In this document: positions 1-64,000 of the stretch, piece by piece | Numbering within the stretch: the first letter of the stretch is position 1 | Layout of the letters: the number at the start of each line of letters is the position of its first letter | Virus record (IMG/VR): IMGVR_UViG_3300045999_009250 | Location: 62,001 to 126,000 of that record | Length of the DNA stretch: 64,000 nt | Source: a virus | Direction: 5' to 3' (one strand) | The notes under the pieces: generated by a model | The model's input: only the letters and a program-made list of their open reading frames with translations | Told to the model about the DNA's origin: nothing | Databases searched by the model: none | Program-made: the position numbers and the translations under genes

Positions 1-2
1 TT

Positions 3-395
3 GGAAACTCAGGACAAACAGAACATGGAAAATTAAAAATAGCTGAATATCAAAAAGGTAAAGTTCGTTCTGAAGAAACAAAAAAACGTATGTCTGAAAA
101 TAGAAAAGGACATAAAATGTATAATGATGAATGGAAAGAAAAAATTAGTCAATCTTTAATTGGTAAAACACGAACTAAAGAATGGAAAGACAAACAAAGT
201 GAAATTTTAAAAGGAAATAAAAACAGAAGAAAAAAAGTTATGCAATACGACAAACAGAAAAATTTTATTAAAGAGTGGGATTCTGTTTTAGAAGCAGCTA
301 TCTTTTTAAATAAAAAAACAGGAGCAGCTATTACAGAAGTATGTAGCGGAAAAAGAAAATCTATATATGGTTATATTTGGGAATATAAAAAATAG
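3..395 (+). CDS. Homing endonuclease, C-terminal part (cut by window start)
   Basis: The frame is open from the first bases of the window, so the start lies upstream. The visible 130 residues are Lys-rich repeats of the NUMOD3 kind (helix with KISQSLIGK-like sequence) followed by a C-terminal module, QYDKQKNFIKEWDS to the end YIWEYKK, that matches the NUMOD1/IENR DNA-binding tails of three other endonucleases in this window (7173, 39186, 46055). The nuclease domain is not visible; GIY-YIG is inferred from those relatives. Its last codons contain the TTG of the promoter for the helicase gene. Confidence 0.75.
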   Translation, partial: GNSGQTEHGKLKIAEYQKGKVRSEETKKRMSENRKGHKMYNDEWKEKISQSLIGKTRTKEWKDKQSEILKGNKNRRKKVMQYDKQKNFIKEWDSVLEAAIFLNKKTGAAITEVCSGKRKSIYGYIWEYKK

Positions 396-407
396 ATTGT
401 ATATTAA
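377..407 (+). promoter_or_regulatory. Promoter TTG-N20-TATATTAA for the helicase gene
   Basis: TTG at 377-379 lies inside the end of the endonuclease gene; TATATTAA follows after exactly 20 bases. Same geometry as 28 other sites in the window. Confidence 0.65.
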
Positions 408-434
408 AGTATTAACAATTAAATTATAAAAGTT

Positions 435-1817
435 TTGACATTAGGATCACTAGACAAATATGGGATGGGTTTTCAAACCAAAGTACTATCATCCTTACTT
501 ACACATAAAGCATTTTTACTAAATATACAAGATGTATTAAGTGATGAATATTTTACAAATCAAGCACATAAATGGATTATTAAAGAAATATTAAAATATT
601 TCAATAAATATCACACATGTCCTACTATGGATGTTTTAAAAGTAGAGCTTAAGAAAATCGATAATGAAGTTTTACAACTATCAATTAAAGAACAATTAAG
701 AGAAGCTTACAAAGCATCAGATGATGATTTAAAATATGTTGAAGAAGAATTTTCAAATTTCTGTAAAAATCAACAATTAAAAAAAGCATTATTAACAAGT
801 GTAGATTTTCTAAATGCAGGTGACTATGATTCAATTAGATCATTAATTGACAACGCTTTAAAATCAGGTCAAGACAAAAATGTAGGCCATGAATACAATA
901 AAGATGTTGAATCACGTTATAGAGAAGATCATAGAACAATAGTACCTACACCATGGCCCGAAATTAATGATTTATTACAGGGTGGATTAGGTAATGGTGA
1001 TTTTGGATTATTATTTGGTAATCCAGGTGGTGGTAAATCATGGTCATTAATAGCTCTTGGTGGTTATGCTGCTAGTTTAGGATATAACGTGTTACATTAT
1101 ACACTAGAATTAGGTTCTGATTATGTAGGTCGTAGATATGATGCATTCTTTACAAAAATTTCAGTACAAGATATTACTAAACATAAAATTAAAGTAGAAG
1201 AAGCAATATCAAATTTAACAGGTCAAATAATAATAGCAGAATATTCACCAGGTAAAGCATCAGTCTCTACAATAGAAGCGCATATTAAAAAATGCATGGA
1301 TCAAGATTTCAAACCAGATCTTATTATTATAGATTATGTTGATCTATTGAGATCTAAAAAGAATAATCGTGAACGAAAAGATGAAATTGATGATATTTAT
1401 GTAAGCACTAAAGGACTTGCTAGAGAATTAAACTTACCAATTTGGAGTGTATCTCAAGTAAATAGAGCGGGAGCAAAAGATAATATTATTGAAGGAGATA
1501 AAGCAGCAGGATCATATGATAAAATGATGATTGTTGACGTAGCTATATCTTTATCAAGAAAAAAAGAAGACAAAGTAAATGGAACAGGAAGATTTCACAT
1601 TATGAAAAATAGATATGGAATAGACGGATTATCGTACTATTTAAAAGCTAATACATCTACTGGCCACTTTGAAATTTTATCTCAAATGGATGAAGATGAT
1701 GAAAATAATCAAAATACTCCACCCCCTCAACAAAATAAACAATTCGGGAATAGTATTAGCCCTGTAGACAAGTCAATTATTCAACAAAGGTTTTTCGAAT
1801 TATCAAACACAAATTAA
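435..1817 (+). CDS. 41: Replicative DNA helicase, DnaB/T4 gp41 type
   Basis: 460 residues, close to T4 gp41 (475). It should form the hexameric fork helicase that unwinds DNA ahead of the phage polymerase. N-terminal helical domain about 1-150; RecA-like motor with Walker A GNPGGGKS at about 195-202 and Walker B LIIIDYVDLL near 295-305; Gln/Pro-rich tail. The first in-frame start after the upstream stop is a TTG at 435; the first ATG is at 465, but the conserved-looking LGSLDKYG sequence before it favours TTG. No primase (gp61) is seen in the window. Confidence 0.9.
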   Translation: MTLGSLDKYGMGFQTKVLSSLLTHKAFLLNIQDVLSDEYFTNQAHKWIIKEILKYFNKYHTCPTMDVLKVELKKIDNEVLQLSIKEQLREAYKASDDDLKYVEEEFSNFCKNQQLKKALLTSVDFLNAGDYDSIRSLIDNALKSGQDKNVGHEYNKDVESRYREDHRTIVPTPWPEINDLLQGGLGNGDFGLLFGNPGGGKSWSLIALGGYAASLGYNVLHYTLELGSDYVGRRYDAFFTKISVQDITKHKIKVEEAISNLTGQIIIAEYSPGKASVSTIEAHIKKCMDQDFKPDLIIIDYVDLLRSKKNNRERKDEIDDIYVSTKGLARELNLPIWSVSQVNRAGAKDNIIEGDKAAGSYDKMMIVDVAISLSRKKEDKVNGTGRFHIMKNRYGIDGLSYYLKANTSTGHFEILSQMDEDDENNQNTPPPQQNKQFGNSISPVDKSIIQQRFFELSNTN

Positions 1818-1842
1818 AAAAAAAAATTATTAAAAAAAGAAA

Positions 1843-3699
1843 ATGTTAACAACAGAATCCCAAATTCTATCTGAGATCACAACTCACCTCAAGTATGCTA
1901 AATTCAATCCTGAATTACAGCGAAGAGAAACATGGCACGAGTTAGTTACTCGTAACAAAAACATGCATATTAAAAAATATCCTCAATTAACTGAGGAAAT
2001 TGAAAATGCGTATCAATATGTTTATGACAGAAAAGTATTACCATCAATGCGTTCAATGCAGTTTGCTGGTAAACCAATTGAAATAAACAATGCAAGAATA
2101 TTTAATTGTTCTTATTTACCAATAGATGATTACAGAGCATTCTCTGAAATTATGTTTCTATTATTATCAGGTTGTGGAGTAGGCTATTCAGTACAAACAC
2201 ACCACGTAGAAAATTTACCTGAAATTAGAAAACCATTAAAATCAAAACGTTATTTAGTTGGTGATTCAATAGAGGGGTGGGCTGATGCGGTTCGTATGTT
2301 AACTAAAGCATATTTTGGACAAACATCAACCGCTCCTTTATTTGATTTTAGAGACATCAGAGCAAAAGGTGCATCATTAATCACTGTAGGTGGTAAAGCC
2401 CCAGGTCCTGAACCATTAAAAATTGCTTTAATTCATATGCAAGCGATTTTAGATCGTAAAAAAGATGGTGAAAAATTAACATCTGTAGAATGTCATGATA
2501 TCATTTGTCACTTAGCTGATGCTGTATTAAGTGGTGGAATTAGAAGAGCAGCTTTAATTGCTTTATTTGATTTAGATGATGAAGAAATGTTAACTTGTAA
2601 ATTCGGACCATGGTGGGAAACAAATCCACAAAGAGGTAGAGCTAATAATTCTGCTGTATTATTAAGAAATAAAATCGATAAAGAAACATTCTTAAGCTTA
2701 TGGGGTAAAATTGAAGCGTCTAACAGTGGTGAACCTGGTTTCTTATTTACAAACGATAAAGATTCTGGAACTAACCCATGTGCTGAAATTAGTTTAAAAC
2801 CAAATCAATTCTGTAATTTATGTGAAATTAATGCTTCAGACATTGAAACACAAGAAGAATATAATGAAAGAGCTAAAGCAGCAGCATTTATCGGTACATT
2901 ACAAGCAAGCTATACTGATTTTCATTACTTAAGAGATGTTTGGAGAAAAACAACTGAAAAAGAAGCATTATTAGGTATTGGAATGACAGGTATTGCTTCA
3001 GGAGCTGTATTAAAATTAGATATGAAACAAGCAGCTAAAATTGCTGTTGAAGAAAATGCAAGAGTAGCAGAAATATTAGATATTAATAAAGCAGCTCGTG
3101 TAACTACAGTTAAACCATCAGGTACTACATCATTAGTATTAGGTACTTCAAGTGGTATCCATGCTTGGCATGATGATTTCTATATGAGAAGAATTCGTTT
3201 AGGTAAAAATGAAGCATTGTATTCTTATTTAAGTATGTATCATCCTGAAATGTTAGAAGATGATTTCTTTAAACCAACCTTACAATCAATTGTTTCTGTA
3301 CCACAACGTGCTCCACAAGGCGCTATAACACGTAAAGAATCAGCTATGGATTTATTAGAGCGTATTAAAACAATCAATAAAAATTGGATTAAACCAGGTC
3401 ATAGAAAAGGCTCTAACATGCATAACGTATCTGCTACAGTTACTATTAAACAAGATGAATGGGATTCAGTAGGTGAATGGTTATATGAAAATAAAGAATA
3501 CTTTACAGCATTATCGTTCTTACCTGAAGACCTTGGTACTTATGTACAAGCTCCTTTTGAAACAATTACAGAAGAACAATTTAATGAAGCTGTAAAATCA
3601 TTACATCAAGTTGATTTATCAAAAGTAATTGAGATAGATGATAATACAGCATTGATGGACCAAGCGGCATGTGCTGGTGGTGCCTGTGAAATAATTTAA
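1843..3699 (+). CDS. nrdJ: Adenosylcobalamin-dependent (class II) ribonucleotide reductase
   Basis: 618 residues; reduces ribonucleotides to deoxyribonucleotides for phage DNA synthesis. The NCSYLPIDD and LLLSGCGVGYSVQ segments, NPCAEISL and a C-terminal redox pair CAGGAC (Cys610, Cys615) fit the monomeric class II (NrdJ/RTPR) family, which uses B12 and needs no NrdB subunit; no nrdB is present in the window. It is shorter than the Lactobacillus enzyme (about 740). It follows the helicase by 25 bases, probably in the same transcript. Confidence 0.88.
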   Translation: MLTTESQILSEITTHLKYAKFNPELQRRETWHELVTRNKNMHIKKYPQLTEEIENAYQYVYDRKVLPSMRSMQFAGKPIEINNARIFNCSYLPIDDYRAFSEIMFLLLSGCGVGYSVQTHHVENLPEIRKPLKSKRYLVGDSIEGWADAVRMLTKAYFGQTSTAPLFDFRDIRAKGASLITVGGKAPGPEPLKIALIHMQAILDRKKDGEKLTSVECHDIICHLADAVLSGGIRRAALIALFDLDDEEMLTCKFGPWWETNPQRGRANNSAVLLRNKIDKETFLSLWGKIEASNSGEPGFLFTNDKDSGTNPCAEISLKPNQFCNLCEINASDIETQEEYNERAKAAAFIGTLQASYTDFHYLRDVWRKTTEKEALLGIGMTGIASGAVLKLDMKQAAKIAVEENARVAEILDINKAARVTTVKPSGTTSLVLGTSSGIHAWHDDFYMRRIRLGKNEALYSYLSMYHPEMLEDDFFKPTLQSIVSVPQRAPQGAITRKESAMDLLERIKTINKNWIKPGHRKGSNMHNVSATVTIKQDEWDSVGEWLYENKEYFTALSFLPEDLGTYVQAPFETITEEQFNEAVKSLHQVDLSKVIEIDDNTALMDQAACAGGACEII

Positions 3700-3710
3700 T
3701 ATTTTAAAAT

Positions 3711-4688
3711 ATGTTGCGAAAAATAAAAGAAAGAATATTCCCGTTTATAATAGCATTATCTGCTTTATCAGTTAGTGCTTCAGCAGCTTATTACAGTGTC
3801 ACTGGTCTCAGCATGTTATTTGCTGGGGCTAGTGTAGCTGTTTTAATAATGGCTTCATCTTTAGAAATTTCTAAATTAGTAATTGTTTCTTTGTTATATC
3901 AATATTGGGATAAACTTAATAGTTTATTAAGAAGTTATTTAACCTTAGCTGCTACTATATTAATATTAATTACCTCTGCAGGTATATATGGGTTTTTATC
4001 TGGAGCTTATCAAACAACAGCAAATCAATCATCAATAGTTGATCAAAAGATTCAAACTCTAGAAACTAAAAAGGGTTTGTATGAGGATACTAGAAATAAT
4101 ATTCTAAAAGAAAAACAATCAATTGCAGAATTAAAAGGTACTTTATCTTCTTCAACTACAACTCAATCAACTGATAGAAAAGGTAATTTAGTAATAAAAT
4201 CAAATAAAGCAAATATTGAGCAATTACAAACAGCTAATCAATCAGATGAAAGATTAACTACTAAATTAGATATCACTAATGATTCTATATTTGCCTTAGA
4301 AAATAAAATATTAGAGGTAAAAACTACATCTAAAGCAGCTAATGAATTAGGTCCTTTAAAATATTTAAGTAATCTTACAGGACAATCTATGGATAAGATT
4401 ATTAATTGGTTTTTATTAGTTATTATATTTGTATTTGATCCTTTAGCCATCAGTTTAGTAATTGCTGCTAATTTTGCATTTGCGAGATTAAAACCAAAAC
4501 CTCCACCAGAAGTTATTCCTGAGCCTTCTCAACCAATCTATCAACCTCCAACACAACCTGATAATACAAATGTTTTTTTAGATAAAATAAGTAATATAAC
4601 AGAAAGTAATATGGATTTTATAAATAAGCAGGAACATTTAAAAAATGAAATAGAACGATTTAAAGAAGAAACAAAAACATATTTTTAA
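3711..4688 (+). CDS. Membrane protein with four TM segments and a coiled-coil loop
   Basis: 325 residues. Hydrophobic segments at about 8-28, 33-60, 73-98 and 226-256; between the third and fourth lies a 120-residue Gln/Lys/Thr-rich region with coiled-coil character that would face one side of the membrane; the C-terminus is Pro-rich (PKPPPEVIPEPSQP) and ends in a charged helix. Similar coil-containing membrane proteins occur in T4-like marine phages, but I do not know a function. It ends 44 bases before a terminator. Confidence 0.75.
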   Translation: MLRKIKERIFPFIIALSALSVSASAAYYSVTGLSMLFAGASVAVLIMASSLEISKLVIVSLLYQYWDKLNSLLRSYLTLAATILILITSAGIYGFLSGAYQTTANQSSIVDQKIQTLETKKGLYEDTRNNILKEKQSIAELKGTLSSSTTTQSTDRKGNLVIKSNKANIEQLQTANQSDERLTTKLDITNDSIFALENKILEVKTTSKAANELGPLKYLSNLTGQSMDKIINWFLLVIIFVFDPLAISLVIAANFAFARLKPKPPPEVIPEPSQPIYQPPTQPDNTNVFLDKISNITESNMDFINKQEHLKNEIERFKEETKTYF

Positions 4689-4732
4689 AATCTATATTAA
4701 TTTCTTATATAAAATTATTAAATTTTTAAATT

Positions 4733-4767
4733 AAGCTTGGAAAACCAAGCTTTCTTTTGTATATTTA
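4733..4767 (+). terminator. Terminator fused to promoter, before the DpdA-like gene
   Basis: Stem AAGCTTGG / CCAAGCTT with an AAAA loop followed by a T-rich tract. TTG of the stem (4737-4739), 20 bases, then TATATTTA (4760-4767); the next ATG is 4 bases on. Confidence 0.8.
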
Positions 4768-4771
4768 AATC

Positions 4772-5563
4772 ATGAAAATTAGTCACGAAGTTCCTTTATG
4801 TTTATTAGAGGATAGTTTATGGTTCAATGATTATCAATATTGTTTACCACATTTATTAGATCAAAGCGAAGAATATAAAAATTTCTTTATTAGAGCTAAG
4901 CAAAATAATGTGTATATAATAATGGATAATTCACTTCACGAATTAGGTCATGCTTATGATAGTGAACGCTTATTATACTGGATTAACGAGTTAAAACCCA
5001 ATGAATTTATTATTCCTGATGTATGGCAAGATATGAAAGGTTCAATCAACAATGCTAGAGAATGGTCTAAAATTGACTTACCTGAGGAAGTTACTAAAGT
5101 AGCTGTAGTTCAAGCAATGAATTTAAGTGAAGCAATGACTTGCTATCAATATTATAGAGATTTAGGTTATACAAAAATAGCATTTTCTTATGGTGCTTCT
5201 TATTATAGTGAATTAAATAATCATCCTAATCCAGATTTAGCTAAAGCTTTAGGTCGTATTTATATGATTAATCATTTATATAAAATTAAATTAATTAAAG
5301 ACGATCACAGAGTACATTTATTAGGATGTCAGGTACCACAAGAATTTAGCTGGTATAATAATATGTCTTTTATTGAAACAATAGATACTTCTAATCCTAT
5401 TATGGCAACATTAGATAATATAGAATATCATTCAACAGGTTTACAAACTAAACCAAAAGCAAACATGAATAATAATTTTTATATTAACCCAGATGAAATT
5501 GACTATGAATTATTAAACCACAACATTTCCACATTTAAAGATTTAACAAATACAATATATTAA
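4772..5563 (+). CDS. Probable DpdA-like 7-deazaguanine DNA transglycosylase
   Basis: 263 residues. Reads like a TGT/DpdA-type TIM barrel: a candidate catalytic Asp in IIMDNSLHELG, FIIPDVWQDM, a strand KVAVVQAMN, SYGAS, HLLGCQVPQEF and ETIDTSNP (second Asp). DpdA enzymes swap guanine in DNA for preQ0 or a derivative, which protects phage DNA from host restriction. The best support is context: queC follows and queD, queE and folE, the full preQ0 route, lie within 8 kb. Motifs are weaker than in classical TGT, so this is a family-level call. Confidence 0.6.
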   Translation: MKISHEVPLCLLEDSLWFNDYQYCLPHLLDQSEEYKNFFIRAKQNNVYIIMDNSLHELGHAYDSERLLYWINELKPNEFIIPDVWQDMKGSINNAREWSKIDLPEEVTKVAVVQAMNLSEAMTCYQYYRDLGYTKIAFSYGASYYSELNNHPNPDLAKALGRIYMINHLYKIKLIKDDHRVHLLGCQVPQEFSWYNNMSFIETIDTSNPIMATLDNIEYHSTGLQTKPKANMNNNFYINPDEIDYELLNHNISTFKDLTNTIY

Positions 5564-5564
5564 T

Positions 5565-5795
5565 ATGCAAGAACAATATCAATCACTTTTCGATTATCTA
5601 GGAAAACCAGCAGGTACAGATTTAGGTAAACAAGTTTTTACTGAATCTAAAAAACAAGGTATAAAAACAATAATAAGAGAAGTTAAAACAAAAAATTATG
5701 AAGGAAAAGTAATGGTTTATCCTACATCTTTTTTAGAAAATTACTTTAATCCTCAACCAACTCAACCAAATATTTTTGATGATCTTCTATTTTAA
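5565..5795 (+). CDS. Small protein of unknown function
   Basis: 76 residues, starting 1 base after the stop of the DpdA-like gene, so probably cotranscribed and coupled to it. Mixed charge, no membrane segment; ends NIFDDLLF, an acidic-hydrophobic tail of the kind that can dock to a sliding clamp or polymerase, but this is only a resemblance. Confidence 0.6.
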   Translation: MQEQYQSLFDYLGKPAGTDLGKQVFTESKKQGIKTIIREVKTKNYEGKVMVYPTSFLENYFNPQPTQPNIFDDLLF

Positions 5796-5796
5796 T

Positions 5797-5827
5797 TTGG
5801 AAAACAATAAAAATTTTAATATATTAT
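5797..5827 (+). promoter_or_regulatory. Promoter TTG-N20-TATATTAT for queC
   Basis: TTG 5797-5799 just after the upstream stop, TATATTAT 5820-5827, ATG 4 bases later. Confidence 0.65.
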
Positions 5828-5831
5828 AAAT

Positions 5832-6734
5832 ATGAATAAAAAATATGCTGTACTCTCCTTAAGTGGAGGAATGGATTCAAGCACATTATTAATTAAACTC
5901 CTATCAGAAAACTATCAAGTAGTTGCACTCTCTTTTGATTATGGACAAAAACATAAAGTAGAATTAGAAAGAGCTACTGAATTGGTAAAATATATTAATA
6001 GTAGGAGCATTGGTACTAAAGGAGGATATGGAGGGTATGAATTAGTCAAACATCAAATAATTACATTAGATGGTTTAGCACAATTACTTAATTCTTCATT
6101 AGTTGAAGGTGGTGCTGAAGTACCTGAAGGACATTACGCTGAAGAAAATATGAAGGATACTGTAGTACCTAATCGTAATAAAATATTTTCAAGTATTATT
6201 CAAGCAGTAGCTTTATCTATTTCTAATAAAAAAGAGGCGGAATGTGTTATTGCTTTAGGAGTACATAGTGGTGATCATTCTATTTATCCTGATTGCACAG
6301 AAGCATTTAGAAATGCGGATGAATATGCTTTTAAAATAGGAAATTGGGACTCAGAATTAGTAAATTATTACACACCATATATGGAAGGTAATAAATTTAC
6401 AATCTTAGAAGATGGAGTTAAATGTTGTGATGAATTAGGTTTAGATTTTGATGAAGTATATAAACGTACTAATACAAGTTATAAACCAATTAAATTAATA
6501 AAATCAGAAAAAAGATTTAAAGGAACAGAAGACGAAATAAATGTATTCTTTGAAGTATGGTACAGTGACTACAAATCAGCATCTTCAGTTGAACGTGTAG
6601 AAGCATTTATGAAATTAGGTCGTCCTGATCCTTGTGAATATGCTGACGAAAATGGTCCTGTAGCTTGGGAACACGTAGTCTCTTACGTATGTTCAGTGCT
6701 AGAAAATCATGAGAAAGAAACGTCAAATAACTGA
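5832..6734 (+). CDS. queC: QueC, preQ0 synthase, with altered zinc site
   Basis: 300 residues against about 220-230 for bacterial QueC. Converts 7-carboxy-7-deazaguanine to preQ0 using ATP and ammonia. The PP-loop SGGMDSS is at about 11-17 and SFDYGQKH, VVPNRN and ALGVHSGDH match the family. The C-terminal zinc site is missing: the usual TSCY reads NTSY (Ser216), and the CxxCxxC segment before the R..AF motif reads SDYKSASSVERVEAF, with Ser249 and Ser252 where Cys is expected. About 28 extra residues lie between the two halves of the site. Fold and pathway are clear; zinc dependence is doubtful. Confidence 0.9.
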   Translation: MNKKYAVLSLSGGMDSSTLLIKLLSENYQVVALSFDYGQKHKVELERATELVKYINSRSIGTKGGYGGYELVKHQIITLDGLAQLLNSSLVEGGAEVPEGHYAEENMKDTVVPNRNKIFSSIIQAVALSISNKKEAECVIALGVHSGDHSIYPDCTEAFRNADEYAFKIGNWDSELVNYYTPYMEGNKFTILEDGVKCCDELGLDFDEVYKRTNTSYKPIKLIKSEKRFKGTEDEINVFFEVWYSDYKSASSVERVEAFMKLGRPDPCEYADENGPVAWEHVVSYVCSVLENHEKETSNN

Positions 6735-6741
6735 TAGACCA

Positions 6742-6912
6742 ATGTATGCTATTATAAATAAAAACGGTGAAGTATTTGCTGGATTATTAAGTGGTTATCC
6801 ACAATGGTCTTCTGATTGGGATAATGTTAAACTATTATTTCGAGAAAATACTGCTTTTATTTATAATACCAACCCAACAGAATACGAATTAATAAATGAA
6901 AGTGAATTATAA
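6742..6912 (+). CDS. Small phage protein of unknown function
   Basis: 56 residues from the ATG at 6742 (MYAIINKNGEVFAG). An in-frame ATG at 6709 would add 11 residues and overlap queC by 26 bases; I prefer 6742 because the folded strand seems to begin there. Aromatic-rich (PQWSSDWDN) with no known domain. Confidence 0.6.
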   Translation: MYAIINKNGEVFAGLLSGYPQWSSDWDNVKLLFRENTAFIYNTNPTEYELINESEL

Positions 6913-7135
6913 ACAGCCCAAATTCGATCCACAAACTGGAGAAATTAACCCTTATATGATAGATTTAGAATTAAAAACAAACAAACAACCAGATCCAAGA
7001 AAACACCAGCTAGTAAGCTTTATCAAATCAGGCATCAGAATCTCAGGCTACATTTGTTTGCCTTTTGATTTAACAATTGCTTGCCTTATCTTGGTTTTCT
7101 CAGAATTAGTTGGTATATTAGAAGAATTAGTATAA
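6896..7135 (+). CDS. Small protein with C-terminal hydrophobic stretch
   Basis: 79 residues, overlapping the previous gene by 17 bases. Polar N-terminal half (QPKFDPQTGEINPY), then a hydrophobic half with ICLPFDLTIACLILVFSEL, long enough for one membrane pass or a buried helix. Function unknown. Confidence 0.6.
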   Translation: MKVNYKQPKFDPQTGEINPYMIDLELKTNKQPDPRKHQLVSFIKSGIRISGYICLPFDLTIACLILVFSELVGILEELV

Positions 7136-7158
7136 CATAGTGTGCTCCTTGATTTTTA

Positions 7159-7171
7159 ACATATTTATAAT
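7159..7171 (+). promoter_or_regulatory. AT-box (second promoter class) before GIY-YIG gene
   Basis: ACATATTTATAAT ending 1 base before the ATG. Matches the recurring TAATATTTATAAT signal. Confidence 0.45.
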
Positions 7172-7172
7172 C

Positions 7173-7754
7173 ATGGAGCACACCAAAATATATTATTTAC
7201 ATTATGGAGATAATATTCCTTTTTATGTAGGGAAAACTAGAAATGAATATCATAGATTATTTAACCATAAAAAAACGTTTGGTAAAAACACTGTGATGGA
7301 AATAATAGATGAAGTTTTAAATTGGAGAAAATGGGAAGTGTATTATATTGAAGAATTTAAAAAACAAGGATATATTCTTCAAAATAAAAATAAAGGTGGA
7401 GGTGGCTCTGAAAAATGGGAAGATAAATCAATCCAAAAACTAAAATCTCACCCTACAAGAGGTAAAAATATAAGTGAATCTCATAAAGGAAAACAAAAAT
7501 CACATAAAGGAAAAAAATTTAAAGAAGAACATAAACAAAAAATAAAAGCAACAAGAGATTTTCTCAAAAATAGGCCTAATACTTGGATTAATACTCCTGT
7601 ATTACAATATGATTTAGAAGGAAATTTTATTAAAGAGTGGTCATCTCAATTAGAGGCTACTAAATATTTAAATAAAACAGGAGATGGAATAGGAGCTTGT
7701 TGTAGAGGAAGACAAAAAAAAGCTTACAATTACATTTGGAAATTTAAAAAATAA
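7173..7754 (+). CDS. GIY-YIG homing endonuclease
   Basis: 193 residues from the ATG at 7173. N-terminal GIY-YIG-like nuclease fold (KIYYLHYGDNIPFYVGKT, then a conserved Glu region), a Gly-rich turn GGGGSEKW, NUMOD3-type Lys-rich repeats and a C-terminal NUMOD1/IENR module (VLQYDLEGNFIKEW to YIWKFKK). Free-standing enzymes of this sort cut related phage genomes and spread by repair. It sits between small genes and the thioredoxin/queD operon, and its last codons supply the TTG of the next promoter. Confidence 0.88.
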   Translation: MEHTKIYYLHYGDNIPFYVGKTRNEYHRLFNHKKTFGKNTVMEIIDEVLNWRKWEVYYIEEFKKQGYILQNKNKGGGGSEKWEDKSIQKLKSHPTRGKNISESHKGKQKSHKGKKFKEEHKQKIKATRDFLKNRPNTWINTPVLQYDLEGNFIKEWSSQLEATKYLNKTGDGIGACCRGRQKKAYNYIWKFKK

Positions 7755-7766
7755 ATTATATATTAC
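7736..7766 (+). promoter_or_regulatory. Promoter TTG-N20-TATATTAC for thioredoxin/queD/queE
   Basis: TTG 7736-7738 within the last codons of the endonuclease, TATATTAC 7759-7766, ATG 4 bases later. Confidence 0.65.
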
Positions 7767-7770
7767 AAAC

Positions 7771-8016
7771 ATGAAAAAAATATTTTTATTTACAGCAGAG
7801 TGGTGTCCTGGCTGTAAAACATTAGAACCAACAATGGATAGAGTTAGAGATGCAGGAGTAACTGTTGAAAAAATTAACATTGATTATGAATCAGATAGAG
7901 CTAGAGCAGCTAATGTTATGAGTATTCCAACAGTAGTATTAGCTGAAAACGGTCAAGAAATCAAACGCTTCGTAGGAGCTAAAACATACGAACAAGTATT
8001 AGAATTTATTAAATAA
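7771..8016 (+). CDS. Thioredoxin-like protein
   Basis: 81 residues, thioredoxin fold with active-site WCPGC (Cys12, Cys15) and the cis-Pro segment SIPTVVL. Shorter than bacterial thioredoxin (about 105), as is common for phage thioredoxin/glutaredoxin hybrids. Likely electron donor for the phage ribonucleotide reductase or other disulphide exchange in the cytoplasm. Its stop overlaps the queD start by 1 base. Confidence 0.9.
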   Translation: MKKIFLFTAEWCPGCKTLEPTMDRVRDAGVTVEKINIDYESDRARAANVMSIPTVVLAENGQEIKRFVGAKTYEQVLEFIK

Positions 8017-8483
8017 TGGGAAAATTTCAATCAACAAAATTATTTGACGGATTCAGTTGTGTATTTCGTCAATGGAAAGCAGAAGGTACTCATTGCCAAT
8101 TTTTACATGGTTATGGAGTATCATTTAGAGTATGGTTCGAAGGTGAATTAGACGAACGTAATTGGGTATGGGATTTTGGAGGTATGAAACGTGCTAAAGG
8201 TACTATTGATGGTAAAAATCCTAAAGCATGGATGGATCATATGTTTGACCATACTGTTATAGCATCAATAGATGATCCTTACTTGGATAAATTTAAACAA
8301 ATGGAAGTAGATGGTATAATCCAATTAAGAATAATTCCAGCAACAGGAGCAGAACAATTTGCAAAGTACATTTATGAAAAACTAAACACTTTTATTCAAG
8401 AAGAAACAAAAGGTAGAGTGAAAATAACAAAAGTAGAATTTATGGAGCATAGTAAAAATACAGCAATTTATACAGAAATATGA
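8016..8483 (+). CDS. queD: QueD, 6-carboxytetrahydropterin synthase
   Basis: 155 residues of the 6-pyruvoyl-tetrahydropterin synthase family; second step of preQ0 synthesis, acting on the FolE product. Zinc-ligand histidines appear in GTHCQFLHGYGV; a nucleophile Cys in FSCVF; DHMFDHTVI and the Glu-containing VEFMEH match the family core. Translationally coupled to thioredoxin upstream and queE downstream (4-base overlap). Confidence 0.88.
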   Translation: MGKFQSTKLFDGFSCVFRQWKAEGTHCQFLHGYGVSFRVWFEGELDERNWVWDFGGMKRAKGTIDGKNPKAWMDHMFDHTVIASIDDPYLDKFKQMEVDGIIQLRIIPATGAEQFAKYIYEKLNTFIQEETKGRVKITKVEFMEHSKNTAIYTEI

Positions 8484-9262
8484 GTTTAGGAAGAATAACA
8501 GATTACGATAAAAAATTACCAATAGTAGAATTATACTATTGTGTACAAAGTGAAGGTTCAAGAGCAGGCTTTCCAACAGTAGCCGTTAGAACAACAGGCT
8601 GTACTCACAGATGTTGGTTTGGTGAAGGTGGTTGGTGTGATTCATGGTATACAAGCATTCATCCTGAAAAAGGTGGATTTACATTTAATGATATTGTTAA
8701 AATGTATGATAATAGACCTGATATTACTGAAATGATGTTAACAGGTGGTTCTCCAACAATGCATCCTGATTTAGTTAATGAATTAACACATTTTGCTAAT
8801 GAAAGAGGTATTGTAATTACAATTGAAACTGAAGGTTCACATTTTCTAGAAACAGATTTTCCAATTGGCTTAATTTCATTATCACCTAAATTTACTAATA
8901 GTGTTCCTAAATTAGGAGTATTAACACCAAAAGGAGCTGTAGTAGATCAAAAGATGATTGATCAACATAATAAATTACGTTTAAATAAAGACGCAATGTG
9001 TAAAACAATTGATTATCATACTAATTACCATTTTAAACCAGTGTGTAATCCTGTAGAAATGCCTGAAATTTGGGAAGAAATTGAAGCATTTAGAGTAGAG
9101 ATGAATATTCCTAAAAACAAAACATGGATTATGCCTCCAGGTGATAATAGACAAGAGTTAATAAGAGTATATCCAATGGTATTTGATTTTTGTGCTGAAC
9201 ATGGATATAATTTTACAGGTAGAGAACATATTATTGCCTTTGATACTCGTCGTGGAGTTTGA
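8480..9262 (+). CDS. queE: QueE, 7-carboxy-7-deazaguanine synthase (radical SAM)
   Basis: 260 residues. Radical SAM enzyme of preQ0 synthesis. The Fe-S motif is unusual: GC41-THR-C45-WFGEGGW-C53-D, CX3CX7C rather than the common CX3CX2C, so five residues are inserted before the third Cys. LTGGSPTMHP is the GGEP-like SAM-binding strand and ETEGSHFLE follows. Overlaps queD by 4 bases. An HNH endonuclease gene lies directly downstream. Confidence 0.87.
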   Translation: MSLGRITDYDKKLPIVELYYCVQSEGSRAGFPTVAVRTTGCTHRCWFGEGGWCDSWYTSIHPEKGGFTFNDIVKMYDNRPDITEMMLTGGSPTMHPDLVNELTHFANERGIVITIETEGSHFLETDFPIGLISLSPKFTNSVPKLGVLTPKGAVVDQKMIDQHNKLRLNKDAMCKTIDYHTNYHFKPVCNPVEMPEIWEEIEAFRVEMNIPKNKTWIMPPGDNRQELIRVYPMVFDFCAEHGYNFTGREHIIAFDTRRGV

Positions 9263-9291
9263 TTATAATACATAAAGAAGAGTCTATTTTC

Positions 9292-9305
9292 ATATATTTA
9301 TTAAT
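9292..9305 (+). promoter_or_regulatory. AT-box before HNH endonuclease
   Basis: ATATATTTATTAAT ending 2 bases before the ATG; a diverged copy of the second promoter-like signal, with no TTG 20 bases upstream of its TATATTTA. Confidence 0.35.
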
Positions 9306-9307
9306 AT

Positions 9308-9946
9308 ATGAGTAGATATAAACAAATATGTAATGAATGTAAAATACATTATAAATCAAATGGATCAGGGAGTAAATATTGTTCTCCTGATTGTAGGCAA
9401 ATAGCAAGAGCTAAAGATAGACAATTTACTTCCTGTTCCTGTTGTTTTAAAGATGTTAGATATTTTCCTAACAGTGAACATAAAAATAAGAAAAATATTT
9501 TTTGTTCTAATAAATGTCAAGGAGAATGGATGAAAATTAATTCACAAAATCTTCAATTGGTTGAAAGAGCTAATAAGATGAGAGAAAGTTGGAATGAAAA
9601 TGCTTGGAAAAAAGGAATTGAAACTAGAATAAAAAAAGGAAATATCATTGATTGGGATAAAGCAGGATGGAAACAATATTGGAAAAGATGTGATTGGTTA
9701 ACTAGAAAAATTAGAAAACAAATGTTAGAAAATTGGGATGGTTATGATTATATTAGTAAAGAATATATTAAAGATAATTTAATTTTACATTATAGTCATG
9801 GTGATTATCCTACATTAGACCATATTAAACCCCGATCACAGTGTTTTAAAGAAGGTTTATCTCCATATGAAGCTACTAAACCAGAAAATTTAGCATGGAC
9901 TACAAGAAAAAACAATAGTAAAAAATCACAGAAAAAATTAAAATAG
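9308..9946 (+). CDS. HNH homing endonuclease with zinc-ribbon N-terminus
   Basis: 212 residues. Two Cys-rich zinc ribbons at the N-terminus (CNEC..YCSPDC and CSCC..FCSNKC), a Lys/Trp-rich linker and a C-terminal HNH nuclease: LDHIKPRSQCFKEG, then ENLAWTTRKNNSKKS with the catalytic Asn region. Lies between queE and the thioesterase gene, where it looks like an insertion into the modification block. No TTG-N20 promoter is visible at its 3' end. Confidence 0.85.
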   Translation: MSRYKQICNECKIHYKSNGSGSKYCSPDCRQIARAKDRQFTSCSCCFKDVRYFPNSEHKNKKNIFCSNKCQGEWMKINSQNLQLVERANKMRESWNENAWKKGIETRIKKGNIIDWDKAGWKQYWKRCDWLTRKIRKQMLENWDGYDYISKEYIKDNLILHYSHGDYPTLDHIKPRSQCFKEGLSPYEATKPENLAWTTRKNNSKKSQKKLK

Positions 9947-9949
9947 AAA

Positions 9950-10348
9950 ATGGTATTATTAACAACACATCCTGTTAAAAAATTAGATTTAGGTACTCAT
10001 GGTAATCTATTTGGTGGTAAGTTACTCTCACTATTAGATTCAGCTGTAGCAGCTTATGCAATGGAGACATGCCATAGTAAAAATATGGTTACTGTTTCTA
10101 TTGATAAATGTGAGTTTAAAAAACCTGCAAAAGAAGGTAATTTAGTAAAAATATATGCTGAATTAACTAAAATAGGAACTACATCAGCTCAATTTAATGT
10201 TGAGGCTAGAAATTATAATGTATTTACTGAAGAAGAAACTTGTATATTATCTACTCATATGACTTTTGTTAGAATTGATGACGAAGGCGGACCAATTCCA
10301 ATTTCAGAAACAGTTAGAAGAAAATTTAATTCTCCAGTTACAAAATAA
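9950..10348 (+). CDS. Hotdog-fold acyl-CoA thioesterase
   Basis: 132 residues, hotdog fold. GTHGNLFGGKLLSLLDSAVA matches the YciA/acyl-CoA hydrolase signature (catalytic Asp on the central helix), followed by VTVSIDKCEFKKPAKEGN and the C-terminal strand. Predicted to hydrolyse acyl-CoA or another acyl thioester in the cytoplasm. Unusual in a T4-like phage; its link to the neighbouring modification and nucleotide genes is unclear. Confidence 0.82.
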   Translation: MVLLTTHPVKKLDLGTHGNLFGGKLLSLLDSAVAAYAMETCHSKNMVTVSIDKCEFKKPAKEGNLVKIYAELTKIGTTSAQFNVEARNYNVFTEEETCILSTHMTFVRIDDEGGPIPISETVRRKFNSPVTK

Positions 10349-10358
10349 TATTTATAAT
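10346..10358 (+). promoter_or_regulatory. AT-box before the glutaredoxin-like gene
   Basis: TAATATTTATAAT, a perfect copy of the second signal, ending 2 bases before the ATG at 10361. Confidence 0.5.
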
Positions 10359-10360
10359 AT

Positions 10361-10600
10361 ATGAAAATAACGTATTTTTACCATAAAGGATGTCGTCAAT
10401 GTAAAGACTTAGCTCCTATCATAAATGAATTTCAAGCTCCTCTTAACATTAATTTGGTAGACACATATACTGATAGTATGTTAATGGAAGAAAATACAAT
10501 TAACTGGGTTCCTACTCTTGTGATTGAAGATAAAAACGGAAAACACAAATTTGAAGGACCAGCTGAAGTTAAAGAAGTTTTGAGAAAATTAGTTTTATGA
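10361..10600 (+). CDS. Glutaredoxin/thioredoxin-like protein
   Basis: 79 residues, thioredoxin superfamily with GCRQC active site (Cys11, Cys14) and the cis-Pro segment NWVPTLVIED. Second small redox protein in the window; different active site from the 7771 gene (CPGC). Overlaps the phosphoribosyltransferase start by 4 bases. Confidence 0.82.
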   Translation: MKITYFYHKGCRQCKDLAPIINEFQAPLNINLVDTYTDSMLMEENTINWVPTLVIEDKNGKHKFEGPAEVKEVLRKLVL

Positions 10601-11100
10601 TAGTAGAATTCACAGAAAAAGAAATACAAGACAAAATTAAACAAATTGCTGATTTTATTAATCAGAAACAACATAATAAACCTCCTGTGTTTATATGTGT
10701 ATTAAACGGTGCTTTTATGTTTTTTACGGATTTAGTGAAACAAATAGGTAAATGCGAAATAGACTTTATACGTGCGAAATCTTACGAAGGTACTACACAA
10801 AGTGAGATAAAAATTACTAAATCTTGTGAATTAGAACTAATAGATAGAGATGTTTATTTAGTAGATGATATCTATGATTCGGGAAATACAGTAAAAGCAT
10901 TAATAAAACATTTATCAAACGAAAAAGCAAATTCAATAACACCAATTACATTATTTAAAAAGTGGCATTCAAATCATCCTGAATTAATATATGGTTTTGA
11001 ATTAACAGATGAACATTGGTTAATAGGTTATGGTTTAGATGCAAGTGATGGTACTCAAAGAAACCTTACTTATATTAAAGGTATCCAACCAGGAGATTAA
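10597..11100 (+). CDS. Purine-type phosphoribosyltransferase
   Basis: 167 residues, type I PRTase fold. The PRPP-binding loop reads VYLVDDIYDSGNT, and FICVLNGAFMFFTDL is the N-terminal PPi-loop region of hypoxanthine-guanine phosphoribosyltransferases. Probably salvages purine bases (hypoxanthine/guanine) to nucleotides; a deazapurine substrate is conceivable given the neighbours, but nothing in the sequence shows it. Confidence 0.85.
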   Translation: MIVEFTEKEIQDKIKQIADFINQKQHNKPPVFICVLNGAFMFFTDLVKQIGKCEIDFIRAKSYEGTTQSEIKITKSCELELIDRDVYLVDDIYDSGNTVKALIKHLSNEKANSITPITLFKKWHSNHPELIYGFELTDEHWLIGYGLDASDGTQRNLTYIKGIQPGD

Positions 11101-11110
11101 TATTTATATT
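11098..11110 (+). promoter_or_regulatory. AT-box before the ADP-ribosyltransferase-like gene
   Basis: TAATATTTATATT, one base from the consensus, 2 bases before the ATG at 11113. Confidence 0.45.
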
Positions 11111-11112
11111 AA

Positions 11113-11943
11113 ATGAATTCAACACACGTATTTAAAAGAAAAATAGCAGAAATAAAAGATGAATATCCTTTATTAGAAAATCATGGAGATTTATGGGCTT
11201 TAGGAATGTATGATAGTATTTGTGAAGAACAGATTTTAAAAGAATTTATTTCACAAACAATTGAAGCTGATAAAACTTCTAAAGAACTTGATAAACGTTT
11301 TCCAGCTTTAGATATTTCAATAAATATAGAATCACCAAAAGTATTTAGTATAAATCTACCTAAATCAGCTTTTAAATATTGGGGGGAAATATCTAAATTT
11401 CTTGATACTTTTGGTTGGTATCCATCTTATATAGCATTAGTTACAGAGGATTTTTTTGGTGGTTTTTTAAAAGATAAAGGAAAATATAGCAATGAATCTA
11501 TGAATACCATGATGAAATCAGCTGATGATGAGGATGCTATTCAAATATCAATAGAAGCCAAATATGATACAGAACAACAACCAGAAAAATATTATTATCA
11601 TTTAGTTCCCGATATTTATCTAGATAAAGTAGAATTAAAAGGTTTGACACCAAAAACCAAAAGTAAAATAGCAACTCATCCAGAACGAGTATATTTACTA
11701 AATCCAGATAATGAAGATGAATTTGAAAAAATAGCTAATATGCTGTATGATAAAACTCCATCAAAAGAAACAAAATCAAAAATTAAAAATTATCATCTGT
11801 TAAGAATTAATGCTGATGCTATAAAAGATAAAGTTAAATTTTATAACGATCCTAATTTTCGAATTGGAAATGGAGCTGTTTGGACATATCAAAATATAGC
11901 TCCTAAATACATAGAAAAAATAGAAACTATTCCTATTGGATAG
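11113..11943 (+). CDS. Possible ADP-ribosyltransferase-fold protein (KptA/DarT-like C-terminus)
   Basis: 276 residues. The second half (about 159-276) has the order expected of KptA/DarT-type ADP-ribosyltransferase folds: YYYHLVPDIYLDKVEL, GLTPKTKSK, HPERVYLL, then LLRINADAI, FYNDPNF and GAVWTYQNIAPKYIEKI. The N-terminus (VFKRKIAEIKDEYPLLE) holds two (I/L)xE sites, like T4 capsid-targeting leaders, and the gene is preceded by an AT-box. T4 Alt is a packaged ADP-ribosyltransferase, so an analogous role is possible. The fold call rests on pattern only. Confidence 0.4.
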   Translation: MNSTHVFKRKIAEIKDEYPLLENHGDLWALGMYDSICEEQILKEFISQTIEADKTSKELDKRFPALDISINIESPKVFSINLPKSAFKYWGEISKFLDTFGWYPSYIALVTEDFFGGFLKDKGKYSNESMNTMMKSADDEDAIQISIEAKYDTEQQPEKYYYHLVPDIYLDKVELKGLTPKTKSKIATHPERVYLLNPDNEDEFEKIANMLYDKTPSKETKSKIKNYHLLRINADAIKDKVKFYNDPNFRIGNGAVWTYQNIAPKYIEKIETIPIG

Positions 11944-11944
11944 T

Positions 11945-11975
11945 TTGGTAAAATAAAAAACAATTTATATATTAT
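11945..11975 (+). promoter_or_regulatory. Promoter TTG-N20-TATATTAT for folE
   Basis: TTG 11945-11947 beside the upstream stop, TATATTAT 11968-11975, ATG 9 bases later. Confidence 0.6.
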
Positions 11976-11984
11976 AATAAAGTT

Positions 11985-12662
11985 ATGTCAGATAAGAAAA
12001 AATTCGATTTAGAATGTGTTACGCCCGGTTTTGCCAATGGCTTAGCACCAGGTGCACCATTCACCGAATCTCAAAAATGGGAAATGGTAGTAGAGGCTGA
12101 AGAAGCATATGGTAAATTTCTAGATGCATTAAAATGTGATTGGAGAAATGACCCAAATTCATCAAACACACCACACAGAGTAGCAAAAGCATATGTTTTT
12201 GATTTATGGAAAGGTAGATACGAGGATATGAGTGGAATAACTTCATTTCCATCAGATGGTTATGATGGTATTGTAATCGAACGTAACATTCCATTAACAA
12301 GTATGTGTTCACATCACCACCAAACAATTGGAGGTGTAGTTCATGTTGGTTATATTGTTGGTGAAAATGGTAGTGTAATCGGTTTATCAAAATTAAATCG
12401 TATTGTAGAACATTTTGGGCGCAGAGGTGCTATTCAAGAACAATTAACATCAGCAATTCATCAAGCAGTAGATAAAGTTTGTGAAAACAACAGAGGTGTT
12501 ATTGTAACAGTAGTAGCAACACACAATTGTGTAAAATGTAGAGGTGTTAAACATCAAGGTGCATCAATGGTTACAACTAAAGCATCAGGAGTGTTTATGG
12601 ATAATGCTAATCAAGCACGTACAGAGTATTTTGATAGTTTAAAAATTAATGGAAGTTTATAA
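11985..12662 (+). CDS. folE: FolE, GTP cyclohydrolase I
   Basis: 225 residues. Converts GTP to 7,8-dihydroneopterin triphosphate, the first step of preQ0 synthesis. Family motifs are intact: TPHRVAKAY, zinc/active site SMCSHHHQTIGG, GLSKLNRIVEHF, QEQLT and NCVKCRGVKHQGASMVTT. With queD, queE and queC the phage carries the whole GTP-to-preQ0 route. One base separates it from dut. Confidence 0.95.
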   Translation: MSDKKKFDLECVTPGFANGLAPGAPFTESQKWEMVVEAEEAYGKFLDALKCDWRNDPNSSNTPHRVAKAYVFDLWKGRYEDMSGITSFPSDGYDGIVIERNIPLTSMCSHHHQTIGGVVHVGYIVGENGSVIGLSKLNRIVEHFGRRGAIQEQLTSAIHQAVDKVCENNRGVIVTVVATHNCVKCRGVKHQGASMVTTKASGVFMDNANQARTEYFDSLKINGSL

Positions 12663-12663
12663 T

Positions 12664-13116
12664 ATGGTAACAATTTACGCACACAAAAATCATCCAGATG
12701 CTGTTATACCTGAAGTAGCTTATGGTAAAACATCAGCTTGTTTCGATATTACTTGTACTGAAACAACAATAATTCCACCAAACGGTAAAGCAGTAGTACC
12801 TAATGGTTTAAATTTAGTAATAGAAGATAATTATAAATATTGGATGCAAATTCAATTAAGATCATCTAAAGGATTTAAACATGATTTAATTCCTCATTAC
12901 GGAACTGTTGATCCTGGTTATACAGGTGATTTAGGTATTAAAATATACAATGTTGGTTCAACACCAGTAACTATTGAAAAAGGGGAAAGATATGCTCAAA
13001 TAGCTGTTATCCCAATCCCAGAATATGAGATTATAGAATTAGATGATACTGAATTTGAATCTGTAAAATCTCGTCAAGGTAGAGGAGATAAAGGATTTGG
13101 TTCTTCTGGTAAATAA
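12664..13116 (+). CDS. dut: dUTPase (trimeric)
   Basis: 150 residues from the ATG at 12664. Hydrolyses dUTP to dUMP, keeping uracil out of DNA and feeding thymidylate synthase. Motifs: SACFDI, RSSKG, GTVDPGYTGDL, YAQIAVIP and C-terminal SRQGRGDKGFGSSG, the full set for trimeric dUTPases. Confidence 0.95.
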   Translation: MVTIYAHKNHPDAVIPEVAYGKTSACFDITCTETTIIPPNGKAVVPNGLNLVIEDNYKYWMQIQLRSSKGFKHDLIPHYGTVDPGYTGDLGIKIYNVGSTPVTIEKGERYAQIAVIPIPEYEIIELDDTEFESVKSRQGRGDKGFGSSGK

Positions 13117-13129
13117 TAATATTTATAAT
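13117..13129 (+). promoter_or_regulatory. AT-box before a leader-tagged gene
   Basis: Perfect TAATATTTATAAT, 1 base before the ATG at 13131. Confidence 0.5.
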
Positions 13130-13130
13130 C

Positions 13131-13421
13131 ATGAAAAAAGCAGATAACTTCAACCCTGGGAAGTGGTTAGTAGAAAACAAATTAACTAATCAATCACAGT
13201 TGAATGAAATGCCTATAATAATGGATCCTAATAGAAAAGTAGATTTAAATTCAATAGAACTTGATGGTGTTGATCCATCTGATTATCCTGATTTTTCTGA
13301 TGCTTATGTAATATATGCTCAATACACAGATGGGACCCCACTAACAGAAGATGAATTAGATGAATTTAATGATAAACATTATGATATAGCTCAGGAATTA
13401 GCTTTAGAAAGATTTTACTAG
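13131..13421 (+). CDS. Leader-tagged small protein, candidate packaged protein
   Basis: 96 residues. The N-terminus MKKADNFNPGKWLVENKLT is almost identical to that of the gene at 57611, yet the bodies are unrelated, so the first 25 or so residues act as a module. It ends in LNE (24-26) followed by MPII, a (L/I)xE site as used by the T4 prohead protease. The body is acidic (DGVDPSDYPDF). I infer capsid targeting; the body function is unknown. Confidence 0.65.
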   Translation: MKKADNFNPGKWLVENKLTNQSQLNEMPIIMDPNRKVDLNSIELDGVDPSDYPDFSDAYVIYAQYTDGTPLTEDELDEFNDKHYDIAQELALERFY

Positions 13422-13449
13422 AAAATAAAATTAAAATTTTATAACATTA

Positions 13450-13484
13450 AGGCTTGGGAAACCAAGCCTTTTTTTGTATATTAA
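13450..13484 (+). terminator. Terminator fused to promoter, before DNA polymerase
   Basis: Stem AGGCTTGG / CCAAGCCT, GAAA loop, T-tract. TTG 13454-13456, 20 bases, TATATTAA 13477-13484, ATG 6 bases later. Confidence 0.85.
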
Positions 13485-13490
13485 CAGAGA

Positions 13491-16151
13491 ATGTATCAAT
13501 CAATTTATTATGATAAAGACGAAAAACAATATTATCTAAGAGATGATAGTTGGGAAGGCTTTAAGGAATTCCAATATTGGCCTACTTATTATCAAAAAGA
13601 TTATGAAGGTGAATTTGAAACATTAGAAGGTGAACGAGTATCTGCTGTTAATCGTATTAAAGATTGGAAAGATACAAGTTATTTTGAAAAAGATGTTGAT
13701 AGAACCACACGTTTATTAGTAGACCAATATTATGAATCAGACGAAACACCAAAATTCCACAATATTGTTTATTTAGATATAGAGTGTGAAATATTAGGTG
13801 CATTAACCGAAGAAAGTATTAAACAAGCATTAGCTAAAATAACAGCACTTGCTTTATATGATAATAATTCTAAAAAATACTATTGTTTAATATTAGATGA
13901 AACAGGTACTATGGAAGAAGTACATGATGATACTAAAGAGGTAATACCTTACACTTCCGAATCTGATTTATTACATGGTTTTTTAAATAAATGGTATCAA
14001 TTAGATCCTACAATTGTTACAGGATGGAATAGTATGTTTTTTGATATACCTTATTTGTATTATAGAATAAGTAAAGTATTAGGTACAGATATAGCTAAAA
14101 CATTATCTCCAATCAATAAAATAAAAATAACACCATATTCAGAACAACCAGTAAGTATTGGAGGGGTTGCGCATTTAGATTATATGCTTTTATTTAAAAA
14201 GTTTATTACTAAACAAGAACCAACTTATCGATTAGGTGATATTGGTACTAAGTATGTTAAATTAGGTAAAATTGAATATGATGGTTCATTAGATAATTTA
14301 TTTAGAGAAGATGTAAATAAGTTTATTGAATATAATGTTCGAGACGTTGAAATTATTGTTGAATTAGAGAAAAAATTAAAATTTATTGAATTAACAATTA
14401 CAATTTGTCATTTGTGTCATACTGATTACGAACAGATTTACTTATCAACAATGTTAAATGAGGGAGCAATTTTAACATATTTAAAACGTAAAGGAATTGT
14501 TTCACCTAATAAACCTACAACAATGAATCCTGCTTTAAGGGATTTAAGTGTTAAAAAAGCAAAATGGGAATATGAGCAAGGTAATATTACTAAAGAGGAA
14601 TTAGAAGAAATTATATTCTTAGCAGAATATGCAGGTGGTTATTTAAAAGATCCTATTCCTGGTTTATATGAGTGGGTTATTGACTTAGACTTTACCTCGT
14701 TATATCCTTCAATCATTCGTTCACTTAATATGGGTATTGAAACTCTAGTAGGTCGTGTTGTAAATGGAGGTAAATTTGATAATCAATGGTCTTTAAAGGA
14801 ATTAAAACAAATGGATCCTAATAAAGTAGTTGTTATTGAAAAAATTAAAAAGAATAGAACAATTGCTACTTCACAAATTACAGTAGGCGGATTAATTAGT
14901 ATTATTGAAAGTAATGATTTAATAATTTCTGCTCCTGGTGTTATATTCCGTAAAGATAAATCTAGTATTGTTTGTGAAATTTTATCTGATTGGTTTGCTA
15001 AACGTCAAGAATATAAAGATTTGATGAAACAAGCATACAAATCAGGTAATAAAGAGTTAGGTGATTTTTATAATAGTAGACAACATGCTTACAAGATTAA
15101 ATTAAATGACGTTTATGGTGTATTTGCTATTAACGGATGGAGATACACAGATGGTAATAAGTTTATATCTAAAGCTATTACACTAACAGGTCAACGATTA
15201 ACACAAGAATCAATTAAATTTGTAAATATTTGGTTAAATGAACAATTAGGTACAGAAGATAAAGATTACATTGTAACATCAGATACTGACTCGTTGTTTA
15301 TTCAAGTTAAAGATTTAATATTATTCCGTAAACCAGAATTAGCCACTGCAGATCAAGAAACAATTGTACAAGAGGTATTAAAAGTTGCTACTGAAATACA
15401 ATCATTAGCAAATAATTATTTAAATACTTTAGTACAAGAGTTATTTAACATTAAATTTCCTGACGAACCACATTATTTTGAATTAAAACAAGAGGTTGTA
15501 TTAGATAGAGGTTATTTTGCAGGTAAAAGAAGATACGCAATGCATATTGTTAATAAAGAAGGTGTAACAGTAGATGAACTAGATGTTAAAGGATTAGATT
15601 TGATGAAATCAAATTTCCCTCCTATATTTAGAAAATTTGGTGAACATATTATTAATGAAATTATGTTTGGTAGAGAAAAAACTGATATTGATAAACAAAT
15701 TCTAGATTTTAGAACATCAATAAGAACAGTTGATTGGAGAACAATATTAAAACCAACAGGTTTAAAGAAGATGAAAGAATATATTGCATCACCTCCTATG
15801 ACTGGTGATATATTTTCAAGATTAGGTAACAAATGTCCAATTAATACAAAAGCTGCTATTTATTATAATGATATTTTACGATTTAAAAAGTTAGATAAAA
15901 AATATCCAACATTTCAAATTGGTGATAAAATGTTTATAGCTTACTTAAAAGACAACCCATACCGAGTTGATGTTGTAGGATTTAATGGGTATAATGATCC
16001 ACCTGAAATAATGGAATTTGTTGAAAAATATATAGATAGAGACGGTTTATTTGATTCAGTTATGAAAAATAAATTAGAATCATTATATTCAGATTTAGGA
16101 TGGGGTGCTGTAGTATTAAATCAAAATATTAACAAATTCTTTAAGTTTTAG
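13491..16151 (+). CDS. 43: DNA polymerase, family B (T4 gp43 type)
   Basis: 886 residues (T4 gp43 is 898). Replicative polymerase with proofreading. Exonuclease: YLDIECE near 93, GWNSMFFDIPYLY near 180, YNVRDVEII near 285. Polymerase: DLDFTSLYPSII near 398, KIKLNDVYG near 536, TSDTDSLF near 596. The expected clamp, clamp loader and helicase are all in the window. Starts 6 bases after a terminator-promoter element. Confidence 0.97.
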   Translation: MYQSIYYDKDEKQYYLRDDSWEGFKEFQYWPTYYQKDYEGEFETLEGERVSAVNRIKDWKDTSYFEKDVDRTTRLLVDQYYESDETPKFHNIVYLDIECEILGALTEESIKQALAKITALALYDNNSKKYYCLILDETGTMEEVHDDTKEVIPYTSESDLLHGFLNKWYQLDPTIVTGWNSMFFDIPYLYYRISKVLGTDIAKTLSPINKIKITPYSEQPVSIGGVAHLDYMLLFKKFITKQEPTYRLGDIGTKYVKLGKIEYDGSLDNLFREDVNKFIEYNVRDVEIIVELEKKLKFIELTITICHLCHTDYEQIYLSTMLNEGAILTYLKRKGIVSPNKPTTMNPALRDLSVKKAKWEYEQGNITKEELEEIIFLAEYAGGYLKDPIPGLYEWVIDLDFTSLYPSIIRSLNMGIETLVGRVVNGGKFDNQWSLKELKQMDPNKVVVIEKIKKNRTIATSQITVGGLISIIESNDLIISAPGVIFRKDKSSIVCEILSDWFAKRQEYKDLMKQAYKSGNKELGDFYNSRQHAYKIKLNDVYGVFAINGWRYTDGNKFISKAITLTGQRLTQESIKFVNIWLNEQLGTEDKDYIVTSDTDSLFIQVKDLILFRKPELATADQETIVQEVLKVATEIQSLANNYLNTLVQELFNIKFPDEPHYFELKQEVVLDRGYFAGKRRYAMHIVNKEGVTVDELDVKGLDLMKSNFPPIFRKFGEHIINEIMFGREKTDIDKQILDFRTSIRTVDWRTILKPTGLKKMKEYIASPPMTGDIFSRLGNKCPINTKAAIYYNDILRFKKLDKKYPTFQIGDKMFIAYLKDNPYRVDVVGFNGYNDPPEIMEFVEKYIDRDGLFDSVMKNKLESLYSDLGWGAVVLNQNINKFFKF

Positions 16152-16164
16152 TAATATTTATAAT
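16152..16164 (+). promoter_or_regulatory. AT-box before a leader-tagged gene
   Basis: Perfect TAATATTTATAAT, 1 base before the ATG at 16166. Confidence 0.5.
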
Positions 16165-16165
16165 T

Positions 16166-16687
16166 ATGAAAGATAATTTTGATGTTCATAAATGGAATAA
16201 TCAACGAAAACTAACAGAAGCTAATATTTTTGAAATAAAAATAAATAATCCTTTATCATTAGTAAGATCAAATTTTGACTATGATGGAACTTTTCTATAT
16301 TTTACCACACAAGAGGGAGGTAAACTATTAAAAAAATTATTACCAATGCCATCACCATCTATTTTATCAATTTACTATAAAAAAATACTACCAGAAAATC
16401 CTGAGTATCCTAATGTTGTTCAAGAAGCAAAAAAAGCACTTAATGTTATATTATTATCTTCCTTAAAAGATAATCCTAATATGACTTTTCGTTTATCAAC
16501 AATTAAAGAAGACTCTTTATCAAATGGTATGGTTGTTGTTTTAGATATGGATAAAGAAAATAATAATGAAGAAAAAAATATTATAATGAGAACTATTAAT
16601 GACGCTTTAAGTTCATCTGTTGATGATGTTTTAGAAGATATAGTAAATGGAAATGAGGCAGGAGATTATGAAGAATATGATGAATAA
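16166..16687 (+). CDS. Leader-tagged protein, candidate packaged protein
   Basis: 173 residues. The N-terminus MKDNFDVHKWNNQRKLTEAN resembles the DNFNPGKW..NKLT leader of genes 13131 and 57611, with LTE (16-18) and IFE (21-23) as candidate prohead-protease sites. The body has a strand-rich middle and a very acidic C-terminus (NGNEAGDYEEYDE). Isolated between the polymerase and clamp units, with its own AT-box and followed by a terminator. Function unknown. Confidence 0.65.
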   Translation: MKDNFDVHKWNNQRKLTEANIFEIKINNPLSLVRSNFDYDGTFLYFTTQEGGKLLKKLLPMPSPSILSIYYKKILPENPEYPNVVQEAKKALNVILLSSLKDNPNMTFRLSTIKEDSLSNGMVVVLDMDKENNNEEKNIIMRTINDALSSSVDDVLEDIVNGNEAGDYEEYDE

Positions 16688-16710
16688 TATAATTAATAGA
16701 TTTTAAATTA

Positions 16711-16745
16711 AGGCTTGGATAACTAAGCCTTTTTTTGTATATTTA
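16711..16745 (+). terminator. Terminator fused to promoter, before the sliding clamp
   Basis: Stem AGGCTTGG / CTAAGCCT (one G-U pair), T-tract. TTG 16715-16717, 20 bases, TATATTTA 16738-16745, ATG 13 bases later. Confidence 0.82.
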
Positions 16746-16758
16746 TAATAAATAAGTT

Positions 16759-17499
16759 ATGATTAATAAGTTAGATCTTACGGCTATTATTTCCAAGTAT
16801 TATTTAAACGGCCTAGTTGAAGCCGTTAAATGGGAAATTCAAGATAACAACCTTTCAATTAAATTCACTGCACCTGACCGTTCAATGTTAGGTATAGTTA
16901 AGCACAGTAATTTTGAAATCGAAGATTCTGTGTTCGGTGTTAATAATACAACACAATTAAACAAACTACTAGGTATTACTAATGGTTATTTAGATCTTAA
17001 ATATATTAAATACAATAATAAGATTACCAAATTAGTAGTATCAGATAATCAATTTACTTTAAATTATGCTGTTGCTGATATACAAATTATCCCAAAAGCA
17101 GGAGAATATATCGGAGATGATAGTTACAACATCATGGCTGATTTAGATAATGAAAGTATTAATGCTATTGTTAAAGCTAAATCAGCTTTAGCAGATAGTG
17201 ATACAGTTGTATTTAAACCTCACACAGGTGCTGATGGAGATTTACAAATGGAAATGGAATTTGGTGGAAATATAGAACATTCTAATAAAGTATCGTTTTA
17301 TATACCAAATATCAAAACAAAAGACTTACCTACAAACTTTAAAGCACATTACAATTCAGATTTAATAAAAGAAATAATGTATTGTAATAAAGATGTAGCT
17401 ACAGGTAAAATGGTTATAAATTTAGATGGGATTATGAGTTTAGTATTTGAAAGTAATAATCTTAAAAGTGAATATTTTCTAGTTGCAAAAGAAGTATAA
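16759..17499 (+). CDS. 45: DNA polymerase sliding clamp (T4 gp45-like)
   Basis: 246 residues (T4 gp45 is 228). Overall pattern, length and position between the polymerase and clamp loader genes fit the gp45 processivity clamp: MLGIVKHSNFEIED, KLLGITNGYLDLKY, SNKVSFYIPNIKTKDLP, and a C-terminal YFLVAKEV strand. In T4 it also couples replication to late transcription. Motifs are diffuse, so the call relies on the whole pattern and synteny. Confidence 0.8.
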   Translation: MINKLDLTAIISKYYLNGLVEAVKWEIQDNNLSIKFTAPDRSMLGIVKHSNFEIEDSVFGVNNTTQLNKLLGITNGYLDLKYIKYNNKITKLVVSDNQFTLNYAVADIQIIPKAGEYIGDDSYNIMADLDNESINAIVKAKSALADSDTVVFKPHTGADGDLQMEMEFGGNIEHSNKVSFYIPNIKTKDLPTNFKAHYNSDLIKEIMYCNKDVATGKMVINLDGIMSLVFESNNLKSEYFLVAKEV

Positions 17500-17505
17500 G
17501 AAAAT

Positions 17506-17536
17506 TTGGATATTATAAAAAATCATCGTATATTTA
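17506..17536 (+). promoter_or_regulatory. Promoter TTG-N20-TATATTTA for the GroESL unit
   Basis: TTG 17506-17508, TATATTTA 17529-17536; ATG 18 bases later at 17555. Confidence 0.6.
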
Positions 17537-17554
17537 GTGTAATTAAATTTAGTT

Positions 17555-17878
17555 ATGACAGAAATAAAAGAACCATCAACCTCCAACACAACAATTATTA
17601 GAGATCCTAAAATTGAACCATTTTACATAAGTAAAGATGCTTATTGTTATACTATCTTTAAAACGGTTACTCCTGATATAAGATACACAGAAAATAACCA
17701 ACCAGGTAAAGAATATTCAAAATCATTAGGACATTATAGTAGCTTTGCAAGTTGTTTAAAAGCTTTAGCAAAAGAAAAAGTAAATGACAATCAAAATTAT
17801 AGTTCTATACAAGAATATATTGATAAATTTAAAAAATTAGAAACATCAATTAAAGAATTATTAAACGTAGTAGATTAA
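17555..17878 (+). CDS. Conserved-looking small protein ahead of groES
   Basis: 107 residues, unknown. Begins with a Thr/Ser-rich stretch, then PFYISKDAYCYTIFKT, KEYSKSLGHYSSFASCLKALAKEK and a helical C-terminus. Eight bases before groES in the same transcript. No nuclease or membrane feature seen. Confidence 0.65.
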   Translation: MTEIKEPSTSNTTIIRDPKIEPFYISKDAYCYTIFKTVTPDIRYTENNQPGKEYSKSLGHYSSFASCLKALAKEKVNDNQNYSSIQEYIDKFKKLETSIKELLNVVD

Positions 17879-17886
17879 ATAAAAAT

Positions 17887-18195
17887 ATGAAATTAGAAGC
17901 ATTATACAACGCAGTTATCGTTAAGCCATTTGAGGCTGAGGAAACAACTCACGGAAACATTATAGTTCCCGATTTAGGAAATGAAAAAAACAAACTAGGA
18001 AAAGTAGTAGCAGTAGGAGATGGATATTATTCAGTTACTGGTGCTTGGTTAGACACAATTTTAGAAGTAGGAAATATTGTTGTATTACCAACTATGGGAT
18101 TTACTAAATTAGAACACGAAGGTGAAGAATATTGGATTGGACCTGAAAATCAAGTATTAGCTCGTCTCAACAATGAAACAGAAGAAAAAATATAA
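17887..18195 (+). CDS. groES: GroES co-chaperonin
   Basis: 102 residues, normal GroES length. YNAVIVKPFEAEETTHGNIIVPD contains the mobile loop that caps GroEL; KLGKVVAVGDG and VGNIVVLP follow. Six bases upstream of groEL, the usual bacterial operon order. T4 encodes only the GroES substitute gp31; here a recognisable GroES is paired with its own GroEL. Confidence 0.93.
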   Translation: MKLEALYNAVIVKPFEAEETTHGNIIVPDLGNEKNKLGKVVAVGDGYYSVTGAWLDTILEVGNIVVLPTMGFTKLEHEGEEYWIGPENQVLARLNNETEEKI

Positions 18196-18200
18196 AAATC

Positions 18201-19811
18201 ATGAGTAAAATTATAGAATTTGGCCCAGAAGCCCGTAAAAAACTATCAGCTGGTATAGATAAACTAGCAAACGCAGTAACATCAACGTTAGGACCTAATG
18301 GTCGTAACGTAGTTATTGCTAATCAAGGTATTCCACAAAGTACAAAAGATGGTGTTACTGTAGCAAAATCAATCACATTAGAAGATCCAATTGAAGAATT
18401 AGGTGTTCAATTACTAAAACAAGCAGCTATTAAAACAGCTGATAATGCTGGTGATGGTACAACTACATCTACATTATTAGCCCAAGAAATGGTTAAACAA
18501 GGTTTACTTCATTTAAATAATGGAGCTAATGCTGTAGAAATTAAACGTAGTATTGATAAAACAGTTAAAGAATTAGTTAACTTTATTCGTACAGATATTA
18601 AAGAAGATATTTCATCTGAAGACCAACTTAAACAAGTTGCTACAATTTCAGCAAATAATGATCCTGAAGTAGGTGAATTAATAGCTACTGCAATGCAGAA
18701 AGTTGGTCGTGAAGGAGTAGTGTTTATTGAAGAATCTAAAAACGGTGAAACTTATCTTGAAACAGTAGAAGGAATGCAGTTTGATAGAGGTTACAAATCA
18801 CCTTATTTTGTTACTGATAATAACACTATGAGTACTACTATTAGTGATGCATTGATTTTAATAGCTGATAAAAAATTCACACAAGTTAAAGAATTATTAC
18901 CAATTTTAGAAGCAGTATCAACACAAAATAAATCATTATTAATTATTGCTGAAGATATTGAAGGTGAAGCATTAGCTACTTTGATTGTAAATAAAGCAAG
19001 AGGAATTTTAAAAGTAGTTGCTGTTAAAGCTCCTGATTTTGGTGATAGAAGAAAATTAATCCTTGAAGATATTGCTATTATGACTGGTGGTCAAGTATTC
19101 AGTACTGAAAAAGGAATGAAACTTGATAAATTTAATTGGGAATGGTTTGGTGAAGCTAGAGTAGTAACAGTAGGTAAAGATACTACAACATTAGTTGATG
19201 GTAAAGGTGAAGCAGAAAAAATCGAAGCTCGTATCACAGAACTACAATCACAAATTGAAAAGTCAGTATCTCCATATGAAAAAGAAAAATTGCAAGAACG
19301 TTTAGCTAAATTTGTGGGTGGAGTAGCAATTGTTCACGTAGGTGGTTTTACTGAATCTGAAATGAAAGAGAAAAAAGACCGTGTTGATGATGCTTTACAA
19401 GCAACAAAAGCCGCTTTAGAAGAAGGTATTGTTCCAGGTGGTGGTGCTGTATTATTACACGCTCGTACTAGCATCAATATTAGTGATATTGGTTCACAAA
19501 TTGTTTATAATGCTTGTGCTGCACCATTTAAGAAAATTTTATCAAATGCTGGTTATGAGCAAGAAGATATTTATAATGCTGTTAATTCAGTAACAGGTGG
19601 TGATTATTGGTTTGGTTGGGATTTAAAATCAGAAGATTTCGTAAATATGAAAGATGCAGGTATTATTGATCCAGCTAAAGTAACTAGAACAGCACTTGAA
19701 AATGCAGCATCAGTTGCAGGTACTATTTTATTAACAGAAGCAGTAGTTGTTGATAAACCTGAAGACAATAAAAATGATGACGGATTAGGAAATATGATGG
19801 GAATGATGTAA
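18201..19811 (+). CDS. groEL: GroEL chaperonin
   Basis: 536 residues, full length. TLGPNGRNV, DGTTTSTLLAQ (ATP hydrolysis), VPGGGAVLLHAR and a Gly/Met-rich end NMMGMM are present. Forms the folding chamber with GroES, most likely for capsid protein or phage enzymes. The apical region carries departures (MKLDKFNWEWFGEARVV), so it has diverged from host GroEL and does not look like a recent copy. Confidence 0.95.
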   Translation: MSKIIEFGPEARKKLSAGIDKLANAVTSTLGPNGRNVVIANQGIPQSTKDGVTVAKSITLEDPIEELGVQLLKQAAIKTADNAGDGTTTSTLLAQEMVKQGLLHLNNGANAVEIKRSIDKTVKELVNFIRTDIKEDISSEDQLKQVATISANNDPEVGELIATAMQKVGREGVVFIEESKNGETYLETVEGMQFDRGYKSPYFVTDNNTMSTTISDALILIADKKFTQVKELLPILEAVSTQNKSLLIIAEDIEGEALATLIVNKARGILKVVAVKAPDFGDRRKLILEDIAIMTGGQVFSTEKGMKLDKFNWEWFGEARVVTVGKDTTTLVDGKGEAEKIEARITELQSQIEKSVSPYEKEKLQERLAKFVGGVAIVHVGGFTESEMKEKKDRVDDALQATKAALEEGIVPGGGAVLLHARTSINISDIGSQIVYNACAAPFKKILSNAGYEQEDIYNAVNSVTGGDYWFGWDLKSEDFVNMKDAGIIDPAKVTRTALENAASVAGTILLTEAVVVDKPEDNKNDDGLGNMMGMM

Positions 19812-19822
19812 ATTTAAAGAAA

Positions 19823-20011
19823 ATGAGAGACGCAGTAAGTTTAATAGGAAAATCACTTCAACTTAAAGAAGTAAAATACACCATTAGTAGTGTAAATTTT
19901 GTACCCGGAACTAATAAATTGTATATTGGACTAGCTAAGTCTGATGGTGTAATGGTAAATTATTCATATTTAGACTTATTGCCGTTTCTTATTGAACAAA
20001 TTAAGTTATGA
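19823..20011 (+). CDS. Small protein of unknown function
   Basis: 62 residues, strand-rich (LQLKEVKYTISSVNFVPG), with no known motif. Overlaps the next start by 4 bases, in the run from groES to the clamp loader. Confidence 0.6.
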   Translation: MRDAVSLIGKSLQLKEVKYTISSVNFVPGTNKLYIGLAKSDGVMVNYSYLDLLPFLIEQIKL

Positions 20012-20259
20012 TAAAAGAAGTTAATAAACTAATAGCAGAACGAGTACCACCAGGTGATCAATGGACCCTAGTATATGATACTAAAGCTATTATCTATAAT
20101 TCTATTGCACATACTTTAGAAGCACATTATTGGTTAGCAGATGTTAAACCTAAAGCATTTAGACTTGAACCAGCAAAAGGTTTATTATTTGCTATTGTAG
20201 ATGAAGATATAGAAGAAACTATTGAACAACCTAAAACATTTAACATTTATGGCGAATAA
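20008..20259 (+). CDS. Small protein of unknown function
   Basis: 83 residues with an acidic tail (DEDIEETIEQPKTFNIYGE). Coupled to genes on both sides (4-base overlap upstream, 11 bases into the clamp loader gene). Possibly replisome-associated by position only. Confidence 0.6.
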   Translation: MIKEVNKLIAERVPPGDQWTLVYDTKAIIYNSIAHTLEAHYWLADVKPKAFRLEPAKGLLFAIVDEDIEETIEQPKTFNIYGE

Positions 20260-21184
20260 AGAACATACAATTTTAGTTGAGAAATATAGACCTAAAACAT
20301 TAGATACTTATCTTTGTGATGATACATTAAGAGATAAATTTCAAACATTTCTTACTGAACAAGATATTCCACATTTAGGATTCTTTGGATTACAAGGTAG
20401 TGGTAAATCAACACTAGCAAAAATATTAGTAAATAATATTAATTGTGATTATATCTATCTAAATGCTACCGAAAACAGAGGTATGGATGATATTAAAGAA
20501 AAAGTAGGTTCATTTGCTTCTGCTGCTAGTTTTAAACCATTAAAAATTGTTATTTTAGATGAAGCAACTCATATTCTACAAGCATCACAAGTATTGTTGT
20601 TAAATATGATAGAAACGTATAGTTTAACGACAAGATTTATTTTGACAGGAAATTATCCTGAACGTTTAATTCCACCTCTAAGAAGTAGATTACAAGAATT
20701 TAAATTAACTCCTCCATCTAAAAAAGTAGTTGCTAAACATGTAGTTAATATTTTAGAAACTGAAGATATTGAATTTGAAATAGAAGATTTAGCAAAAATT
20801 ATTCATAGTTCATATCCTGATTTTAGAAAAATCATCAATACTTGCCAAAAACATATTGTTGATAATGTATTAACATTACCAGGAACATTAAGTAGTAATA
20901 ATGATTTTAACAAACAAATAATAGATGAATTGAAAAAACCGTCTAGTAAAACGTTTAATGCTATTAGACAGATTATCGCAGATAATAATATTTCCTCGTT
21001 TGATGACGTGTATAAATACTTATATGACAACGATAATCACTATGCTGTAGGATGTGAAGGACAAATAGCAATTATTTTAAACGAGTGTATTTATCAATCA
21101 AACTTTAAAGTAGACTTAGAAATAAATTTTATGTCTTGTATCTCTCGTATTATTGAAACATTAAAAACAAATAAAATTTTATAA
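20249..21184 (+). CDS. 44: Clamp loader large subunit (T4 gp44-like AAA+ ATPase)
   Basis: 311 residues from the ATG at 20249 (T4 gp44 is 319). Loads the sliding clamp with the small subunit. EKYRPKTLDTYLCDD is the classic RFC/gp44 N-terminus; Walker A GLQGSGKST near 46-54; Walker B VILDEATHI near 102; sensor 1 FILTGNYPERL; arginine finger in LRSRLQEF. Confidence 0.93.
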   Translation: MANKEHTILVEKYRPKTLDTYLCDDTLRDKFQTFLTEQDIPHLGFFGLQGSGKSTLAKILVNNINCDYIYLNATENRGMDDIKEKVGSFASAASFKPLKIVILDEATHILQASQVLLLNMIETYSLTTRFILTGNYPERLIPPLRSRLQEFKLTPPSKKVVAKHVVNILETEDIEFEIEDLAKIIHSSYPDFRKIINTCQKHIVDNVLTLPGTLSSNNDFNKQIIDELKKPSSKTFNAIRQIIADNNISSFDDVYKYLYDNDNHYAVGCEGQIAIILNECIYQSNFKVDLEINFMSCISRIIETLKTNKIL

Positions 21185-21189
21185 ACAAA

Positions 21190-21438
21190 ATGAGCAAACA
21201 ACAACCACAATTAAACACAAACATTGATATCAAAAGCACAACTGCTATCAAATCACCAGATGGTAATCAAGTATTCGCTGAAGGTGTAATTTTACGTAAA
21301 GTATCTAGATTTATAACAGGTACATCAGAAGACGGAATAATTCCAGTACCAGTATTTTATGATATAAAAACGGGTAAAGTATTAGTAGAATTATTACCTA
21401 AAGAATTGAGAGCAGAGTTCGAAGATGACAATATTTGA
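21190..21438 (+). CDS. Small protein of unknown function between clamp loader subunits
   Basis: 82 residues. Polar N-terminus, then AEGVILRKVSRFITGTSEDG and a strand pair with acidic end (EFEDDNI). Overlaps the next gene by 14 bases. Confidence 0.6.
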   Translation: MSKQQPQLNTNIDIKSTTAIKSPDGNQVFAEGVILRKVSRFITGTSEDGIIPVPVFYDIKTGKVLVELLPKELRAEFEDDNI

Positions 21439-21835
21439 TTTTTTTAAACAAGTAACTACCGATAAAAAACCTTGGTCATCTTTTACCGAAGATGAGCAAA
21501 AGGCATTTAATCCTTATATGCTACATAAAATAGTATCTATGACCGAGGCTTATATCGAAGTTGCTAATTTAGGACAATCATTACCTTATACTGAAAAAGA
21601 AAAAATATATAAATTTTATTGTGAATTTTTACCTAAAAAATCTATATATTCAAAATATATTAAAGGTACTAAAACAAAAGTAAATGAAGATTTATTACAA
21701 TATATTTCTAAGTATTATGAATGTTCATTTAGAGAAGCTGAAGAATATTTAACTCTATTAAGTAAAGAAGATACAGTAAATATTTTGAGCAGATATGGTA
21801 TTGAAGATAAAGAAATTAAAAAACTAATTAAATGA
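21425..21835 (+). CDS. 62: Probable clamp loader small subunit (T4 gp62-like)
   Basis: 136 residues, all-helical. FNPYMLHKIVSMTEAYIEV, LGQSLPYTEKEKIYKFY and LPKKSIYSKYIKG resemble the gp62 helical core (FN.Y..., then a W/Y-K motif); T4 gp62 is 187 residues. Location just after gp44 is as in T4. I rate it likely rather than certain. Confidence 0.6.
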   Translation: MTIFDFFKQVTTDKKPWSSFTEDEQKAFNPYMLHKIVSMTEAYIEVANLGQSLPYTEKEKIYKFYCEFLPKKSIYSKYIKGTKTKVNEDLLQYISKYYECSFREAEEYLTLLSKEDTVNILSRYGIEDKEIKKLIK

Positions 21836-22050
21836 AAGAAGCAGTAAATAATCCAGCACACTACGGTGGAGCAGACAATCCTTATGAAGCAATCAAAGTT
21901 ATTGATGCTTGGGATTTAAATTTTAATTTAGGAAATACAGTTAAATATATTGCTCGTTGTGGTAAAAAAGATGATGAAATACAAGAGCTTGAGAAAGCAG
22001 CTTGGTATTTAAATAACGAGATTAAAAAAAGAAAATCTCGTAATGGATGA
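21832..22050 (+). CDS. DUF3310 family protein
   Basis: 72 residues. NPAHYGG...YEAIKVIDAW, GNTVKYIARCGKK and ELEKAAWYLNNEI are the DUF3310 (SaV-like) signature found in many phages. Molecular role not established; it lies among replication genes and overlaps both neighbours. Confidence 0.85.
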   Translation: MKEAVNNPAHYGGADNPYEAIKVIDAWDLNFNLGNTVKYIARCGKKDDEIQELEKAAWYLNNEIKKRKSRNG

Positions 22051-23056
22051 GGCATTAAGAGCTTATTATGGTTTTAGTACAGGAATAAAAGAAAAAAAAC
22101 CAAAAGCTAAAAAACTACCTTCTATTGTAAAGGAAATAAAAAAATATACTTTACAAACAATGGATTATTCTAAACAAAAATCCATTTCATATAGTCAAAT
22201 GTCTATGTTTACACATTGTCCACACAAATGGGCATTACAATACAAAGACGGACATTATACATCAGAGTCGTCTATAAACATGACTTTTGGTACTGCATTA
22301 CACGAAGCGCTTCAACATTATATTACCACTATATACGATAAAAGTGGCGCAGAAGCCGATAGAATTGAGTTAAATGAATACTTTGAAGAACGTTTAAGAG
22401 AAACATATAAAAAAGATGTTAAATCAAATAATAACGTTCATTTTTCAAATTCATTTGAATTAGCTGAATTTTATGAAGATGGAATTAAGATTCTTGAATA
22501 TATTAAAAAAAACAGAAATACACTTTTTAATAAAAAAGGTTGGTATTTAATTGGTTGTGAAGTTCCTATTTTAACAAACCCAAATCAAGAATATCCTAAC
22601 ATTTTATTTAAAGGATATTTAGATGTTGTTTTATATAATGAATTAACAGGTAAATTTTTAATATTAGATATAAAAACAAGTAAAACAGGTTGGAATGATG
22701 ATTCTAAAAAAGATGAAACTAAACAATTTCAATTAATACTTTATAAGTACTTTTTTTCAAAACAATTTAACGTTTCAATAGATAATATAGATATTAAATT
22801 TTTTATTGTAAAACGAAAAATAAACGAAGATGCTGAATTTGCAGCAGCTAAAAGAAGAGTACAAGAATTCATTCCTGCAAACGGAAAAGTAAAAGTAAAT
22901 AAAGCAACACAAGCTATGGATAAATTTATTAGTACTTGTTTTGAACAAAATGGTACTTACAAACAAATAAGTCATGAACCTATTCCTAGTCTATGGAATT
23001 GTCGATTTTGCCCATTTTCAGGTAAAAATGACTTGTGTTCAAAGGGATTAAAATAA
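22043..23056 (+). CDS. PD-(D/E)XK nuclease with Fe-S cluster (Cas4/RecB-like)
   Basis: 337 residues. SYSQMSMFTHCPHKWALQY opens the RecB/Cas4 nuclease fold; GTALHEAL near 83, GYLDVVL near 191 and ILDIKTSK near 208 give the active site (H, D, D-I-K). Cys60 plus WNCRFCPFSGKNDLC near the end provide four Cys for a 4Fe-4S cluster, as in AddB/Cas4. Likely an exonuclease for phage recombination or DNA processing. Confidence 0.87.
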   Translation: MDEALRAYYGFSTGIKEKKPKAKKLPSIVKEIKKYTLQTMDYSKQKSISYSQMSMFTHCPHKWALQYKDGHYTSESSINMTFGTALHEALQHYITTIYDKSGAEADRIELNEYFEERLRETYKKDVKSNNNVHFSNSFELAEFYEDGIKILEYIKKNRNTLFNKKGWYLIGCEVPILTNPNQEYPNILFKGYLDVVLYNELTGKFLILDIKTSKTGWNDDSKKDETKQFQLILYKYFFSKQFNVSIDNIDIKFFIVKRKINEDAEFAAAKRRVQEFIPANGKVKVNKATQAMDKFISTCFEQNGTYKQISHEPIPSLWNCRFCPFSGKNDLCSKGLK

Positions 23057-23122
23057 TCTCATATATATTTATATTTTTTATGTTTTGTCATATATTTATA
23101 TATAACAAAATAAATAAAATTT

Positions 23123-23314
23123 ATGAGTAAAAAAGACATGACACTAACCTCTGTGAAAATTCAGAGTGATTTGTTTGAACTCTTCAAGATAGAATGTGTT
23201 CGAATGAAATTTTCATTACAAAAATTAAACGATAGAGCAGTTCATTTATATTTGACCGATCCTGAGTTTAGAAAAATGATTCATTCTCATAGTAATTTAG
23301 ATACTACTGAGTAA
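23123..23314 (+). CDS. Possible ribbon-helix-helix regulator
   Basis: 63 residues. TSVKIQSDLFELFKIECVRM reads as a short strand followed by a helix and a second helix (SLQKLNDRAVHLYLTD), the order in Arc/MetJ-type DNA-binding dimers. Two CATATATTTATA sequences lie in the 65 bases upstream. It immediately precedes the glycan island and could regulate it; this is inference. Confidence 0.5.
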   Translation: MSKKDMTLTSVKIQSDLFELFKIECVRMKFSLQKLNDRAVHLYLTDPEFRKMIHSHSNLDTTE

Positions 23315-23320
23315 TTGAAT

Positions 23321-23351
23321 TTGGTTATTAAAAAGAAAAGTTATATATTAC
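23321..23351 (+). promoter_or_regulatory. Promoter TTG-N20-TATATTAC for the glycosyltransferase pair
   Basis: TTG 23321-23323, TATATTAC 23344-23351; ATG 13 bases later. Confidence 0.6.
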
Positions 23352-23364
23352 CAATACACAAGTT

Positions 23365-24798
23365 ATGATAAAAGAAAAATTCGGTTATTTAAAACCTGAC
23401 GAAAGAAAGAAAATACTCCTAATATGCGATGATATTCGTGTACATTCAGGAGTAGCAACAGTTACAAGAGAAATAGTATTTCACACAGCTCAACATTTTA
23501 ATTGGGTAAATTTAGGAGGAGCAATTAACCATCCTGAAGCCGGTAAACGTTTAGATTTATCTCAATCAATAAACGAGGCTACAGGTTTAACAGATTCTTC
23601 TGTATTTATGTATCCTGTAAATGATTATGGAACTCCAGATTTATTACGACATATAATAAAGATTGAAAAACCAGATGCTATAATGCTAGTTACTGATCCA
23701 CGTTATTTTATATGGTTGTTTAGTATGGAAAATGAAATTAGAAAACATATTCCAATTACTTATTTGAATATCTGGGATGATTATCCAGCACCTTTATATA
23801 ACAAACCATTTTATGAGGCTTGTGATTTATTAATGGGTATTTCAAAACAAACAGTTAACATTAACAAATTAGTTTTAGAAGAAAAAGCATCAGATAAAAT
23901 CATTAAATATGTACCTCATGGTTTAAATCATGAAATATTCAAACCTTTAGATAAAAATGATCCTGCTTTAATTGAATTTAAGAAAAGAATACTTAAAGGC
24001 AAAGAATATGATTTTGTGTTATTTTTTAACTCTAGAAATATTAGACGCAAACAAATCCCAGATACTATTTTAGCATACAGACATTTTATAGATAAATTAA
24101 CTGCTGAACAAGCTAAAAAATGTGCTTTTGTATTACATACTGAAAGAGTAAGTGAACATGGTACTGATTTAGATGCTGTTATTGAATTATTAGCTAATGG
24201 TGAAGAATACAATATTATCTTTACAGATGATAGATTTGACCCACACCAAATGAATTTGCTTTATAATTGTACAGATGCTCAAATTTTATTAACTTCAAAT
24301 GAAGGTTGGGGATTAAGTTTAACTGAAGCATTATTGACAGGTAAACCAATTATTGCTAACGTAACAGGTGGAATGCAAGACCAAATGAGATTTGAATTTG
24401 AAGATGGAACGTGGATTGATTTCACCCCAGATTTTCCTTCAAACCATAATGGAACTTACAAAAAACATGGTAAATGGGCATACCCAGTATACCCAACCAA
24501 TAAATCATTGGTAGGTTCACCAGTAACACCGTATATATGGGATGATAGATGTACAGCCGAGGACGCTGCTGAACAAATTATGAACGTTTATACAGACGAA
24601 AATCGTGTTGAAAACGGTTTAGCAGGTAGAGAATGGGCATTAAGCGATGAAGCCGGATTTACAGGTGAAAAACAAGGTATTAGAGTAATAAATGCATTTG
24701 ATGAATTATTTTCAACTTGGGAACCAAGAGAAAAATTCGAATTTATTAATACCAATGAAGTTAAGGATAGAAAAATAAACCATAAATTATTATACTAA
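23365..24798 (+). CDS. GT4-type glycosyltransferase
   Basis: 477 residues, GT-B fold. ILLICDDIRVHSGVATVT is the N-terminal acceptor domain start; the nucleotide-sugar domain has FFNSRNIRRKQIPD and the EX7E region TSNEGWGLSLTEALLTGKPIIAN, typical of GT4 enzymes. First gene of the glycan island; 4 bases before a second GT4. Donor and acceptor unknown. Confidence 0.87.
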   Translation: MIKEKFGYLKPDERKKILLICDDIRVHSGVATVTREIVFHTAQHFNWVNLGGAINHPEAGKRLDLSQSINEATGLTDSSVFMYPVNDYGTPDLLRHIIKIEKPDAIMLVTDPRYFIWLFSMENEIRKHIPITYLNIWDDYPAPLYNKPFYEACDLLMGISKQTVNINKLVLEEKASDKIIKYVPHGLNHEIFKPLDKNDPALIEFKKRILKGKEYDFVLFFNSRNIRRKQIPDTILAYRHFIDKLTAEQAKKCAFVLHTERVSEHGTDLDAVIELLANGEEYNIIFTDDRFDPHQMNLLYNCTDAQILLTSNEGWGLSLTEALLTGKPIIANVTGGMQDQMRFEFEDGTWIDFTPDFPSNHNGTYKKHGKWAYPVYPTNKSLVGSPVTPYIWDDRCTAEDAAEQIMNVYTDENRVENGLAGREWALSDEAGFTGEKQGIRVINAFDELFSTWEPREKFEFINTNEVKDRKINHKLLY

Positions 24799-24802
24799 AA
24801 AA

Positions 24803-26092
24803 ATGAACAAACCGTTATTTATAATTAGTTCTGCATTTGATACTTACAGTGGGTATGGTGCTAGAAGTCGTGATCTGATCAAAGCAATTATTGAAACAGA
24901 CAAATATGAGGTAAAACTATTATCTCAACGTTGGGGAAATACACCATTTGGTTTTTGTGAAGACAATTCTGAATGGGAATTTTTAAGTAAATTAGTATTA
25001 CCTAATAATCAATTACCTAAACAACCAGAAATTTGGATGCAAATTAGTGTTCCAAATGAATTCCAACCAGTAGGAAAATACAATATTGGTTGTACAGCAG
25101 GTATTGAAACAACAATATGTCCTCCTGATTTTGTAGAAGGTATAAATAGAATGGATCTAACATTAGTATCTTCAGAACATGCTAAAAAAGTATTCCAAGA
25201 TTCTAAATATGAAAAAAGAAATCAACAAACTAATCAATTAGAAGGAGTCGTTGAGTTAAATAAACCAATGGAGGTTTTATTTGAAGGTGCTAATTTAGAT
25301 GTTTATAAAGCAATTGATACACCTTGTTCTTTAGATATTAACATAAAAGAAAGTTTTGCTTACTTATTTGTAGGACATTGGATGCAAGGAGATCTTGGAG
25401 AAGATAGAAAAAACGTAGGTTTTTTAATTAAAGCATTTTATGAAACATTTAAAAACAAATCAAATAAACCAGCACTTATTTTAAAAACATCTCAAGTAGG
25501 TTCTTCATATGTTGATAGAGAAGAAATTTTGAAAAAAATTAAAATGATTAAAAAAACAGTTAATTCTACAAACCTACCAAACATTTATTTATTACATGGT
25601 GAATTCACTGATGTTGAAATGAATGAAATATATAATCATTCTAAAATAAAAGCTATGATTAATTTAACTAAAGGTGAAGGATTTGGAAGACCATTACTTG
25701 AATTTACTTTAAGCAAAAAACCATTAATTACAACAGGTTGGTCAGGACATTTAGATTTTTTAAATCCTGAATTTACTACTTTAATTGGAGGTAATTTAGC
25801 TAATGTTCACCCAAGTGCTGCTAATCAATTTATATTAAAAGAAGCACAATGGTTTTCACCAGATCCAGGTCAAATAGGTTTTTATTTAAAAGATGTATTT
25901 GAAAATTATAAAAACTATACTGATGGAGCTAAACGTCAATCACACTATAGTAAAACTAACTTTAGTTGGGATAAAATGAAAGAAAAAACAGATGAATTAT
26001 TTACTAAATATATTCCTGAATTTCCAAAACAAATAGAATTAAAATTACCTCAATTAAAAAAAATTGAATTACCAAAATTACAAAAAATATAA
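24803..26092 (+). CDS. GT4-like glycosyltransferase
   Basis: 429 residues, GT-B type. SAFDTYSGYGARSRDLIKA opens the fold; FVGHWMQG and the EX7E-like segment NLTKGEGFGRPLLEFTLSKKP identify the donor domain. Unlike the preceding enzyme it ends in a short Pro/Leu/Lys repeat (ELKLPQLKKIELPKLQK). Shares 1 base with the next gene. Confidence 0.8.
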   Translation: MNKPLFIISSAFDTYSGYGARSRDLIKAIIETDKYEVKLLSQRWGNTPFGFCEDNSEWEFLSKLVLPNNQLPKQPEIWMQISVPNEFQPVGKYNIGCTAGIETTICPPDFVEGINRMDLTLVSSEHAKKVFQDSKYEKRNQQTNQLEGVVELNKPMEVLFEGANLDVYKAIDTPCSLDINIKESFAYLFVGHWMQGDLGEDRKNVGFLIKAFYETFKNKSNKPALILKTSQVGSSYVDREEILKKIKMIKKTVNSTNLPNIYLLHGEFTDVEMNEIYNHSKIKAMINLTKGEGFGRPLLEFTLSKKPLITTGWSGHLDFLNPEFTTLIGGNLANVHPSAANQFILKEAQWFSPDPGQIGFYLKDVFENYKNYTDGAKRQSHYSKTNFSWDKMKEKTDELFTKYIPEFPKQIELKLPQLKKIELPKLQKI

Positions 26093-26556
26093 TGAATAAC
26101 GAACAAATGATAATATGCCCTAAATCAAAGGGCGATGCCTGTATGGTAACAGAAGCGACCCCAGGCATCAAAACATACTTTAGTTTTTCATGTGGTTTTC
26201 AAACAAATTCTTTAATGAAAGAAGGAGAAGATTTTTATGAAGAACAAATATCAATACTACCTGAATTATACAAAGATTTAACATGGAAAGATCCTGAAAC
26301 CGAATTGATGTGGATTCCAAGCATGGTAAATGAACCTACTAAAGGTATGATTTTTGCTAATGGTCCTTCTAAAGATAGTTGGGGATGGTCAGCTGTAAAA
26401 GCAGTACCAGTAACAGAAGCAGAAGCTGAAAAATACCCAATTCCAGGTAAAAAAGGTGAGTATTATAAATTGAGAATGGATATGACAACTATGAAAAATT
26501 TTTCTGAAAGAGAATACATAGATGCTTTATCTTATGTTGGCTTACTACCGGAATAA
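26092..26556 (+). CDS. Unknown protein at the end of the first glycan unit
   Basis: 154 residues. Several Cys near the start (CPKSKGDACM, FSCGF), then GMIFANGPSKDSWGWSAVKAVPVTEAE. No recognised domain. Its last codons hold the TTG of the next promoter. Confidence 0.65.
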   Translation: MNNEQMIICPKSKGDACMVTEATPGIKTYFSFSCGFQTNSLMKEGEDFYEEQISILPELYKDLTWKDPETELMWIPSMVNEPTKGMIFANGPSKDSWGWSAVKAVPVTEAEAEKYPIPGKKGEYYKLRMDMTTMKNFSEREYIDALSYVGLLPE

Positions 26557-26567
26557 TCGTATATTGG
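26537..26567 (+). promoter_or_regulatory. Promoter TTG-N20-TATATTGG for the main glycan operon
   Basis: TTG 26537-26539 inside the upstream coding end, TATATTGG 26560-26567; ATG 4 bases later. No further copy occurs until 35419, so it may drive all eleven genes to 35416. Confidence 0.6.
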
Positions 26568-26571
26568 CAGT

Positions 26572-27222
26572 ATGAAAATTAGTTATGCAATTACTGTCTG
26601 TAACGAACTAGAAGAAATAAAACAACTATTACCTTTTCTAATCGAAAATAAAAGAAAAGAAGATGAAATAGTTGTTTTTTTCGACTCAGTTAATGGTTCT
26701 CAAGAAGTAGAACAATATTTAAGAAGTATTGAACCTGGTTTGACCTATACCCCAATTGAAAATTATACTTTTAGATGGTATGGTTATGATTTTTATGGTG
26801 ATTTTTCTAATATGAAAAATGAACTTACTGAATTTTGTAAAGGTGATTATATATTCAATATAGATGCTGATGAAATGATTTCTAAAGATTTTATTGAGGT
26901 ATTACCTTTAATCATTGAAAATAATCCTGAAGTAGAATTTTATTGGGTCCCAAGAGAAAATTACGTAACAGGAATAACTCAAGAACATATTCAAAAATGG
27001 GGTTGGAAATTAGATAATTACAACAGAATAAATTACCCAGATTATCAAGGTCGTATTTACAAAAATGAACCTAATAGAATTATGTGGGTAAATAAGGTTC
27101 ATGAAAGAATTGTAGGATATAAACATTATTCAACATTACCTGATAACCAGGCTTTTTCAATAAACCATACAAAAACAATAGAAAAACAAGAAAAACAAAA
27201 CGAGTTTTATAATACAATATGA
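26572..27222 (+). CDS. GT2-family glycosyltransferase
   Basis: 216 residues, GT-A fold. ISYAITVCNELEEI start and the metal-binding FNIDADEMI (D-x-D) near 100; YWVPRENYVTG and WVNKVHERIVG match the WaaE/GT2-like group. Transfers a sugar from a nucleotide donor; specificity unknown. Four-base overlap with the next gene. Confidence 0.82.
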   Translation: MKISYAITVCNELEEIKQLLPFLIENKRKEDEIVVFFDSVNGSQEVEQYLRSIEPGLTYTPIENYTFRWYGYDFYGDFSNMKNELTEFCKGDYIFNIDADEMISKDFIEVLPLIIENNPEVEFYWVPRENYVTGITQEHIQKWGWKLDNYNRINYPDYQGRIYKNEPNRIMWVNKVHERIVGYKHYSTLPDNQAFSINHTKTIEKQEKQNEFYNTI

Positions 27223-28031
27223 AAATAAAAACATCCCATTTTGATAAAAAATTATTTGAAGATAAACTTCAACATTTATCCCATTTAGATTTTTCGTTAT
27301 TCGTAGAAACTCCTCCACAATCACAAGATGAATTATCAAACATAAACATTATTTCATTCCAAGAACCTAATGAGTATTTTGGTTTACATGATTGGACTAT
27401 CCAAAATAAAAATTTATTTGATGTTATACTAACACAAAGTGATAAAGTATTAAATAATTGTGACAATGCTACTTTCCAACCGTTTGGACATACTTGGTTA
27501 CAACCAGATCAATATAATAAAGAACATGATAAAAATTTTCAATTATCTCACTTATGTGGTAAATTATTAAAAACATATGGTCATTCTTTAAGACATGAAA
27601 CTTTAGCAAGACAAAATGAATTTAATATTCCTCTTAAATTTTATGATGTTTATGGAGATAGAAATAACATTGAAGATGCTCGTTTAGGTAAAGAATTTAT
27701 ATTTGGAGATTCACAATTTGGAGTAGTAATTGAAAATACTTCACGTAGAGGATATTTTACTGAAAAAATATTAGATTGTTTTTTACTTAAAACTATTCCA
27801 ATTTATTGGGGTTGTTCGAATATTGGGGATTTTTTTGATATAGACGGTATTATTACGTTTAATAACGTAGATGATTTAATATATATATCTAATAATTTAA
27901 CAGAAGATTATTATGAATCTAAAAAAGAAATTATAAATAAAAATTGGGAATTAGCTTTAAAGTTTGTACATTACGAACAAAATATAATAAATAAAATAGA
28001 AGAAATTTTTAAACACAACAATATAATATGA
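27219..28031 (+). CDS. GT10-like (fucosyltransferase family) glycosyltransferase
   Basis: 270 residues. VVIENTSRRGYFTEKILDCF and KTIPIYWGCSNI are the GT10 donor-binding signature (Y-x-TEK, then P-I-Y-x-G). Family members usually transfer fucose from GDP-fucose; here the sugar could instead be the deoxysugar made by the downstream genes. Overlaps genes on both sides by 4 bases. Confidence 0.78.
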   Translation: MKIKTSHFDKKLFEDKLQHLSHLDFSLFVETPPQSQDELSNINIISFQEPNEYFGLHDWTIQNKNLFDVILTQSDKVLNNCDNATFQPFGHTWLQPDQYNKEHDKNFQLSHLCGKLLKTYGHSLRHETLARQNEFNIPLKFYDVYGDRNNIEDARLGKEFIFGDSQFGVVIENTSRRGYFTEKILDCFLLKTIPIYWGCSNIGDFFDIDGIITFNNVDDLIYISNNLTEDYYESKKEIINKNWELALKFVHYEQNIINKIEEIFKHNNII

Positions 28032-29170
28032 AAAAAATATGGTACGCCCCCTATAAGTTTGAATCTTATGGAGAAGAAGAAATTAAAGCAGTAGAAGAAT
28101 CATTACGTTCAGGGTGGTTAGGTGGACAAGGTCCTAAATCTGTTGAATTTGAAGAAAAAATTGCTAAACGTTTCGGAAAAAAATATGGAGTGTTTGTAAA
28201 CTCAGGATCATCAGCTTGTTTATTAGCATTAGCTTGTTTACAATTACCAAAAGGAACCAAAGTTATTACACCAGCTTGTACATTTTCAACAACATTAGCT
28301 CCTATGATTCAATTAGGACTTAACCCAGTATTTGTAGATGTAGGATTAAACGATTACGTAGCTGACATCGATCAAATAATAGAAGCTATTACACCTGAAG
28401 TTAAAGTAATTATGTTACCTAATTTAATTGGTAACAAACCAGATTGGAAAAAACTAAAAAATGATATAAAATTTTTAGGTAGAAAAGATATTATATTAAT
28501 TGAAGATTCGGCAGATACTATTACTAATACTCCTGAGTCAGATATTGCTACTACAAGTTTTTATGCTTCTCATGTTATTACTGCTGGTGGTACAGGAGGT
28601 ATGGTGATGTTTAATGATAAAAAATTAGTAAATGTTTGTCTTCAATTTAGAGATTGGGGTCGTTTAGGTGGAGATTCTGAAATAATGTCTGATCGTTTTA
28701 ATCATATGGTTGATGATATTCCTTATGATCATAAATTTTTATATAGTGTTTTAGGATACAATTTTAAATCATCAGAAATGAATGCTGCTTTTGGTTTAGT
28801 TCAATTAAAACGATTTGAGAATTTTGAACAAATTAGAAGAAAAAATGTCGAGCGTTATATTGAAAATCTTAAAGATGTAAAAGAAATTTTATTACCTGAT
28901 GATTCTATCCACCCTAATTGGTTAGCTATTCCTTTACAAACAGAAAAAAGATATGAGTTACTTAATTTTTTAGAAGATAATAATATTCAAACTAGAGTAA
29001 CATTTGCTGGTAATGTAACTCGCCATCCTGCCTATAGAGAATATTTACAAGATTTTACAAACTCTGATATTATTATGAAAAATGGATTTTTATTAGGAGC
29101 ACATCATGGAATGACTGTTGGTGATGTGGATTATGTATGTGATAAAATTAAAGAATTTTTTAATAAATGA
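28028..29170 (+). CDS. DegT-fold sugar 3-dehydratase-like enzyme (ColD/RfbH type)
   Basis: 380 residues of the DegT/DnrJ/EryC1/StrS fold. FVNSGSSACLLALACL binds the cofactor phosphate and LIEDSAD the pyridine ring. The position of the PLP-binding Lys is His182 (SFYASHVITAGG), as in ColD and RfbH, which deoxygenate C3 of a hexose rather than transaminate. RDWGR and YDHKFLYSVLGYNFKSSEM also match RfbH, but the Fe-S Cys residues of RfbH are absent, closer to ColD. Predicts a 3-deoxysugar. Confidence 0.75.
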   Translation: MKKIWYAPYKFESYGEEEIKAVEESLRSGWLGGQGPKSVEFEEKIAKRFGKKYGVFVNSGSSACLLALACLQLPKGTKVITPACTFSTTLAPMIQLGLNPVFVDVGLNDYVADIDQIIEAITPEVKVIMLPNLIGNKPDWKKLKNDIKFLGRKDIILIEDSADTITNTPESDIATTSFYASHVITAGGTGGMVMFNDKKLVNVCLQFRDWGRLGGDSEIMSDRFNHMVDDIPYDHKFLYSVLGYNFKSSEMNAAFGLVQLKRFENFEQIRRKNVERYIENLKDVKEILLPDDSIHPNWLAIPLQTEKRYELLNFLEDNNIQTRVTFAGNVTRHPAYREYLQDFTNSDIIMKNGFLLGAHHGMTVGDVDYVCDKIKEFFNK

Positions 29171-29784
29171 TAGATTTAAAAAAACAAATAGTCAAAATTG
29201 CTTTTAAGCACAAATTAAGTCACTTAGGAAGTTACCTTTCTAGTGTTGATATAATAGATGAAATATATTCTAAAATGAATAAAGATGATATATTCATCCT
29301 ATCCTCAGGACATGCTTCATTAGCGATGTATGTTTGTATAGAAAAATATTTTGGTATTGATGCTGAAATGTTATTTTTAAAACATGGAGGTCACCCTCAT
29401 AGAGATGAAGAAAATAAGATTCATTGTTCAACAGGTAGTTTAGGTTTAGGTTTACCTATAGCATTAGGTAGAGCATTAGCTAATCCAAATAGAAAAGTAT
29501 GGGTATTAATTAGTGATGGTGAGGCAGCTGAAGGAAGTATTTGGGAATCACTTAAAACAATTCAAGAATTAAATATTAACAATATTGAGGTATTTGTTAA
29601 TATAAATGGATTGTGTGCTTATAAAGAAGTAGATATTGATTACATGTCAATAAGACTTAAATCATTTTTACCTCGAATTGAATTAAGATACACTACAGTA
29701 GAACAATATCCTTTTTTAAAGGGATTAAATGCTCACTACCATGTAATGTCAGAAGAAAATTATAATCAAGTTATAAACATATGA
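29167..29784 (+). CDS. Transketolase-like subunit, N-terminal (ThDP-binding) half
   Basis: 205 residues. SSGHASLAMYVCIEKYF, STGSLGLGLPIALGRAL and the ThDP/Mg motif SDGEAAEGSIWESL with a downstream Asn are those of the pyrophosphate-binding half of transketolase. The other half is the next gene (4-base overlap). Too short for a normal transketolase N-half (about 280). Probably moves a two-carbon unit onto a sugar in the island's pathway. Confidence 0.85.
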   Translation: MIDLKKQIVKIAFKHKLSHLGSYLSSVDIIDEIYSKMNKDDIFILSSGHASLAMYVCIEKYFGIDAEMLFLKHGGHPHRDEENKIHCSTGSLGLGLPIALGRALANPNRKVWVLISDGEAAEGSIWESLKTIQELNINNIEVFVNINGLCAYKEVDIDYMSIRLKSFLPRIELRYTTVEQYPFLKGLNAHYHVMSEENYNQVINI

Positions 29785-30257
29785 GAAAAGAATTCGCACA
29801 ACTATTACATACCGAAATGATTAATAATCCTGATATTTATTTAATCACAGGTGATCTAGGATATGGATTATGGGATAAAATCAAAAATGATTATCCTAAT
29901 AGATTTTACAATGTTGGATCTTCAGAAATGGCTATGATGGGAGCAGCTATTGGTTTAGCTATGGATGGAAAAATTCCATATGTTTACTCAATTACACCAT
30001 TTGCCATCTACAGACCATTTGAAATGATTAGAAATTATCTTGATCACGAAAATATCCCAGTAAATATTGTTGGAGGAGGTAGAGATAGAGATTATAGTTA
30101 TTTAGGATTTTCACACTGGTCACACGATGATAGAAGAATAATGGGTGTTTTTGATAATGTAAAATCATTTTGGCCTGAAGATGAAGATGAATTGCTAAAT
30201 AGTTTTCAATTTTCACTTACAAAACAATCACCTACTTATATAAATCTTAAACGATGA
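29781..30257 (+). CDS. Transketolase-like subunit, pyrimidine-binding half
   Basis: 158 residues. LITGDLGYG and NVGSSEMAMMGAAIGLAMDG (catalytic Glu that activates ThDP) match the Pyr domain; GGGRDRDYSYLGFSHWSHDD follows. The usual third transketolase domain is missing, so the pair is a minimal split enzyme. Overlaps both neighbours by 4 bases. Confidence 0.83.
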   Translation: MRKEFAQLLHTEMINNPDIYLITGDLGYGLWDKIKNDYPNRFYNVGSSEMAMMGAAIGLAMDGKIPYVYSITPFAIYRPFEMIRNYLDHENIPVNIVGGGRDRDYSYLGFSHWSHDDRRIMGVFDNVKSFWPEDEDELLNSFQFSLTKQSPTYINLKR

Positions 30258-31033
30258 ATGTATTAATAACAGGTGGAAATGGTTATGTTGCTAAAAGTCT
30301 TTATAATGCTTTAAAAGAAAAATATAATATAACTTTAATTACAAGAAAAAATTTTGATTTAACAGATTCATTTGAAACTCTTAAATTTTTTTCTAATAAA
30401 TATTTTGATATTGTAATCCATACTGCGGCTGTTGGTGGTAGTAGACTCAAACCAGAAAACTCGTCTACTATGGATCAAAATCTTCAAATGTATTATAATT
30501 TATTATCATGTAAAAACAAATACAATAAATTTATATATTTTGGTTCAGGAGCAGAAATATATAACCCTGAATCACCATATGGTTTAAGTAAAAGAGTAAT
30601 TGCTAAATCAACATCAGAAATTGAAAATTTTTATAATATAAGAATATTTGGTGTGTTTGATGAAAATGAATTAGATACTAGATTTATAAAAACATGTATT
30701 AGAAAATATATTAATAAAGAACCAATGTTGGTACAAGATAAAAAAATGTCCTTCTTCTATATGCAAGATTTAATTACATTAGTAGATCATCATATTCAAA
30801 CCCCCTCAAGTTCTTTATTAAAAGAAAGTAATTGTGCTTATCTTAACTCAACTTCATTAATAGATATAGCTAATATTATAAATGAACTAGATGATTATAA
30901 AGTTCCAATTTATATAGATACACAAGTAGGAAAAGATTATGAATCAAAATATAATGCTCCGTATTTACTAAAATATATTGGATTAAATCAAGGAATTATA
31001 AAAACATATAATAAATTAAAAAATGAATATTAA
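30254..31033 (+). CDS. NAD-dependent sugar epimerase/reductase (extended SDR)
   Basis: 259 residues. Rossmann motif ITGGNGYVAKSL (GxxGxxx), VIHTAAVGG, and catalytic YGLSK (YxxxK). Resembles GDP-fucose synthase-type epimerase/reductases, though shorter (usual about 310). Probably finishes the nucleotide deoxysugar made by the two previous steps. Overlaps the next gene by 11 bases. Confidence 0.83.
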   Translation: MNVLITGGNGYVAKSLYNALKEKYNITLITRKNFDLTDSFETLKFFSNKYFDIVIHTAAVGGSRLKPENSSTMDQNLQMYYNLLSCKNKYNKFIYFGSGAEIYNPESPYGLSKRVIAKSTSEIENFYNIRIFGVFDENELDTRFIKTCIRKYINKEPMLVQDKKMSFFYMQDLITLVDHHIQTPSSSLLKESNCAYLNSTSLIDIANIINELDDYKVPIYIDTQVGKDYESKYNAPYLLKYIGLNQGIIKTYNKLKNEY

Positions 31034-31964
31034 AATAACGCTCCATATAATGCCATGGGATATAGATTGTGCATTATTAGTTTTTGATAAATTAAAACAA
31101 TCTTCTTATTTTATTAGTAATGAAGATAAAATTTATATTGATTCTTTTTTAAATTTATCTCACGACATTATTGATTGGGATAATTCTTCATTTCCAAAAG
31201 AATATTTTATAAAAAAATATCAAATATTAGATGATCTAGTTAAAAATGTTTTTATCCATAAACCATTTATATATGACAAAGAAGGAATTTATGGTCATTT
31301 AGATTCCCAAAAAACCATAATTGAACCATTTATTGATTATTACATAGGATTATGTCCTGATGTTGAATTTCAAGAACATCTTCTTTATTATTTAATAGAA
31401 TCAGCAAAACAAATAAAAAATGAATATTTTGTTTTAACTCCTCAAATTTTTAAGAGTTGGGATTCAAGTTGGGATATTTTAGTAAATGATAAATTTCAAG
31501 ACATCCCTTACAATCAATGTTATAATATTGATATTCATAAAATAAGACATGACTGTTTAGAATTAGACACTCCTACACTTAAACTTTCTCCTGGTTTTAA
31601 ATTTGCTGGTTGGCTTGATTTGTATAGTAAAAATTTTTATGAAAAATTAATACCTACTTTAGATGAATGGAAAGGATATGGTCCTTGGGATTTATATGCT
31701 ATGAATGTATGTAATATTGCAAAATCTAAAGGAGTAGATGTTGAACAATATATTTTAGAAAACCAAGTAATATGGTTTAAAGATGTAGGTTGTTGGCAAA
31801 ATGAAGAAGAACATGCGGGTCATGGAAAAATAAGATTAATTTATAAAGATTTTTTAACAATAAAACTTGGAAGACAAGAACAAAGATCGTATATTGATAC
31901 AAATATTATTCATTATTTAAACCAATGGATAGAATATGCTAAAAATAATAATATAATTAAATAA
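31023..31964 (+). CDS. Unknown protein of the glycan operon, possibly glycosyltransferase
   Basis: 313 residues, aromatic- and acid-rich. The central segments NEYFVLTPQIFKSWDSSW and LKLSPGFKFAGWLDLYSKNFY look like GT-A folds that check a ruler strand, but I see no clear D-x-D, so function stays open. Position among sugar genes suggests a role in the same pathway. Confidence 0.6.
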   Translation: MNIKITLHIMPWDIDCALLVFDKLKQSSYFISNEDKIYIDSFLNLSHDIIDWDNSSFPKEYFIKKYQILDDLVKNVFIHKPFIYDKEGIYGHLDSQKTIIEPFIDYYIGLCPDVEFQEHLLYYLIESAKQIKNEYFVLTPQIFKSWDSSWDILVNDKFQDIPYNQCYNIDIHKIRHDCLELDTPTLKLSPGFKFAGWLDLYSKNFYEKLIPTLDEWKGYGPWDLYAMNVCNIAKSKGVDVEQYILENQVIWFKDVGCWQNEEEHAGHGKIRLIYKDFLTIKLGRQEQRSYIDTNIIHYLNQWIEYAKNNNIIK

Positions 31965-31967
31965 AAA

Positions 31968-32666
31968 ATGATAAAAACAATAACAACTTATGAAGATCTA
32001 GTTCAAGATCTTATTGACAACAAAATTACAATGGTTAGACCAGATGAATTTAAAACTATATTTAAACATTATCCTAAAATACAACAAGTAGAAGGAGATG
32101 TAGTAGAATGTGGTGTTTGGAGAGGAGGTTTTTCAATATTTCTTAGTTATATATTCCAGGATAAAAACATTTGGGTTTGTGATTCATATGAAGGTTTTCA
32201 ACCACCTGAAATAGCTAAACATCAATATGATAAAGAAAGACATACTCATCTTGTTACTCACAACGCTGTAGGTCCATTAGCTATTAGTCTTGAAGAAGTT
32301 CAATTACATTTTAAAACATATGGTTTAGGTGAAGAAGAAAGAATTAAATTCTTAAAAGGATTTGTTAAAGATACTTTACCAACATCAGGAATTGAAAAAG
32401 TTTCATTATTAAGAATAGACGTAGATGCTTATTCTGCTACATTAGAAACATTAGAGGAATTATATGATAAAGTACAACCTGGAGGATATATAATATTTGA
32501 TGATTCTTGTTTATATGAAACTTTAGATGCTATTAAAACATTTTTTAAACAAAGAAATATAGAAGAATATATTTTACACCCTGTTACTGATGAAAAATTA
32601 TCATTAAATGCTCAACACACAAATGATGATTCAGGTTTTCCCGCAGGTTGTTATATTATAAAATAA
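31968..32666 (+). CDS. TylF/MycF-type O-methyltransferase
   Basis: 232 residues. GDVVECGVWRGGFSIF binds SAM; WVCDSYEGF, LRIDVDAYSATLETLEELYD and GGYIIFDDS are TylF-family signatures (metal-binding Asp pair). Such enzymes methylate sugar hydroxyls. Starts 3 bases after the preceding gene. Confidence 0.85.
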   Translation: MIKTITTYEDLVQDLIDNKITMVRPDEFKTIFKHYPKIQQVEGDVVECGVWRGGFSIFLSYIFQDKNIWVCDSYEGFQPPEIAKHQYDKERHTHLVTHNAVGPLAISLEEVQLHFKTYGLGEEERIKFLKGFVKDTLPTSGIEKVSLLRIDVDAYSATLETLEELYDKVQPGGYIIFDDSCLYETLDAIKTFFKQRNIEEYILHPVTDEKLSLNAQHTNDDSGFPAGCYIIK

Positions 32667-32673
32667 ATAAAAT

Positions 32674-33405
32674 ATGAAAAAAACATTAACTCAAATTGCA
32701 AATGCAGTTGTTTCCCAAAATGGGGAATCAAATGGGATTGATAAAGGAACAATTAAGAATTCATGTCATGGGTTTACAAAAGCATATGATAATATATTAA
32801 CTCCTTTAAGAGAAAAACCTATTCTTATGTTAGAAATAGGAGTATCGGGAGGGGGTTCCCTTAAAATGTGGGAAGAATATTTCACAGATGTTACAATTAT
32901 TGCTCTAGACATTGTTGATGAGACTCATCTATCAAATAATAAAACTTTTGTTTATCAATTAGATCAATCTAATGAAACTCAATTACAGAATTTTGTAAAT
33001 CAATGTAACGAAAATGGATATGAATTTGATTTTATTATTGATGATGGAAGTCATCATATGAGAGACCAACAATTAACATTAGCTTATTTATTTCCATTAC
33101 TAAAACCTCAAGGAATATACATTATAGAAGATCTTCATACATCTTTACTTCCTAATGGTTACCCAATATATGGAAAACTTATAGAAATTCACCCAAACAG
33201 ACATAATACTACATTAAATTATCTTTCTCATGGTATAGATAGCATTTATATTACGGCAGAACAAAATAAATATTTAAATGAAAATATTGATTATATCAAT
33301 ATACATAATATATTTAATCCTATTATAGATACATGGCATGAATCTTTAGGTGTAGGAAAACCATATAAAGGAAGAAGCATAACATCATTCATATTTAAAA
33401 AATAA
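32674..33405 (+). CDS. Class I methyltransferase (MycE-like)
   Basis: 243 residues. ILMLEIGVSGGGSLKMWEEYF is the SAM-binding start, FIIDDGSHHMRDQQLTLAYL a metal/catalytic segment, and GIYIIEDLHTS follows, as in MycE-like sugar O-methyltransferases. Second methyltransferase in the row. Confidence 0.8.
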   Translation: MKKTLTQIANAVVSQNGESNGIDKGTIKNSCHGFTKAYDNILTPLREKPILMLEIGVSGGGSLKMWEEYFTDVTIIALDIVDETHLSNNKTFVYQLDQSNETQLQNFVNQCNENGYEFDFIIDDGSHHMRDQQLTLAYLFPLLKPQGIYIIEDLHTSLLPNGYPIYGKLIEIHPNRHNTTLNYLSHGIDSIYITAEQNKYLNENIDYINIHNIFNPIIDTWHESLGVGKPYKGRSITSFIFKK

Positions 33406-33408
33406 AAA

Positions 33409-33990
33409 ATGAAAATAATTCAAATCGGGGCTAATAATGGAAAAGATAACGTTTTTGATTTCATTAAAGAAAATCAAAAATCACTAGAGTTAGCAATATT
33501 GATAGAACCTATACCTTTTATTATCAATGAATTAAAAGATCAGTATAAAGATATAAATAATATTGTAGTAGAAAATATAGCTATAACTAATGAAGAAAAT
33601 CTTGAACAAATGACTCTATATTATTTAGGAGATAGTAATTATGAAGTAAGTTCATTTAGTAAACATCATGTAATAACCCATAAACCTCCAGGTTCATCAT
33701 TTCCATTAGAATCATTAGAAGTTTCTTGTTTAACTATTAATAAGATTATGAATAAATATGATTTAGAAATAATAGATTATTTATTTATAGATACTGAAGG
33801 ATTAGATGTTCATATAATAGCTAGTATTGATTTTACAAAGTATAAAATTAAAAATATTATATTTGAAGCTGTTCATACTGATGGTGCATTTAGTAAAGGT
33901 GAAAATTTTAATAAAATATGTAATTATTTAAATCAATTAGGATATAATTTATCAAATATAGACCAATTAAACATAAAAGCTAGTTTATGA
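33409..33990 (+). CDS. FkbM-family methyltransferase
   Basis: 193 residues. IIQIGANNGKDNVFDF binds SAM; DYLFIDTEGLDVHIIASIDF is the FkbM hallmark. Short for the family (about 230-280) but with both signatures. Third methyltransferase; overlaps the next gene by 4 bases. Confidence 0.83.
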   Translation: MKIIQIGANNGKDNVFDFIKENQKSLELAILIEPIPFIINELKDQYKDINNIVVENIAITNEENLEQMTLYYLGDSNYEVSSFSKHHVITHKPPGSSFPLESLEVSCLTINKIMNKYDLEIIDYLFIDTEGLDVHIIASIDFTKYKIKNIIFEAVHTDGAFSKGENFNKICNYLNQLGYNLSNIDQLNIKASL

Positions 33991-34667
33991 AAATAATATA
34001 TAGAATATCAGACGCAGGTTACAATAAAGTAAAACCTGACTATATTAACAATGAAAATTGTTTAAGGAATTTCGTTCATGTGTTTGGTAATCAAAATTTA
34101 GAAATTATAGCAGATAACTGTAGTGAAGAAACACTACGTATGATTACTAAATATGTACATCCAAATAAAATACAAAATGTATCTATTGGACATGGAGCAG
34201 GAACATTTAATCTAGCTTTAGATAAAGCATTAGAATATGATGATGAAACAATAGTTTATTTTGTAGAGAATGATTACCTTCATAGAGAAAAATCACCAGA
34301 AGTTTTAGTTGAAGGATTACAATTAGGATATGATTATGTTTCTTTGTATGATCATCCTGATAAGTATATTAACGGAGCAAATCCATTTGTAGAAGATGGT
34401 GGGGAGGTAACAAGACTAATGCTAACAAATTCTTGTCATTGGAAGTTAACAAACTCTACAACTATGACATTTGCTGCTAGAGTAAGTACTTTAAAACAAG
34501 ATGAAGCAATCCTAAGAGATTTTACATCAGGAACACACCCCAACGACTTTCCAATGTTCTTAGCTTTAAGAGAAAAGCAACATGGATTAGTAACACCAGT
34601 ACCAGGATACTCTACACACGGAGAAACAGCTTGGTTAACACCTTTAACAGATTGGAGTAAGATATGA
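33987..34667 (+). CDS. Probable glycosyltransferase
   Basis: 226 residues. IYRISDAGYNK start, IGHGAGTFNLALDKALEY and YFVENDYLHREKSPEV (E-N-D in the place of D-x-D) fit a GT-A enzyme acting like GT2. C-terminal SGTHPNDFPMF and STHGETAWLTP resemble acceptor loops. Overlaps the neighbours by 4 bases. Confidence 0.65.
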   Translation: MKIIYRISDAGYNKVKPDYINNENCLRNFVHVFGNQNLEIIADNCSEETLRMITKYVHPNKIQNVSIGHGAGTFNLALDKALEYDDETIVYFVENDYLHREKSPEVLVEGLQLGYDYVSLYDHPDKYINGANPFVEDGGEVTRLMLTNSCHWKLTNSTTMTFAARVSTLKQDEAILRDFTSGTHPNDFPMFLALREKQHGLVTPVPGYSTHGETAWLTPLTDWSKI

Positions 34668-35416
34668 TAAGCGTAATTATACCAACATATAAGTCACCAG
34701 AGGCTTTGGATCTATGCTTACGTTCAGCAATTAAGGGTCAACAAAACGAAAATCAAATCATAGTGGTTATAGATGGCTTCTATGATATTAATAAAGAGGT
34801 ACTGGAAAAGTATGCTAATGATATTGAAATATTAGTTTTAGAAGAAAACGCAGGATTGTGTAGAGGTACTAATTTAGGAGTTTACAATGCTGAGTATGAT
34901 AAAATTCTTATTGTAAACGATGATAATGTATTTCCAATAGACTGGGACGTTCAACTTGAAAAAGTATATAATCCTCATTTTGTTATATCACCTAATCAAA
35001 TAGAACCAAACCCAAGTATGTTTAGACAATTTCATATTAGAGATTGTGGTCGTGATCCTAAAACATTTAGTTTAGAAAATTTTAATTTATATGAAGAACC
35101 ATTAAGAGGAAATCCAGATGATATGACCGGTTCTACATTACCTATATTAATGTCTAAAAAGATGTTTTTAAGTGTTGGTGGTTGGGATGAAAATTATCAA
35201 GACGGAATGGTAGCTGATTGGGATTTCTTTTTAAAATGCCAACTTATAGGATTAAAAATGATGAGAACATATAATTGTCATTTTTATCACTTTGCCTCTG
35301 TTTCTGTAAATGGAGAAAAAAGAAGACAAGCCGAATTAAATGGATATGAATATTCTAAATACAAGTGGGGTGATTATATAAAACACAATCCTGAAGATAA
35401 TTTGAAATATATTTAA
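34664..35416 (+). CDS. GT2-family glycosyltransferase
   Basis: 250 residues. Canonical GT2 start ISVIIPTYKSPEALDLCLRS, ENAGLCRGTNLGV, metal site VNDDNVFP and WDENYQDGMVADWDFF with the catalytic acidic ED-like region. Last gene of the glycan island; a new promoter begins 3 bases after its stop. Confidence 0.9.
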   Translation: MISVIIPTYKSPEALDLCLRSAIKGQQNENQIIVVIDGFYDINKEVLEKYANDIEILVLEENAGLCRGTNLGVYNAEYDKILIVNDDNVFPIDWDVQLEKVYNPHFVISPNQIEPNPSMFRQFHIRDCGRDPKTFSLENFNLYEEPLRGNPDDMTGSTLPILMSKKMFLSVGGWDENYQDGMVADWDFFLKCQLIGLKMMRTYNCHFYHFASVSVNGEKRRQAELNGYEYSKYKWGDYIKHNPEDNLKYI

Positions 35417-35418
35417 AT

Positions 35419-35449
35419 TTGGAAACTTAAAAAATAAATTGTATGTTTA
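35419..35449 (+). promoter_or_regulatory. Promoter TTG-N20-TATGTTTA after the glycan island
   Basis: TTG 35419-35421, TATGTTTA 35442-35449; ATG 4 bases later. Confidence 0.65.
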
Positions 35450-35453
35450 CCTT

Positions 35454-35612
35454 ATGATATTTGGATTTTATAATAGAACAGATGAAACACAGGAGATTAT
35501 TAATCGTACTGTATCCACATCAAGATTAAATGCTGCTAAACATTTCGCAGAACGCAAACAACTTCCACTAAAAGAATTTTTAAAAATATTTGCTGTTAAA
35601 TGTTTAATATAA
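35454..35612 (+). CDS. 52-residue protein of unknown function
   Basis: A short frame starting 4 bases after the promoter: MIFGFYNRTDETQEIINRT, then SRLNAAKHFAERKQLPLKEF. It overlaps the next gene by 13 bases. The residues ARLNAAKHFAERK-type helix suggests a small nucleic-acid or phage-protein binder, without a family match. Confidence 0.55.
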   Translation: MIFGFYNRTDETQEIINRTVSTSRLNAAKHFAERKQLPLKEFLKIFAVKCLI

Positions 35613-36004
35613 GTAGCTTCGGAAAAAATTTAATCATTAAAGATAAAAATAAAATAATTACTAGCGATAAACAAACGTTTATTGATTTAGTTGACACTTT
35701 TAGTATGGCCCACCAACGTTCTTTGTCAGTTGAAAAAGAACATGGTTTAAAATTAGAAAAATATGATGGATTATTTTTTGTAATAATTGAAAATTTATTT
35801 TTTACCCATTATGGTGAATGGCAGGGTGAATTAATTTTATGGTATGTGTATGATAGAACAGATGAAGATGGTAATTTATATCCTATGATGCTTTTTGATG
35901 AAGAAACAGGAGATGAAACTGAAGTAGTGATTGAAAATGCTAGTGAATTATATTCATTTATCCAAAAAATTGCTAAAAAAATAAAAAATAAAAAGAAAAA
36001 ATAA
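35600..36004 (+). CDS. Unknown protein
   Basis: 134 residues: strand-rich centre (YDGLFFVIIENLFF, GELILWYVYDRTDEDG) and a very basic end (KKIKNKKKK). Starts inside the previous gene. No known family recognised. Confidence 0.6.
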   Translation: MFNISSFGKNLIIKDKNKIITSDKQTFIDLVDTFSMAHQRSLSVEKEHGLKLEKYDGLFFVIIENLFFTHYGEWQGELILWYVYDRTDEDGNLYPMMLFDEETGDETEVVIENASELYSFIQKIAKKIKNKKKK

Positions 36005-36016
36005 ATATTTACGGTT

Positions 36017-36274
36017 ATGACAAAATGTATTCACTGTGGAGAAGAAATCCACCCAAAACGATTAGAAATCCTTCCTTCAGCTAAAACATGTGTATCATGT
36101 TCTACTACAGAAAAAAAAGGAGGATTAACAATAATGAAAGGTACTGGTGACCATACTTGGATTGAAACAATCCCTATGGAACAAGAAGACTATCAAAAAA
36201 TACTTAAAGCAGAAAATAAAACATTTAATACATCATTTGATAATCTAGAACCAGAATTTAGTTCTGAGGTTTAA
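36017..36274 (+). CDS. C4 zinc-finger protein (DksA/TraR-like finger)
   Basis: 85 residues. CIHCGEEIHPKRLEILPSAKTCVSC spans positions 4-28 in the C-x2-C-x17ff-x-C-x2-C layout of DksA/TraR fingers (RL..P...C..C). The rest is polar. TraR/DksA proteins bind RNA polymerase; a comparable host takeover role is possible but unproven, as the coiled coil is absent. Confidence 0.6.
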   Translation: MTKCIHCGEEIHPKRLEILPSAKTCVSCSTTEKKGGLTIMKGTGDHTWIETIPMEQEDYQKILKAENKTFNTSFDNLEPEFSSEV

Positions 36275-36277
36275 TTT

Positions 36278-36928
36278 ATGCCCAAAGCAAAACCATTAAA
36301 AAAAGAAGAAATCATAGCGGCAATGGCTAAAACCAAATCCGTTCGTTCTGCTTGCCGTTACTTAAATTGTTCATACCAACACTTAAAAAAATGGATGAAA
36401 TTTTATGAAGGTGAAGATGGTAAATCTTTGTTTGAACAACATAAAAATCCTGCAGGTAAAGGTATTCCTAAGTTTACTAATAATTCACCATGGAAACGAA
36501 AAGAACCTGCTATATTAGATATTGTTGAAGGTAGAGTAGATCCATCTCATTTAAACCCTCAAAAAGTTAAATATAAACTTATAGAAGCGGGTTATTTAAA
36601 AGAGGAATGTAGTACGTGTGGTTTTCATGAACGACGCGTTATAGACTATAAAATGCCGTTAATTATGCATTTTAAGAATGGTAACAAACAACATTACACT
36701 CTTAATAATCTTCAAATGCTTTGTTATAATTGTTATTTTCTTTATGTAAATAGTATTTTTACTGAAAAAGAAATCGAAAACATGGAAGATCATGTTCCGC
36801 GTAATGGAAGTAAAGATATCCCTGAAAAATTACAAATTGATGAATATACTCAGAAAAGATTAGATGAATTAGGAATATTTGGTAAAGACGATACAGAAGA
36901 TCCTTATAATTTAGTATCTTACAAATAA
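36278..36928 (+). CDS. HTH plus degenerate HNH/zinc-finger protein
   Basis: 216 residues. An N-terminal helix-turn-helix (SVRSACRYLNCSYQHLKKWM) and a C-terminal ECSTCGF..MHFKNGNK..NLQMLCYNCYF that follows the zinc-framed HNH layout, but the last HNH His is replaced (CYNCYF). Either a variant nuclease or a DNA-binding regulator derived from one. Confidence 0.6.
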   Translation: MPKAKPLKKEEIIAAMAKTKSVRSACRYLNCSYQHLKKWMKFYEGEDGKSLFEQHKNPAGKGIPKFTNNSPWKRKEPAILDIVEGRVDPSHLNPQKVKYKLIEAGYLKEECSTCGFHERRVIDYKMPLIMHFKNGNKQHYTLNNLQMLCYNCYFLYVNSIFTEKEIENMEDHVPRNGSKDIPEKLQIDEYTQKRLDELGIFGKDDTEDPYNLVSYK

Positions 36929-36938
36929 TATTTATAAG
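36926..36938 (+). promoter_or_regulatory. AT-box before a leader-tagged gene
   Basis: TAATATTTATAAG, 1 base before the ATG at 36940. Confidence 0.45.
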
Positions 36939-36939
36939 T

Positions 36940-37374
36940 ATGATTAAATTTTTAAATATATTAGAGGAATCAATTGATATTTACTCTTTAGATAAATTAA
37001 ATTCTTTTGCTAATATTACAATATATACTGAAAATGCTGATGAATTTAGGGTTAGTTTTTCTCCTAAAAATTCTCCTAATAAATATCAATTATCTATTTA
37101 TAAAATAGATGAATATTATGAAGTACAATTTGGAATAATAGAAAAAGGAATAATTAAAACTAGTGTTTTAGTAAATGATAATTTTACTTTATCTGTATTA
37201 TCTATAGTTTTTAGTTTATTAAGATATTATATTGATGAATATTCTGTTTTTGCTTTTGAGTTTGAGGCATATGATATACGACCTAAATTATATAATTTAT
37301 ATCTTGATAAAAATTTTACAGATTATGATAAATATAAAATGGGTCCTAATGAATTTAGATTTATTAAAAAATGA
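36940..37374 (+). CDS. Leader-tagged protein, candidate packaged protein
   Basis: 144 residues. MIKFLNILEES carries an (I/L)xE site at 7-10 and resembles the start of the gene at 47080 (MIKLTDILDE). The rest has alternating strands and aromatic residues (RPKLYNLYLDKNFTDYDKYK), a bit like an acetyltransferase end (RPKLYNLYL). Overlaps the next gene by 4 bases. Confidence 0.55.
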   Translation: MIKFLNILEESIDIYSLDKLNSFANITIYTENADEFRVSFSPKNSPNKYQLSIYKIDEYYEVQFGIIEKGIIKTSVLVNDNFTLSVLSIVFSLLRYYIDEYSVFAFEFEAYDIRPKLYNLYLDKNFTDYDKYKMGPNEFRFIKK

Positions 37375-37652
37375 AAATAGAAGAATATTTAAGTAAGTTT
37401 AATAATAAAAAATATGATTTATCTTTAAAAGAATTCTTTTTAACAGAAGAAGCTTTAAATAAAGGTATAACTGTTGAAGAAGAAATAAAATATCAAGAAT
37501 CAACATTTGATGGTTTTCTTCTTGATATAGATTTTACTATAATTATGTTTTTAATAGATATAGAAGATAAATTTAATGTAGTTATTAATGATTATGAGGT
37601 AGAAAATATTAAATCTATTAATGATCTAATTAAAAAATATTTATCAATATGA
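37371..37652 (+). CDS. Small protein, possible leader plus acyl-carrier-like helix bundle
   Basis: 93 residues. SLKEFFLTEEAL (LTE at 24-26) resembles the T4 internal-protein leader (YQEFIAEA). The C-terminal half (LIDIEDKFNVVINDYEVENI, then KSINDLIKKYL) has the helix pattern of acyl carrier proteins, but no DSL serine is present. Function unknown. Confidence 0.5.
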   Translation: MKIEEYLSKFNNKKYDLSLKEFFLTEEALNKGITVEEEIKYQESTFDGFLLDIDFTIIMFLIDIEDKFNVVINDYEVENIKSINDLIKKYLSI

Positions 37653-37804
37653 AAAACAAAAAACATGATAAAATAGTTAAAGATTATGATATACAAAAGT
37701 CTAAACATTTAGATAATTTAGCTACAAAAATGTTAAAAAACCAAGAAAAAGCAGATCAATTAAAATCCAAAACAATAAACACAAATTTTTTAAACTTATT
37801 TTAA
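37649..37804 (+). CDS. 51-residue basic protein
   Basis: Short frame in the gap between larger genes, overlapping the previous stop by 4 bases. Lys-rich, helical (MKNKKHDKIVKDYDIQKSKH), ending FLNLF. Coding supported by tight packing only. Confidence 0.5.
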   Translation: MKNKKHDKIVKDYDIQKSKHLDNLATKMLKNQEKADQLKSKTINTNFLNLF

Positions 37805-37805
37805 T

Positions 37806-38105
37806 ATGGCAGTACCCGAAATAAATGTAGATAGCACAGAAGAGTTCCAAGAACTTATTAATAACAAAGACTTTAGAATATCAAAACATATTGTTGAAGG
37901 AATTTTAGCAAATCTAAATACTAAGAAAAAACATGTTCATGTTTTATCTGTAATTTGTGAAGATGAAGATGAAATTTTTGATATAACAGTTGAACGTAAA
38001 CATTTTGCAGAAACATTAGATGAAAATCTAAAATATTATGTTGAAAATGAAGAATATGAAGGTTGTCAAAAAATAATTGAAGCGATTAAATTATTAAAAG
38101 ATTAG
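37806..38105 (+). CDS. Unknown acidic protein
   Basis: 99 residues. STEEFQELINNKDFRISKHI and a regular strand (KHVHVLSVICEDEDEIFDI) suggest a small alpha/beta fold. Begins 1 base after the previous stop. Confidence 0.6.
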   Translation: MAVPEINVDSTEEFQELINNKDFRISKHIVEGILANLNTKKKHVHVLSVICEDEDEIFDITVERKHFAETLDENLKYYVENEEYEGCQKIIEAIKLLKD

Positions 38106-38118
38106 TATATGTATAAAC

Positions 38119-38271
38119 ATGGCTGGAAAAATCAAAAAACAAACATCAACAACTTCATTACATAAAGTAAAACCTAAAAAAAGTAGAAAAGGTATTCATG
38201 CTAAAACAAAAACAAGTAAAAGCAAAAATGCTACAAATTATACTAAAAAGTATAGAGGACAAGGAAGATAA
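38119..38271 (+). CDS. 50-residue highly basic protein
   Basis: MAGKIKKQTSTTSLHKVKPK, then KTKTSKSKNATNYTKKYRGQ: about a third Lys/Arg, no acidic residues. Likely binds nucleic acid, perhaps packaged with the DNA. Supported by position and composition only. Confidence 0.55.
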   Translation: MAGKIKKQTSTTSLHKVKPKKSRKGIHAKTKTSKSKNATNYTKKYRGQGR

Positions 38272-38291
38272 ACAATAAATATATATAAGTT

Positions 38292-38420
38292 ATGAGTAAA
38301 ACAAGCTATCAACAAAGATTAGAAACATTAAAAATTTGGATTGAAGATAAAAAAATCAAATCCAAAGTAAAGAAAAAACAATCAAAATGGATTAAAGATT
38401 TATCTGAAGATAATGACTGA
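38292..38420 (+). CDS. 42-residue basic helical protein
   Basis: MSKTSYQQRLETLKIWIEDK, Lys-rich helix, ending LSEDND. Overlaps the next start by 8 bases. Confidence 0.45.
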   Translation: MSKTSYQQRLETLKIWIEDKKIKSKVKKKQSKWIKDLSEDND

Positions 38421-38583
38421 TCTTCCAAACATTACAGATGAATTTTTTTCAACAATCCCTGACGAGTTATTAATTAAAATGGCTCTTTATGATTGGGGAT
38501 CATTAAAAAAAGTTTGCATGGCTCTTACTTTAGATATTCATTTAATTGAAGAATACGAAAGAAAAAAGAGACTTAAAAATTAA
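38413..38583 (+). CDS. 56-residue protein of unknown function
   Basis: MTDLPNITDEFFSTIPDELL, then LYDWGSLKKVCMALTLDIHL; helical, moderately acidic. Its stop lies 4 bases before the next terminator stem. Confidence 0.5.
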   Translation: MTDLPNITDEFFSTIPDELLIKMALYDWGSLKKVCMALTLDIHLIEEYERKKRLKN

Positions 38584-38587
38584 AAGA

Positions 38588-38623
38588 AAGGCTTGGGAAA
38601 CCAGGCCTTCTTTTGTATGTTCA
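38588..38623 (+). terminator. Terminator fused to promoter
   Basis: Stem AAGGCTTGG / CCAGGCCTT, T-tract. TTG 38593-38595, 20 bases, TATGTTCA 38616-38623, ATG 4 bases later. Confidence 0.83.
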
Positions 38624-38627
38624 CATC

Positions 38628-38852
38628 ATGATTAGAGATAAAGAAGATAGAACATACCCTGAAGTAATAGAAATTGATCTTACAGGACCTGAAGGTAATG
38701 CTTTTTCATTATTAGCTGTAGCTAAAGATTTAGCTCATATTAATAAATTTGATTGGGATAATATTTTCACTGAAATGACTAAAAGCGATTATGAAAATTT
38801 AATTCAAGTAATGGATAATTATTTTGGGGATCAAATAATATTACAAAGATAA
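38628..38852 (+). CDS. Small protein of unknown function
   Basis: 74 residues from the ATG at 38628 (4 bases after the promoter). MIRDKEDRTYPEVIEIDLTG and FDWDNIFTEMTKSDYENLIQ; small alpha/beta. Shares 1 base with the next gene. Confidence 0.6.
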   Translation: MIRDKEDRTYPEVIEIDLTGPEGNAFSLLAVAKDLAHINKFDWDNIFTEMTKSDYENLIQVMDNYFGDQIILQR

Positions 38853-39136
38853 TGCAAAAAGGAAAAACAACAGAAGAAGTAAAAACAAAATTTACTCGTG
38901 AATTTATTGATGATGATGGTATTAAATCAATATGGAAATATGATTTGAATGTTACAACTAGTGGTCCTATTAGTACAGAACAAATATTTCCTAAAAATAT
39001 GGAAATAATTGTAGAAGAAGAAGTAATATTAAATGAATCTTTGCCTATGTCTAAAAGAAAATTTTGGAGTGAGGCAACTCAAAAATGGGTAGGATATACT
39101 AGAGGACTTGCACTAGGTTTAGTACCTGGTAAATAA
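38852..39136 (+). CDS. Unknown protein
   Basis: 94 residues. TREFIDDDGIKSIWKYDLN, later LPMSKRKFWSEATQKWVGY and GLALGLVPGK. No family recognised. Followed by 49 bases holding only an AT-rich stretch before an endonuclease gene. Confidence 0.6.
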   Translation: MQKGKTTEEVKTKFTREFIDDDGIKSIWKYDLNVTTSGPISTEQIFPKNMEIIVEEEVILNESLPMSKRKFWSEATQKWVGYTRGLALGLVPGK

Positions 39137-39185
39137 TCTACTTAAAAACAGGTGTATTACTTATTTTTTATAATATGTATTATTG

Positions 39186-39941
39186 ATGAAAACAAATATA
39201 TATTATCTATGTAGAGAAGATAAAGTTCCATTTTATGTAGGAAAAGCTAATAACTTAAAAATTAGAGAAAACCAACATAAATTAAAATTAGGGAAAAACA
39301 TTATTTTAGAAGCAATAGATGAAATACCAACAAATGAATGGAAATTTTGGGAAAAACATTATATTTCTTTATTTAAAAGTTGGGGTTTTATTTTAGTAAA
39401 TAAAAATGAAGGTGGTGGAGGAGAATTATATAGATCCGAAGAAACTAAACAAAAATTAAGAAAACCTAACCCAAAAGCAGGTAGAAGAGGTCCATTAAAT
39501 CAAGAAATAAAAAATAAAATAAGTAAATCAAAAACAGGAAAACATCATACTGAAGAAACAAAATTAAAAATATCAAACTCAAATAAAGGAAAATTGGTTT
39601 CACAGGAAACATTAGATAAAAAAAGAAAGGCAATGGTTGGTAAAAAATTTACTGAGGAAACTAAATTAAAGATGAGTATGTCTTCAAAAGGTAAAACTAA
39701 ATCTCTACTTCATAAAGAAAAAATAAAAATACATCTTGATAATATTAAAGATAAAATAAGAAAAGCAAAGAGTAAACCTGTTTTACAATATGATTTAGAA
39801 GATAATTTTATTAAAGAATGGAATAGTATGACTGAAGTAAGTAATACTCTAAAAGAAATAAAAACATCAGGGATAAGTCGTTGTATATGTGGTAATCAAA
39901 ATTATTATAAAGGATTTATATGGAAAATAAAAATAATTTAA
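39186..39941 (+). CDS. GIY-YIG homing endonuclease
   Basis: 251 residues from the ATG at 39186. NIYYLCREDKVPFYVGKANN is the GIY-YIG start; GGGGELYRSEETKQKLR begins a series of NUMOD3 repeats (five or so KISKSKTGK-like units) before the C-terminal NUMOD1 module (VLQYDLEDNFIKEWNSM..FIWKIK). The most repeat-rich of the set. Unlike three relatives its 3' end shows no TTG-N20 promoter. Confidence 0.88.
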   Translation: MKTNIYYLCREDKVPFYVGKANNLKIRENQHKLKLGKNIILEAIDEIPTNEWKFWEKHYISLFKSWGFILVNKNEGGGGELYRSEETKQKLRKPNPKAGRRGPLNQEIKNKISKSKTGKHHTEETKLKISNSNKGKLVSQETLDKKRKAMVGKKFTEETKLKMSMSSKGKTKSLLHKEKIKIHLDNIKDKIRKAKSKPVLQYDLEDNFIKEWNSMTEVSNTLKEIKTSGISRCICGNQNYYKGFIWKIKII

Positions 39942-40060
39942 ATGGGTTAAGTATAGGTCATGTAAAACAAATTATTAGACGTTCAATGATAACTAAAACT
40001 AAACCCAGCAAAAAAGAATATGATAGAAAAAGAGAGAAGAAAAAATTTTTGGAATCTTAA
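39920..40060 (+). CDS. 46-residue basic protein
   Basis: Starts inside the endonuclease end (22-base overlap): MENKNNLNGLSIGHVKQIIR, then KTKPSKKEYDRKREKKKFLE. Very basic C-terminus. TTG of the next promoter lies in its last codons. Confidence 0.45.
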   Translation: MENKNNLNGLSIGHVKQIIRRSMITKTKPSKKEYDRKREKKKFLES

Positions 40061-40079
40061 GATGTTTTTTGTATGTTTA
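40049..40079 (+). promoter_or_regulatory. Promoter TTG-N20-TATGTTTA
   Basis: TTG 40049-40051, TATGTTTA 40072-40079; ATG 16 bases later. Confidence 0.6.
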
Positions 40080-40095
40080 CAATATAATAAAGGTT

Positions 40096-40455
40096 ATGAT
40101 AAAATCAATAAATACAAAAGAAGAAAGATGTTTTATTAACATTGAATCTCAGTACAGAGGATCAACAACAGTATGGTTTGTTGATGATTTATTTGACGTT
40201 AGAAAACGATTAGCAACTTACAAAGATGGTAAATGGACTTATTCATCTCCTAACAGAATGAATGATCTAATCAGTTTAATGAAACACAATACCCAATTAA
40301 AAAGAGCATTACAAGAAAGTTTAAATCACATGGTTAATGAGGAAGAATTATCTGGGATAGTAGATTGGAGATGTTTTAAACGCAAAGTAAAACTAAAAGC
40401 AATTAGAATTACAAGAAAGTTAAAGAAATTTATTAAAAACAATATAGAATTTTAA
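40096..40455 (+). CDS. Unknown basic protein
   Basis: 119 residues from the ATG at 40096. STTVWFVDDLFDVRKRLATY and a helical, Lys/Arg-rich end (KRKVKLKAIRITRKLKKFIK) that could bind nucleic acid. First of a three-gene run. Confidence 0.6.
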   Translation: MIKSINTKEERCFINIESQYRGSTTVWFVDDLFDVRKRLATYKDGKWTYSSPNRMNDLISLMKHNTQLKRALQESLNHMVNEEELSGIVDWRCFKRKVKLKAIRITRKLKKFIKNNIEF

Positions 40456-40458
40456 GTT

Positions 40459-40692
40459 ATGAGAAAAAAAATTGACAAATCCATTACTCCTGTTTGGAAC
40501 AAAGCAAAACAATTAATTGCAGAAGGTAAATTAGAAGAAGCAGATGATGCTTTAATGACAATAATTTGGAGAGTAGCAGATTATACAATGAATGGACACA
40601 ACGATGATTATAAAATCGAAGGTGTTAAAAAAGGTGTTTGGTACGAACGTGCTTGGACTGCTATTGAAGTTAATGGTTTATTACCTGCATAA
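40459..40692 (+). CDS. Small helical protein
   Basis: 77 residues. VWNKAKQLIAEGKLEEADDAL looks like a TPR-style helix pair; Trp-rich end. Three bases after the previous gene, 1 base before the next. Confidence 0.6.
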   Translation: MRKKIDKSITPVWNKAKQLIAEGKLEEADDALMTIIWRVADYTMNGHNDDYKIEGVKKGVWYERAWTAIEVNGLLPA

Positions 40693-40693
40693 T

Positions 40694-40999
40694 ATGGGAG
40701 AAAAAAGAGGATCAACAGAAAAATTAGTATACGATTTTCCAACAGAAAAAAATTGTCAAGTTTTACTAAATGATAGATGGTGTAGAGTTACACCACGTGA
40801 ATTTAGAAGTTGGGGAAACAAACGTCGTATTATCTTTTATAAAGATGGTAAAGAAGATATTCAAGAGTATATTGGACCTGTGTATTATTGGAACACTAAT
40901 AAAAAATGTAAAGAACTTACATCAGATAAAGTTCAGTTTATTTCATCAATGCCTTTTGTGTCATTATTAAGACCTCATGAAAGACATTTAGCAGATTAG
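40694..40999 (+). CDS. Unknown basic protein
   Basis: 101 residues from the ATG at 40694. VYDFPTEKNCQVLLNDRWCR, TPREFRSWGNKRRIIFYKDG and YIGPVYYWNTNKK suggest a small beta-rich (SH3-like) fold. A frame opening further upstream at 40592 would overlap the previous gene by 100 bases, so I use 40694. Confidence 0.6.
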   Translation: MGEKRGSTEKLVYDFPTEKNCQVLLNDRWCRVTPREFRSWGNKRRIIFYKDGKEDIQEYIGPVYYWNTNKKCKELTSDKVQFISSMPFVSLLRPHERHLAD

Positions 41000-41009
41000 G
41001 AAAATAAGC

Positions 41010-41040
41010 TTGGAAATTAAAAAACAATTTTGTATGTTCA
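41010..41040 (+). promoter_or_regulatory. Promoter TTG-N20-TATGTTCA
   Basis: TTG 41010-41012, TATGTTCA 41033-41040; ATG 4 bases later. Confidence 0.65.
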
Positions 41041-41044
41041 CATT

Positions 41045-41203
41045 ATGAAAATAGCAATAATAAGTTTAGTTTGTATAATTTTACAAGAAATAAGTTTTAA
41101 TGGAAGTATTTATTCTTACAAAGCAGTAACAGAAAATGGCGATACAGGAACATTATTCTCAAACAAAAAATTAACACAAGGGGATACAATACATTTAAAA
41201 TGA
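41045..41203 (+). CDS. 52-residue protein with N-terminal hydrophobic segment
   Basis: MKIAIISLVCIILQEISFNG is a short signal-like or membrane segment, then a polar exterior (YKAVTENGDTGTLFSNKK). Overlaps the next gene by 4 bases, in the operon that ends with the SPFH protein. Confidence 0.55.
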   Translation: MKIAIISLVCIILQEISFNGSIYSYKAVTENGDTGTLFSNKKLTQGDTIHLK

Positions 41204-41400
41204 TAAAAATAGTTGTATTGTTAGTGGTTTGGTTTTTTATATTAACCGGAGCTATTATAGTATCTAAAATATGTTTATGGGCAATAAAACAACAAGACAT
41301 AACATATGTTTTAACAGGTGGATTTATAATAACTACAATATGGTTTTTTATAACAAGTGAAGTATTACAAATAATTAAAAAAATAAAAATAAAAAAATGA
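41200..41400 (+). CDS. Small two-TM membrane protein
   Basis: 66 residues with hydrophobic segments at 2-26 and 37-57 and a Lys-rich end (IIKKIKIKK). Overlaps both neighbours by 4 bases; second gene of the small-membrane-protein run ahead of the SPFH gene. Confidence 0.6.
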   Translation: MIKIVVLLVVWFFILTGAIIVSKICLWAIKQQDITYVLTGGFIITTIWFFITSEVLQIIKKIKIKK

Positions 41401-41576
41401 TAAAAATGTTAGTATTCATTGCCTTAGTAATCGCTATTGGAAGCGTATTATATTTAATAGGTAATAAAGTATCAAAAGTACTTAGTAAAGACGTTTCAGA
41501 AAACCTTGAAAACGATATCCAAAAAGGTAAACAAGCAAAAGAAAAAATCAAACAATTAAATAAAAAAATCAAATAA
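41397..41576 (+). CDS. 59-residue membrane-anchored coiled-coil protein
   Basis: MIKMLVFIALVIAIGSVLYL is one TM segment, then a charged helix (KDVSENLENDIQKGKQAKEK). Two bases before the SPFH gene, so the products may sit together in the membrane. Confidence 0.55.
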   Translation: MIKMLVFIALVIAIGSVLYLIGNKVSKVLSKDVSENLENDIQKGKQAKEKIKQLNKKIK

Positions 41577-41578
41577 AA

Positions 41579-42805
41579 ATGGAATCAAAACAATTAATCA
41601 AAGTATTAGCGTTAGTCCTCGCTATCACGGTGGCTGTAATTATCAATCCGTTCTCATGGAATGATGCTACTGAAAGAACAGTAATTACCCAAATGAGTGG
41701 TAAACAATTTGTAGAATTTAAACCGGGTGTGTTTTATGCAGGTTTCTTTTCTAAAGAAACAACTTACCCAAATCAAATTTCAGTATCACATATGGATACT
41801 GCATTTAATGGTGATTATAGTTTAACAGATAACACATGTGAAATAGGAGTAATCAAAGACGTTAGGTTTAATGATGCAACTACAGCAGTTATTTCAGGTA
41901 TTACTCAGTATATTTTACCTCCAGGTGAAAAAGAAATGATTGAAATACATAATGCTCATAGATCACCAGAATCATTTGTACAACGTAGATTAGCACCTTA
42001 CACAATTGAATGTTTAAAATCAAGCGCTCAGTTAATGAGTTCTGAAGCCCATTACAGTGGTGGTAGAGCCCAAATGACACAAGACTATATGGATCAACTT
42101 AGAAATGGTTCTTATTTATTAAATATTAGAGAATTAATTTTATATGATTCATTAGAAAAATCAAATAAAAGAACATATGCTGTACAAATTCAAGTAAGTA
42201 AAGGTGGTGATAAATTAAGAAAATTCAGTTCAATTAAAGAATACTCTGTAATTGTAGGTGATGCTCAAATAATTGATGTTGACTATGAGGTAAAAGTTGA
42301 TGAAATGTTATCTAAGAAAATTGATGCCGCTACTAAAGCAAGTATTTCAAAACAAGAATTAATGACTGCTCAACAAAAGCAATTAACAGCTGAAGCTCAA
42401 GGTAAACAAACATTGGTTGAGATTGAATATAAACAAAAACAAAATCAAACAATTGAGGTAGTAAAAGCACAAACGTTAGTTGAATTAGCTAAACAGGATT
42501 TAATCAAACAAGAGATTGCTAGACAAGCCGCTGAAAAAGAAGCTGCTAAAATTAAAATATTAGCAGATGCTCAAGCATATGAAAAACAAAGATTACTTCA
42601 AGCCGATGGTGCTTTGGAACAAAAGTTAAAAGCATATACAACAGTAATGGGATATTGGTCCACAGCGTTTTCAAATCACCAACATCCATTAACACCAACG
42701 TTTATGATGGGTAGCGGAAATGGAGGTAATGCAGGAACGAATTTCATGGAATTAATGAACATGAAAACAATGAAAGATTTAAATCTAGACTTCAAAACTA
42801 AATAA
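41579..42805 (+). CDS. SPFH/prohibitin-domain membrane protein
   Basis: 408 residues. N-terminal TM at about 8-24, SPFH (Band 7) domain about 30-250, then a Gln/Ala/Lys/Glu-rich coiled coil (about 250-340), as in prohibitins and HflK/C. Such proteins form membrane rings that organise lipids and proteases. Followed directly by a terminator-promoter. Confidence 0.85.
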   Translation: MESKQLIKVLALVLAITVAVIINPFSWNDATERTVITQMSGKQFVEFKPGVFYAGFFSKETTYPNQISVSHMDTAFNGDYSLTDNTCEIGVIKDVRFNDATTAVISGITQYILPPGEKEMIEIHNAHRSPESFVQRRLAPYTIECLKSSAQLMSSEAHYSGGRAQMTQDYMDQLRNGSYLLNIRELILYDSLEKSNKRTYAVQIQVSKGGDKLRKFSSIKEYSVIVGDAQIIDVDYEVKVDEMLSKKIDAATKASISKQELMTAQQKQLTAEAQGKQTLVEIEYKQKQNQTIEVVKAQTLVELAKQDLIKQEIARQAAEKEAAKIKILADAQAYEKQRLLQADGALEQKLKAYTTVMGYWSTAFSNHQHPLTPTFMMGSGNGGNAGTNFMELMNMKTMKDLNLDFKTK

Positions 42806-42830
42806 GAAACTTTAAAATATTTTCAAATTA

Positions 42831-42865
42831 AGGCTTGGTTATCCAGGCCTTTTTTTGTATATTTA
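42831..42865 (+). terminator. Terminator fused to promoter, before the cassette array
   Basis: Stem AGGCTTGG / CCAGGCCT, TTAT loop, T-tract. TTG 42835-42837, 20 bases, TATATTTA 42858-42865, ATG 6 bases later. Confidence 0.85.
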
Positions 42866-42871
42866 CGATAT

Positions 42872-43087
42872 ATGGATAAACAAAGATACACACAATCATT
42901 ATCTTCAGAAGAATTCGAAGCAGCTTATGTAAAATACGCTTGTAATGAAGTCACTCACAACACAATGACTCGAGGTGAATTTGCTAATTTGTTAGAAACA
43001 AATAAAGAATTTGCTAAAAGGTTTGTTCCTAATTATTTTGATAATACATTTGATTGGTCTTATAATAACGAAACTGAAATAAAATAA
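42872..43087 (+). CDS. First small gene of the cassette array
   Basis: 71 residues. SSEEFEAAYVKYACNEV and MTRGEFANLLETNKEFAKRF loosely resemble the QEEFINKCKTDxxF segment of the genes at 43356 and 43898. Its start lies 6 bases after the promoter. Confidence 0.55.
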   Translation: MDKQRYTQSLSSEEFEAAYVKYACNEVTHNTMTRGEFANLLETNKEFAKRFVPNYFDNTFDWSYNNETEIK

Positions 43088-43140
43088 TGTTCCAAACAAA
43101 TCACAATAACATACAACAATAAAACAATAGAAAGTTATGA
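43088..43140 (+). pseudogene. Remnant of a cassette gene 3' end
   Basis: The bases GTTCCAAACAAATCACAATA and onward align with the 3' end of the genes at 43356 and 43898 (VPTKLITITYNDK..IESYE), but an early stop breaks the frame and the rest of the gene is absent. It ends in the 15-base junction that starts the next gene. Confidence 0.6.
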
Positions 43141-43349
43141 AAATTAATAGACCAAAAGATGGTGACTATAGATATAAAACTAAGTTTTTATGGTTCCCTA
43201 AAAGATTTGATGGCGGGTGGTATTGGTTAGAAATTGTAACCATTAGACAAGTATATTTTTATTATGGACTAATCCCAGGATGGTATAATGTGTGTTTGTC
43301 AAACCCAGAATCAGGTCTCCCAATAAGTATTGACCCCATTAAAAAATAG
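43137..43349 (+). CDS. Small aromatic-rich cassette gene
   Basis: 70 residues: DYRYKTKFLWFPKRFDGGWY, VYFYYGLIPGWYNVCLS. No resemblance to its neighbours in the array, so it looks like an exchangeable cassette bounded by junction copies. Confidence 0.6.
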   Translation: MKINRPKDGDYRYKTKFLWFPKRFDGGWYWLEIVTIRQVYFYYGLIPGWYNVCLSNPESGLPISIDPIKK

Positions 43350-43355
43350 AAAGTT

Positions 43356-43709
43356 ATGAATAAAGAACAACAAGAATTATTGGATGAGGCTTATAAGAAT
43401 TATTCTAAAAAAATGATGTATCATCCGGTGGAAAATTGGTTAGATGATGGAAATGGTGAAAAAACTTACCGACAATTATCACAAGAAGAATTCATCAACA
43501 AATGTAAAAACGATACAGAGTTCTCTGGAAGGTGGGGATTAAAGATTGAAGAACGAGAATTAGATATGATGGAAAGATGGAAGATAGCCGACCTAACACC
43601 TAATATGGAAGAATTTGATTTTGCTAATTATATGTGCGACAAACACAATGTACCAACCAAACTAATCACAATAACATACAACGATAAAAAAATAGAAAGT
43701 TATGAATGA
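43356..43709 (+). CDS. Cassette-array protein with thymidylate-synthase-like segments
   Basis: 117 residues. QEEFINKCKNDTEFSGRWG, then EERELDMMERWKI and VPTKLITITYNDKKIESYE. The first and last blocks resemble segments of the downstream ThyA (QEEFINKIKTDDKF, RELSFDERC, IPTRAISLMWNQRS) in the same order, with everything between missing. Paralogue of the gene at 43898. Function unknown. Confidence 0.65.
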   Translation: MNKEQQELLDEAYKNYSKKMMYHPVENWLDDGNGEKTYRQLSQEEFINKCKNDTEFSGRWGLKIEERELDMMERWKIADLTPNMEEFDFANYMCDKHNVPTKLITITYNDKKIESYE

Positions 43710-43905
43710 AGAAGAAAAATTTGTAGATTGGATTGAAAGTCTAGTTGGTCGGGAAATTGTAGATTATAATATTAAACCAAAGTTTGATGATGACGGAAAC
43801 GTTTTATCCTATGATATTATGGTACAGCCAAAAATGTCATTACAATATTTAGAGATTCCAATTACGATATCATCAACAGATAAAACAATAGAAAGTTATG
43901 AATAA
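43702..43905 (+). CDS. Small acidic cassette gene
   Basis: 67 residues: EEEKFVDWIESLVGREIVDY and a short strand region, ending TDKTIESYE, the same last residues as its neighbours. Eight-base overlaps on both sides. Confidence 0.6.
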   Translation: MNEEEKFVDWIESLVGREIVDYNIKPKFDDDGNVLSYDIMVQPKMSLQYLEIPITISSTDKTIESYE

Positions 43906-44392
43906 AGAACAACAAGAATTATTGGATGAGGTTTATAAGAATTGGTGTAAACAATTTGAAGTTGACCCCAATAATTTTAATGTGGATGAATTAGTTAAAG
44001 GACACGGTGACCAGTGTTGGGGTTATCCTATATTAGACCATGTTAAACCAACATCAAAAGAATATAAAAGAGGTCAAATAAACGCTTATTTAGAGGGTAA
44101 AGCAGATAGACCTTTCTTTTATTTATCAAAAGAAGAATTCATCAACAAATGTAAAACTGATATTGTGTTCTCTGAAAAGTGGGGATTAAAGATTGAAGAA
44201 CGAGAGTTGAGTTTGGAAGAAAGATGTGATGAATATATTAAAATAAATCCACAAGAAACAAATGATGGAGTATTGAATTACAAATGGATTGGAGACAATC
44301 TATGTACTCATGAAGATTACAATAAATGGAATATCCCAACCAAACTAATCACAATCACATACAACGATAAAACAATAGAAAGTTATGAGTAA
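43898..44392 (+). CDS. Cassette-array protein, paralogue of the gene at 43356
   Basis: 164 residues. MNKEQQELLDEVYKNW start shared with 43356 (MNKEQQELLDEAYKNY), then an extra about 45 residues (HGDQCWGYPILDH), then EEFINKCKTDIVFSEKWG, EERELSLEERCDEY and IPTKLITITYNDKTIESYE. The clearest thymidylate-synthase-like copy. Confidence 0.65.
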   Translation: MNKEQQELLDEVYKNWCKQFEVDPNNFNVDELVKGHGDQCWGYPILDHVKPTSKEYKRGQINAYLEGKADRPFFYLSKEEFINKCKTDIVFSEKWGLKIEERELSLEERCDEYIKINPQETNDGVLNYKWIGDNLCTHEDYNKWNIPTKLITITYNDKTIESYE

Positions 44393-44666
44393 AAGAAAAG
44401 AAAAAAAAGACCGAATAAAACAAAGATGGGATGCACTTCAAACCGAGATTGACAATTTATTTAATTCAATTATGTATGAATCATTTACAGAATGGAAGGG
44501 TATTATTGAAATCGAAATCATACAAATCATTAAGAAATATAATGTTGTGGCTTGGTATGGTAGAGAATTGAAAGTAATTACATCAATACACCCAGTTGAT
44601 AATGAATACACTTTTGATGTTAGAACAATCAAAGGTAATTGGAGAGTAATGAAAATTATTAAATAA
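44385..44666 (+). CDS. Unknown basic protein at the array end
   Basis: 93 residues. KRKEKKDRIKQRWDALQTEI charged helix, then strand-rich YNVVAWYGRELKVITSIHPV. Starts inside a junction copy. Confidence 0.6.
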   Translation: MSKRKEKKDRIKQRWDALQTEIDNLFNSIMYESFTEWKGIIEIEIIQIIKKYNVVAWYGRELKVITSIHPVDNEYTFDVRTIKGNWRVMKIIK

Positions 44667-44685
44667 ATTAAGCTAATAGAAAGTT

Positions 44686-44835
44686 ATGAATGAAATACAA
44701 TATTTTTTAAAAAAGGCAATAAGTTCTTGTAGAAAAGGTAAATTTTACTACAGACCTTGGAAACAATTACTAACTATTATTCTACTACAAATTAAATGTA
44801 GGATATTAACAGGAAAAACATTAGACAAACTATGA
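44686..44835 (+). CDS. 49-residue basic protein before thyA
   Basis: MNEIQYFLKKAISSCRKGKF, then a hydrophobic-basic tail (LLTIILLQIKCRILTGK). Starts at the last junction copy and overlaps thyA by 4 bases. Confidence 0.5.
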   Translation: MNEIQYFLKKAISSCRKGKFYYRPWKQLLTIILLQIKCRILTGKTLDKL

Positions 44836-46001
44836 ACAATCTAGATAAACAATACACAGACCTACTTCAAGACATTCTTGATAATGGTGTACAAAAAGGA
44901 GACCGCACAGGAACTGGAACCATTTCAGTATTCGGTAGACAAATTCGTCATAAAATGAGTGATGGTTTTCCATTACTTACAACTAAGAAGATGCCTTTCA
45001 AAACAATTGTAACTGAATTGTTATGGTTTTTAAGAGGTGATACAAACATTAAGTTCCTTGTGAATAATGGTTGTCATATTTGGGATGGTGATGCATATAA
45101 AAATTATTTGAATGTGGTTATGTTTGAAAAACCTGACTATCTACACGAAAAACACGGGCATCTTAATATGAGTGTAAAAAAAGAAGGTGATAACTATCTA
45201 CCATTTACACAAGAAGAATTTATCAATAAAATTAAAACTGATGATAAATTTAGACATTGGGGTGAGTTAGGTCCGATTTATGGTAAACAATGGAGGCGTT
45301 GGACTAAAAAGAAAATGTGGTTATCAACCGATGGCTCATATGAAAACATTTATGATGAAGCTGACCAAACGGTTATTGACCAAATAGCTGGATTAATCAA
45401 CGACCTTAAAACAAATCCAGATTCAAGACGATTGATGGTTAATGCTTGGAATGTAGGTGAATTAGATGAAATGGTACTTCCACCTTGTCATTATGGATTT
45501 CAACTTTATACAAGAGAGTTGAGTTTTGATGAAAGATGTAAAATACAAATCGATAGATTAGATGGGATGTATTCATCAGAAAAAGATTTGTTTATCCATC
45601 ATTCAATTAATGCGGTAAAACAAATAAAAATGGATAAAAACAATATCCCAACCAGAGCAATCTCTTTAATGTGGAATCAACGTTCAGTAGATACTGGGTT
45701 AGGATTAGGTTTTAATATAGCTAGTTATGGATTGTTATTAGAGATTTTTGCTAAAGAAGTAAATATGGTTCCTGATGAGCTTATAGGTAATTTAGGAGAT
45801 GTACATTTGTATTTGGATCATGTAGAACCTATTAAAGAACAATTAACAAGAGAACCATTCCAATTACCTAAACTAAAAATTAAACAACATTCTATTGATG
45901 AACCAAGTCCTTTAACAAAACCTCAATATTGGCATCCTGATGATTTTGTAGTTGAAAATTACCAATCTCATCCTACTATTAAACTTCCCTTATCAAATTA
46001 A
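44832..46001 (+). CDS. thyA: Thymidylate synthase
   Basis: 389 residues (T4 Td 286, E. coli 264). Makes dTMP from dUMP with methylene-THF. DRTGTGTISVFGRQ, GELGPIYGKQWRRW, active site PPCHYGFQ (Cys near 219) and LGFNIASYG; the Asn of FNIASY is the one that selects dUMP, so it is not dCMP hydroxymethylase. Extra length comes from two inserts, KPDYLHEKHGHLNMS.. and QIDRLDGMYSS... Ends YQSHPTIKLPLSN, the usual C-terminal loop. Directly upstream of a GIY-YIG gene. Confidence 0.95.
   Translation: MNNLDKQYTDLLQDILDNGVQKGDRTGTGTISVFGRQIRHKMSDGFPLLTTKKMPFKTIVTELLWFLRGDTNIKFLVNNGCHIWDGDAYKNYLNVVMFEKPDYLHEKHGHLNMSVKKEGDNYLPFTQEEFINKIKTDDKFRHWGELGPIYGKQWRRWTKKKMWLSTDGSYENIYDEADQTVIDQIAGLINDLKTNPDSRRLMVNAWNVGELDEMVLPPCHYGFQLYTRELSFDERCKIQIDRLDGMYSSEKDLFIHHSINAVKQIKMDKNNIPTRAISLMWNQRSVDTGLGLGFNIASYGLLLEIFAKEVNMVPDELIGNLGDVHLYLDHVEPIKEQLTREPFQLPKLKIKQHSIDEPSPLTKPQYWHPDDFVVENYQSHPTIKLPLSN
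45960..45998 (+). repeat. ThyA 3'-end sequence duplicated at 47023-47061
   Basis: The last 13 codons of thyA (YQSHPTIKLPLSN) recur as the last 13 codons of the small gene at 46852 (YQSHPTIKAPLSN), on the other side of the GIY-YIG gene. DNA identity is clear but not perfect. Confidence 0.75.
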
Positions 46002-46020
46002 TGTAGAAAATGTATTTTTC

Positions 46021-46033
46021 ATATATTTATAAT
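46021..46033 (+). promoter_or_regulatory. AT-box before the GIY-YIG gene
   Basis: ATATATTTATAAT, 21 bases before the ATG at 46055. Diverged by position from the usual 1-3 base distance. Confidence 0.35.
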
Positions 46034-46054
46034 CAACGGAATGTTGATAGATTT

Positions 46055-46834
46055 ATGGAAAATTATTATTTATATTATCATAAAAACCCACTAACTAAAG
46101 AGTTATTTTATATTGGGATAGGAACAAATAAAAGAGCATGGGATTTTACCTCAGGAAGAAATCCTCATTATAAAAATTATATTAAAAAACATGGTGAACC
46201 TATAGTGGATATAATTAAAGAAAATCTTACTAAAGAAGAAGCATGTTCTATTGAAATGGAATATATAGCTAAATATGGAAGAAAAGGAATAGAACCTAAA
46301 GGTATATTACTAAACAAAAGTATTGGAGGAGAGATTATTGCTTTAGGAAATAAATTTACTGAAGAGCAAAAACAAAAAATAGTTCAAGCTAAAACAGGAC
46401 AAAAATATAATATACCTGAAGGAAGAGCCCATGGTAGTAAAGGTAAACCTAAACCTGATGGATTTATGAGTGATGAAATAAAAGAAAAAATTAGCAAAGG
46501 AAATAAAGGAAAAAAACATAGTAAAATTCACAGTAATAAAGGAATACCTATCTCTGAAGATACTAAGCAAAAAATAAGTAAGGCTAATTCTAAACCCAAA
46601 CCAGAAGGTTTTGGAAATACTATTAAACAAAATAGAAACCATAAATTAATAGGAGAAAAAAATAGTAAACCTATCATTCAATTAGATACTCAAAATAATA
46701 TAATTTGTGAATTTAAATCTGTTAAAGAAGCACTTAAATATTTTAAAAAATCAATAAATAACTCTTGCATAACAGCTTGCCTAAAAGGAAGACAAAAAAC
46801 AGCTTTTGAGTATGTTTGGAAATACAAAGAATAA
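46055..46834 (+). CDS. GIY-YIG homing endonuclease downstream of thyA
   Basis: 259 residues from the ATG at 46055. YYLYYHKNPLTKELFYIGIG and NKRAWDFTSGRNPHYKNYIK nuclease start, NUMOD3-like Lys-rich repeats, and a C-terminal NUMOD1 module (IIQLDTQNNIICEFKSVKEA..YVWKYKE). Lies between thyA and a gene that carries a second copy of the thyA 3' end. Its last codons give the next promoter its TTG. T4 I-TevI, also GIY-YIG, sits in the td intron. Confidence 0.87.
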   Translation: MENYYLYYHKNPLTKELFYIGIGTNKRAWDFTSGRNPHYKNYIKKHGEPIVDIIKENLTKEEACSIEMEYIAKYGRKGIEPKGILLNKSIGGEIIALGNKFTEEQKQKIVQAKTGQKYNIPEGRAHGSKGKPKPDGFMSDEIKEKISKGNKGKKHSKIHSNKGIPISEDTKQKISKANSKPKPEGFGNTIKQNRNHKLIGEKNSKPIIQLDTQNNIICEFKSVKEALKYFKKSINNSCITACLKGRQKTAFEYVWKYKE

Positions 46835-46846
46835 TTCGTATATTAA
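46816..46846 (+). promoter_or_regulatory. Promoter TTG-N20-TATATTAA
   Basis: TTG 46816-46818 in the endonuclease end, TATATTAA 46839-46846; ATG 5 bases later. Confidence 0.65.
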
Positions 46847-46851
46847 TAACA

Positions 46852-47064
46852 ATGATTAAATTAAAGTTAATAAATCCCGTAGGTGATATCGTTAAAGATA
46901 TTGAATTATCAGAATGGACAGATATTGAAAGTTTTAAATCAAGTCATAGATTTATATTAGAGTCTAGCGATGGTTCAATATTCAATTACTCAGAAAAAGA
47001 ATGGATGGAATTACCTCCTGATTATCAATCACACCCAACAATTAAAGCACCTTTATCTAATTAA
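46852..47064 (+). CDS. Small protein with a thymidylate synthase C-terminal tail
   Basis: 70 residues from the ATG at 46852. MIKLKLINPVGDIVKDIELS body, then DYQSHPTIKAPLSN, matching the ThyA tail. In ThyA this tail closes over the active site; here no catalytic part precedes it. Probably the debris or by-product of the endonuclease insertion, kept as a gene. Confidence 0.6.
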   Translation: MIKLKLINPVGDIVKDIELSEWTDIESFKSSHRFILESSDGSIFNYSEKEWMELPPDYQSHPTIKAPLSN

Positions 47065-47065
47065 T

Positions 47066-47078
47066 TAATATTTATAAT
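47066..47078 (+). promoter_or_regulatory. AT-box before a leader-tagged gene
   Basis: Perfect TAATATTTATAAT, 1 base before the ATG at 47080. Confidence 0.5.
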
Positions 47079-47079
47079 C

Positions 47080-47325
47080 ATGATAAAATTAACTGACATT
47101 TTGGATGAAATTAAAACAGATATCAATGAAATAAGCGATGTGAAATATGCTTATTATATGCTTAAATATGATAATAATGAAAAAACATATATGACTAGTG
47201 GTTATCTTAAAGTATTAAGTTTTATAAGTAGTAATAATATAACTGATTACGAATTATATGGTAGAAAATTTAATCCTAAAAATCGTTCAAATGAATGGGA
47301 ATTTATTGAAAAAACTAATGTCTAA
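47080..47325 (+). CDS. Leader-tagged small protein, candidate packaged protein
   Basis: 81 residues. MIKLTDILDEIKTDINEISD contains LDE (8-10) and INE (15-17), possible prohead-protease sites, followed by a compact alpha/beta body (YAYYMLKYDNNEKTYMTSGY). Preceded by a perfect AT-box. Overlaps the ClpP gene by 8 bases. Confidence 0.6.
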   Translation: MIKLTDILDEIKTDINEISDVKYAYYMLKYDNNEKTYMTSGYLKVLSFISSNNITDYELYGRKFNPKNRSNEWEFIEKTNV

Positions 47326-47824
47326 AATTCTTTACCTGTCAGATAATGAAGATAATACTGTTGATGAAATTATCAAATCAATCTTAGAAATAAATGAGGA
47401 AGATCAAGGAACCGCATCACCACTTCCTATACACTTATATGTTAATTCATATGGTGGTGAAGTTTATTTGTTTCTCGGTTTAATAGACATTATAAATGCG
47501 TCTAAAACGCCAGTTTATACATATGCTTTGGGAGCATCTATGAGTAGTGCTTTATTAGTCGTATTAGCAGGTCATAAGCGATTTGCATATAAACATTCAA
47601 CATTTATGTACCATCAAATTAGTACTGGTGAATGGGGTACAACAAAACATCTAGAAGAAGATTTAGTTGAATCAAAACGTTTACAGAAAATAATTGACAA
47701 TATTATTTTAACTAAGACTAAAATAACTAAACGACAATTAACAAGTATATATAACAATAAAAAAGATTGGTATATGAATTCTGAAGATGCTTTAAAATAT
47801 CAAATAATAGATACAATTATTTAA
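47318..47824 (+). CDS. clpP: ClpP-like protease
   Basis: 168 residues from the ATG at 47318. Catalytic triad visible: Ser74 in GASMSSALLVV, His99 in MYHQISTG, Asp150 in KKDWYMNSEDALKY. HLYVNSYGGEVYLFLGLID is the oxyanion region. Shorter than host ClpP (about 195), without its N-terminal loop. Could degrade host proteins or mature phage ones with host ClpX. A start further upstream at 47258 would overlap the previous gene by 68 bases. Confidence 0.9.
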   Translation: MSKILYLSDNEDNTVDEIIKSILEINEEDQGTASPLPIHLYVNSYGGEVYLFLGLIDIINASKTPVYTYALGASMSSALLVVLAGHKRFAYKHSTFMYHQISTGEWGTTKHLEEDLVESKRLQKIIDNIILTKTKITKRQLTSIYNNKKDWYMNSEDALKYQIIDTII

Positions 47825-47831
47825 AATAAAC

Positions 47832-47862
47832 TTGGATTCCTAAATTCTATTTCGTATGTTGA
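47832..47862 (+). promoter_or_regulatory. Promoter TTG-N20-TATGTTGA
   Basis: TTG 47832-47834, TATGTTGA 47855-47862; ATG 20 bases later. Confidence 0.6.
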
Positions 47863-47882
47863 CATCATTAAATAAAAATAAT

Positions 47883-48077
47883 ATGTCAGAAAATAGTAGT
47901 AGCAGTAGTTTTGGTTTAGGAACAATTTTATTCATTATATTCTTAACCTTAAAATTAGGGGGTTGGGGTGTAGTAGCAACTTGGTCTTGGTGGTGGATAT
48001 TTAGTCCGTTGTGGATTCCATTATTAATAGTATTAGGAATTGGTATTGTTGCACTTATTGTACATATCTTAAAGTAA
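47883..48077 (+). CDS. Two-TM membrane protein, Fragile-X-F (TMEM185)-like
   Basis: 64 residues from the ATG at 47883. After a Ser-rich start, hydrophobic segments at about 10-28 and 36-62; the sequence WSWWWIFSPLWIPLLIVL matches the family often labelled transmembrane Fragile-X-F in phages. Role unknown. Confidence 0.7.
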   Translation: MSENSSSSSFGLGTILFIIFLTLKLGGWGVVATWSWWWIFSPLWIPLLIVLGIGIVALIVHILK

Positions 48078-48096
48078 AATAAAATAAATAAAGGTT

Positions 48097-48396
48097 ATGG
48101 AAGTTATAAAAGAAAAATGTCATCACTGCGGTAAAGAAAAAGAAAACTGTTACCATGGATTTATAGCAATGACTATCCCTATTCCTGAAGCAGAAGCTTT
48201 AATTGACAAATGGAGTAGAAATAATTGGTGGTCTAATTTAGAAAGAACAGATCTTAATGAAGAAGACTACAAAGAATTAGAAAGTCTTGCTACATATGAT
48301 CAATTATTAAATACAGTTGGAAGAGGAATCCAATGTAATGAATGTGCAATAAAGGAAGAGGAATTATATAAAAAATATTACCCAAAAAATAAATAA
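48097..48396 (+). CDS. Zinc-binding Cys-rich protein
   Basis: 99 residues. CHHCGKEKENCYHGF near the start and CNECAIKEEE near the end give Cys pairs for one zinc site. In the middle, PIPEAEALIDKWSRNNWWSN and a helical stretch. Function unknown. Confidence 0.6.
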   Translation: MEVIKEKCHHCGKEKENCYHGFIAMTIPIPEAEALIDKWSRNNWWSNLERTDLNEEDYKELESLATYDQLLNTVGRGIQCNECAIKEEELYKKYYPKNK

Positions 48397-48401
48397 AGGT
48401 T

Positions 48402-48986
48402 ATGAGAATTTATAAACAAAATGAAGTAGACATGTCTGTAAAAGACATAACATTTAATTACAAGGTTAAAAATGTATTAGCAGGATTATTTGTAGCTAGT
48501 GTAATGTTAATTGCTTTATCTTCTTTTATTCCAGTTAAACAAAACTTTATAATTAAAACAGTTGTAGTTCATGATACTATTAAAGAGTTAGTTGTAATGA
48601 AACATGGATTAACAGAAATCACAGTAGATCGAAATGCGAATATTCCTACATTCTGTAACAATCCAGGAGCGTTAAGACCATCTTCAATTAAAGAGGTAAA
48701 CAATTTAGCAATTGGTACTATTCAAGCACCATCAGGTGAGTTTTTACATTTTGCTAATGAGGAACATGGTTATAAAGCTTTGGAAATAGTATTGAAAAAA
48801 GTATATTGGAATACTTCAATTAAGGAATGTATTAAAAGGTATGCTCCATCATTTGAAAATGATACTGAAGGTTATATTTCTAAAATAGTAAAGAAAATGA
48901 ATATTAATCCAAACACATTAGTAAAGGATTGTAATATTAAAAAATTAATGAAAACAATAGCGGAAATAGAAGGATTTAAACAATAA
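48402..48986 (+). CDS. Membrane-anchored lysozyme-like protein
   Basis: 194 residues. TM anchor about 26-44, then a lysozyme-superfamily core: CNNPGALRPSS, GEFLHFANEEHGYKALEIVL, KECIKRYAPSFENDTEGYIS, the pattern of phage structural muramidase-like domains. Catalytic Glu is uncertain. Could act on the cell wall from the membrane. Shares 1 base with the next gene. Confidence 0.7.
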   Translation: MRIYKQNEVDMSVKDITFNYKVKNVLAGLFVASVMLIALSSFIPVKQNFIIKTVVVHDTIKELVVMKHGLTEITVDRNANIPTFCNNPGALRPSSIKEVNNLAIGTIQAPSGEFLHFANEEHGYKALEIVLKKVYWNTSIKECIKRYAPSFENDTEGYISKIVKKMNINPNTLVKDCNIKKLMKTIAEIEGFKQ

Positions 48987-49504
48987 TGAAAAAATATATA
49001 AACATAATTAAAAACCTAATTAGATGGTTCCCAGTAATAGTAAAAGATAGAGATTATGATGATTATTTTATCTTTGAAATACTTAAAACAAAACTCAAAC
49101 ACCAAGCCAAATACATTGGAGATAGAGATTGGCATACTCGAGCTAAAAGAGATGCTGAAATAATGATGACTTGTGTTCGTTTGATTGAAAAAACTCAAGA
49201 TGAATTTTATTCTGGAGATTACATGAATTATCATGAATCAAGATTTAATTGGTTAGATATTGAAGAAAGACCAGATTGTAAAGAATTAAAAATTGAACAT
49301 ATTTCTGAGGACTATGATTCTTATTTTGCAAAACATAAATCAGCTGTTAAAAGAGTTTTAGCAGATAAAAAATTACAAATATTTAAATTAAATGGTGATG
49401 ATAAACAAAGATTAGCAATGAATTTAGGTTATTATAATGAAAAAAGAGCCCAAGATTTATTATTTAAGTTAATAAATAGAAATATTAGAGGATGGTGGGA
49501 TTAG
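48986..49504 (+). CDS. Unknown helical protein
   Basis: 172 residues. DYDDYFIFEILKTKLKHQAK, RAKRDAEIMMTCVRLIEKTQ, HKSAVKRVLADKK; mostly helical. No motif recognised; seen next to a cell-wall-type gene. Confidence 0.6.
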   Translation: MKKYINIIKNLIRWFPVIVKDRDYDDYFIFEILKTKLKHQAKYIGDRDWHTRAKRDAEIMMTCVRLIEKTQDEFYSGDYMNYHESRFNWLDIEERPDCKELKIEHISEDYDSYFAKHKSAVKRVLADKKLQIFKLNGDDKQRLAMNLGYYNEKRAQDLLFKLINRNIRGWWD

Positions 49505-49505
49505 T

Positions 49506-49536
49506 TTGGAGATTTAAAAATTCGTTCGTATATTCA
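49506..49536 (+). promoter_or_regulatory. Promoter TTG-N20-TATATTCA for RNA ligase
   Basis: TTG 49506-49508, TATATTCA 49529-49536; ATG 20 bases later. Confidence 0.6.
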
Positions 49537-49556
49537 CAATATAAATAAAAATAAAA

Positions 49557-50894
49557 ATGAAGTTATCAATTAAAGAAAATAGTACTAATTATGTTTGTAC
49601 TGTAGTAGAAATTAAAGATTTATTTCCTATTGAAGGAGCAGATAAAATTCAAAGATGTGTAGTCAATGGAAATGATGTTGTTGTAAGTAAAGATGTAAAA
49701 TTAGGTGATAAAATGCTTTATTTTGTATCTGGAACTAGATTAAATGAAGATTATTGTAAGTACAATAATTTGTTAGATAAAGCAGAATCAAATAATGATA
49801 CTACTAAAAAAGGATTTATTAGTTATAAACAATTTAGAGTTAAAGCTATTAGATTAAAAGGTATTGTTTCTGATGGTATGTTGATGCCTTTAGAAAGTTT
49901 AGGTTTTGATGATAATGCTTGGGATAGTGATTTAAAACCAGGAAATGAATTTACAGATATTAATGGTATTTCAATTTGTGAAAAATATTTTGTACCTTGT
50001 AGAAATTCTAATCCAGGAGGTAAAGCACCAGCTAAAACTCCTAAAATTAGTAGATTAGTTGAAAATCAATTTTTCTTACATAACGATACAGATAATTTAA
50101 GAAAAAATATTCATAAATTAGATGCTAATGACATTATTAGTATTCATTATAAAAAACACGGTACATCAGCTGTTTTTGGTAATGTTTTAGTTAAAAAGAA
50201 TCTAAAATGGTTTGAAAAATTAGCTAAAAAATTAGGTGTGAATATTGTTGATACTCACTATGATATTGTTTATTCAAGTAGAAAAGTAGTTAAAAACGAA
50301 TATTTAAACCCAAATCAAGATGGTGGTTATTATAGTGAAGATATTTGGGGAGTAGTAGTTAAAGAAATTAGCCATTTAATTCCTAAAAACTGGACTTTGT
50401 ATGGTGAAATTTTAGGTTATACACCTTCAGGCGCTTACATTCAAGATGGTTTTGATTATGGTTGCCAAAAAGGAGAACACAAATTTTATGTTTATAAAAT
50501 ATCTGTTGTTAATCCTGATGGTCAAGTTATTTATTTAACTGATAAACAAATCCAAGAATGGTGTGAAAAAGTAGGTTTATTATTTAAAGATACTTTTATT
50601 TATTATGGTAACATAGATAATTTATTTGAAAGTAAAGAATTCCAAGATTGGGATGTTTTAGTTAGAGAAGAAATAAGAGATTCATGGAAAGAAACATTAT
50701 TAGATTATTTAGAATTCAAATATAATGAAAAAGATTGTTATATGTGTGTAAATAAAGTTCCTGAAGAAGGTATTATTTTAAGAATAGAAAAATTAGAACA
50801 CTACGAGGCTTATAAATTAAAATCTAAAAGATTTATTTTAGGTGAATCTGAAGCTCAGGAAAAAGGACAAGAAAATTTAGAAGACAATCAATAA
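49557..50894 (+). CDS. RNA ligase (DRB0094/Rnl5-like)
   Basis: 445 residues. N-terminal OB-like region (about 1-90) as in Deinococcus-type RNA ligases, then nucleotidyltransferase motif I KKHGTS (Lys near 200), motif IV EEGIILRI near 403 and motif V EAYKLKSKRF. Uses ATP to seal RNA ends, for example tRNAs cut by host defence nucleases. Nearby cyclic-phosphate and phosphoesterase genes suggest a repair module. Confidence 0.85.
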   Translation: MKLSIKENSTNYVCTVVEIKDLFPIEGADKIQRCVVNGNDVVVSKDVKLGDKMLYFVSGTRLNEDYCKYNNLLDKAESNNDTTKKGFISYKQFRVKAIRLKGIVSDGMLMPLESLGFDDNAWDSDLKPGNEFTDINGISICEKYFVPCRNSNPGGKAPAKTPKISRLVENQFFLHNDTDNLRKNIHKLDANDIISIHYKKHGTSAVFGNVLVKKNLKWFEKLAKKLGVNIVDTHYDIVYSSRKVVKNEYLNPNQDGGYYSEDIWGVVVKEISHLIPKNWTLYGEILGYTPSGAYIQDGFDYGCQKGEHKFYVYKISVVNPDGQVIYLTDKQIQEWCEKVGLLFKDTFIYYGNIDNLFESKEFQDWDVLVREEIRDSWKETLLDYLEFKYNEKDCYMCVNKVPEEGIILRIEKLEHYEAYKLKSKRFILGESEAQEKGQENLEDNQ

Positions 50895-50917
50895 AAAAAC
50901 AATTAAATAAAATAAAA

Positions 50918-51163
50918 ATGAGAGAAGAATTAAACCCAGAACCAGTTATGGAAAAAATGTCAGAAGAGTACAAACCATCAAAAGCAGAAGCACTTAGAGA
51001 ATATGAAATTAGTATTCGTTTTTTAAGTAGAGGATGTGTTGTAAGAGTAGGATGTAAAGAAATTGCTTTTGAAGATGTTAATAAAGCAATGTCTCAACTT
51101 AATGAGTATGTAACAGGAGATACATATGAAGTTCAAAAACAATGGCGTAAAATTTTAGGTTAA
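50918..51163 (+). CDS. Small protein of unknown function
   Basis: 81 residues. AEALREYEISIRFLSRGCVV and a short alpha/beta end (FEDVNKAMSQLNEYVTGDTY). Last gene before a terminator. Confidence 0.6.
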   Translation: MREELNPEPVMEKMSEEYKPSKAEALREYEISIRFLSRGCVVRVGCKEIAFEDVNKAMSQLNEYVTGDTYEVQKQWRKILG

Positions 51164-51185
51164 TAACTAAAATAATTTTAAAGAT

Positions 51186-51220
51186 AGGCTTGGTTTTCCA
51201 AGCCTTCTTTCGTATATTCA
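51186..51220 (+). terminator. Terminator fused to promoter, before DNA ligase
   Basis: Stem AGGCTTGG / CCAAGCCT, TTTT loop, T-tract. TTG 51190-51192, 20 bases, TATATTCA 51213-51220, ATG 4 bases later. Confidence 0.85.
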
Positions 51221-51224
51221 CAAT

Positions 51225-52310
51225 ATGAAATTAAGTAAATTATATTCAAGAGCAACAAATGGTAAAATAAATACCTTTGAAATTGAAGTAGAAGGTAATA
51301 AATACCGTACAATAACAGGTTACAAAGATATGAAACTTACAACAAGTGAGTGGACAGTTTGTGATGCAAAATCATATTGTAGTGCTGAGGAACAAGCATT
51401 AAAAGAAGCAACAGCGATTCATCGTAAAAAAATAGAAACAGGTTCATTTGAAGATATTAGCCAAATTGATAATAAAGTATTTTTTGAACCAATGCTCGCT
51501 AAAGACTGGAATAAAGAAAAAAGTAAAGTTAAATTTCCTCTTTTCAGTCAGCCAAAACTCGATGGTATTCGTTGTATTGTTAGAGTAGATGGAATGTGGA
51601 GCAGAAATGGTAAACAAATCATTTCAGCACCTCATATTTTTGAAATACTAAAACCACTATTTGAAATTAATCCTGATTTAATATTTGATGGAGAGTTATA
51701 TGCTGATAAATTTGCAAATGATTTTAATGCTATTTGTTCATTAGTTAAGAAAACTAAACCAACAGAAGAAGATTTATTAGAATCAGCTAAAGCAATTCAA
51801 TATCACATTTATGATTTGCCAAGTTATAATGCTGTGTTTACACAACGTTATAAACATTTACATAAAATGCTAACTAATTATCATTCATCTATAGTTGTAG
51901 TTACAACAGATCAAATTGATAATATGAATGATGTTGCTGGTTATTATGAAGACTATGTTAATGAAGGTTATGAAGGTCAAATGATTCGTTTAGATGGAAA
52001 TTATGAGAACAAACGTTCTAAGTATTTACTTAAACATAAATCATTTATTGATGAAGAATATACAATTTTAGATGTTGTTGAAGGTATTGGTAATAAAACA
52101 GGAATGGTTGGTTCATTTGTATTTGAAAGTAAAACAGGTAAACGATTTAATTCATCACCTAAATTTAATTGGGAAGAATGTACTAAAATGTGGAATGAAA
52201 GAGAAAGTTTAATAGGCAAATCAGCAACAGTTAAGTATTTTAACTTAACACCAGATGGTGTACCTCGTTTCCCATATGTAATTAAAATAGCAAGAGAAGA
52301 TTATGAATAA
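51225..52310 (+). CDS. ATP-dependent DNA ligase
   Basis: 361 residues. Motif I QPKLDGIR (Lys near 111), IFDGELYADKF, EGYEGQMIRLDG and LLKHK give the adenylation domain; the C-terminal OB fold follows (GSFVFESKTGKRF). An N-terminal extra domain of about 70 residues (YRTITGYKDMKLTTSEWTV) resembles WGR-like modules. Joins Okazaki fragments. Overlaps the next gene by 8 bases. Confidence 0.93.
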   Translation: MKLSKLYSRATNGKINTFEIEVEGNKYRTITGYKDMKLTTSEWTVCDAKSYCSAEEQALKEATAIHRKKIETGSFEDISQIDNKVFFEPMLAKDWNKEKSKVKFPLFSQPKLDGIRCIVRVDGMWSRNGKQIISAPHIFEILKPLFEINPDLIFDGELYADKFANDFNAICSLVKKTKPTEEDLLESAKAIQYHIYDLPSYNAVFTQRYKHLHKMLTNYHSSIVVVTTDQIDNMNDVAGYYEDYVNEGYEGQMIRLDGNYENKRSKYLLKHKSFIDEEYTILDVVEGIGNKTGMVGSFVFESKTGKRFNSSPKFNWEECTKMWNERESLIGKSATVKYFNLTPDGVPRFPYVIKIAREDYE

Positions 52311-52725
52311 AAAAATATATTTAGACGACATACGTACACCACATGATCCATCATGGGTTGTAGTAAGAAATTATGATGAATTTGTAAATAAAATCACTGA
52401 AATTGGTTTAGAAAATATTGAGCTAATTTCATTAGACCATGATTTAGGTGATTCAGCAATGAAAGAATGGCATACAAACGTATATCACAACTATACTTTA
52501 GATTATAATAACATCACTGAAAAAACAGGAATGGATTGTACTAAATGGTTAGTTGAACAGTGGTTAAACGGAGCGCCTGTTTGTAAAGTAATGATTCATT
52601 CAGCCAATGCTATTGGAAGTGCTAATATGATGGGGTTAATTAATAATTACAAACATATTCATAGATCACCACAAGACTGTGTTAGATGGAATATACCACA
52701 TACAATAGAAACAATAATTGAATAA
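52303..52725 (+). CDS. Cyclic-phosphate processing receiver (cREC) domain protein
   Basis: 140 residues. YLDDIRTPHDPSWVVVRNYD, LISLDHDLGDSAMKEW, and VMIHSANAIGSANMMG match the cREC family, a receiver-like fold linked by genome context to RNA end repair. The 49.6 kb RNA ligase and two phosphoesterases lie close by. Overlaps the DNA ligase gene by 8 bases, so it is in that operon. Confidence 0.78.
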   Translation: MNKKIYLDDIRTPHDPSWVVVRNYDEFVNKITEIGLENIELISLDHDLGDSAMKEWHTNVYHNYTLDYNNITEKTGMDCTKWLVEQWLNGAPVCKVMIHSANAIGSANMMGLINNYKHIHRSPQDCVRWNIPHTIETIIE

Positions 52726-52726
52726 A

Positions 52727-52912
52727 ATGAGTGATCTTAGAGTTAAAGTAAAATATTATGATATTGAAATAGAATATTCAGTACCATTAACAGAACGAGA
52801 TTATTTAGAAGTTGGCAAAACAACTCAGGCCTCAATAGTTGATTTTGTTAAACAAACTACCGAATGTGTAGAACAACTTATAATTACTGGAAGAAAAAGT
52901 TTGGAGAACTAA
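52727..52912 (+). CDS. Small protein of unknown function
   Basis: 61 residues from the ATG at 52727; a TTG 9 bases earlier is less likely. MSDLRVKVKYYDIEIEYSVP strands, then a helix (IVDFVKQTTECVEQLII). Its last codons hold the TTG of the next promoter. Confidence 0.6.
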   Translation: MSDLRVKVKYYDIEIEYSVPLTERDYLEVGKTTQASIVDFVKQTTECVEQLIITGRKSLEN

Positions 52913-52931
52913 AATAAAGATTGTATATTCA
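52901..52931 (+). promoter_or_regulatory. Promoter TTG-N20-TATATTCA
   Basis: TTG 52901-52903 inside the upstream coding end, TATATTCA 52924-52931; ATG 4 bases later. Confidence 0.65.
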
Positions 52932-52935
52932 CAAT

Positions 52936-53595
52936 ATGAAAATAATATTAAAACCAGAACAACAATTATTTTTTACTTCAGATACACACTACAGTCATAA
53001 AAATATCTGTAGAGCAACTACTGAATGGAAAGATGCTGATGATAAAACTCGTGATTTTAAATCATTAAATCATATGAACGATACTATTGTTAACAACATT
53101 AATAGAATGGTTGGTGAAGATGATATATTATTTCATCTAGGTGATTGGTCATTTGGTGGGTTTGAAAAAATACAAGAGTTTAGAGATAGAATTGTTTGTA
53201 AAAATATTCACTTGATTTTAGGCAACCATGACGAACATATTGAGCGTAATAAAGACGATATAAGGTGTTTATTTACATCAGTAAACCACTATATTAATCT
53301 AGATATACGTCGACCATCAATAAAAGGTAAAGGACAAATAGACAAATATAGATTTATTTGTATGCACTTTCCAATTGCGTCTTGGGATGAAATGAATAAT
53401 AATGTTATACACTTGCATGGTCATGTACACCTTCCAAAACATCAAAGGATTGGAAACGGAAGGAGTCTTGATGTAGGTGTAGATGGTAATGGTTTAGAAC
53501 CAATTTCATTAGATGAAGTAGTATCATTACTCAAAGATCAACCAATAGACAAACTTTGCCTTCCTCGTGATCATCATGTTAAAAGATTAATTTAA
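52936..53595 (+). CDS. Metallophosphoesterase
   Basis: 219 residues from the ATG at 52936. Calcineurin-like motifs: FTSDTHYSHKNI, LFHLGDWSFGG, LILGNHDEH, ICMHFPIASW and HLHGHVHLP. Hydrolyses phosphomono- or diesters. Substrate unknown; the neighbouring cREC and RNA ligase suggest RNA ends. Confidence 0.88.
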   Translation: MKIILKPEQQLFFTSDTHYSHKNICRATTEWKDADDKTRDFKSLNHMNDTIVNNINRMVGEDDILFHLGDWSFGGFEKIQEFRDRIVCKNIHLILGNHDEHIERNKDDIRCLFTSVNHYINLDIRRPSIKGKGQIDKYRFICMHFPIASWDEMNNNVIHLHGHVHLPKHQRIGNGRSLDVGVDGNGLEPISLDEVVSLLKDQPIDKLCLPRDHHVKRLI

Positions 53596-53762
53596 TGAAA
53601 AGTCCAATATTAGATAAAGTTTTTAAGGATATGGAAAAAGATCCTTGGCATGTTAAATTAAAACGTTGGTGGAGAGTAACAATATGGATTTGGGTGTGTA
53701 TAACTCGTTTTATATGGGACTTAGACTATCAACATAACATATTTAAAAAAAGAAAAAAATGA
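53595..53762 (+). CDS. 55-residue Trp-rich protein with hydrophobic helix
   Basis: MKSPILDKVFKDMEKDPWHV, then KLKRWWRVTIWIWVCITRFI, likely one membrane helix flanked by basic residues. Overlaps both phosphoesterase genes by 1 and 4 bases. Confidence 0.55.
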   Translation: MKSPILDKVFKDMEKDPWHVKLKRWWRVTIWIWVCITRFIWDLDYQHNIFKKRKK

Positions 53763-54511
53763 AATTAATAGCATTAGGAGATACACACGGAAGAGGAATA
53801 TGGCAACACATAATCCAAAAAGAAAACCCAGACCACATTGTGTTTATAGGGGATTATTTTGATTCATTTGATATTCCATACATTGATCAAATGTATAATT
53901 TTAAACAAATTATCAATTATAAAAAAACTAACCCTGATAAATGTACATTGTTAATAGGAAACCACGATGTTCATTATCAAAGATGGGCCATTACAGGTTT
54001 TGAAAATTACTCAGGTTTTCAAAGAGCTCATACTCTTGATATTTGTCAAGAGTTTGAATTGAATGAAGATTTATTTCAAATGGCTTACAAAATGGATAAT
54101 TTTTTATTTACTCATGCTGGTGTAACTAAAACATGGCTTGAAAATATGGAAATTGAAAACGATGAAAACATGGTTGATGTTATTAATGATTACGCTAAAT
54201 TTAAACCTCAATTATTTGGTTTTGGAATTGTTGGTAGAACAGGTTATGTTGATCCTTATGGTGATAATATTTGGCAAAATCCAACTTGGGTAAGGGAAAG
54301 ATCGTTAATGAAAGATTCTAAAGATTTAGGCTACATTCAAATAGTAGGTCATACTACTAAAAATCAAATAGATATTGAAGGTAAAAGTACTAACTCAAAA
54401 TATTTTTTCATAGACACATTAGAAACTTCAGGTGAATATTTGATTATTGAAGATGGAGAAATAATGTGTAATAGTTGGAAAAAAGATAATTTAAGAAAAA
54501 ATAAACAATAA
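53759..54511 (+). CDS. Metallophosphoesterase
   Basis: 250 residues. ALGDTHGRGIW, FIGDYFDSF, LLIGNHDVHY, FTHAGVTKTW, and IQIVGHTTK: calcineurin-like fold closer to Ser/Thr-phosphatase-type enzymes than the 52936 protein. A second, different phosphoesterase in one operon. Followed by a terminator. Confidence 0.88.
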   Translation: MKLIALGDTHGRGIWQHIIQKENPDHIVFIGDYFDSFDIPYIDQMYNFKQIINYKKTNPDKCTLLIGNHDVHYQRWAITGFENYSGFQRAHTLDICQEFELNEDLFQMAYKMDNFLFTHAGVTKTWLENMEIENDENMVDVINDYAKFKPQLFGFGIVGRTGYVDPYGDNIWQNPTWVRERSLMKDSKDLGYIQIVGHTTKNQIDIEGKSTNSKYFFIDTLETSGEYLIIEDGEIMCNSWKKDNLRKNKQ

Positions 54512-54538
54512 GAGCCCTGTAAAAGGGCTCAAATTTTG
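54512..54538 (+). terminator. Rho-independent terminator (no fused promoter)
   Basis: Stem GAGCCC / GGGCTC with a TGTAAAA loop and AAATTTTG. Unlike the ten others it lacks TTGG in the stem. Confidence 0.8.
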
Positions 54539-54551
54539 TAATATTTATTAT
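54539..54551 (+). promoter_or_regulatory. AT-box before HNH gene
   Basis: TAATATTTATTAT, 17 bases before the ATG at 54569. Confidence 0.4.
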
Positions 54552-54568
54552 CGACCAAAACAATAAAT

Positions 54569-55267
54569 ATGATGATAAATATATCTAAAAAATGCTCCAA
54601 ATGTGGAGATAATAAAGAAATTACTGAATTTTCTAAAGACAAATCAAGAAAAGATGGTTATGCTAATTATTGTAAATTATGTAAGGGTTCTTTAGATAAA
54701 AAAATATATGATGGTATAGATAAACAAGTTATTAAATCTAAAAATAAAAATTTATATATAAAAAATAAAGATATTAAGAAAAAACAAAACATTATATATT
54801 ATCATAATAATAAAGAAAAATATCTAATAAAATTGAGAGAATATAATAAAATTTATTCTCTTAATAATAAAGAAAAAAGAAATATTTATCAACGTGTTAG
54901 GAGAACTAAAATAAAATATCAAACAAGATGGAGAAATTTATTACTAGACACTCTTAAAAGATTAGGTAAAACTAAAGAATCATCAACCCAAGAATTATTA
55001 AATTATTCAGCTTTAGATTTAAAAAATCACTTAGATAATCTAGGGATGGATTGGAACAATGACCATATAGATCATAAAATTCCTGTTACTTGGTTTAAAC
55101 CTGAAACACCACCCTATATAGTTAATGATTTAAGAAATTTACAACCATTAAATGAAAATGATAATAAATCAAAAGGTAATTTATATATGCATCCTGTTTC
55201 TATAGATTTTTTAGAATTAGTTAAACCCCATATTTTAGAAAAATATCAAAATAGTTTGGGATTATAA
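54569..55267 (+). CDS. HNH homing endonuclease
   Basis: 232 residues. A zinc finger (CSKCGDNKEITEFSK..CKLC), a Lys/Asn/Tyr-rich linker with repeated helical units, then an HNH-like nuclease end: WNNDHIDHKIPVTWFKP, then NDLRNLQPLNENDNKSKG. Preceded by an AT-box; its last codons give TTG to the next promoter. Confidence 0.85.
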   Translation: MMINISKKCSKCGDNKEITEFSKDKSRKDGYANYCKLCKGSLDKKIYDGIDKQVIKSKNKNLYIKNKDIKKKQNIIYYHNNKEKYLIKLREYNKIYSLNNKEKRNIYQRVRRTKIKYQTRWRNLLLDTLKRLGKTKESSTQELLNYSALDLKNHLDNLGMDWNNDHIDHKIPVTWFKPETPPYIVNDLRNLQPLNENDNKSKGNLYMHPVSIDFLELVKPHILEKYQNSLGL

Positions 55268-55286
55268 ATTTTTATTTATATATTCA
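55256..55286 (+). promoter_or_regulatory. Promoter TTG-N20-TATATTCA for the sigma-factor unit
   Basis: TTG 55256-55258 in the endonuclease end, TATATTCA 55279-55286; ATG 7 bases later. Confidence 0.65.
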
Positions 55287-55293
55287 TGCTAAT

Positions 55294-55497
55294 ATGATAA
55301 CACAATCACAATTAAACTCAATAGGTTATTTCACTTGTAGTAATCAACATGAATTTTTTAATGGTTCATTTGATTACTTATTTAACATTAGAACTCAAGA
55401 TTTATGGAGTGTTAATGATGGAATTGGAGAAAATGAGTTTTTGTGTAAGTGTACAGATATAGAAGAATTAGTTAAATTATTAGAATTAAATCCTTAA
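55294..55497 (+). CDS. Small protein upstream of the sigma factor
   Basis: 67 residues. MITQSQLNSIGYFTCSNQHE, FNGSFDYLFNIRTQDLWSVN, Cys pair (FLCKCTDI). Shares 1 base with the sigma gene, so coupled to it; an anti-sigma or partner role is only a guess. Confidence 0.55.
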   Translation: MITQSQLNSIGYFTCSNQHEFFNGSFDYLFNIRTQDLWSVNDGIGENEFLCKCTDIEELVKLLELNP

Positions 55498-56039
55498 TGA
55501 TATCAGAAAGTAGTATAATAGAAGGTTGTTTGAATGAAAACAAAACATACCAAAATGAGTTATATAAACGATACTCAAGTAAAATGATGGTAGTGTGTTT
55601 GAGATACGCAAAGGATAAAATGGAAGCCGAAGATATTTTGCAAGAAGGTTTCATAAAAATTTATGATAATATTTCTAAATTTAGGATGCAAGGTTCTTTC
55701 GAGGGTTGGATTAGACGAATTATGGTGAATACTGCTCTTAATAAAATAAAAACCACCAAAATGGTGTTTGAAAATATAGATGATATTGGTGATGAATTTA
55801 TTGAACCGATTATTGAAGATACAACATTGAATGAAAAAGTATTATTAGATATAATAAGTAAATTACCTAAAGGATACAAATATGTATTTAATATGTACGC
55901 AATTGAAGGTTTTAATCATAAAGAAATTGCTAATAGTTTAGGGATAGAAGAAGCGAGCTCAAGAAGCCAATACGCGAAAGCAAAAAAATATTTACAACAA
56001 AAATTAATTGAATTACAAAATGGAGAAATTAACAAATAA
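55497..56039 (+). CDS. ECF-type RNA polymerase sigma factor
   Basis: 180 residues, region 2 about 22-88 (YKRYSSKMMVVCLRYAKDKM, AEDILQEGFIKIYDNI, FEGWIRRIMVNTALNKI) and region 4 about 115-172 (LPKGYKYVFNMYAIEGFNHK, IANSLGIEEASSRSQYAKAK). Strongly like Bacteroidota host ECF sigma factors; T4 itself uses gp55. Probably redirects host RNA polymerase to phage promoters, perhaps the AT-box class. No anti-sigma domain is attached. Confidence 0.92.
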   Translation: MISESSIIEGCLNENKTYQNELYKRYSSKMMVVCLRYAKDKMEAEDILQEGFIKIYDNISKFRMQGSFEGWIRRIMVNTALNKIKTTKMVFENIDDIGDEFIEPIIEDTTLNEKVLLDIISKLPKGYKYVFNMYAIEGFNHKEIANSLGIEEASSRSQYAKAKKYLQQKLIELQNGEINK

Positions 56040-56301
56040 AACAGATAAATTGATTAGATCTACTTTAAAAGTAGAAAAAAGATATGATTGGGAAAGAATT
56101 GATGGTAAAAAAACATTAGCAGAAAAAATGACACAACAAACAATAGAATTAATGAAAGGGTTTCACATTTGGATTGATACTCACTATCTTCAAGGTACAC
56201 ACTTTGAAGTAAATGCTTTTTATGTTCCTAAAGTAGGTAAATTTGAAAACTATACTTTAGATGAATTAGCTATCAAATACTTAGAAGAATGTACCTTATA
56301 G
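56020..56301 (+). CDS. Small protein of unknown function
   Basis: 93 residues from the ATG at 56020. KKTLAEKMTQQTIELMKGFH and IWIDTHYLQGTHFEVNAFYV; small alpha/beta. Overlaps the sigma gene by 20 bases and the next by 13. Confidence 0.6.
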   Translation: MEKLTNKTDKLIRSTLKVEKRYDWERIDGKKTLAEKMTQQTIELMKGFHIWIDTHYLQGTHFEVNAFYVPKVGKFENYTLDELAIKYLEECTL

Positions 56302-56456
56302 AAAATAAAGAAAATGAACAATGGTTAACAGTTGGAGGTAATACAACTAAAGATACAACACACCCCGGCTTAATATCATTTGATAATAAAGAAGAAGCAG
56401 AACTTACCTTATTATCTTTAAAAACAGACAATTGGAGAATAATTAAAATAAAATAA
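56289..56456 (+). CDS. 55-residue protein of unknown function
   Basis: MYLIENKENEQWLTVGGNTT, SFDNKEEAELTLLSLKTDN: strands with one helix. One base before the next gene. Coding supported by packing only. Confidence 0.5.
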   Translation: MYLIENKENEQWLTVGGNTTKDTTHPGLISFDNKEEAELTLLSLKTDNWRIIKIK

Positions 56457-56457
56457 T

Positions 56458-56724
56458 ATGCCTAGATTTTTAGAGTACGTAGAAACAGAAGCCGAATTAG
56501 ATATTTCAGTAAGTGATTTTTATAATGAATTAAATCATAAAGAAGTAAAAGAACTTATTAATATACTAATTGAAGAAGATTACATCAAAAGAAATGATGT
56601 TGTTGAAGATGAATCAATATATGAATGGGAATTCAATAAAATAATTACTAAAATAGCAAATAATAGAGTGATGTTAACCGCAGAAGAAGAGGAATTACTT
56701 AAAAAAATATCTGATAGATTCTAA
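56458..56724 (+). CDS. Small acidic helical protein
   Basis: 88 residues. MPRFLEYVETEAELDISVSD and a helical end (VMLTAEEEELLKKISDRF). No family seen. Confidence 0.55.
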   Translation: MPRFLEYVETEAELDISVSDFYNELNHKEVKELINILIEEDYIKRNDVVEDESIYEWEFNKIITKIANNRVMLTAEEEELLKKISDRF

Positions 56725-56734
56725 TATTTATAAG
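56722..56734 (+). promoter_or_regulatory. AT-box
   Basis: TAATATTTATAAG, 1 base before the ATG at 56736. Confidence 0.45.
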
Positions 56735-56735
56735 C

Positions 56736-56945
56736 ATGACATTCAATGATTTTAACTTAAGAAAAAAACAATGGTTCCTTGAATGGAGTGAGAAATGGGG
56801 ACCTATGGATGTAGATTTAAAAACATTCATGTTAATGCATGGTGTCACGGAAGATCAATTTAATGAATTGAGTAATTATAAACCTAATGTACCATCTCCA
56901 AGTAAAGATGATTATGATGATTTTCATCCTCACGAATCCTTTTAA
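56736..56945 (+). CDS. Small protein behind an AT-box
   Basis: 69 residues: MTFNDFNLRKKQWFLEWSEK, WGPMDVDLKTFMLMHGVTED. Unlike other AT-box genes its start lacks a clear (L/I)xE leader. Function unknown. Confidence 0.55.
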   Translation: MTFNDFNLRKKQWFLEWSEKWGPMDVDLKTFMLMHGVTEDQFNELSNYKPNVPSPSKDDYDDFHPHESF

Positions 56946-56956
56946 ATATTTATTAT
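56944..56956 (+). promoter_or_regulatory. AT-box before a leader-tagged gene
   Basis: AAATATTTATTAT, 1 base before the ATG at 56958. Confidence 0.4.
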
Positions 56957-56957
56957 T

Positions 56958-57557
56958 ATGAATAATGAGTTTAAAAGATTACAGCAGTTAGCTGGTATTA
57001 AAGAAATAACTATAAGTGATCCAACTAAACCAAATATAAATAATTTAGAAATAGGAGATAAATTATTAGTTAAGTATATAGATCCATTAGATATTTTTTT
57101 GGGTTTTAAAGTAGGGGAGGTTTGGGAAGTAGTGGAAATTGATGATGATCGTAGTTATTATAGATTAGAAAGAAATAACTCAAGTATTGGTTTTCGAGGA
57201 AAAAACATGAAAGACTTAGTTAATAAAGGTACATTTGAATATGCTAGAGGACCTGAAATTAATGAGATGGTAGTTAAAGATCCTCGAACTAAAAACCTAA
57301 TTGGTGATATAGTTCTTTTAGATAAAAAGTTTATTGATAAAATATCAAAAATGCCATCTGATTTTAATCAAACAAAATTAGCCAATGATTTTTATGGTAA
57401 ATATGAAGACTATGGAATTATAGATGCATTAGATATGGATTATGATGAATTAAGAGAAAAACTTGGGAATCAACAATATAAATCATTAATGAAATTATAT
57501 GAAGAACTAAAGTTAATGATGAATAAATTACCAAACACTATTGATGAAATATTTTAA
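56958..57557 (+). CDS. Leader-tagged protein, candidate packaged protein
   Basis: 199 residues. MNNEFKRLQQLAGIKEIT has IKE (14-16) and matches the leader of the 61914 gene (EEFLRMQELAGIVNE) though the bodies differ. The body has an SH3-like start (VGEVWEVVEIDDDRSYYRLE), then a helical part. I infer packaging into the head. Confidence 0.65.
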   Translation: MNNEFKRLQQLAGIKEITISDPTKPNINNLEIGDKLLVKYIDPLDIFLGFKVGEVWEVVEIDDDRSYYRLERNNSSIGFRGKNMKDLVNKGTFEYARGPEINEMVVKDPRTKNLIGDIVLLDKKFIDKISKMPSDFNQTKLANDFYGKYEDYGIIDALDMDYDELREKLGNQQYKSLMKLYEELKLMMNKLPNTIDEIF

Positions 57558-57564
57558 AACATTA

Positions 57565-57577
57565 TAATATTTATACA
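57565..57577 (+). promoter_or_regulatory. AT-box ahead of the tandem repeat
   Basis: TAATATTTATACA, 33 bases before the ATG at 57611. Confidence 0.4.
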
Positions 57578-57610
57578 AAATAACAAAATAACAAAATAAC
57601 AAAATAACAA
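57575..57610 (+). repeat. Tandem 8-base repeat ACAAAATA, 4.5 copies, against an ATG
   Basis: Four exact ACAAAATA units plus ACAA, ending at the base before the ATG of 57611. Copy number changes would change the leader length in 8-base steps. Confidence 0.95.
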
Positions 57611-57946
57611 ATGAAAAAAGCAGACAACTTTAACCCAGGAAAGTGGTTAGTAGAAAACAAATTAACTAGTACTTCCAAATTATTAAACGAAAACAAAAAT
57701 TTAGGTCCTAATGATTTTGATACATTTCAGTGGAAAGATGCCCCCGCAAACCCAAATGCTCAAGTAAAAGACTTAGAAGAAGGTGATACTATGTCTAAAA
57801 AAGATTTTTGGGATGGAAATGTTACAGACCGTGGAGATGATAGTATACCATCATATGGTAGTGAAGATGAAAACGGTGTATGGACATTTTCTTGGGATTC
57901 TGGTGAATTTGAAGGATTTGTTGAAGGTGAAGATTTCACAATTTAA
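57611..57946 (+). CDS. Leader-tagged small acidic protein, candidate packaged protein
   Basis: 111 residues. MKKADNFNPGKWLVENKLT shared with 13131, then LNE (25-27). The body is very acidic (FEGFVEGEDFTI) and has no sequence likeness to the 13131 body. Ends 25 bases before a terminator. Confidence 0.65.
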   Translation: MKKADNFNPGKWLVENKLTSTSKLLNENKNLGPNDFDTFQWKDAPANPNAQVKDLEEGDTMSKKDFWDGNVTDRGDDSIPSYGSEDENGVWTFSWDSGEFEGFVEGEDFTI

Positions 57947-57970
57947 CTAATTACAAAATATTTTTAATTT

Positions 57971-58006
57971 AAGGCTTGGGAAACCAAGCCTTTTTTTGTA
58001 TATTAA
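57971..58006 (+). terminator. Terminator fused to promoter, before the aminotransferase
   Basis: Stem AAGGCTTGG / CCAAGCCTT, GAAA loop, T-tract. TTG 57976-57978, 20 bases, TATATTAA 57999-58006; ATG 5 bases later. Confidence 0.85.
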
Positions 58007-58011
58007 GGTAT

Positions 58012-59259
58012 ATGGTTAAACTTTCACACGCAGGAAACAATATAGTTGGTTCCGAAATTATTAAAATCTCACAACACATAAAGCAAGTACAAAAAACAAA
58101 ACGTGTCTTAAATTTAACAATGGGTGATTTTGATCCTTACGTTAATCCAATTCCTGAAACGTTAAAAGAGGAAATAATAAATGCTTATTCAATTGATTTA
58201 ACTAATTATCCATTATCTTCAGGTGAATTATCTTTAAGACAATCAGTTAGTAGTTATTTTAAATATAGGAGAGGTATTAAATATAATGAAAACGAGATAT
58301 TGGTAGGATGTGGCGTCAGACCATTGATTTATACCGTATTTAAAGCGATTGTAGATGAAGGTGATGTAGTTGTGTATCCTGTACCTTCTTGGAATAATAA
58401 CCACTACTCATTTTTACACAATGCTGATTTAGAACCAATTGAATGTACACCTGAGAATGCTTTCTTTCCAACAGTTGAGGATATTGAATTAAGAATACAT
58501 TACACAACATTGGTTTGTTTATGTTCACCTCAAAACCCAACAGGTAGAATAATTGATAAACAAGTATTAAAAGGTATATGTGATGTTATTGTTAATGAAA
58601 ATAAACGTAGAGGTAGTTATGAAAAACCTTGTTATTTATTCTTTGACCAAATTTATTCTGATTTAGTTGGTAAGGAATTTACACATCCATTAGATGTTTG
58701 TCCTGAAATTAGAGAATATTTAATATGTGCTGATGGTATTTCAAAATCGTTATGTGCAACAGGTGTTAGAGTAGGTTGGTTAATGGGGCCTCAAAACATT
58801 ATAGATAAAATGACTGAAATATTTTCACATATTGGGGCTTGGGCTGCTAAACCGGAACAAAACGCTGTAGCATTTTATTTAAATAATAGAGAAGATATTG
58901 GTGAATTTATTCAACAAAAACAACAACAATATGATTTTATATCCTCTAAAATAATAAATTTATTTAACTTAATGAAAGTAAAAGATTATGATGTTGATTG
59001 TCAGAATTCAGATGGTGGTATTTATATTTCAGTTTATTTAGGTTATGTTAATAATTTTCCAACCACTGAAGAATATATTAATTTTTTAATTGAAAAATGT
59101 GGTTTAGGAATTGTACCTTTTGAGTATTTTGGTTCAAAAGAAAATAAAGGTTGGTTTAGAATATCAATTGGTAGTATTGATTCTAATAATATACACAATG
59201 TATTAGAAATAATTCATAATGCAATTATAAAATCTTCAAAAACAGATTTGGTTGCTTAA
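58012..59259 (+). CDS. PLP-dependent aminotransferase, class I/II
   Basis: 415 residues from the ATG at 58012. NYPLSSGELSLRQSVSSYF, CSPQNPTGR, FFDQIYSDL and DGISKSLCATGVRVGW (PLP Lys) match aspartate/aromatic-type aminotransferases. Amino-donor/acceptor pair unknown. A single gene with its own terminator-promoter upstream. Confidence 0.9.
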   Translation: MVKLSHAGNNIVGSEIIKISQHIKQVQKTKRVLNLTMGDFDPYVNPIPETLKEEIINAYSIDLTNYPLSSGELSLRQSVSSYFKYRRGIKYNENEILVGCGVRPLIYTVFKAIVDEGDVVVYPVPSWNNNHYSFLHNADLEPIECTPENAFFPTVEDIELRIHYTTLVCLCSPQNPTGRIIDKQVLKGICDVIVNENKRRGSYEKPCYLFFDQIYSDLVGKEFTHPLDVCPEIREYLICADGISKSLCATGVRVGWLMGPQNIIDKMTEIFSHIGAWAAKPEQNAVAFYLNNREDIGEFIQQKQQQYDFISSKIINLFNLMKVKDYDVDCQNSDGGIYISVYLGYVNNFPTTEEYINFLIEKCGLGIVPFEYFGSKENKGWFRISIGSIDSNNIHNVLEIIHNAIIKSSKTDLVA

Positions 59260-59278
59260 AATCAATTTCGTACATTCA
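59248..59278 (+). promoter_or_regulatory. Promoter TTG-N20-TACATTCA
   Basis: TTG 59248-59250 in the aminotransferase end, TACATTCA 59271-59278; ATG 21 bases later. Confidence 0.55.
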
Positions 59279-59299
59279 CAACATAATAAAAAATAATAT

Positions 59300-60391
59300 A
59301 TGAATAATAGAGTATGTTTTAAAGCTGATGGAACTGATGAAACAGGTGTTAAAATTATTAATGAATTAATAAGATTGGGTGGAAAGAACCCAAGTGATTA
59401 TTATGGTACTTCTAATAACCGTTATTATTATATCAATGATAAAGGTAATGTAGATTTGGAATATGCTATTCCTGAAGGATATACATTAACAGAGTTACCA
59501 TCTGAAGTAAAACTTAATATTAATAATAAAGTGTGTTTTAAATCTGATGGAACTGATAAAACAGGTACTAAAATTATTAATGAATTAATAAGATTGGGTG
59601 GAAATAATTCAGGTAAATATAGTGGAAATGGTATAACATATCCTTTTTATTATATTACTGATGAAGGATATATTACTCAGGAAAGTTATGTTCCTGAAGG
59701 ATACACATTAACAGAGTTACCATCTGAAGTGAAACTTAATATTGGTGATGCTGTTAGGGTAAAACCGGATGCTCGTTATAGAACAGCTGTAGAGAATGAT
59801 TGGAGAAGTGGTCCATTTAAACAAACAGCAAGAGAAATCCAATATATCTTTAAAATAGAAGGAGATCTTATTTGTATAGATTATAAAGATTATTGGGACC
59901 GAGATTACTTTGTAGTAGAAAGAAAAAACGTAGAATTAGTAGAATCAAAAATAAAAGAAATAAATATGAAAAATAGAATATTAACACCACAAAATGCAAC
60001 TCGAATTATTACCATTGCTTGCTCAACTTGGAAACCAAAATTAGCTGAAAAATGGGCAACAAATATTGTCTTAAACAAAGACACTGAAATCTCAGAGGAA
60101 TTTTATCAAGAAATGAGAAAAGCTTGTACCTCAGACCAAAACACATTATTTGATGAAATATTTGGTAGTGATGAACAATTAATTAATATCAGTGATTTAG
60201 AGATAGGTGAGGCAATGAAAATTTATGATAATAATTCTCGTTGGAATGGTATAATTATAATGAGAATATGGGCTGAGGTTGATGAAGTTAGATATGTTGA
60301 TATTAATAATCCTAGAAGTACTTGGAATAATAATCCTAAATTTATAGGTAAAAAAGTTAAATTAACAATTACACACGAGGAAATAAATTAA
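59300..60391 (+). CDS. Protein with a tandem duplicated N-terminal domain
   Basis: 363 residues. Residues 1-74 and 75-148 are near-duplicates: VCFKADGTDETGVKIINELI against VCFKSDGTDKTGTKIINELI and the shared PEGYTLTELPSEVKLNI. DNA is also nearly identical in stretches, so the duplication is fairly recent. The rest has an SH3-like part (VRVKPDARYRTAVENDWRSG) and a helical-strand end. Function unknown. Confidence 0.65.
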   Translation: MNNRVCFKADGTDETGVKIINELIRLGGKNPSDYYGTSNNRYYYINDKGNVDLEYAIPEGYTLTELPSEVKLNINNKVCFKSDGTDKTGTKIINELIRLGGNNSGKYSGNGITYPFYYITDEGYITQESYVPEGYTLTELPSEVKLNIGDAVRVKPDARYRTAVENDWRSGPFKQTAREIQYIFKIEGDLICIDYKDYWDRDYFVVERKNVELVESKIKEINMKNRILTPQNATRIITIACSTWKPKLAEKWATNIVLNKDTEISEEFYQEMRKACTSDQNTLFDEIFGSDEQLINISDLEIGEAMKIYDNNSRWNGIIIMRIWAEVDEVRYVDINNPRSTWNNNPKFIGKKVKLTITHEEIN

Positions 60392-60414
60392 GTAAATTTA
60401 AAAATAATTGATTA

Positions 60415-60450
60415 GAGGGTTGGTTTCCAACCCTCTTTTTTGTATGTTTA
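60415..60450 (+). terminator. Terminator fused to promoter, different stem sequence
   Basis: Stem GAGGGTTGG / CCAACCCTC with a TTT loop, T-tract. TTG 60420-60422, 20 bases, TATGTTTA 60443-60450; ATG 5 bases later. The stem sequence has changed while the TTGG and the spacing are kept. Confidence 0.85.
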
Positions 60451-60455
60451 CATCA

Positions 60456-60719
60456 ATGAAACAAACAGTAATAAAATATTATACAAACCAACAAATTACA
60501 TTGGGTGAAGCTATTGAAATAATGGAAGAATATACCAAGTTAATAGATAAAGAAGGTGCATTAACTAAAGCTATGATTGATCAAATAATTAACCCAATGA
60601 ATCCATTTGGTCCTGGTATGCTTCAACAAGCTGTTAAAATATCTGTTGAAACAGTTGAACACACTTTAGATATTACAAAAGTTCACAACAAAGAAGGAAA
60701 ACTAATCAAAATATTTTAG
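60456..60719 (+). CDS. Small protein of unknown function
   Basis: 87 residues from the ATG at 60456. TNQQITLGEAIEIMEEYTKL and DQIINPMNPFGPGMLQQAVK; helical. No family recognised. Confidence 0.6.
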   Translation: MKQTVIKYYTNQQITLGEAIEIMEEYTKLIDKEGALTKAMIDQIINPMNPFGPGMLQQAVKISVETVEHTLDITKVHNKEGKLIKIF

Positions 60720-60726
60720 AAAAAAT

Positions 60727-60757
60727 TTGGAGCAATAAAAATCAATTCGTATGTTTA
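60727..60757 (+). promoter_or_regulatory. Promoter TTG-N20-TATGTTTA
   Basis: TTG 60727-60729, TATGTTTA 60750-60757; ATG 4 bases later. Confidence 0.65.
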
Positions 60758-60761
60758 CACT

Positions 60762-60962
60762 ATGTTATTAGAAGAAGCAAAAATACTAGCCCAACAAGGA
60801 ATTAAAGTAACACATCGTTATTTCACATCTGATGAATATATGACAATGCGCGGTAATATGATTGTGTTTGAAGATGGTTGTGAAATATTCTTCAATGATT
60901 GGGTTGAAGGTAAAGATTATTTAAAAGAAGGTTGGGAAAAATTTGAAAAAGATTTGGAGTAG
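60762..60962 (+). CDS. Small protein of unknown function
   Basis: 66 residues: LLEEAKILAQQGIKVTHRYF, a helix followed by strands and FNDWVEGKDYLKEGWEKF. Its last codons (Leu-Glu-stop) carry the TTG of the next promoter. Confidence 0.6.
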   Translation: MLLEEAKILAQQGIKVTHRYFTSDEYMTMRGNMIVFEDGCEIFFNDWVEGKDYLKEGWEKFEKDLE

Positions 60963-60984
60963 TGAGATTCGATTCGTATGTTTA
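60954..60984 (+). promoter_or_regulatory. Promoter TTG-N20-TATGTTTA
   Basis: TTG 60954-60956 in the upstream coding end, TATGTTTA 60977-60984; ATG 37 bases later. Confidence 0.6.
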
Positions 60985-61021
60985 CATCAATAAAAAAATA
61001 AAAAATAAATAAATAAAGGTT

Positions 61022-61411
61022 ATGTCAAAAAAATCATCAAAAACAGCAAAAGTTGCAGAAACAGTAGTAGAAACAGTAGCAACAGTAGAAACAGCAGTAG
61101 TTGAAACAGTAGTAGAAACACCTGCAGTAGAAGAAGTAGCAACAGCAGTAGAAGCAGTTGCTGAACCAAAACAATTAGGCCGTAAAGTTAATCCTAATTC
61201 AGTTCGTCAACAAAAATTAGCTAAAATTGCAGAATTAAAAGCTCAAGGTGTTGAAATTAAAAGAGGTCGTAATGCAAACCCAGAATCAAAGAACCAACAA
61301 AAACAAATGAGATTTGAAGCGTTGCGTGCTCAAGGTTTTGAAGTAAAAAGAGGTAGACCAAAAATGATTAAAGCTGAAGTAGTAAATGTTGAAGCTGTAG
61401 TTGAAAATTAA
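61022..61411 (+). CDS. Low-complexity protein with AT-hook-like repeats
   Basis: 129 residues. A Val/Glu/Thr/Ala-rich low-complexity half (about 8-48, repeated VETV units), then two copies of a basic unit: AKIAELKAQGVEIKRGR and RFEALRAQGFEVKRGRPK. KRGR(P) is the AT-hook core, so it probably binds AT-rich DNA through two hooks. Could act as a phage histone-like protein. Confidence 0.65.
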   Translation: MSKKSSKTAKVAETVVETVATVETAVVETVVETPAVEEVATAVEAVAEPKQLGRKVNPNSVRQQKLAKIAELKAQGVEIKRGRNANPESKNQQKQMRFEALRAQGFEVKRGRPKMIKAEVVNVEAVVEN

Positions 61412-61437
61412 TTAGAACACTTGAAAACAATTTAAGA

Positions 61438-61473
61438 AAGGCTTGATTTTCCAAGCCTTCTTTTATATATTTA
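61438..61473 (+). terminator. Terminator fused to promoter
   Basis: Stem AAGGCTTG / CAAGCCTT, ATTTTC loop, T-tract. TTG 61443-61445, 20 bases, TATATTTA 61466-61473; ATG 19 bases later. Confidence 0.82.
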
Positions 61474-61492
61474 TAACATAATAAAAAATCAA

Positions 61493-61891
61493 ATGAAAAT
61501 AAATAATCCAGTAAATGCTCTTATTAAAATAGGCAAGTACGTAGTTAATCCATCAACATCAACAAATAAACAACTAACTAGATATACTTGGGATGATGCT
61601 GTTAGTAAAAAAATAGTTAAAAGTGTAACTAAAAACAATGTTGAAAATTTATTCAACACTTTAGGAATAAAACCAACCAAAGTAGAAGTAGAAGATATTT
61701 ATGGTCGTGCATCTATTTATGTGTTTGGTGAAGTAAACGGAACTAAAATAATATATGCTAGAAGAGAAAGTGATTCACCAATGGCAGGACAAACTAAAGT
61801 TTATTCACCATACGCTGTAGTTAGATTATTACATATAAAAAATCTACCTAAAGATGAAATATTACAAGCATTAAAAATACCTAACTCTTAA
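61493..61891 (+). CDS. Unknown basic protein
   Basis: 132 residues. NPVNALIKIGKYVVNPS start, then KVEVEDIYGRASIYVFGEVN and KIIYARRESDSPMAGQTKVY strands, and a helical end (LPKDEILQALKIPNS). No family recognised. Confidence 0.6.
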   Translation: MKINNPVNALIKIGKYVVNPSTSTNKQLTRYTWDDAVSKKIVKSVTKNNVENLFNTLGIKPTKVEVEDIYGRASIYVFGEVNGTKIIYARRESDSPMAGQTKVYSPYAVVRLLHIKNLPKDEILQALKIPNS

Positions 61892-61899
61892 AAATATTT

Positions 61900-61912
61900 A
61901 AATATTTATAAT
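61900..61912 (+). promoter_or_regulatory. AT-box before a leader-tagged gene
   Basis: AAATATTTATAAT, 1 base before the ATG at 61914. Confidence 0.5.
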
Positions 61913-61913
61913 C

Positions 61914-62270
61914 ATGAAAAAAGAAGTATTAAACGAAGAATTTCTTAGAATGCAAGAATTAGCAGGTATTGTTAATGAAATGCCTATAATAAAAAATCCA
62001 TTATTAAATAAACGTGCAATTGAAGTAATTAAAGAATGGATTTGGTATACTTGTGATGAAGGACAAGCAACAGATGATATCAACAAATATAATAAAATGG
62101 TTGACGAATATTTTGCTAATAAGAATGAAGTTATTTCAAAAGAGGATTTTCACAAAATTTGGGAAAAAGTAGTTGAAAAATGGGGAGTTGGAGATGTGGG
62201 AGCTGATTGGGAAGCTTTTGACGAAACATGGGAAGATGTTCAAAACGGTACTTTAATGGGAACATATTAA
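61914..62270 (+). CDS. Leader-tagged protein, candidate packaged protein
   Basis: 118 residues. EEFLRMQELAGIVNEMPII has the same LAGI..E leader as 56958 and the same NEMPII end as 13131. The site here is I-V-N-E rather than strict (I/L)xE. The body is helical and acidic (ADWEAFDETWEDVQNG). Ends just before a terminator. Confidence 0.65.
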   Translation: MKKEVLNEEFLRMQELAGIVNEMPIIKNPLLNKRAIEVIKEWIWYTCDEGQATDDINKYNKMVDEYFANKNEVISKEDFHKIWEKVVEKWGVGDVGADWEAFDETWEDVQNGTLMGTY

Positions 62271-62293
62271 TAAAAATATATAATATTTTAAGA

Positions 62294-62329
62294 GAGGCTT
62301 GGGAAACTAAGCCTCTTTTTGTATGTTCA
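62294..62329 (+). terminator. Terminator fused to promoter
   Basis: Stem GAGGCTTGG / CTAAGCCTC, GAAA loop, T-tract. TTG 62299-62301, 20 bases, TATGTTCA 62322-62329; ATG 4 bases later. Confidence 0.85.
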
Positions 62330-62333
62330 CCGT

Positions 62334-62576
62334 ATGAAAAAATTATCAGAAAAAACAACACAAATATACAATGTTGAAACATACAGTGCAATTGATGTTT
62401 CTTTAGTATACAAAGGTGAAGATTATAATGTAGAAATAAAAGTATATGATGGGTTTGATAGTGGAAAAATTAATGCTCCTGTTATATATGATTTAAGTGA
62501 TAATAAATTGATTAATCCCTTAGATCCTATTTTTGATGAAATAATCGAGTATGTTGAATCTCAAGTAATAAAATGA
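62334..62576 (+). CDS. Small protein of unknown function
   Basis: 80 residues from the ATG at 62334. IDVSLVYKGEDYNVEIKVYD strands, then an acidic helix (DPIFDEIIEYVES). Overlaps the next by 4 bases. Confidence 0.6.
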   Translation: MKKLSEKTTQIYNVETYSAIDVSLVYKGEDYNVEIKVYDGFDSGKINAPVIYDLSDNKLINPLDPIFDEIIEYVESQVIK

Positions 62577-62689
62577 AACCATTAACAAGAGAACAATTAA
62601 TTAAAAACGGAACATGCTGTGGATTAAAATGTATGAATTGTCCTTACATTCCAAAAGCAGTTAAAGGTAATAAAAATTTAACTAAATAA
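62573..62689 (+). CDS. 38-residue Cys-rich protein, DUF5522-like
   Basis: GTCCGLKCMNCPYIPKA has four Cys in the CCG..C..CPY layout of DUF5522-type small proteins, which are frequent in Bacteroidota. Likely binds a metal. Very short but packed between genes with a 4-base overlap. Confidence 0.6.
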   Translation: MKPLTREQLIKNGTCCGLKCMNCPYIPKAVKGNKNLTK

Positions 62690-62697
62690 AAACATAT

Positions 62698-62728
62698 TTG
62701 GTTACCTGAGATAAATTTCGTATATTCA
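62698..62728 (+). promoter_or_regulatory. Promoter TTG-N20-TATATTCA
   Basis: TTG 62698-62700, TATATTCA 62721-62728; ATG 17 bases later at 62746. Confidence 0.6.
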
Positions 62729-62745
62729 CATCATAATAAAAAAAT

Positions 62746-62892
62746 ATGAGTAATATAAAAAATTTAACAATCGAGGATATTAATGAAATAATGGAAGCAA
62801 TTGAAACTACATCTGTTAAAGTGTATTGGAAAGAGTTTGATGAAATTAAATTAGCATTAATGAAATTAGTAGTTGATAAAAAACAAGCGTAA
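62746..62892 (+). CDS. 48-residue helical protein
   Basis: MSNIKNLTIEDINEIMEAIE, then VYWKEFDEIKLALMKLVVDK. Six bases before the next gene. Function unknown. Confidence 0.5.
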   Translation: MSNIKNLTIEDINEIMEAIETTSVKVYWKEFDEIKLALMKLVVDKKQA

Positions 62893-62898
62893 ATAATA

Positions 62899-63843
62899 AT
62901 GAAAAACATACATTTAATACCAACAGATAAATTAAGTAGGTTAGGTAGATTTATTGATACTGACAATTTAGTTTTAAGAACGGATGATGATATACCAAGA
63001 GGTGAAAACATAAACATTTACATTACTTCTGATGAAGAAATTAAAGAAGGGGATTTGATTTTACCACCATCTAATATTCCTGTTAGATACGATGGACAAA
63101 AATACAAAGGTGATGAACCATTAAAATGTTGGAAAAAAATAATCCTAACAACAGACCGAGACTTAATCAAAGATGGTGTTCAAGAAATTGATGATGAGTT
63201 TTTAGTATGGTTTGTAAATAATCCAAGTTGTGAGTGGGTTGATGTTACTGATTGGATGGACACGAATGGTAATATTGCTTTTGGTGGGGATGTAAGATAT
63301 CAAATATCTTCTTCTACATATAACAAAATCATCATTCCACAAGAAGAACCTAAACAAATTAAATGTTATTGTGGTCATACTATAACTTGTGATTGTGAAC
63401 CTTTACAAGAAACACTTGAAGAAGCTGCTGAAATGTATATTCAATCAAAAAATCCACAATGGACACCATATCATAAACAATCTTTTAAAGATGGTGCTAA
63501 ATGGCAAGATGAGAGAAGCCAAAAAATAGTACCTTTTGATGCTGTAGATATTGAAGTATTTGCAATAAAACCAAATGAAGATGGGAAATTATTTGCTTAT
63601 ATTGGGTATAAAATTGCTAATGGAAATTTCGAATTCAATGTTGTACCTTTTACTGAACCTCAAGCAGAAAGAATGTATAGTGAGGAAGATATGTTTGAAT
63701 TTTCTCAATGGATTTCTCATGAAGATTGGGTTTATTTACCAAGTAAAGATTATTGGGTAAATGAAGAACAAGAAGAATTAGAACAGAAATTAAGCTCAAA
63801 GGAAATATTGAATCTATGGTTTGAACAACTTAAAAAGAAATAA
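62899..63843 (+). CDS. Modular hypothetical protein
   Basis: 314 residues. NIHLIPTDKLSRLGRF start, INIYITSDEEIKEGDLILPP strands, Cys pair CYCGHTITCDC, then a helical module ETLEEAAEMYIQSKNPQ, KDGAKWQDER and a YSEEDMFEFSQW end. The helical module recurs in the next gene (EETIEEVAERL, KGTKWQQERMYSEED). Typical of modular accessory genes of Bacteroidota phages; role unknown. Confidence 0.65.
   Translation: MKNIHLIPTDKLSRLGRFIDTDNLVLRTDDDIPRGENINIYITSDEEIKEGDLILPPSNIPVRYDGQKYKGDEPLKCWKKIILTTDRDLIKDGVQEIDDEFLVWFVNNPSCEWVDVTDWMDTNGNIAFGGDVRYQISSSTYNKIIIPQEEPKQIKCYCGHTITCDCEPLQETLEEAAEMYIQSKNPQWTPYHKQSFKDGAKWQDERSQKIVPFDAVDIEVFAIKPNEDGKLFAYIGYKIANGNFEFNVVPFTEPQAERMYSEEDMFEFSQWISHEDWVYLPSKDYWVNEEQEELEQKLSSKEILNLWFEQLKKK
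63666..63690 (+). repeat. 25-base direct repeat, second copy at 63976-64000
   Basis: Both copies encode ERMYSEED in the same frame; the second copy is cut by the window end, so the true repeat may be longer. Confidence 0.9.
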
Positions 63844-63844
63844 T

Positions 63845-64000
63845 ATGAAAGAAGAAACAATAGAAGAAGTTGCTGAAAGATTGTTTAATAATTTTCAAAA
63901 AGAAAATCCTATTATACCAACAGAAGATATTAGACCTTTTAAATTAGGATTTATTAAAGGTACTAAATGGCAACAAGAAAGAATGTATAGTGAGGAAGAT
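63845..64000 (+). CDS. Paralogue of the preceding gene's C-terminal module (cut by window end)
   Basis: The frame runs off the window: MKEETIEEVAERLFNNFQKE, LGFIKGTKWQQERMYSEED. It shares the EA.E module and ERMYSEED with the preceding gene, so it is a partial duplicate or cassette. Confidence 0.65.
   Translation, partial: MKEETIEEVAERLFNNFQKENPIIPTEDIRPFKLGFIKGTKWQQERMYSEED

Follow-up and report, generated by a model that had tools for sequence, protein, structure and literature searches.

Does the virus whose DNA is described here replace guanine in its genome, and if so with which base? The DNA analysed, hereafter the window, comprises 64,000 nt (positions 62,001-126,000) of IMG/VR record IMGVR_UViG_3300045999_009250; the whole record has 171,684 bases and may be a fragment. 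Judged from its sequence, the record appears to belong to a virus of bacteria with a full gene set for making an altered guanine and exchanging it into its own DNA. Altered guanine in phage DNA is a known counter to host defences, and 7-deazaguanine is already known as such a base. What is new, as far as we searched the literature, is a loss of zinc sites: a large phage group appears to rely on a QueC that lacks its hallmark zinc motif and on a QueD from which the recognition motif CxxxHGH is missing.

A preQ0 gene cluster with a DpdA-type gene

We identified four pathway enzymes in the window, each encoded by an intact plus-strand open reading frame with a Pfam match above the gathering score and an agreeing PHROG name, at the sites where the first-pass annotation had placed FolE, QueD, QueE and QueC. 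QueC (5832..6734) matches its Pfam model with 127.6 bits (gathering score 22; 6.1e-37). The QueD-like protein (8016..8483) belongs to the PTPS family (61.9 bits versus 22.4, 7.1e-17; PHROG QueD, 1.8e-39). QueE, a radical SAM 7-carboxy-7-deazaguanine synthase (8480..9262; Pfam Radical_SAM, 29.9 bits versus 29.5; PHROG QueE, 3.1e-46), has a cysteine motif that was found in 68 of 70 sequences. FolE, GTP cyclohydrolase I (11985..12662; 142.1 bits versus 27, 1.7e-41; PHROG, 3.9e-57), keeps its zinc residues, with HxC...RG in 66/66 sequences and C[SE]HH in 53/66. The stricter NCBIfam equivalog models for all four enzymes match below cut-off (4.3e-13 for QueE), which marks these proteins as divergent members; loss of zinc motifs may help explain the low scores.

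The plus-strand gene at 4772..5563 encodes a short protein (263 aa; PHROG 19058, 3.2e-46) that had been read as a DpdA-type DNA guanine transglycosylase. No TGT family in Pfam or NCBIfam matches this protein, and a search of the whole record with the TGT model (Pfam accession PF01702), to which the window DpdA is invisible, gave no match. Its AlphaFold2 model (pLDDT 96.5, eight main strands) bears out the reading. By structure comparison the model is a TGT-like (beta/alpha)8 barrel that resembles a DpdA of bacteria, which acts as a DNA transglycosylase (7ui4; Foldseek E 4.6e-7; Z 17.6 over 231 residues), and archaeal TGT (arcTGT, 1iq8; Z 17.7). For the DpdA2 type of Vibrio phage nt-1 the signals are mixed: the fold matches nt-1 protein R9TGF0 at E 2e-4, and hhalign against one V09 ORF, presumed to encode DpdA2, found no similarity (Prob 0.5), a poor test with its single-row template. 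The motifs DN[SG], H[LM]LG and DTS[NSA]P are conserved in 115/115 relatives, and the HLLG..P and SID region aligns with 7ui4 at a weak E of 0.11. From the roles known in TGT, we take D52 in DN[SG] and D205 in DTS[NSA]P to be the two candidate catalytic aspartates.

At least 552 relatives of this DpdA were confirmed in viral contigs. The window protein falls with gp056 of Campylobacter phage CP220 (38.7% identity over 88% of the query) and gp206 of Flavobacterium phage vB_FspM_immuto_2-6A (Immutovirus; hereafter immuto; 35%), and is 40.8% identical to the protein of phage CP21 over 86% of the query. We take DpdA3 to be the subfamily name for the group with the CP220 protein, to which the window DpdA is homologous.

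Viral contigs often carry this module, and its gene order is conserved. Among the 61 loci that hold five or all six of the genes, 42 have the order dpdA-queC-queD-queE-HPRT-folE on one strand throughout, so the genomic linkage of DpdA with preQ0 synthesis genes is not a product of chance. Such genes could also raise host queuosine or serve another use in a phage with unmodified DNA, and phages that have preQ0 genes but no DpdA have been proposed to use them on tRNA (PMC6884629). Unmodified DNA is very improbable for the present phage: the same syntenic block includes DpdA (153/162 loci, with QueC in 150/162, these loci having been picked by the two genes), and the measured group member CP220 is modified (excerpt of PMC8306585).

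Other plus-strand genes lie in the cluster (neighbor counts refer to 108 deduplicated loci). Between dpdA and queC is a 76-aa ORF (5565..5795) with no PHROG match and no Pfam match above cut-off; homologous ORFs occur in 63/108 loci. A small thioredoxin/glutaredoxin-like protein, named by its CPGC motif, overlaps the queD start (7771..8016), and the thioredoxin-like cluster is present in 87/108. Two inserted ORFs were read by eye as homing endonucleases: one GIY-YIG-like (7140..7754), from a repeated family seen in 33/108 loci with two copies near the window cluster, and one HNH-like (9308..9946). A hotdog-fold thioesterase-like protein (9950..10348; Pfam 4HBT, 2.6e-18) is found in 22/108 loci. 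The 276-aa protein adjoining folE (11113..11943) has relatives at 32-35% identity in three other loci, no Pfam match above cut-off and weak PHROG matches only. Neither an Rfam match nor a tRNA was found in the window, and PADLOC returned QueC, a weak viperin-like match to QueE, a chance Csm2 match and nothing else.

The cluster further encodes a hypoxanthine-guanine phosphoribosyltransferase (HPRT; 10597..11100, plus strand; Pfam Pribosyltran, 3.9e-24; HGPRTase, 9.8e-35, below cut-off), to which the closest solved HGPRT structure is 4qri (1.4e-28). HPRT was seen in 52/108 loci, many of the loci being truncated, and the PRPP-loop motif is found in 52/58 HPRTs (the simple pattern is missing from six). 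This linkage suggests a fate for the guanine that is displaced if exchange affects a large part of the genome: HPRT may return it to nucleotides. Our searches found no literature on HPRT together with 7-deazaguanine and phage. A modified-dGTP route was once proposed for Campylobacter phages (excerpt of PMC6884629), and conservation of HPRT within the cluster is consistent with salvage of the base to a nucleotide that a polymerase then incorporates, with no swap after replication. That route is highly improbable here, since a TGT-fold inserter adjoins the pathway genes. The HPRT also has the canonical motif, whose aspartate acts on N7, an atom missing from a 7-deaza base.

QueC and QueD without the usual zinc residues

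The motifs of canonical QueC include a C(x)8CxxCxxC zinc motif (PMC13329287). The window QueC does not contain it, and the zinc columns of the QueC alignment hold none of the four cysteines in 113/113 sequences. The ATP and substrate motifs SGGxDS, YxQxHxxE, VPxRN and YPDC are all retained in the window QueC and occur in 115, 113, 115 and 109 of 115 sequences, respectively (loose patterns, two controls included). A structural model (pLDDT 91.2) resembles 3bl5 (Z 17.8) and 2pg3 (Z 17.0) and contains a beta hairpin at 220-228/236-245, which, according to the model, replaces the zinc knuckle in phage QueC. We confirmed 516 relatives in viral contigs. Although not a canonical member, we infer that the window protein works like QueC.

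CxxxHGH is the motif of QueD/PTPS-I (excerpt of PMC5041015). The window QueD belongs to the PTPS fold family (Pfam accession PF01242, 61.9 bits) and is linked to queC and queE; it has CxxxHGY in place of CxxxHGH, and 93/94 relatives have this CHY pattern. The first and third of the three expected zinc histidines are replaced in 93/94 QueD sequences, and a simple [FYL]DH pattern is missing from 14/94. With an inactive QueD, the phage would depend on CPH4 from its host. The earlier reading had overlooked that the usual zinc ligands are missing from QueC and QueD.

We found no literature describing a zinc-less QueC or QueD subfamily. In the available passages of two papers, Zur-linked QueD paralogues retain zinc residues (PMC2770081) and queC is listed in a Zur regulon (PMC6103462); neither passage includes a zinc-less subfamily. 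If the zinc-less QueC is active, QueC can do without its zinc site, and if the zinc-less pathway is real, the textbook metal dependence of QueC and QueD is not universal.

The subfamily extends to cells. Fastidiosibacteraceae (Cysteiniphilum, Fangia, Facilibium) have a queE-queD-queC cluster, chromosomal where checked, that encodes a QueC 51-53% identical to the window protein and without zinc cysteines, a QueE at 57-61% identity where found, and, in those cases where a neighboring QueD was located, a QueD with the F-CHY pattern. In 15/15 bacterial and archaeal genomes tested, one of which (G015) has a phage-like contig, the sole full-length QueC belongs to the zinc-less subfamily. Nine bacterial genomes of this set (G001-G006, G010-G012) encode QueF over cut-off (9), QueA (9) and TGT (8). 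Given these genes, the zinc-less QueC of Fastidiosibacteraceae likely serves tRNA queuosine, and because nine genomes with a zinc-less QueC keep QueF and QueA, the subfamily probably makes preQ0.

A prophage origin of the cellular zinc-less QueC finds no support at the one locus checked (L169), where the neighbors rbs, eno, ispD and an mscS-like gene look chromosomal by eye. Two other loci (L164 and probably L163) are apparent phage contigs binned into MAGs. The Fastidiosibacteraceae copies nest within phage diversity in the tree, so these bacteria may have gained queuosine genes from such phages. We tentatively envisage a preQ0 pathway without the usual zinc sites in QueD and QueC, its remodelled QueC common to marine archaea, a single family of bacteria and a lineage of aquatic phages, its remodelled QueD common to phages and bacteria, and the bacterial genes possibly acquired from phages.

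The base expected in the phage DNA

The preferred reading as a whole, to which we assign a probability of about 60%, is that preQ0 is made from GTP and exchanged into phage DNA by the DpdA-type enzyme. FolE, QueD, QueE and QueC would convert GTP to preQ0 in the phage, with a QueC that functions despite lacking the classical zinc site and a QueD whose site is remodelled. Once phage DNA has been replicated, the transglycosylase would swap guanine for preQ0, probably at many of the guanines, and the exchange would block host restriction. The computation establishes the genes, the TGT/DpdA fold, the synteny and the missing zinc ligands; the activities, the identity of the base, how far replacement goes and the recycling of guanine are inferred.

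Enzymes that would modify preQ0 further were sought across the whole 171,684-base record. As in the first-pass annotation, there was no QueF (Pfam accession PF14489 and the QueF protein of phage immuto as queries) and no amidating enzyme, whether glutamine amidotransferase (GATase_6, Pfam accession PF13522) or ArcS-type (Pfam accession PF17884); a formyltransferase of the immuto type was not found in the record either. The immuto query did find QueF in 3/9 other records, among them V09, which is distant. If the window's record is not complete, it may lack the gene for an additional modifying enzyme. The analysis supports the pathway, an inserter of DpdA type and the lack of both QueF and an amidating enzyme, so the phage DNA very probably carries some 7-deazaguanine. 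That part of the earlier claim stands; preQ0 as the main base is a best guess held with moderate confidence, CP220 having been reported to contain dADG.

With pathway and inserter unchanged, the DNA base could be 7-amido-7-deazaguanine, if QueC halts at its amide intermediate or an unrecognised enzyme later hydrates preQ0. All dG is reported to be replaced by dADG in CP220 and CPt10 (PMC8306585), and CP220, with 100% dADG, is the nearest measured relative by DpdA (39% identity). Moreover, ADG is an intermediate of QueC en route to preQ0 (PMC13329287), and the C-terminal region of the window QueC is remodelled. Several observations nonetheless make this outcome less likely than preQ0. First, the QueC of CP21, from the CP220 group, has its four cysteines, so loss of the zinc site and use of ADG do not go together. 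Second, bacteria with a zinc-less QueC retain QueF and QueA. Finally, immuto, whose QueC is 60% identical, has a QueF homolog, which needs preQ0. On these same grounds we set aside zinc loss as the mark of a QueC that makes ADG only.

Comparison with known systems

The dPreQ0 phage group (Hutinet 2019, PMC6884629) has FolE, QueD, QueE, QueC and DpdA and no amidating enzyme. The window's record has the same five genes without an amidotransferase. The DpdA of the dPreQ0 group presumably belongs to a different subfamily from that of the window.

Campylobacter phages CP220 and CP21 (Firehammervirus) have a DpdA of the window's group (39-41% identity) and also QueD and QueC genes; we know of no amidating enzyme in CP220. 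Their genes are scattered and their host is Campylobacter, whereas the window genes are clustered. CP21 QueC keeps four zinc cysteines and CP220 QueD keeps both histidines, unlike the window proteins.

Phage immuto has QueF and a formyltransferase near dpdA, neither of which is in the window's record, and its DNA base is reportedly formylated preQ1. Its proteins are 60% (QueC), 71% (QueD), 66% (QueE), 61% (FolE), 58% (thioesterase) and 35% (DpdA) identical to those of the window, with which it shares both the zinc-less QueC and the CxxxHGY QueD.

Pathway genes and the DpdA-like protein

The source record is 171,684 bases long, and the window covers its positions 62001-126000. On the plus strand, the window encodes dpdA (4772-5563), a 76-amino-acid ORF (5565-5795), queC (5832-6734), a small thioredoxin-like protein (7771-8016), queD (8016-8483), queE (8480-9262), HPRT (10597-11100), and folE (11985-12662). 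FolE, QueD, QueE, and QueC match NCBIfam equivalog models with scores below the cut-off and are thus divergent. The thioredoxin-like gene and queD share one base, the last of the former and the first of the latter, and the queE start precedes the queD end by four bases, as in an operon.

We surveyed 162 loci, a non-random sample made up of the best matches to the window DpdA or QueC; gene-cluster counts come from the 108 loci that carry both dpdA and queC after deduplication. Homologous clusters include queD (at least 91 loci), queE (at least 86), folE (at least 63), HPRT (at least 52), the thioredoxin-like protein (at least 87), and the 76-amino-acid ORF (at least 63), these counts being lower bounds because many loci are truncated contigs. 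All module genes lie on a single strand in each of the 61 loci that have five or more of the six genes dpdA, queC, queD, queE, HPRT, and folE, and 42 of these 61 keep that order.

Several neighboring genes were also observed. A DnaB-like helicase (435-1817) and an adenosylcobalamin-type ribonucleotide reductase (1843-3699) lie ahead of dpdA, and a membrane-protein-like ORF of 325 amino acids (3711-4688), conserved in 69 of 108 loci, is directly upstream of it. The 276-amino-acid protein beside folE (11113-11943) has few relatives and a weak PHROG match to RNA 2'-phosphotransferase (E 0.0032). GIY-YIG-like endonuclease ORFs were recognized by eye at 90-395, 7140-7754 (within the module), 39183-39941, and 46010-46834.

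Sequence libraries (Pfam, NCBIfam, PF01702) gave no TGT call for the gene at 4772. Among named proteins, the encoded protein is closest to those of the Campylobacter CP220/CP21 phage group (39-41%) and to one annotated as a DNA guanine transglycosylase in Flavobacterium phage vB_FspM_immuto_2-6A (immuto; 35%). Relatives occur in 23 of 50,697 phage records (14 Campylobacter, 5 Bacillus at 24-25% identity, and 4 Flavobacterium). An AlphaFold2 model (pLDDT 96.5, 35 aligned rows) matches TGTs and bacterial DpdA 7ui4 in Foldseek, with VIA-align Z scores of 17.7 against archaeosine TGT and 17.6 against 7ui4. The matches among viral models are a Cellulophaga phage phiST protein (E 1e-16) and a Vibrio phage nt-1 protein (E 2e-4). 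An HLLG motif is present in 115/115 unique relatives, together with the Asp motifs DN[SG] and DTS[NSA]P. The first-pass annotation, which had reported preQ0 pathway genes and a DpdA-like gene at 4772, was right, DpdA being assigned by model fold and motifs. The Campylobacter-type group was reportedly named DpdA3 in a 2023 paper and tied to complete guanine replacement. Vibrio phage nt-1 is where DpdA2 was defined, and a 2019 classification placed the Campylobacter phages among those without DpdA (PMC6884629).

Zinc sites of QueC and QueD

The zinc motif of canonical QueC is C(x)8CxxCxxC (PMC13329287). We aligned 115 unique QueC sequences, including CP21 and V09 as controls. All four cysteines align in V09; CP21 scored two because the automatic alignment misplaced it, and four are visible on reading the sequence. 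None of the four is present in any of the 113 non-control sequences (110 read S-D-S-S and three are gapped), which retain the other active-site signature motifs. The zinc site was read in three of the 247 phage records that hold a relative of QueC: immuto, CP21, and V09. In the AlphaFold2 model (pLDDT 91.2), a beta hairpin replaces the knuckle. The model resembles QueC structures 3bl5 (Z 17.8) and 2pg3 (Z 17.0) and is about as close to QatC (Z 18.3) and Cap9 (Z 17.9).

The QueD recognition motif is CxxxHGH (PMC5041015). The window QueD instead contains CxxxHGY, the first His is replaced by F, I, or L in relatives, and the corresponding columns of 94 unique phage QueDs read F-CHY (74), I-CHY (16), L-CHY (3), or otherwise (1). 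In E. coli QueD, the corresponding His residues bind zinc. Most of the QueD sequences inspected have a His immediately ahead of the Cys. As this residue might stand in for a ligand, QueD may still bind metal.

Cellular relatives of the zinc-less QueC

Scanning 84,980 species genomes yielded 200 relatives, and we retained the best 80. Among the 77 of these with a clear P-loop, the zinc motif is absent in 23 and present in 54; three others of the best 80 (L181-L183) have no P-loop pattern by script and likewise no zinc motif. Within the best 80, zinc-less sequences come from Fastidiosibacteraceae, other Thiotrichales, Poseidoniales and related archaea, Pirellulaceae, and a few MAG contigs. In Poseidoniales and kin (seven loci: L173-L177, L185, and L219), the zinc-less QueC is fused, by eye, to a C-terminal methionine sulfoxide reductase B-like domain and sits downstream of folE and queE.

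Each of 15 genomes searched, one of them (G015) reached through the phage-like MAG contig L164, has one full-length QueC match, others being partial, though assemblies could miss a second QueC. Above the cut-off, nine bacterial genomes (G001-G006 and G010-G012) encode QueF (9/9), QueA (9/9), and TGT (8/9). Four archaeal genomes (G007-G009 and G013) have TGT and lack QueF, a pattern that would fit archaeosine. Because a sole full-length QueC accompanies these enzyme sets, the zinc-less QueC likely delivers preQ0.

We built a QueC tree of 109 sequences by a quick method, excluding the zinc region. The 53 zinc-less sequences and two with the zinc motif (L186 and L188) form one well-supported set (support 100), and the trait requires two changes on the tree. 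Phage sequences group with 11 contigs that are catalogued as cellular (nine Thiotrichales/Fastidiosibacteraceae and two MAG contigs that are phage-like or uncertain), giving a set of 41 (support 97). The Fastidiosibacteraceae branch is placed among phage sequences, with inner support of 80-88; this placement suggests a direction for QueC transfer between the two. L188, a Spirochaetia MAG contig that is probably a phage and possibly an intermediate, carries dpdA (39%), QueF, a gene resembling thymidylate kinase, and a QueC with an intact zinc motif.

Predicted DNA base and comparison with known phages

FolE, QueD, QueE, and QueC would make preQ0, which DpdA would swap for guanine in DNA. A genome of this kind holds about 48,000 guanines at 27.9% G+C (the window mean, assumed for the whole record), and a high exchange share would release much free guanine. 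The linked HPRT is canonical (nearest solved relative, E 1.4e-28) and could return freed guanine to GMP.

QueF-like proteins were found in 6 of the 162 loci, including those of two named phages, immuto and V09. A QueF query of nine whole records was positive in the same three that were already positive in the locus survey and found none in the other six, five of which are 158-269 kb long. The main rival to preQ0 is 7-amido-7-deazaguanine (ADG), retained because CP220 DNA is reported to carry ADG at 100% (PMC8306585). The cellular QueC evidence and the QueF of immuto speak against this reading, and we therefore favor preQ0 over ADG. The earlier proposal of a 7-deazaguanine in the DNA, with preQ0 as the simplest base, is likely right in kind, with preQ0 the favored identity and ADG its main competitor.

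Immuto shares other features with the window, including GroES- and GroEL-like genes (17887-19811, by eye) and a partial parallel to a long run of glycosyltransferase-, transketolase-, aminotransferase-, and methyltransferase-like genes (23365-35416, by eye). The window system is a variation on known phage preQ0/DpdA systems, with a remodelled QueC and QueD and a frequent HPRT association.

Follow-up and report, generated by a model that had tools for sequence, protein, structure and literature searches.

The question raised by this locus is which sugar a phage would build with a synthesis cassette of its own, and on what that sugar would be displayed. The window analyzed here is a stretch of 64,000 nt of the virus record IMGVR_UViG_3300045999_009250 (record positions 62,001-126,000), in which 15 abutting genes, all on the + strand, span 23365-35416. 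A preliminary description had read this region as a glycan-synthesis island, and the gene content supports that reading: at least seven glycosyltransferases (GTs), a DegT-fold enzyme, a split transketolase, an epimerase/reductase and three methyltransferases are encoded. Every gene named there (two GT4, two GT2, a GT10, a further probable GT, and the DegT, transketolase, epimerase and three methyltransferase genes) lies where it had been placed, and two more were absent from its list (26092-26556, 154 aa; 31023-31964, 313 aa). The 4-base overlaps described as prevailing do exist, at 7 of the 14 junctions, i.e., half of them. Compared with relatives, the island genes show dN/dS values of 0.07-0.33, indicating purifying selection and therefore real genes rather than chance ORFs. 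A scan for sigma-70 promoters and terminators gave no excess over shuffled sequences. The comparison set comprised more than 80 viral contigs, and presence was counted over 82 viral loci. The island and its borders are organized as follows.

22043-23056, +, PD-(D/E)XK nuclease-like gene, left border of the core (Pfam PDDEXK_1; 82/82 loci)
23123-23314, +, conserved 63-aa gene, left border (81/82 loci, median identity 72%)
23365-24798, +, GT4a, core glycosyltransferase (Pfam Glycos_transf_1; 82/82 loci, median 71%)
24803-26092, +, GT4b, core glycosyltransferase (Glyco_trans_1_4, phrog_2170; 577 IMG/VR matches)
26092-26556, +, sm154, conserved core protein of 154 aa (AlphaFold pLDDT 94; 78 loci)
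26572-27222, +, GT2a, glycosyltransferase at the core/cassette boundary (Pfam GT2; swap breakpoints fall inside)
27219-28031, +, GT10-like (fucosyltransferase-like) glycosyltransferase, cassette (Pfam sub-threshold; PDB match)
28028-29170, +, DegT-fold protein, predicted sugar 3-dehydratase of ColD/RfbH type (RfbH model, 276 bits; His182 at the PLP-lysine site)
29167-29784, +, tktN, ThDP-binding half of a split mini-transketolase (Pfam Transketolase_N; best PDB match 6yak)
29781-30257, +, tktC, pyrimidine-binding half (Pfam Transket_pyr; best PDB match 6yaj)
30254-31033, +, epim, NAD-dependent epimerase/reductase (Pfam Epimerase; directly 3' of tktC in all transketolase loci)
31023-31964, +, u313, GT-A-fold glycosyltransferase of 313 aa (AlphaFold pLDDT 90; Foldseek to GT-A enzymes, E 6e-7, prob 1.00)
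31968-32666, +, TylF-type methyltransferase (PF05711, 154 bits)
32674-33405, +, Methyltransf_24-like methyltransferase, MT24 (phrog_21658)
33409-33990, +, FkbM-type methyltransferase (PF05050, 69 bits)
33987-34667, +, u226, probable glycosyltransferase (no Pfam match; function from context only)
34664-35416, +, GT2b, glycosyltransferase, final cassette gene (Pfam GT2, 55 bits)
35454-35612, +, conserved 52-aa ORF, start of the right border (cluster c25; directly 3' of the cassette in 17 loci)
35600-36928, +, right border with g35600, g36017 and an HTH-HNH endonuclease gene at 36278-36928 (HNH, HTH_28; found in the 20-22 loci long enough to reach it)

The locus consists of a fixed core, formed by the PD-(D/E)XK gene, GT4a, GT4b, sm154 and GT2a, i.e., everything up to the first GT2, and an exchangeable cassette, which is the remainder 3' of GT2a and is bounded by the conserved right border ending in the HNH gene. 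Core genes occur in 71-82 of the 82 loci and cassette genes in 2-26. As judged by identity profiles, dS and gene sharing, the last two thirds of the locus are exchanged among related phages, like bacterial surface-coat serotype genes. For instance, locus L008 matches the window at 87-93% nucleotide identity up to 26680 and not at all thereafter, its cassette being unrelated, while L100 shares 65-70% identity over the core and 80% over the cassette; both breakpoints fall inside GT2a, near 26680 and near 27161, respectively. Values of dS were 0.31-0.75 for u313, tktN and the methyltransferases, versus 1.07-1.46 for the core. Pairs of loci with 85-95% GT4b identity had on average 19% of their cassette families in common, and 8 of 19 such pairs had none. 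Within the core, sm154 has no Pfam match and, despite its confident model, no structural relative in the PDB at E ≤ 0.001; BFVD holds one phage homologue.

A nucleotide search of a phage collection with the island returned no match, and protein searches were therefore used. Cyanophage P-SSM2, to which the region had been compared, is not the closest relative: the same locus occupies the same genomic place in Flavobacterium phage immuto (vB_FspM_immuto_2-6A, Immutovirus, gp184-gp164) and occurs in hundreds of IMG/VR contigs. Immuto shares the PDDEXK and small genes, GT4a (57%), GT4b (59%), sm154 (39%) and GT2a (52%), followed by a variable block and the HNH gene (45%). Its block, however, is unrelated, with another DegT-fold protein (23% identity), no transketolase, and different methyltransferases and GTs. 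Backbone genes for head, tail and replication are also shared; at 53% identity for the capsid, 59% for the terminase, 60% for the tail tube and 61% for GroEL, the window phage is a distant relative of immuto, and membership of the same genus is not claimed. More broadly, the phages sharing this locus would form a family of large, T4-like viruses whose hosts are probably mostly Bacteroidota. An origin from host O-antigen loci found no support for the two genes tested, since neither GT4b nor the mini-transketolase has a close homologue in 200 genomes from the family of a Flavobacteriaceae MAG, except on that MAG's own contig. This contig is itself viral-looking. The closest cellular relatives of tktN belong to Patescibacteria, Omnitrophota and Actinomarina genomes (38-54% identity); matches of 62-65% come from MAGs labelled Alphaproteobacteria, Thaumarchaeota and Maricaulis, on short, dense glycan contigs (L116-L119) that look like binned viral DNA.

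Regarding the sugar, the cassette had been described as tuned to one methylated deoxysugar, an outline that holds and that the genes narrow down to a probable C-branched 3,6-dideoxysugar. The best PDB matches of the DegT-fold protein are CDP-4-keto-6-deoxyglucose-3-dehydrase and ColD, and the position of the PLP lysine is taken by His182 (SFYASHVIT), with His in 23 of 23 aligned members, which points to a sugar 3-dehydratase of ColD/RfbH type. An aminotransferase role is ruled out by the same replacement. The Fe-S cysteines of the RfbH/E1 subgroup are absent, as the stretch aligned with the CAPGCDNTC segment of E1 contains no cysteine (the only cysteines are at positions 64, 70, 84, 204 and 371), so the protein fits ColD better. 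It is predicted to strip an NDP-4-keto-6-deoxyhexose of its C3 hydroxyl. Many sister cassettes have their own 4,6-dehydratase; the window cassette has none, so this substrate would have to come from the host.

In the window, tktN and tktC sit exactly between the 3-dehydratase and reductase genes, and tktN-tktC-epim stay together in 20 of 20 contigs, usually 3' of a DegT and/or 4,6-dehydratase gene. The ThDP motif, catalytic Glu and active-site His (D117-G-E, N145/N147, E49, H112) are invariant across 16 phage sequences, and the two halves are short (205 + 158 aa); the transketolase C domain is absent, tktC ending past the pyrimidine domain at 156-160 aa in all loci examined. The mini-transketolase may attach a two-carbon unit at the C4 ketone, yielding a C-branched 3,6-dideoxysugar whose side-chain ketone would be reduced by the epimerase/reductase. 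A sister cassette bears on this step: L043 and L046 have backbones about 90% identical and DegT genes similar up to the stop codon, after which L046 carries, gene for gene in place of tktN-tktC, a JanthE-like enzyme followed by epim. That enzyme scores 556 bits against JanthE (identified from PMC12188165), versus 242 for the next PDB family, acetolactate synthase; JanthE and YerE are makers of C-branched sugars. The epim gene likewise lies 3' of a YerE-like gene in L079, L114 and L115. Across cassettes, three ThDP classes adjoin the 3-dehydratase, namely transketolase, YerE-like and E1 alpha/beta, the same three listed as branched-sugar-forming in PMC12247030, where split transketolases are themselves only proposed as branch makers. 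Bacterial loci with the transketolase contain RfbH-like or CDP-glucose enzymes.

It could instead be argued that the split transketolase supplies a pentose or heptose phosphate block without any branching, the product being a methylated 3,6-dideoxysugar of the ordinary kind, colitose for example. In four sister cassettes (L021, L026, L034, L037) the same 3-dehydratase is indeed accompanied by a ColC-like reductase and a ThDP enzyme is lacking, a combination that would yield an unbranched dideoxysugar. Nevertheless, the placement of tktN-tktC between dehydratase and reductase, the YerE-like enzyme in that very place in L046, and the co-occurrence of the 3-dehydratase with three ThDP classes make this alternative unlikely, and a methylated C-branched 3,6-dideoxysugar is the most likely product predicted from these genes. 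This sugar and others would be transferred by the GT10-like protein, u313, u226 and GT2b, and methylated by the TylF, MT24 and FkbM enzymes. The GT10-like protein scores 19 bits in Pfam, below the cut-off of 23.9, and in the PDB it is closest to an alpha1,3-fucosyltransferase (E 8e-8); in the other loci, genes like u226 are almost always found immediately 5' of a GT2b-like gene.

The acceptor is probably cytoplasmic and a virion protein. No TM segment is predicted in any island protein, and none of 677 phage cassette ORFs has at least two (two do at a cut-off of 1.6), compared with 65 of 256 ORFs in the bacterial transketolase loci; this absence of polytopic membrane proteins favors a cytoplasmic acceptor. 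Neither the island nor the 677 sister ORFs hold a candidate for a Wzx/Wzy-type flippase and polymerase, and Gtr serotype conversion, with its membrane flippase GtrA and TM-anchored GtrB, does not fit island proteins devoid of TM segments; GT2b matches the GtrB phrog weakly, over its catalytic part. A locus modifying LPS, capsule or glycolipid during infection, and thereby blocking superinfecting adsorption or the trapping of progeny on debris, would nevertheless follow the usual reading of phage GT islands (the pelagimyophage host recognition cluster, PMC7029224). O-antigens typically contain dideoxy and branched sugars (PMC12247030), bacterial mini-transketolase relatives adjoin ArnC/PgfS-like undecaprenyl-phosphate GTs, and sugars added to lipid-linked precursors in the cytoplasm could be exported by the host's own flippase and ligase, so the absence of TM proteins is compatible with this alternative. 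It is nonetheless doubtful: no initiating transferase or polyprenyl-phosphate GT was seen in the island, nor any flippase, polymerase or ligase. The core GT4 pair has homologues that are kept in phages whose hosts, Flavobacterium and Microcystis, differ in their surface glycans, and the 200 host-type genomes are essentially devoid of GT4b.

DNA decoration had also been suggested; the glycan might, for instance, sit on a modified base and serve to block restriction. The genome does encode a 7-deazaguanine route (FolE, QueD, QueE, QueC and a DpdA-like gene), and DNA-glycosylating phage GTs are known (cited in PMC12619734). However, the complete Microcystis phage Mel-JY01 and a 166-kb contig (L012) have GT4a and neither DpdA nor QueD, which makes decoration through the phage's own 7-deazaguanine pathway unlikely. 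A search for a hydroxymethylated-base pathway found only a thymidylate synthase homologue, which resembles ordinary ThyA, and no dCMP hydroxymethylase was seen; moreover, escape from restriction does not need serotype-like turnover of outer sugars. DNA is thus a very improbable acceptor. The explanation we favor, with somewhat better than even confidence, is a polymorphic, serotype-like glycan locus in which the conserved core GTs and sm154 would start a glycan on a conserved acceptor, most likely a virion protein glycosylated in the cytoplasm, and the exchanged cassette would set which sugars, including the branched deoxysugar, finish it, altering the phage (or cell) surface that is recognized.

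Known systems resemble parts of this scheme. The yersiniose A pathway of the Yersinia pseudotuberculosis O-antigen (4,6-dehydratase, 3-dehydrase, YerE, reductase; PMC12247030) follows the same order of logic, but the window has a split transketolase for YerE, is phage-borne, has no flippase or polymerase, and its dehydratase has no E1-type Fe-S cysteines. Split transketolases also occur in the miharamycin/amipurimycin clusters, with a proposed hydroxyacetyl branch on a keto sugar (PMC12247030); those belong to Streptomyces secondary metabolism and their role is unproved, while the phage halves are short. The pelagimyophage cluster is likewise a large, hypervariable phage island with GTs (PMC7029224), yet it lies among tail-fiber genes, whereas the window island lies among replication genes, its borders and its GT core being fixed. 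In mycobacteriophages, phage-encoded GTs modify virion proteins (Freeman 2023, as cited in PMC12619734). The acceptor proposed here likewise calls for phage GTs that act on the virion. The mycobacteriophages in question have few GTs and are not known to carry a cassette devoted to sugar synthesis.

Phage GT islands are usually recorded as auxiliary genes of unclear use, and we found no virus reported as a maker of such a branched deoxysugar. The exchange of transketolase for a YerE-like enzyme at one position constitutes a natural experiment on split transketolases beside keto-sugar dehydratases, whose role is an open question in PMC12247030, and with immuto, a relative in culture on Flavobacterium LMO8, the identity of the acceptor can be tested directly. 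We tentatively propose that phages of this family may make their own C-branched deoxysugars through three interchangeable ThDP classes and may display these sugars on the virion as exchangeable, cassette-encoded "phage serotypes" behind a fixed GT core. The locus is laid out like a bacterial serotype locus, with fixed borders, a fixed core and an exchanged cassette, and this layout suggests diversifying selection on the sugar itself.

The island at 23365-35416 comprises 15 plus-strand genes that abut or overlap one another. Family searches agree with the gene set proposed in the preliminary description: two GT4, two GT2 and one GT10-like glycosyltransferase, a DegT-fold enzyme, an epimerase, three methyltransferases, and a transketolase whose two halves (tktN and tktC) are encoded by separate genes. 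The 4-base overlaps that it had reported for most junctions do exist, but at 7 of 14. A further 313-aa protein, u313, is a predicted GT-A-fold glycosyltransferase, according to a structure model and fold search.

The locus consists of a fixed core, running from a PDDEXK gene through GT4a, GT4b and a gene for a 154-aa protein to GT2a, and an exchanged cassette between GT2a and a conserved right border. A GT4b search of IMG/VR gave 577 related stretches, the best 80 of which were compared together with the Flavobacterium phage vB_FspM_immuto_2-6A (immuto) and a Microcystis phage. These 82 loci, many of them partial, are those closest to the window in GT4b, so tallies are rough; near-identical contigs (e.g., L104, L105, L106 and L111) are counted separately throughout, as is one contig present twice, as L079 and L113. 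Core genes keep their order, each occurring in 71-82 of the 82 loci, and cassette genes are patchy (2-26 loci each). The right border (g35600, g36017 and an HNH gene) reappears wherever the contig is long enough. Against L008, the core is 87-93% identical up to 26680 and unrelated beyond; against L100, it is just 65-70% identical, yet identity reaches 80% over 27161-35391. Synonymous divergence from L100 is 0.31-0.75 for u313, tktN and the methyltransferases and 1.07-1.46 for the core, the remaining cassette genes being intermediate or as high as the core. Among 19 locus pairs with 85-95% GT4b identity, 8 have no cassette family in common, and 99 of the 165 cassette families found across 50 loci occur once.

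This exchange could be driven by the HTH-HNH endonuclease whose gene (36278-36928) is a fixed part of the right border. A GIY-YIG/NUMOD endonuclease gene lies beyond the border (39183-39941). In L019, L025, L030, L043 and L046, the cassette includes a distinct module made up of an APS-kinase-like kinase, a cytidylyltransferase-like protein and a DUF2061 protein. The Microcystis phage Mel-JY01 encodes its GT4a homologue as two ORFs (L003, 16507-17998). The 154-aa core protein (26092-26556) has three invariant cysteines (Cys9, Cys17 and Cys34). Its structure model is confident (pLDDT 94), and a PDB structure search found no relative; the protein may represent a new fold linked to the glycan core.

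The source virus record spans 171,684 bases, of which the window covers 62001-126000, and the viral backbone resembles that of immuto (identity of 53% for the capsid, 59% for the terminase, 60% for the tail tube and 61% for GroEL). Bacteroidota starts usually have A-rich upstream bases and no Shine-Dalgarno motif. Since none of 26 start sites examined carries a Shine-Dalgarno-like motif and their upstream bases are A-rich, the host is likely a member of the Bacteroidota. GroES and GroEL genes, kept in most relatives, lie left of the island (17887-19811). The 389-aa thymidylate synthase (44832-46001) stretches a 264-position Pfam model over ~380 residues and therefore holds roughly 100 extra residues; that of immuto is similarly long.

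The split transketolase retains the expected catalytic residues and lacks the C-terminal domain; across the examined loci, one half is 203-215 aa long and the other 156-160 aa. The order tktN, tktC, epimerase/reductase recurs in 20 contigs, usually downstream of a 4,6-dehydratase and/or a 3-dehydratase. In the window, the DegT-fold enzyme scores best with RfbH, although its 276 bits fall short of the curated cut-off (423), and its best PDB matches are 3-dehydrases. A His occupies the PLP-lysine site of aminotransferases in this enzyme and all its cassette relatives, and the Fe-S cysteines found in E1-type enzymes are absent from it, a sequence pattern that fits a ColD-like enzyme. The neighborhoods of some of the nearest bacterial mini-transketolases include RfbH-like, CDP-glucose 4,6-dehydratase and glucose-1-phosphate cytidylyltransferase-like genes.

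Three classes of enzymes making C-branched sugars have been reviewed: YerE-like, dehydrogenase-type and split transketolases, the last being a proposal only, based on 13 sequences, all streptomycete (PMC12247030). The backbones of L046 and L043 are ~90% identical, and in L046 a single gene stands exactly in place of the two transketolase genes; its product best matches JanthE in the PDB (556 bits; next family, 242), a YerE-like enzyme (PMC12188165). In other cassettes, split E1 alpha/beta enzymes adjoin the 3-dehydratase. The simplest account is that the cassette product would be a C4-branched 3,6-dideoxysugar. The transketolase module also moves on its own, since the phage contigs L104, L105, L106 and L111 carry it and lack the GT4a core; the full records of L104 and L105 likewise yielded no GT4a. 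In an Omnitrophica MAG, one cellular locus (L136) combines both classes, with a mini-transketolase pair and relatives of the YerE-like enzyme and the epimerase. Mini-transketolases with 62-65% identity occur in dense glycan loci of L116-L119, from MAGs labelled Alphaproteobacteria, Thaumarchaeota and Maricaulis; these contigs are probably viral DNA within the bins. Phage glycosyltransferase islands are known, as are virion glycosylation and branched sugars, each singly; a limited search of the open-access literature found no report of a phage serotype-like locus apparently making branched sugars by three exchangeable enzyme classes.

As to the acceptor, the preliminary description had included DNA among its options, and the window does carry a probable 7-deazaguanine DNA modification pathway:

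4772-5563, DpdA-like gene, 35% identical to an immuto gene, no Pfam match
5832-6734, QueC
8016-8483, QueD
8480-9262, QueE-like radical SAM protein
11985-12662, GTP cyclohydrolase I

Mel-JY01 and the L012 contig nevertheless make glycan attachment to DNA by this route unlikely, as they carry GT4a and lack both DpdA and QueD. None of 677 cassette ORFs has at least two predicted membrane segments (two do at a cut-off of 1.6; simple predictor), unlike bacterial transketolase loci, where 65 of 256 ORFs do (flanking genes included) and a glycosyltransferase with two or three transmembrane segments often follows tktC (ArnC/PgfS type in L128). The glycan is therefore probably assembled on a cytoplasmic acceptor. 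Because homologues of the core GT4 are kept in phages of unlike hosts and are nearly absent from host-type genomes, a phage-encoded acceptor, namely a virion protein, is moderately favored over a host lipid.
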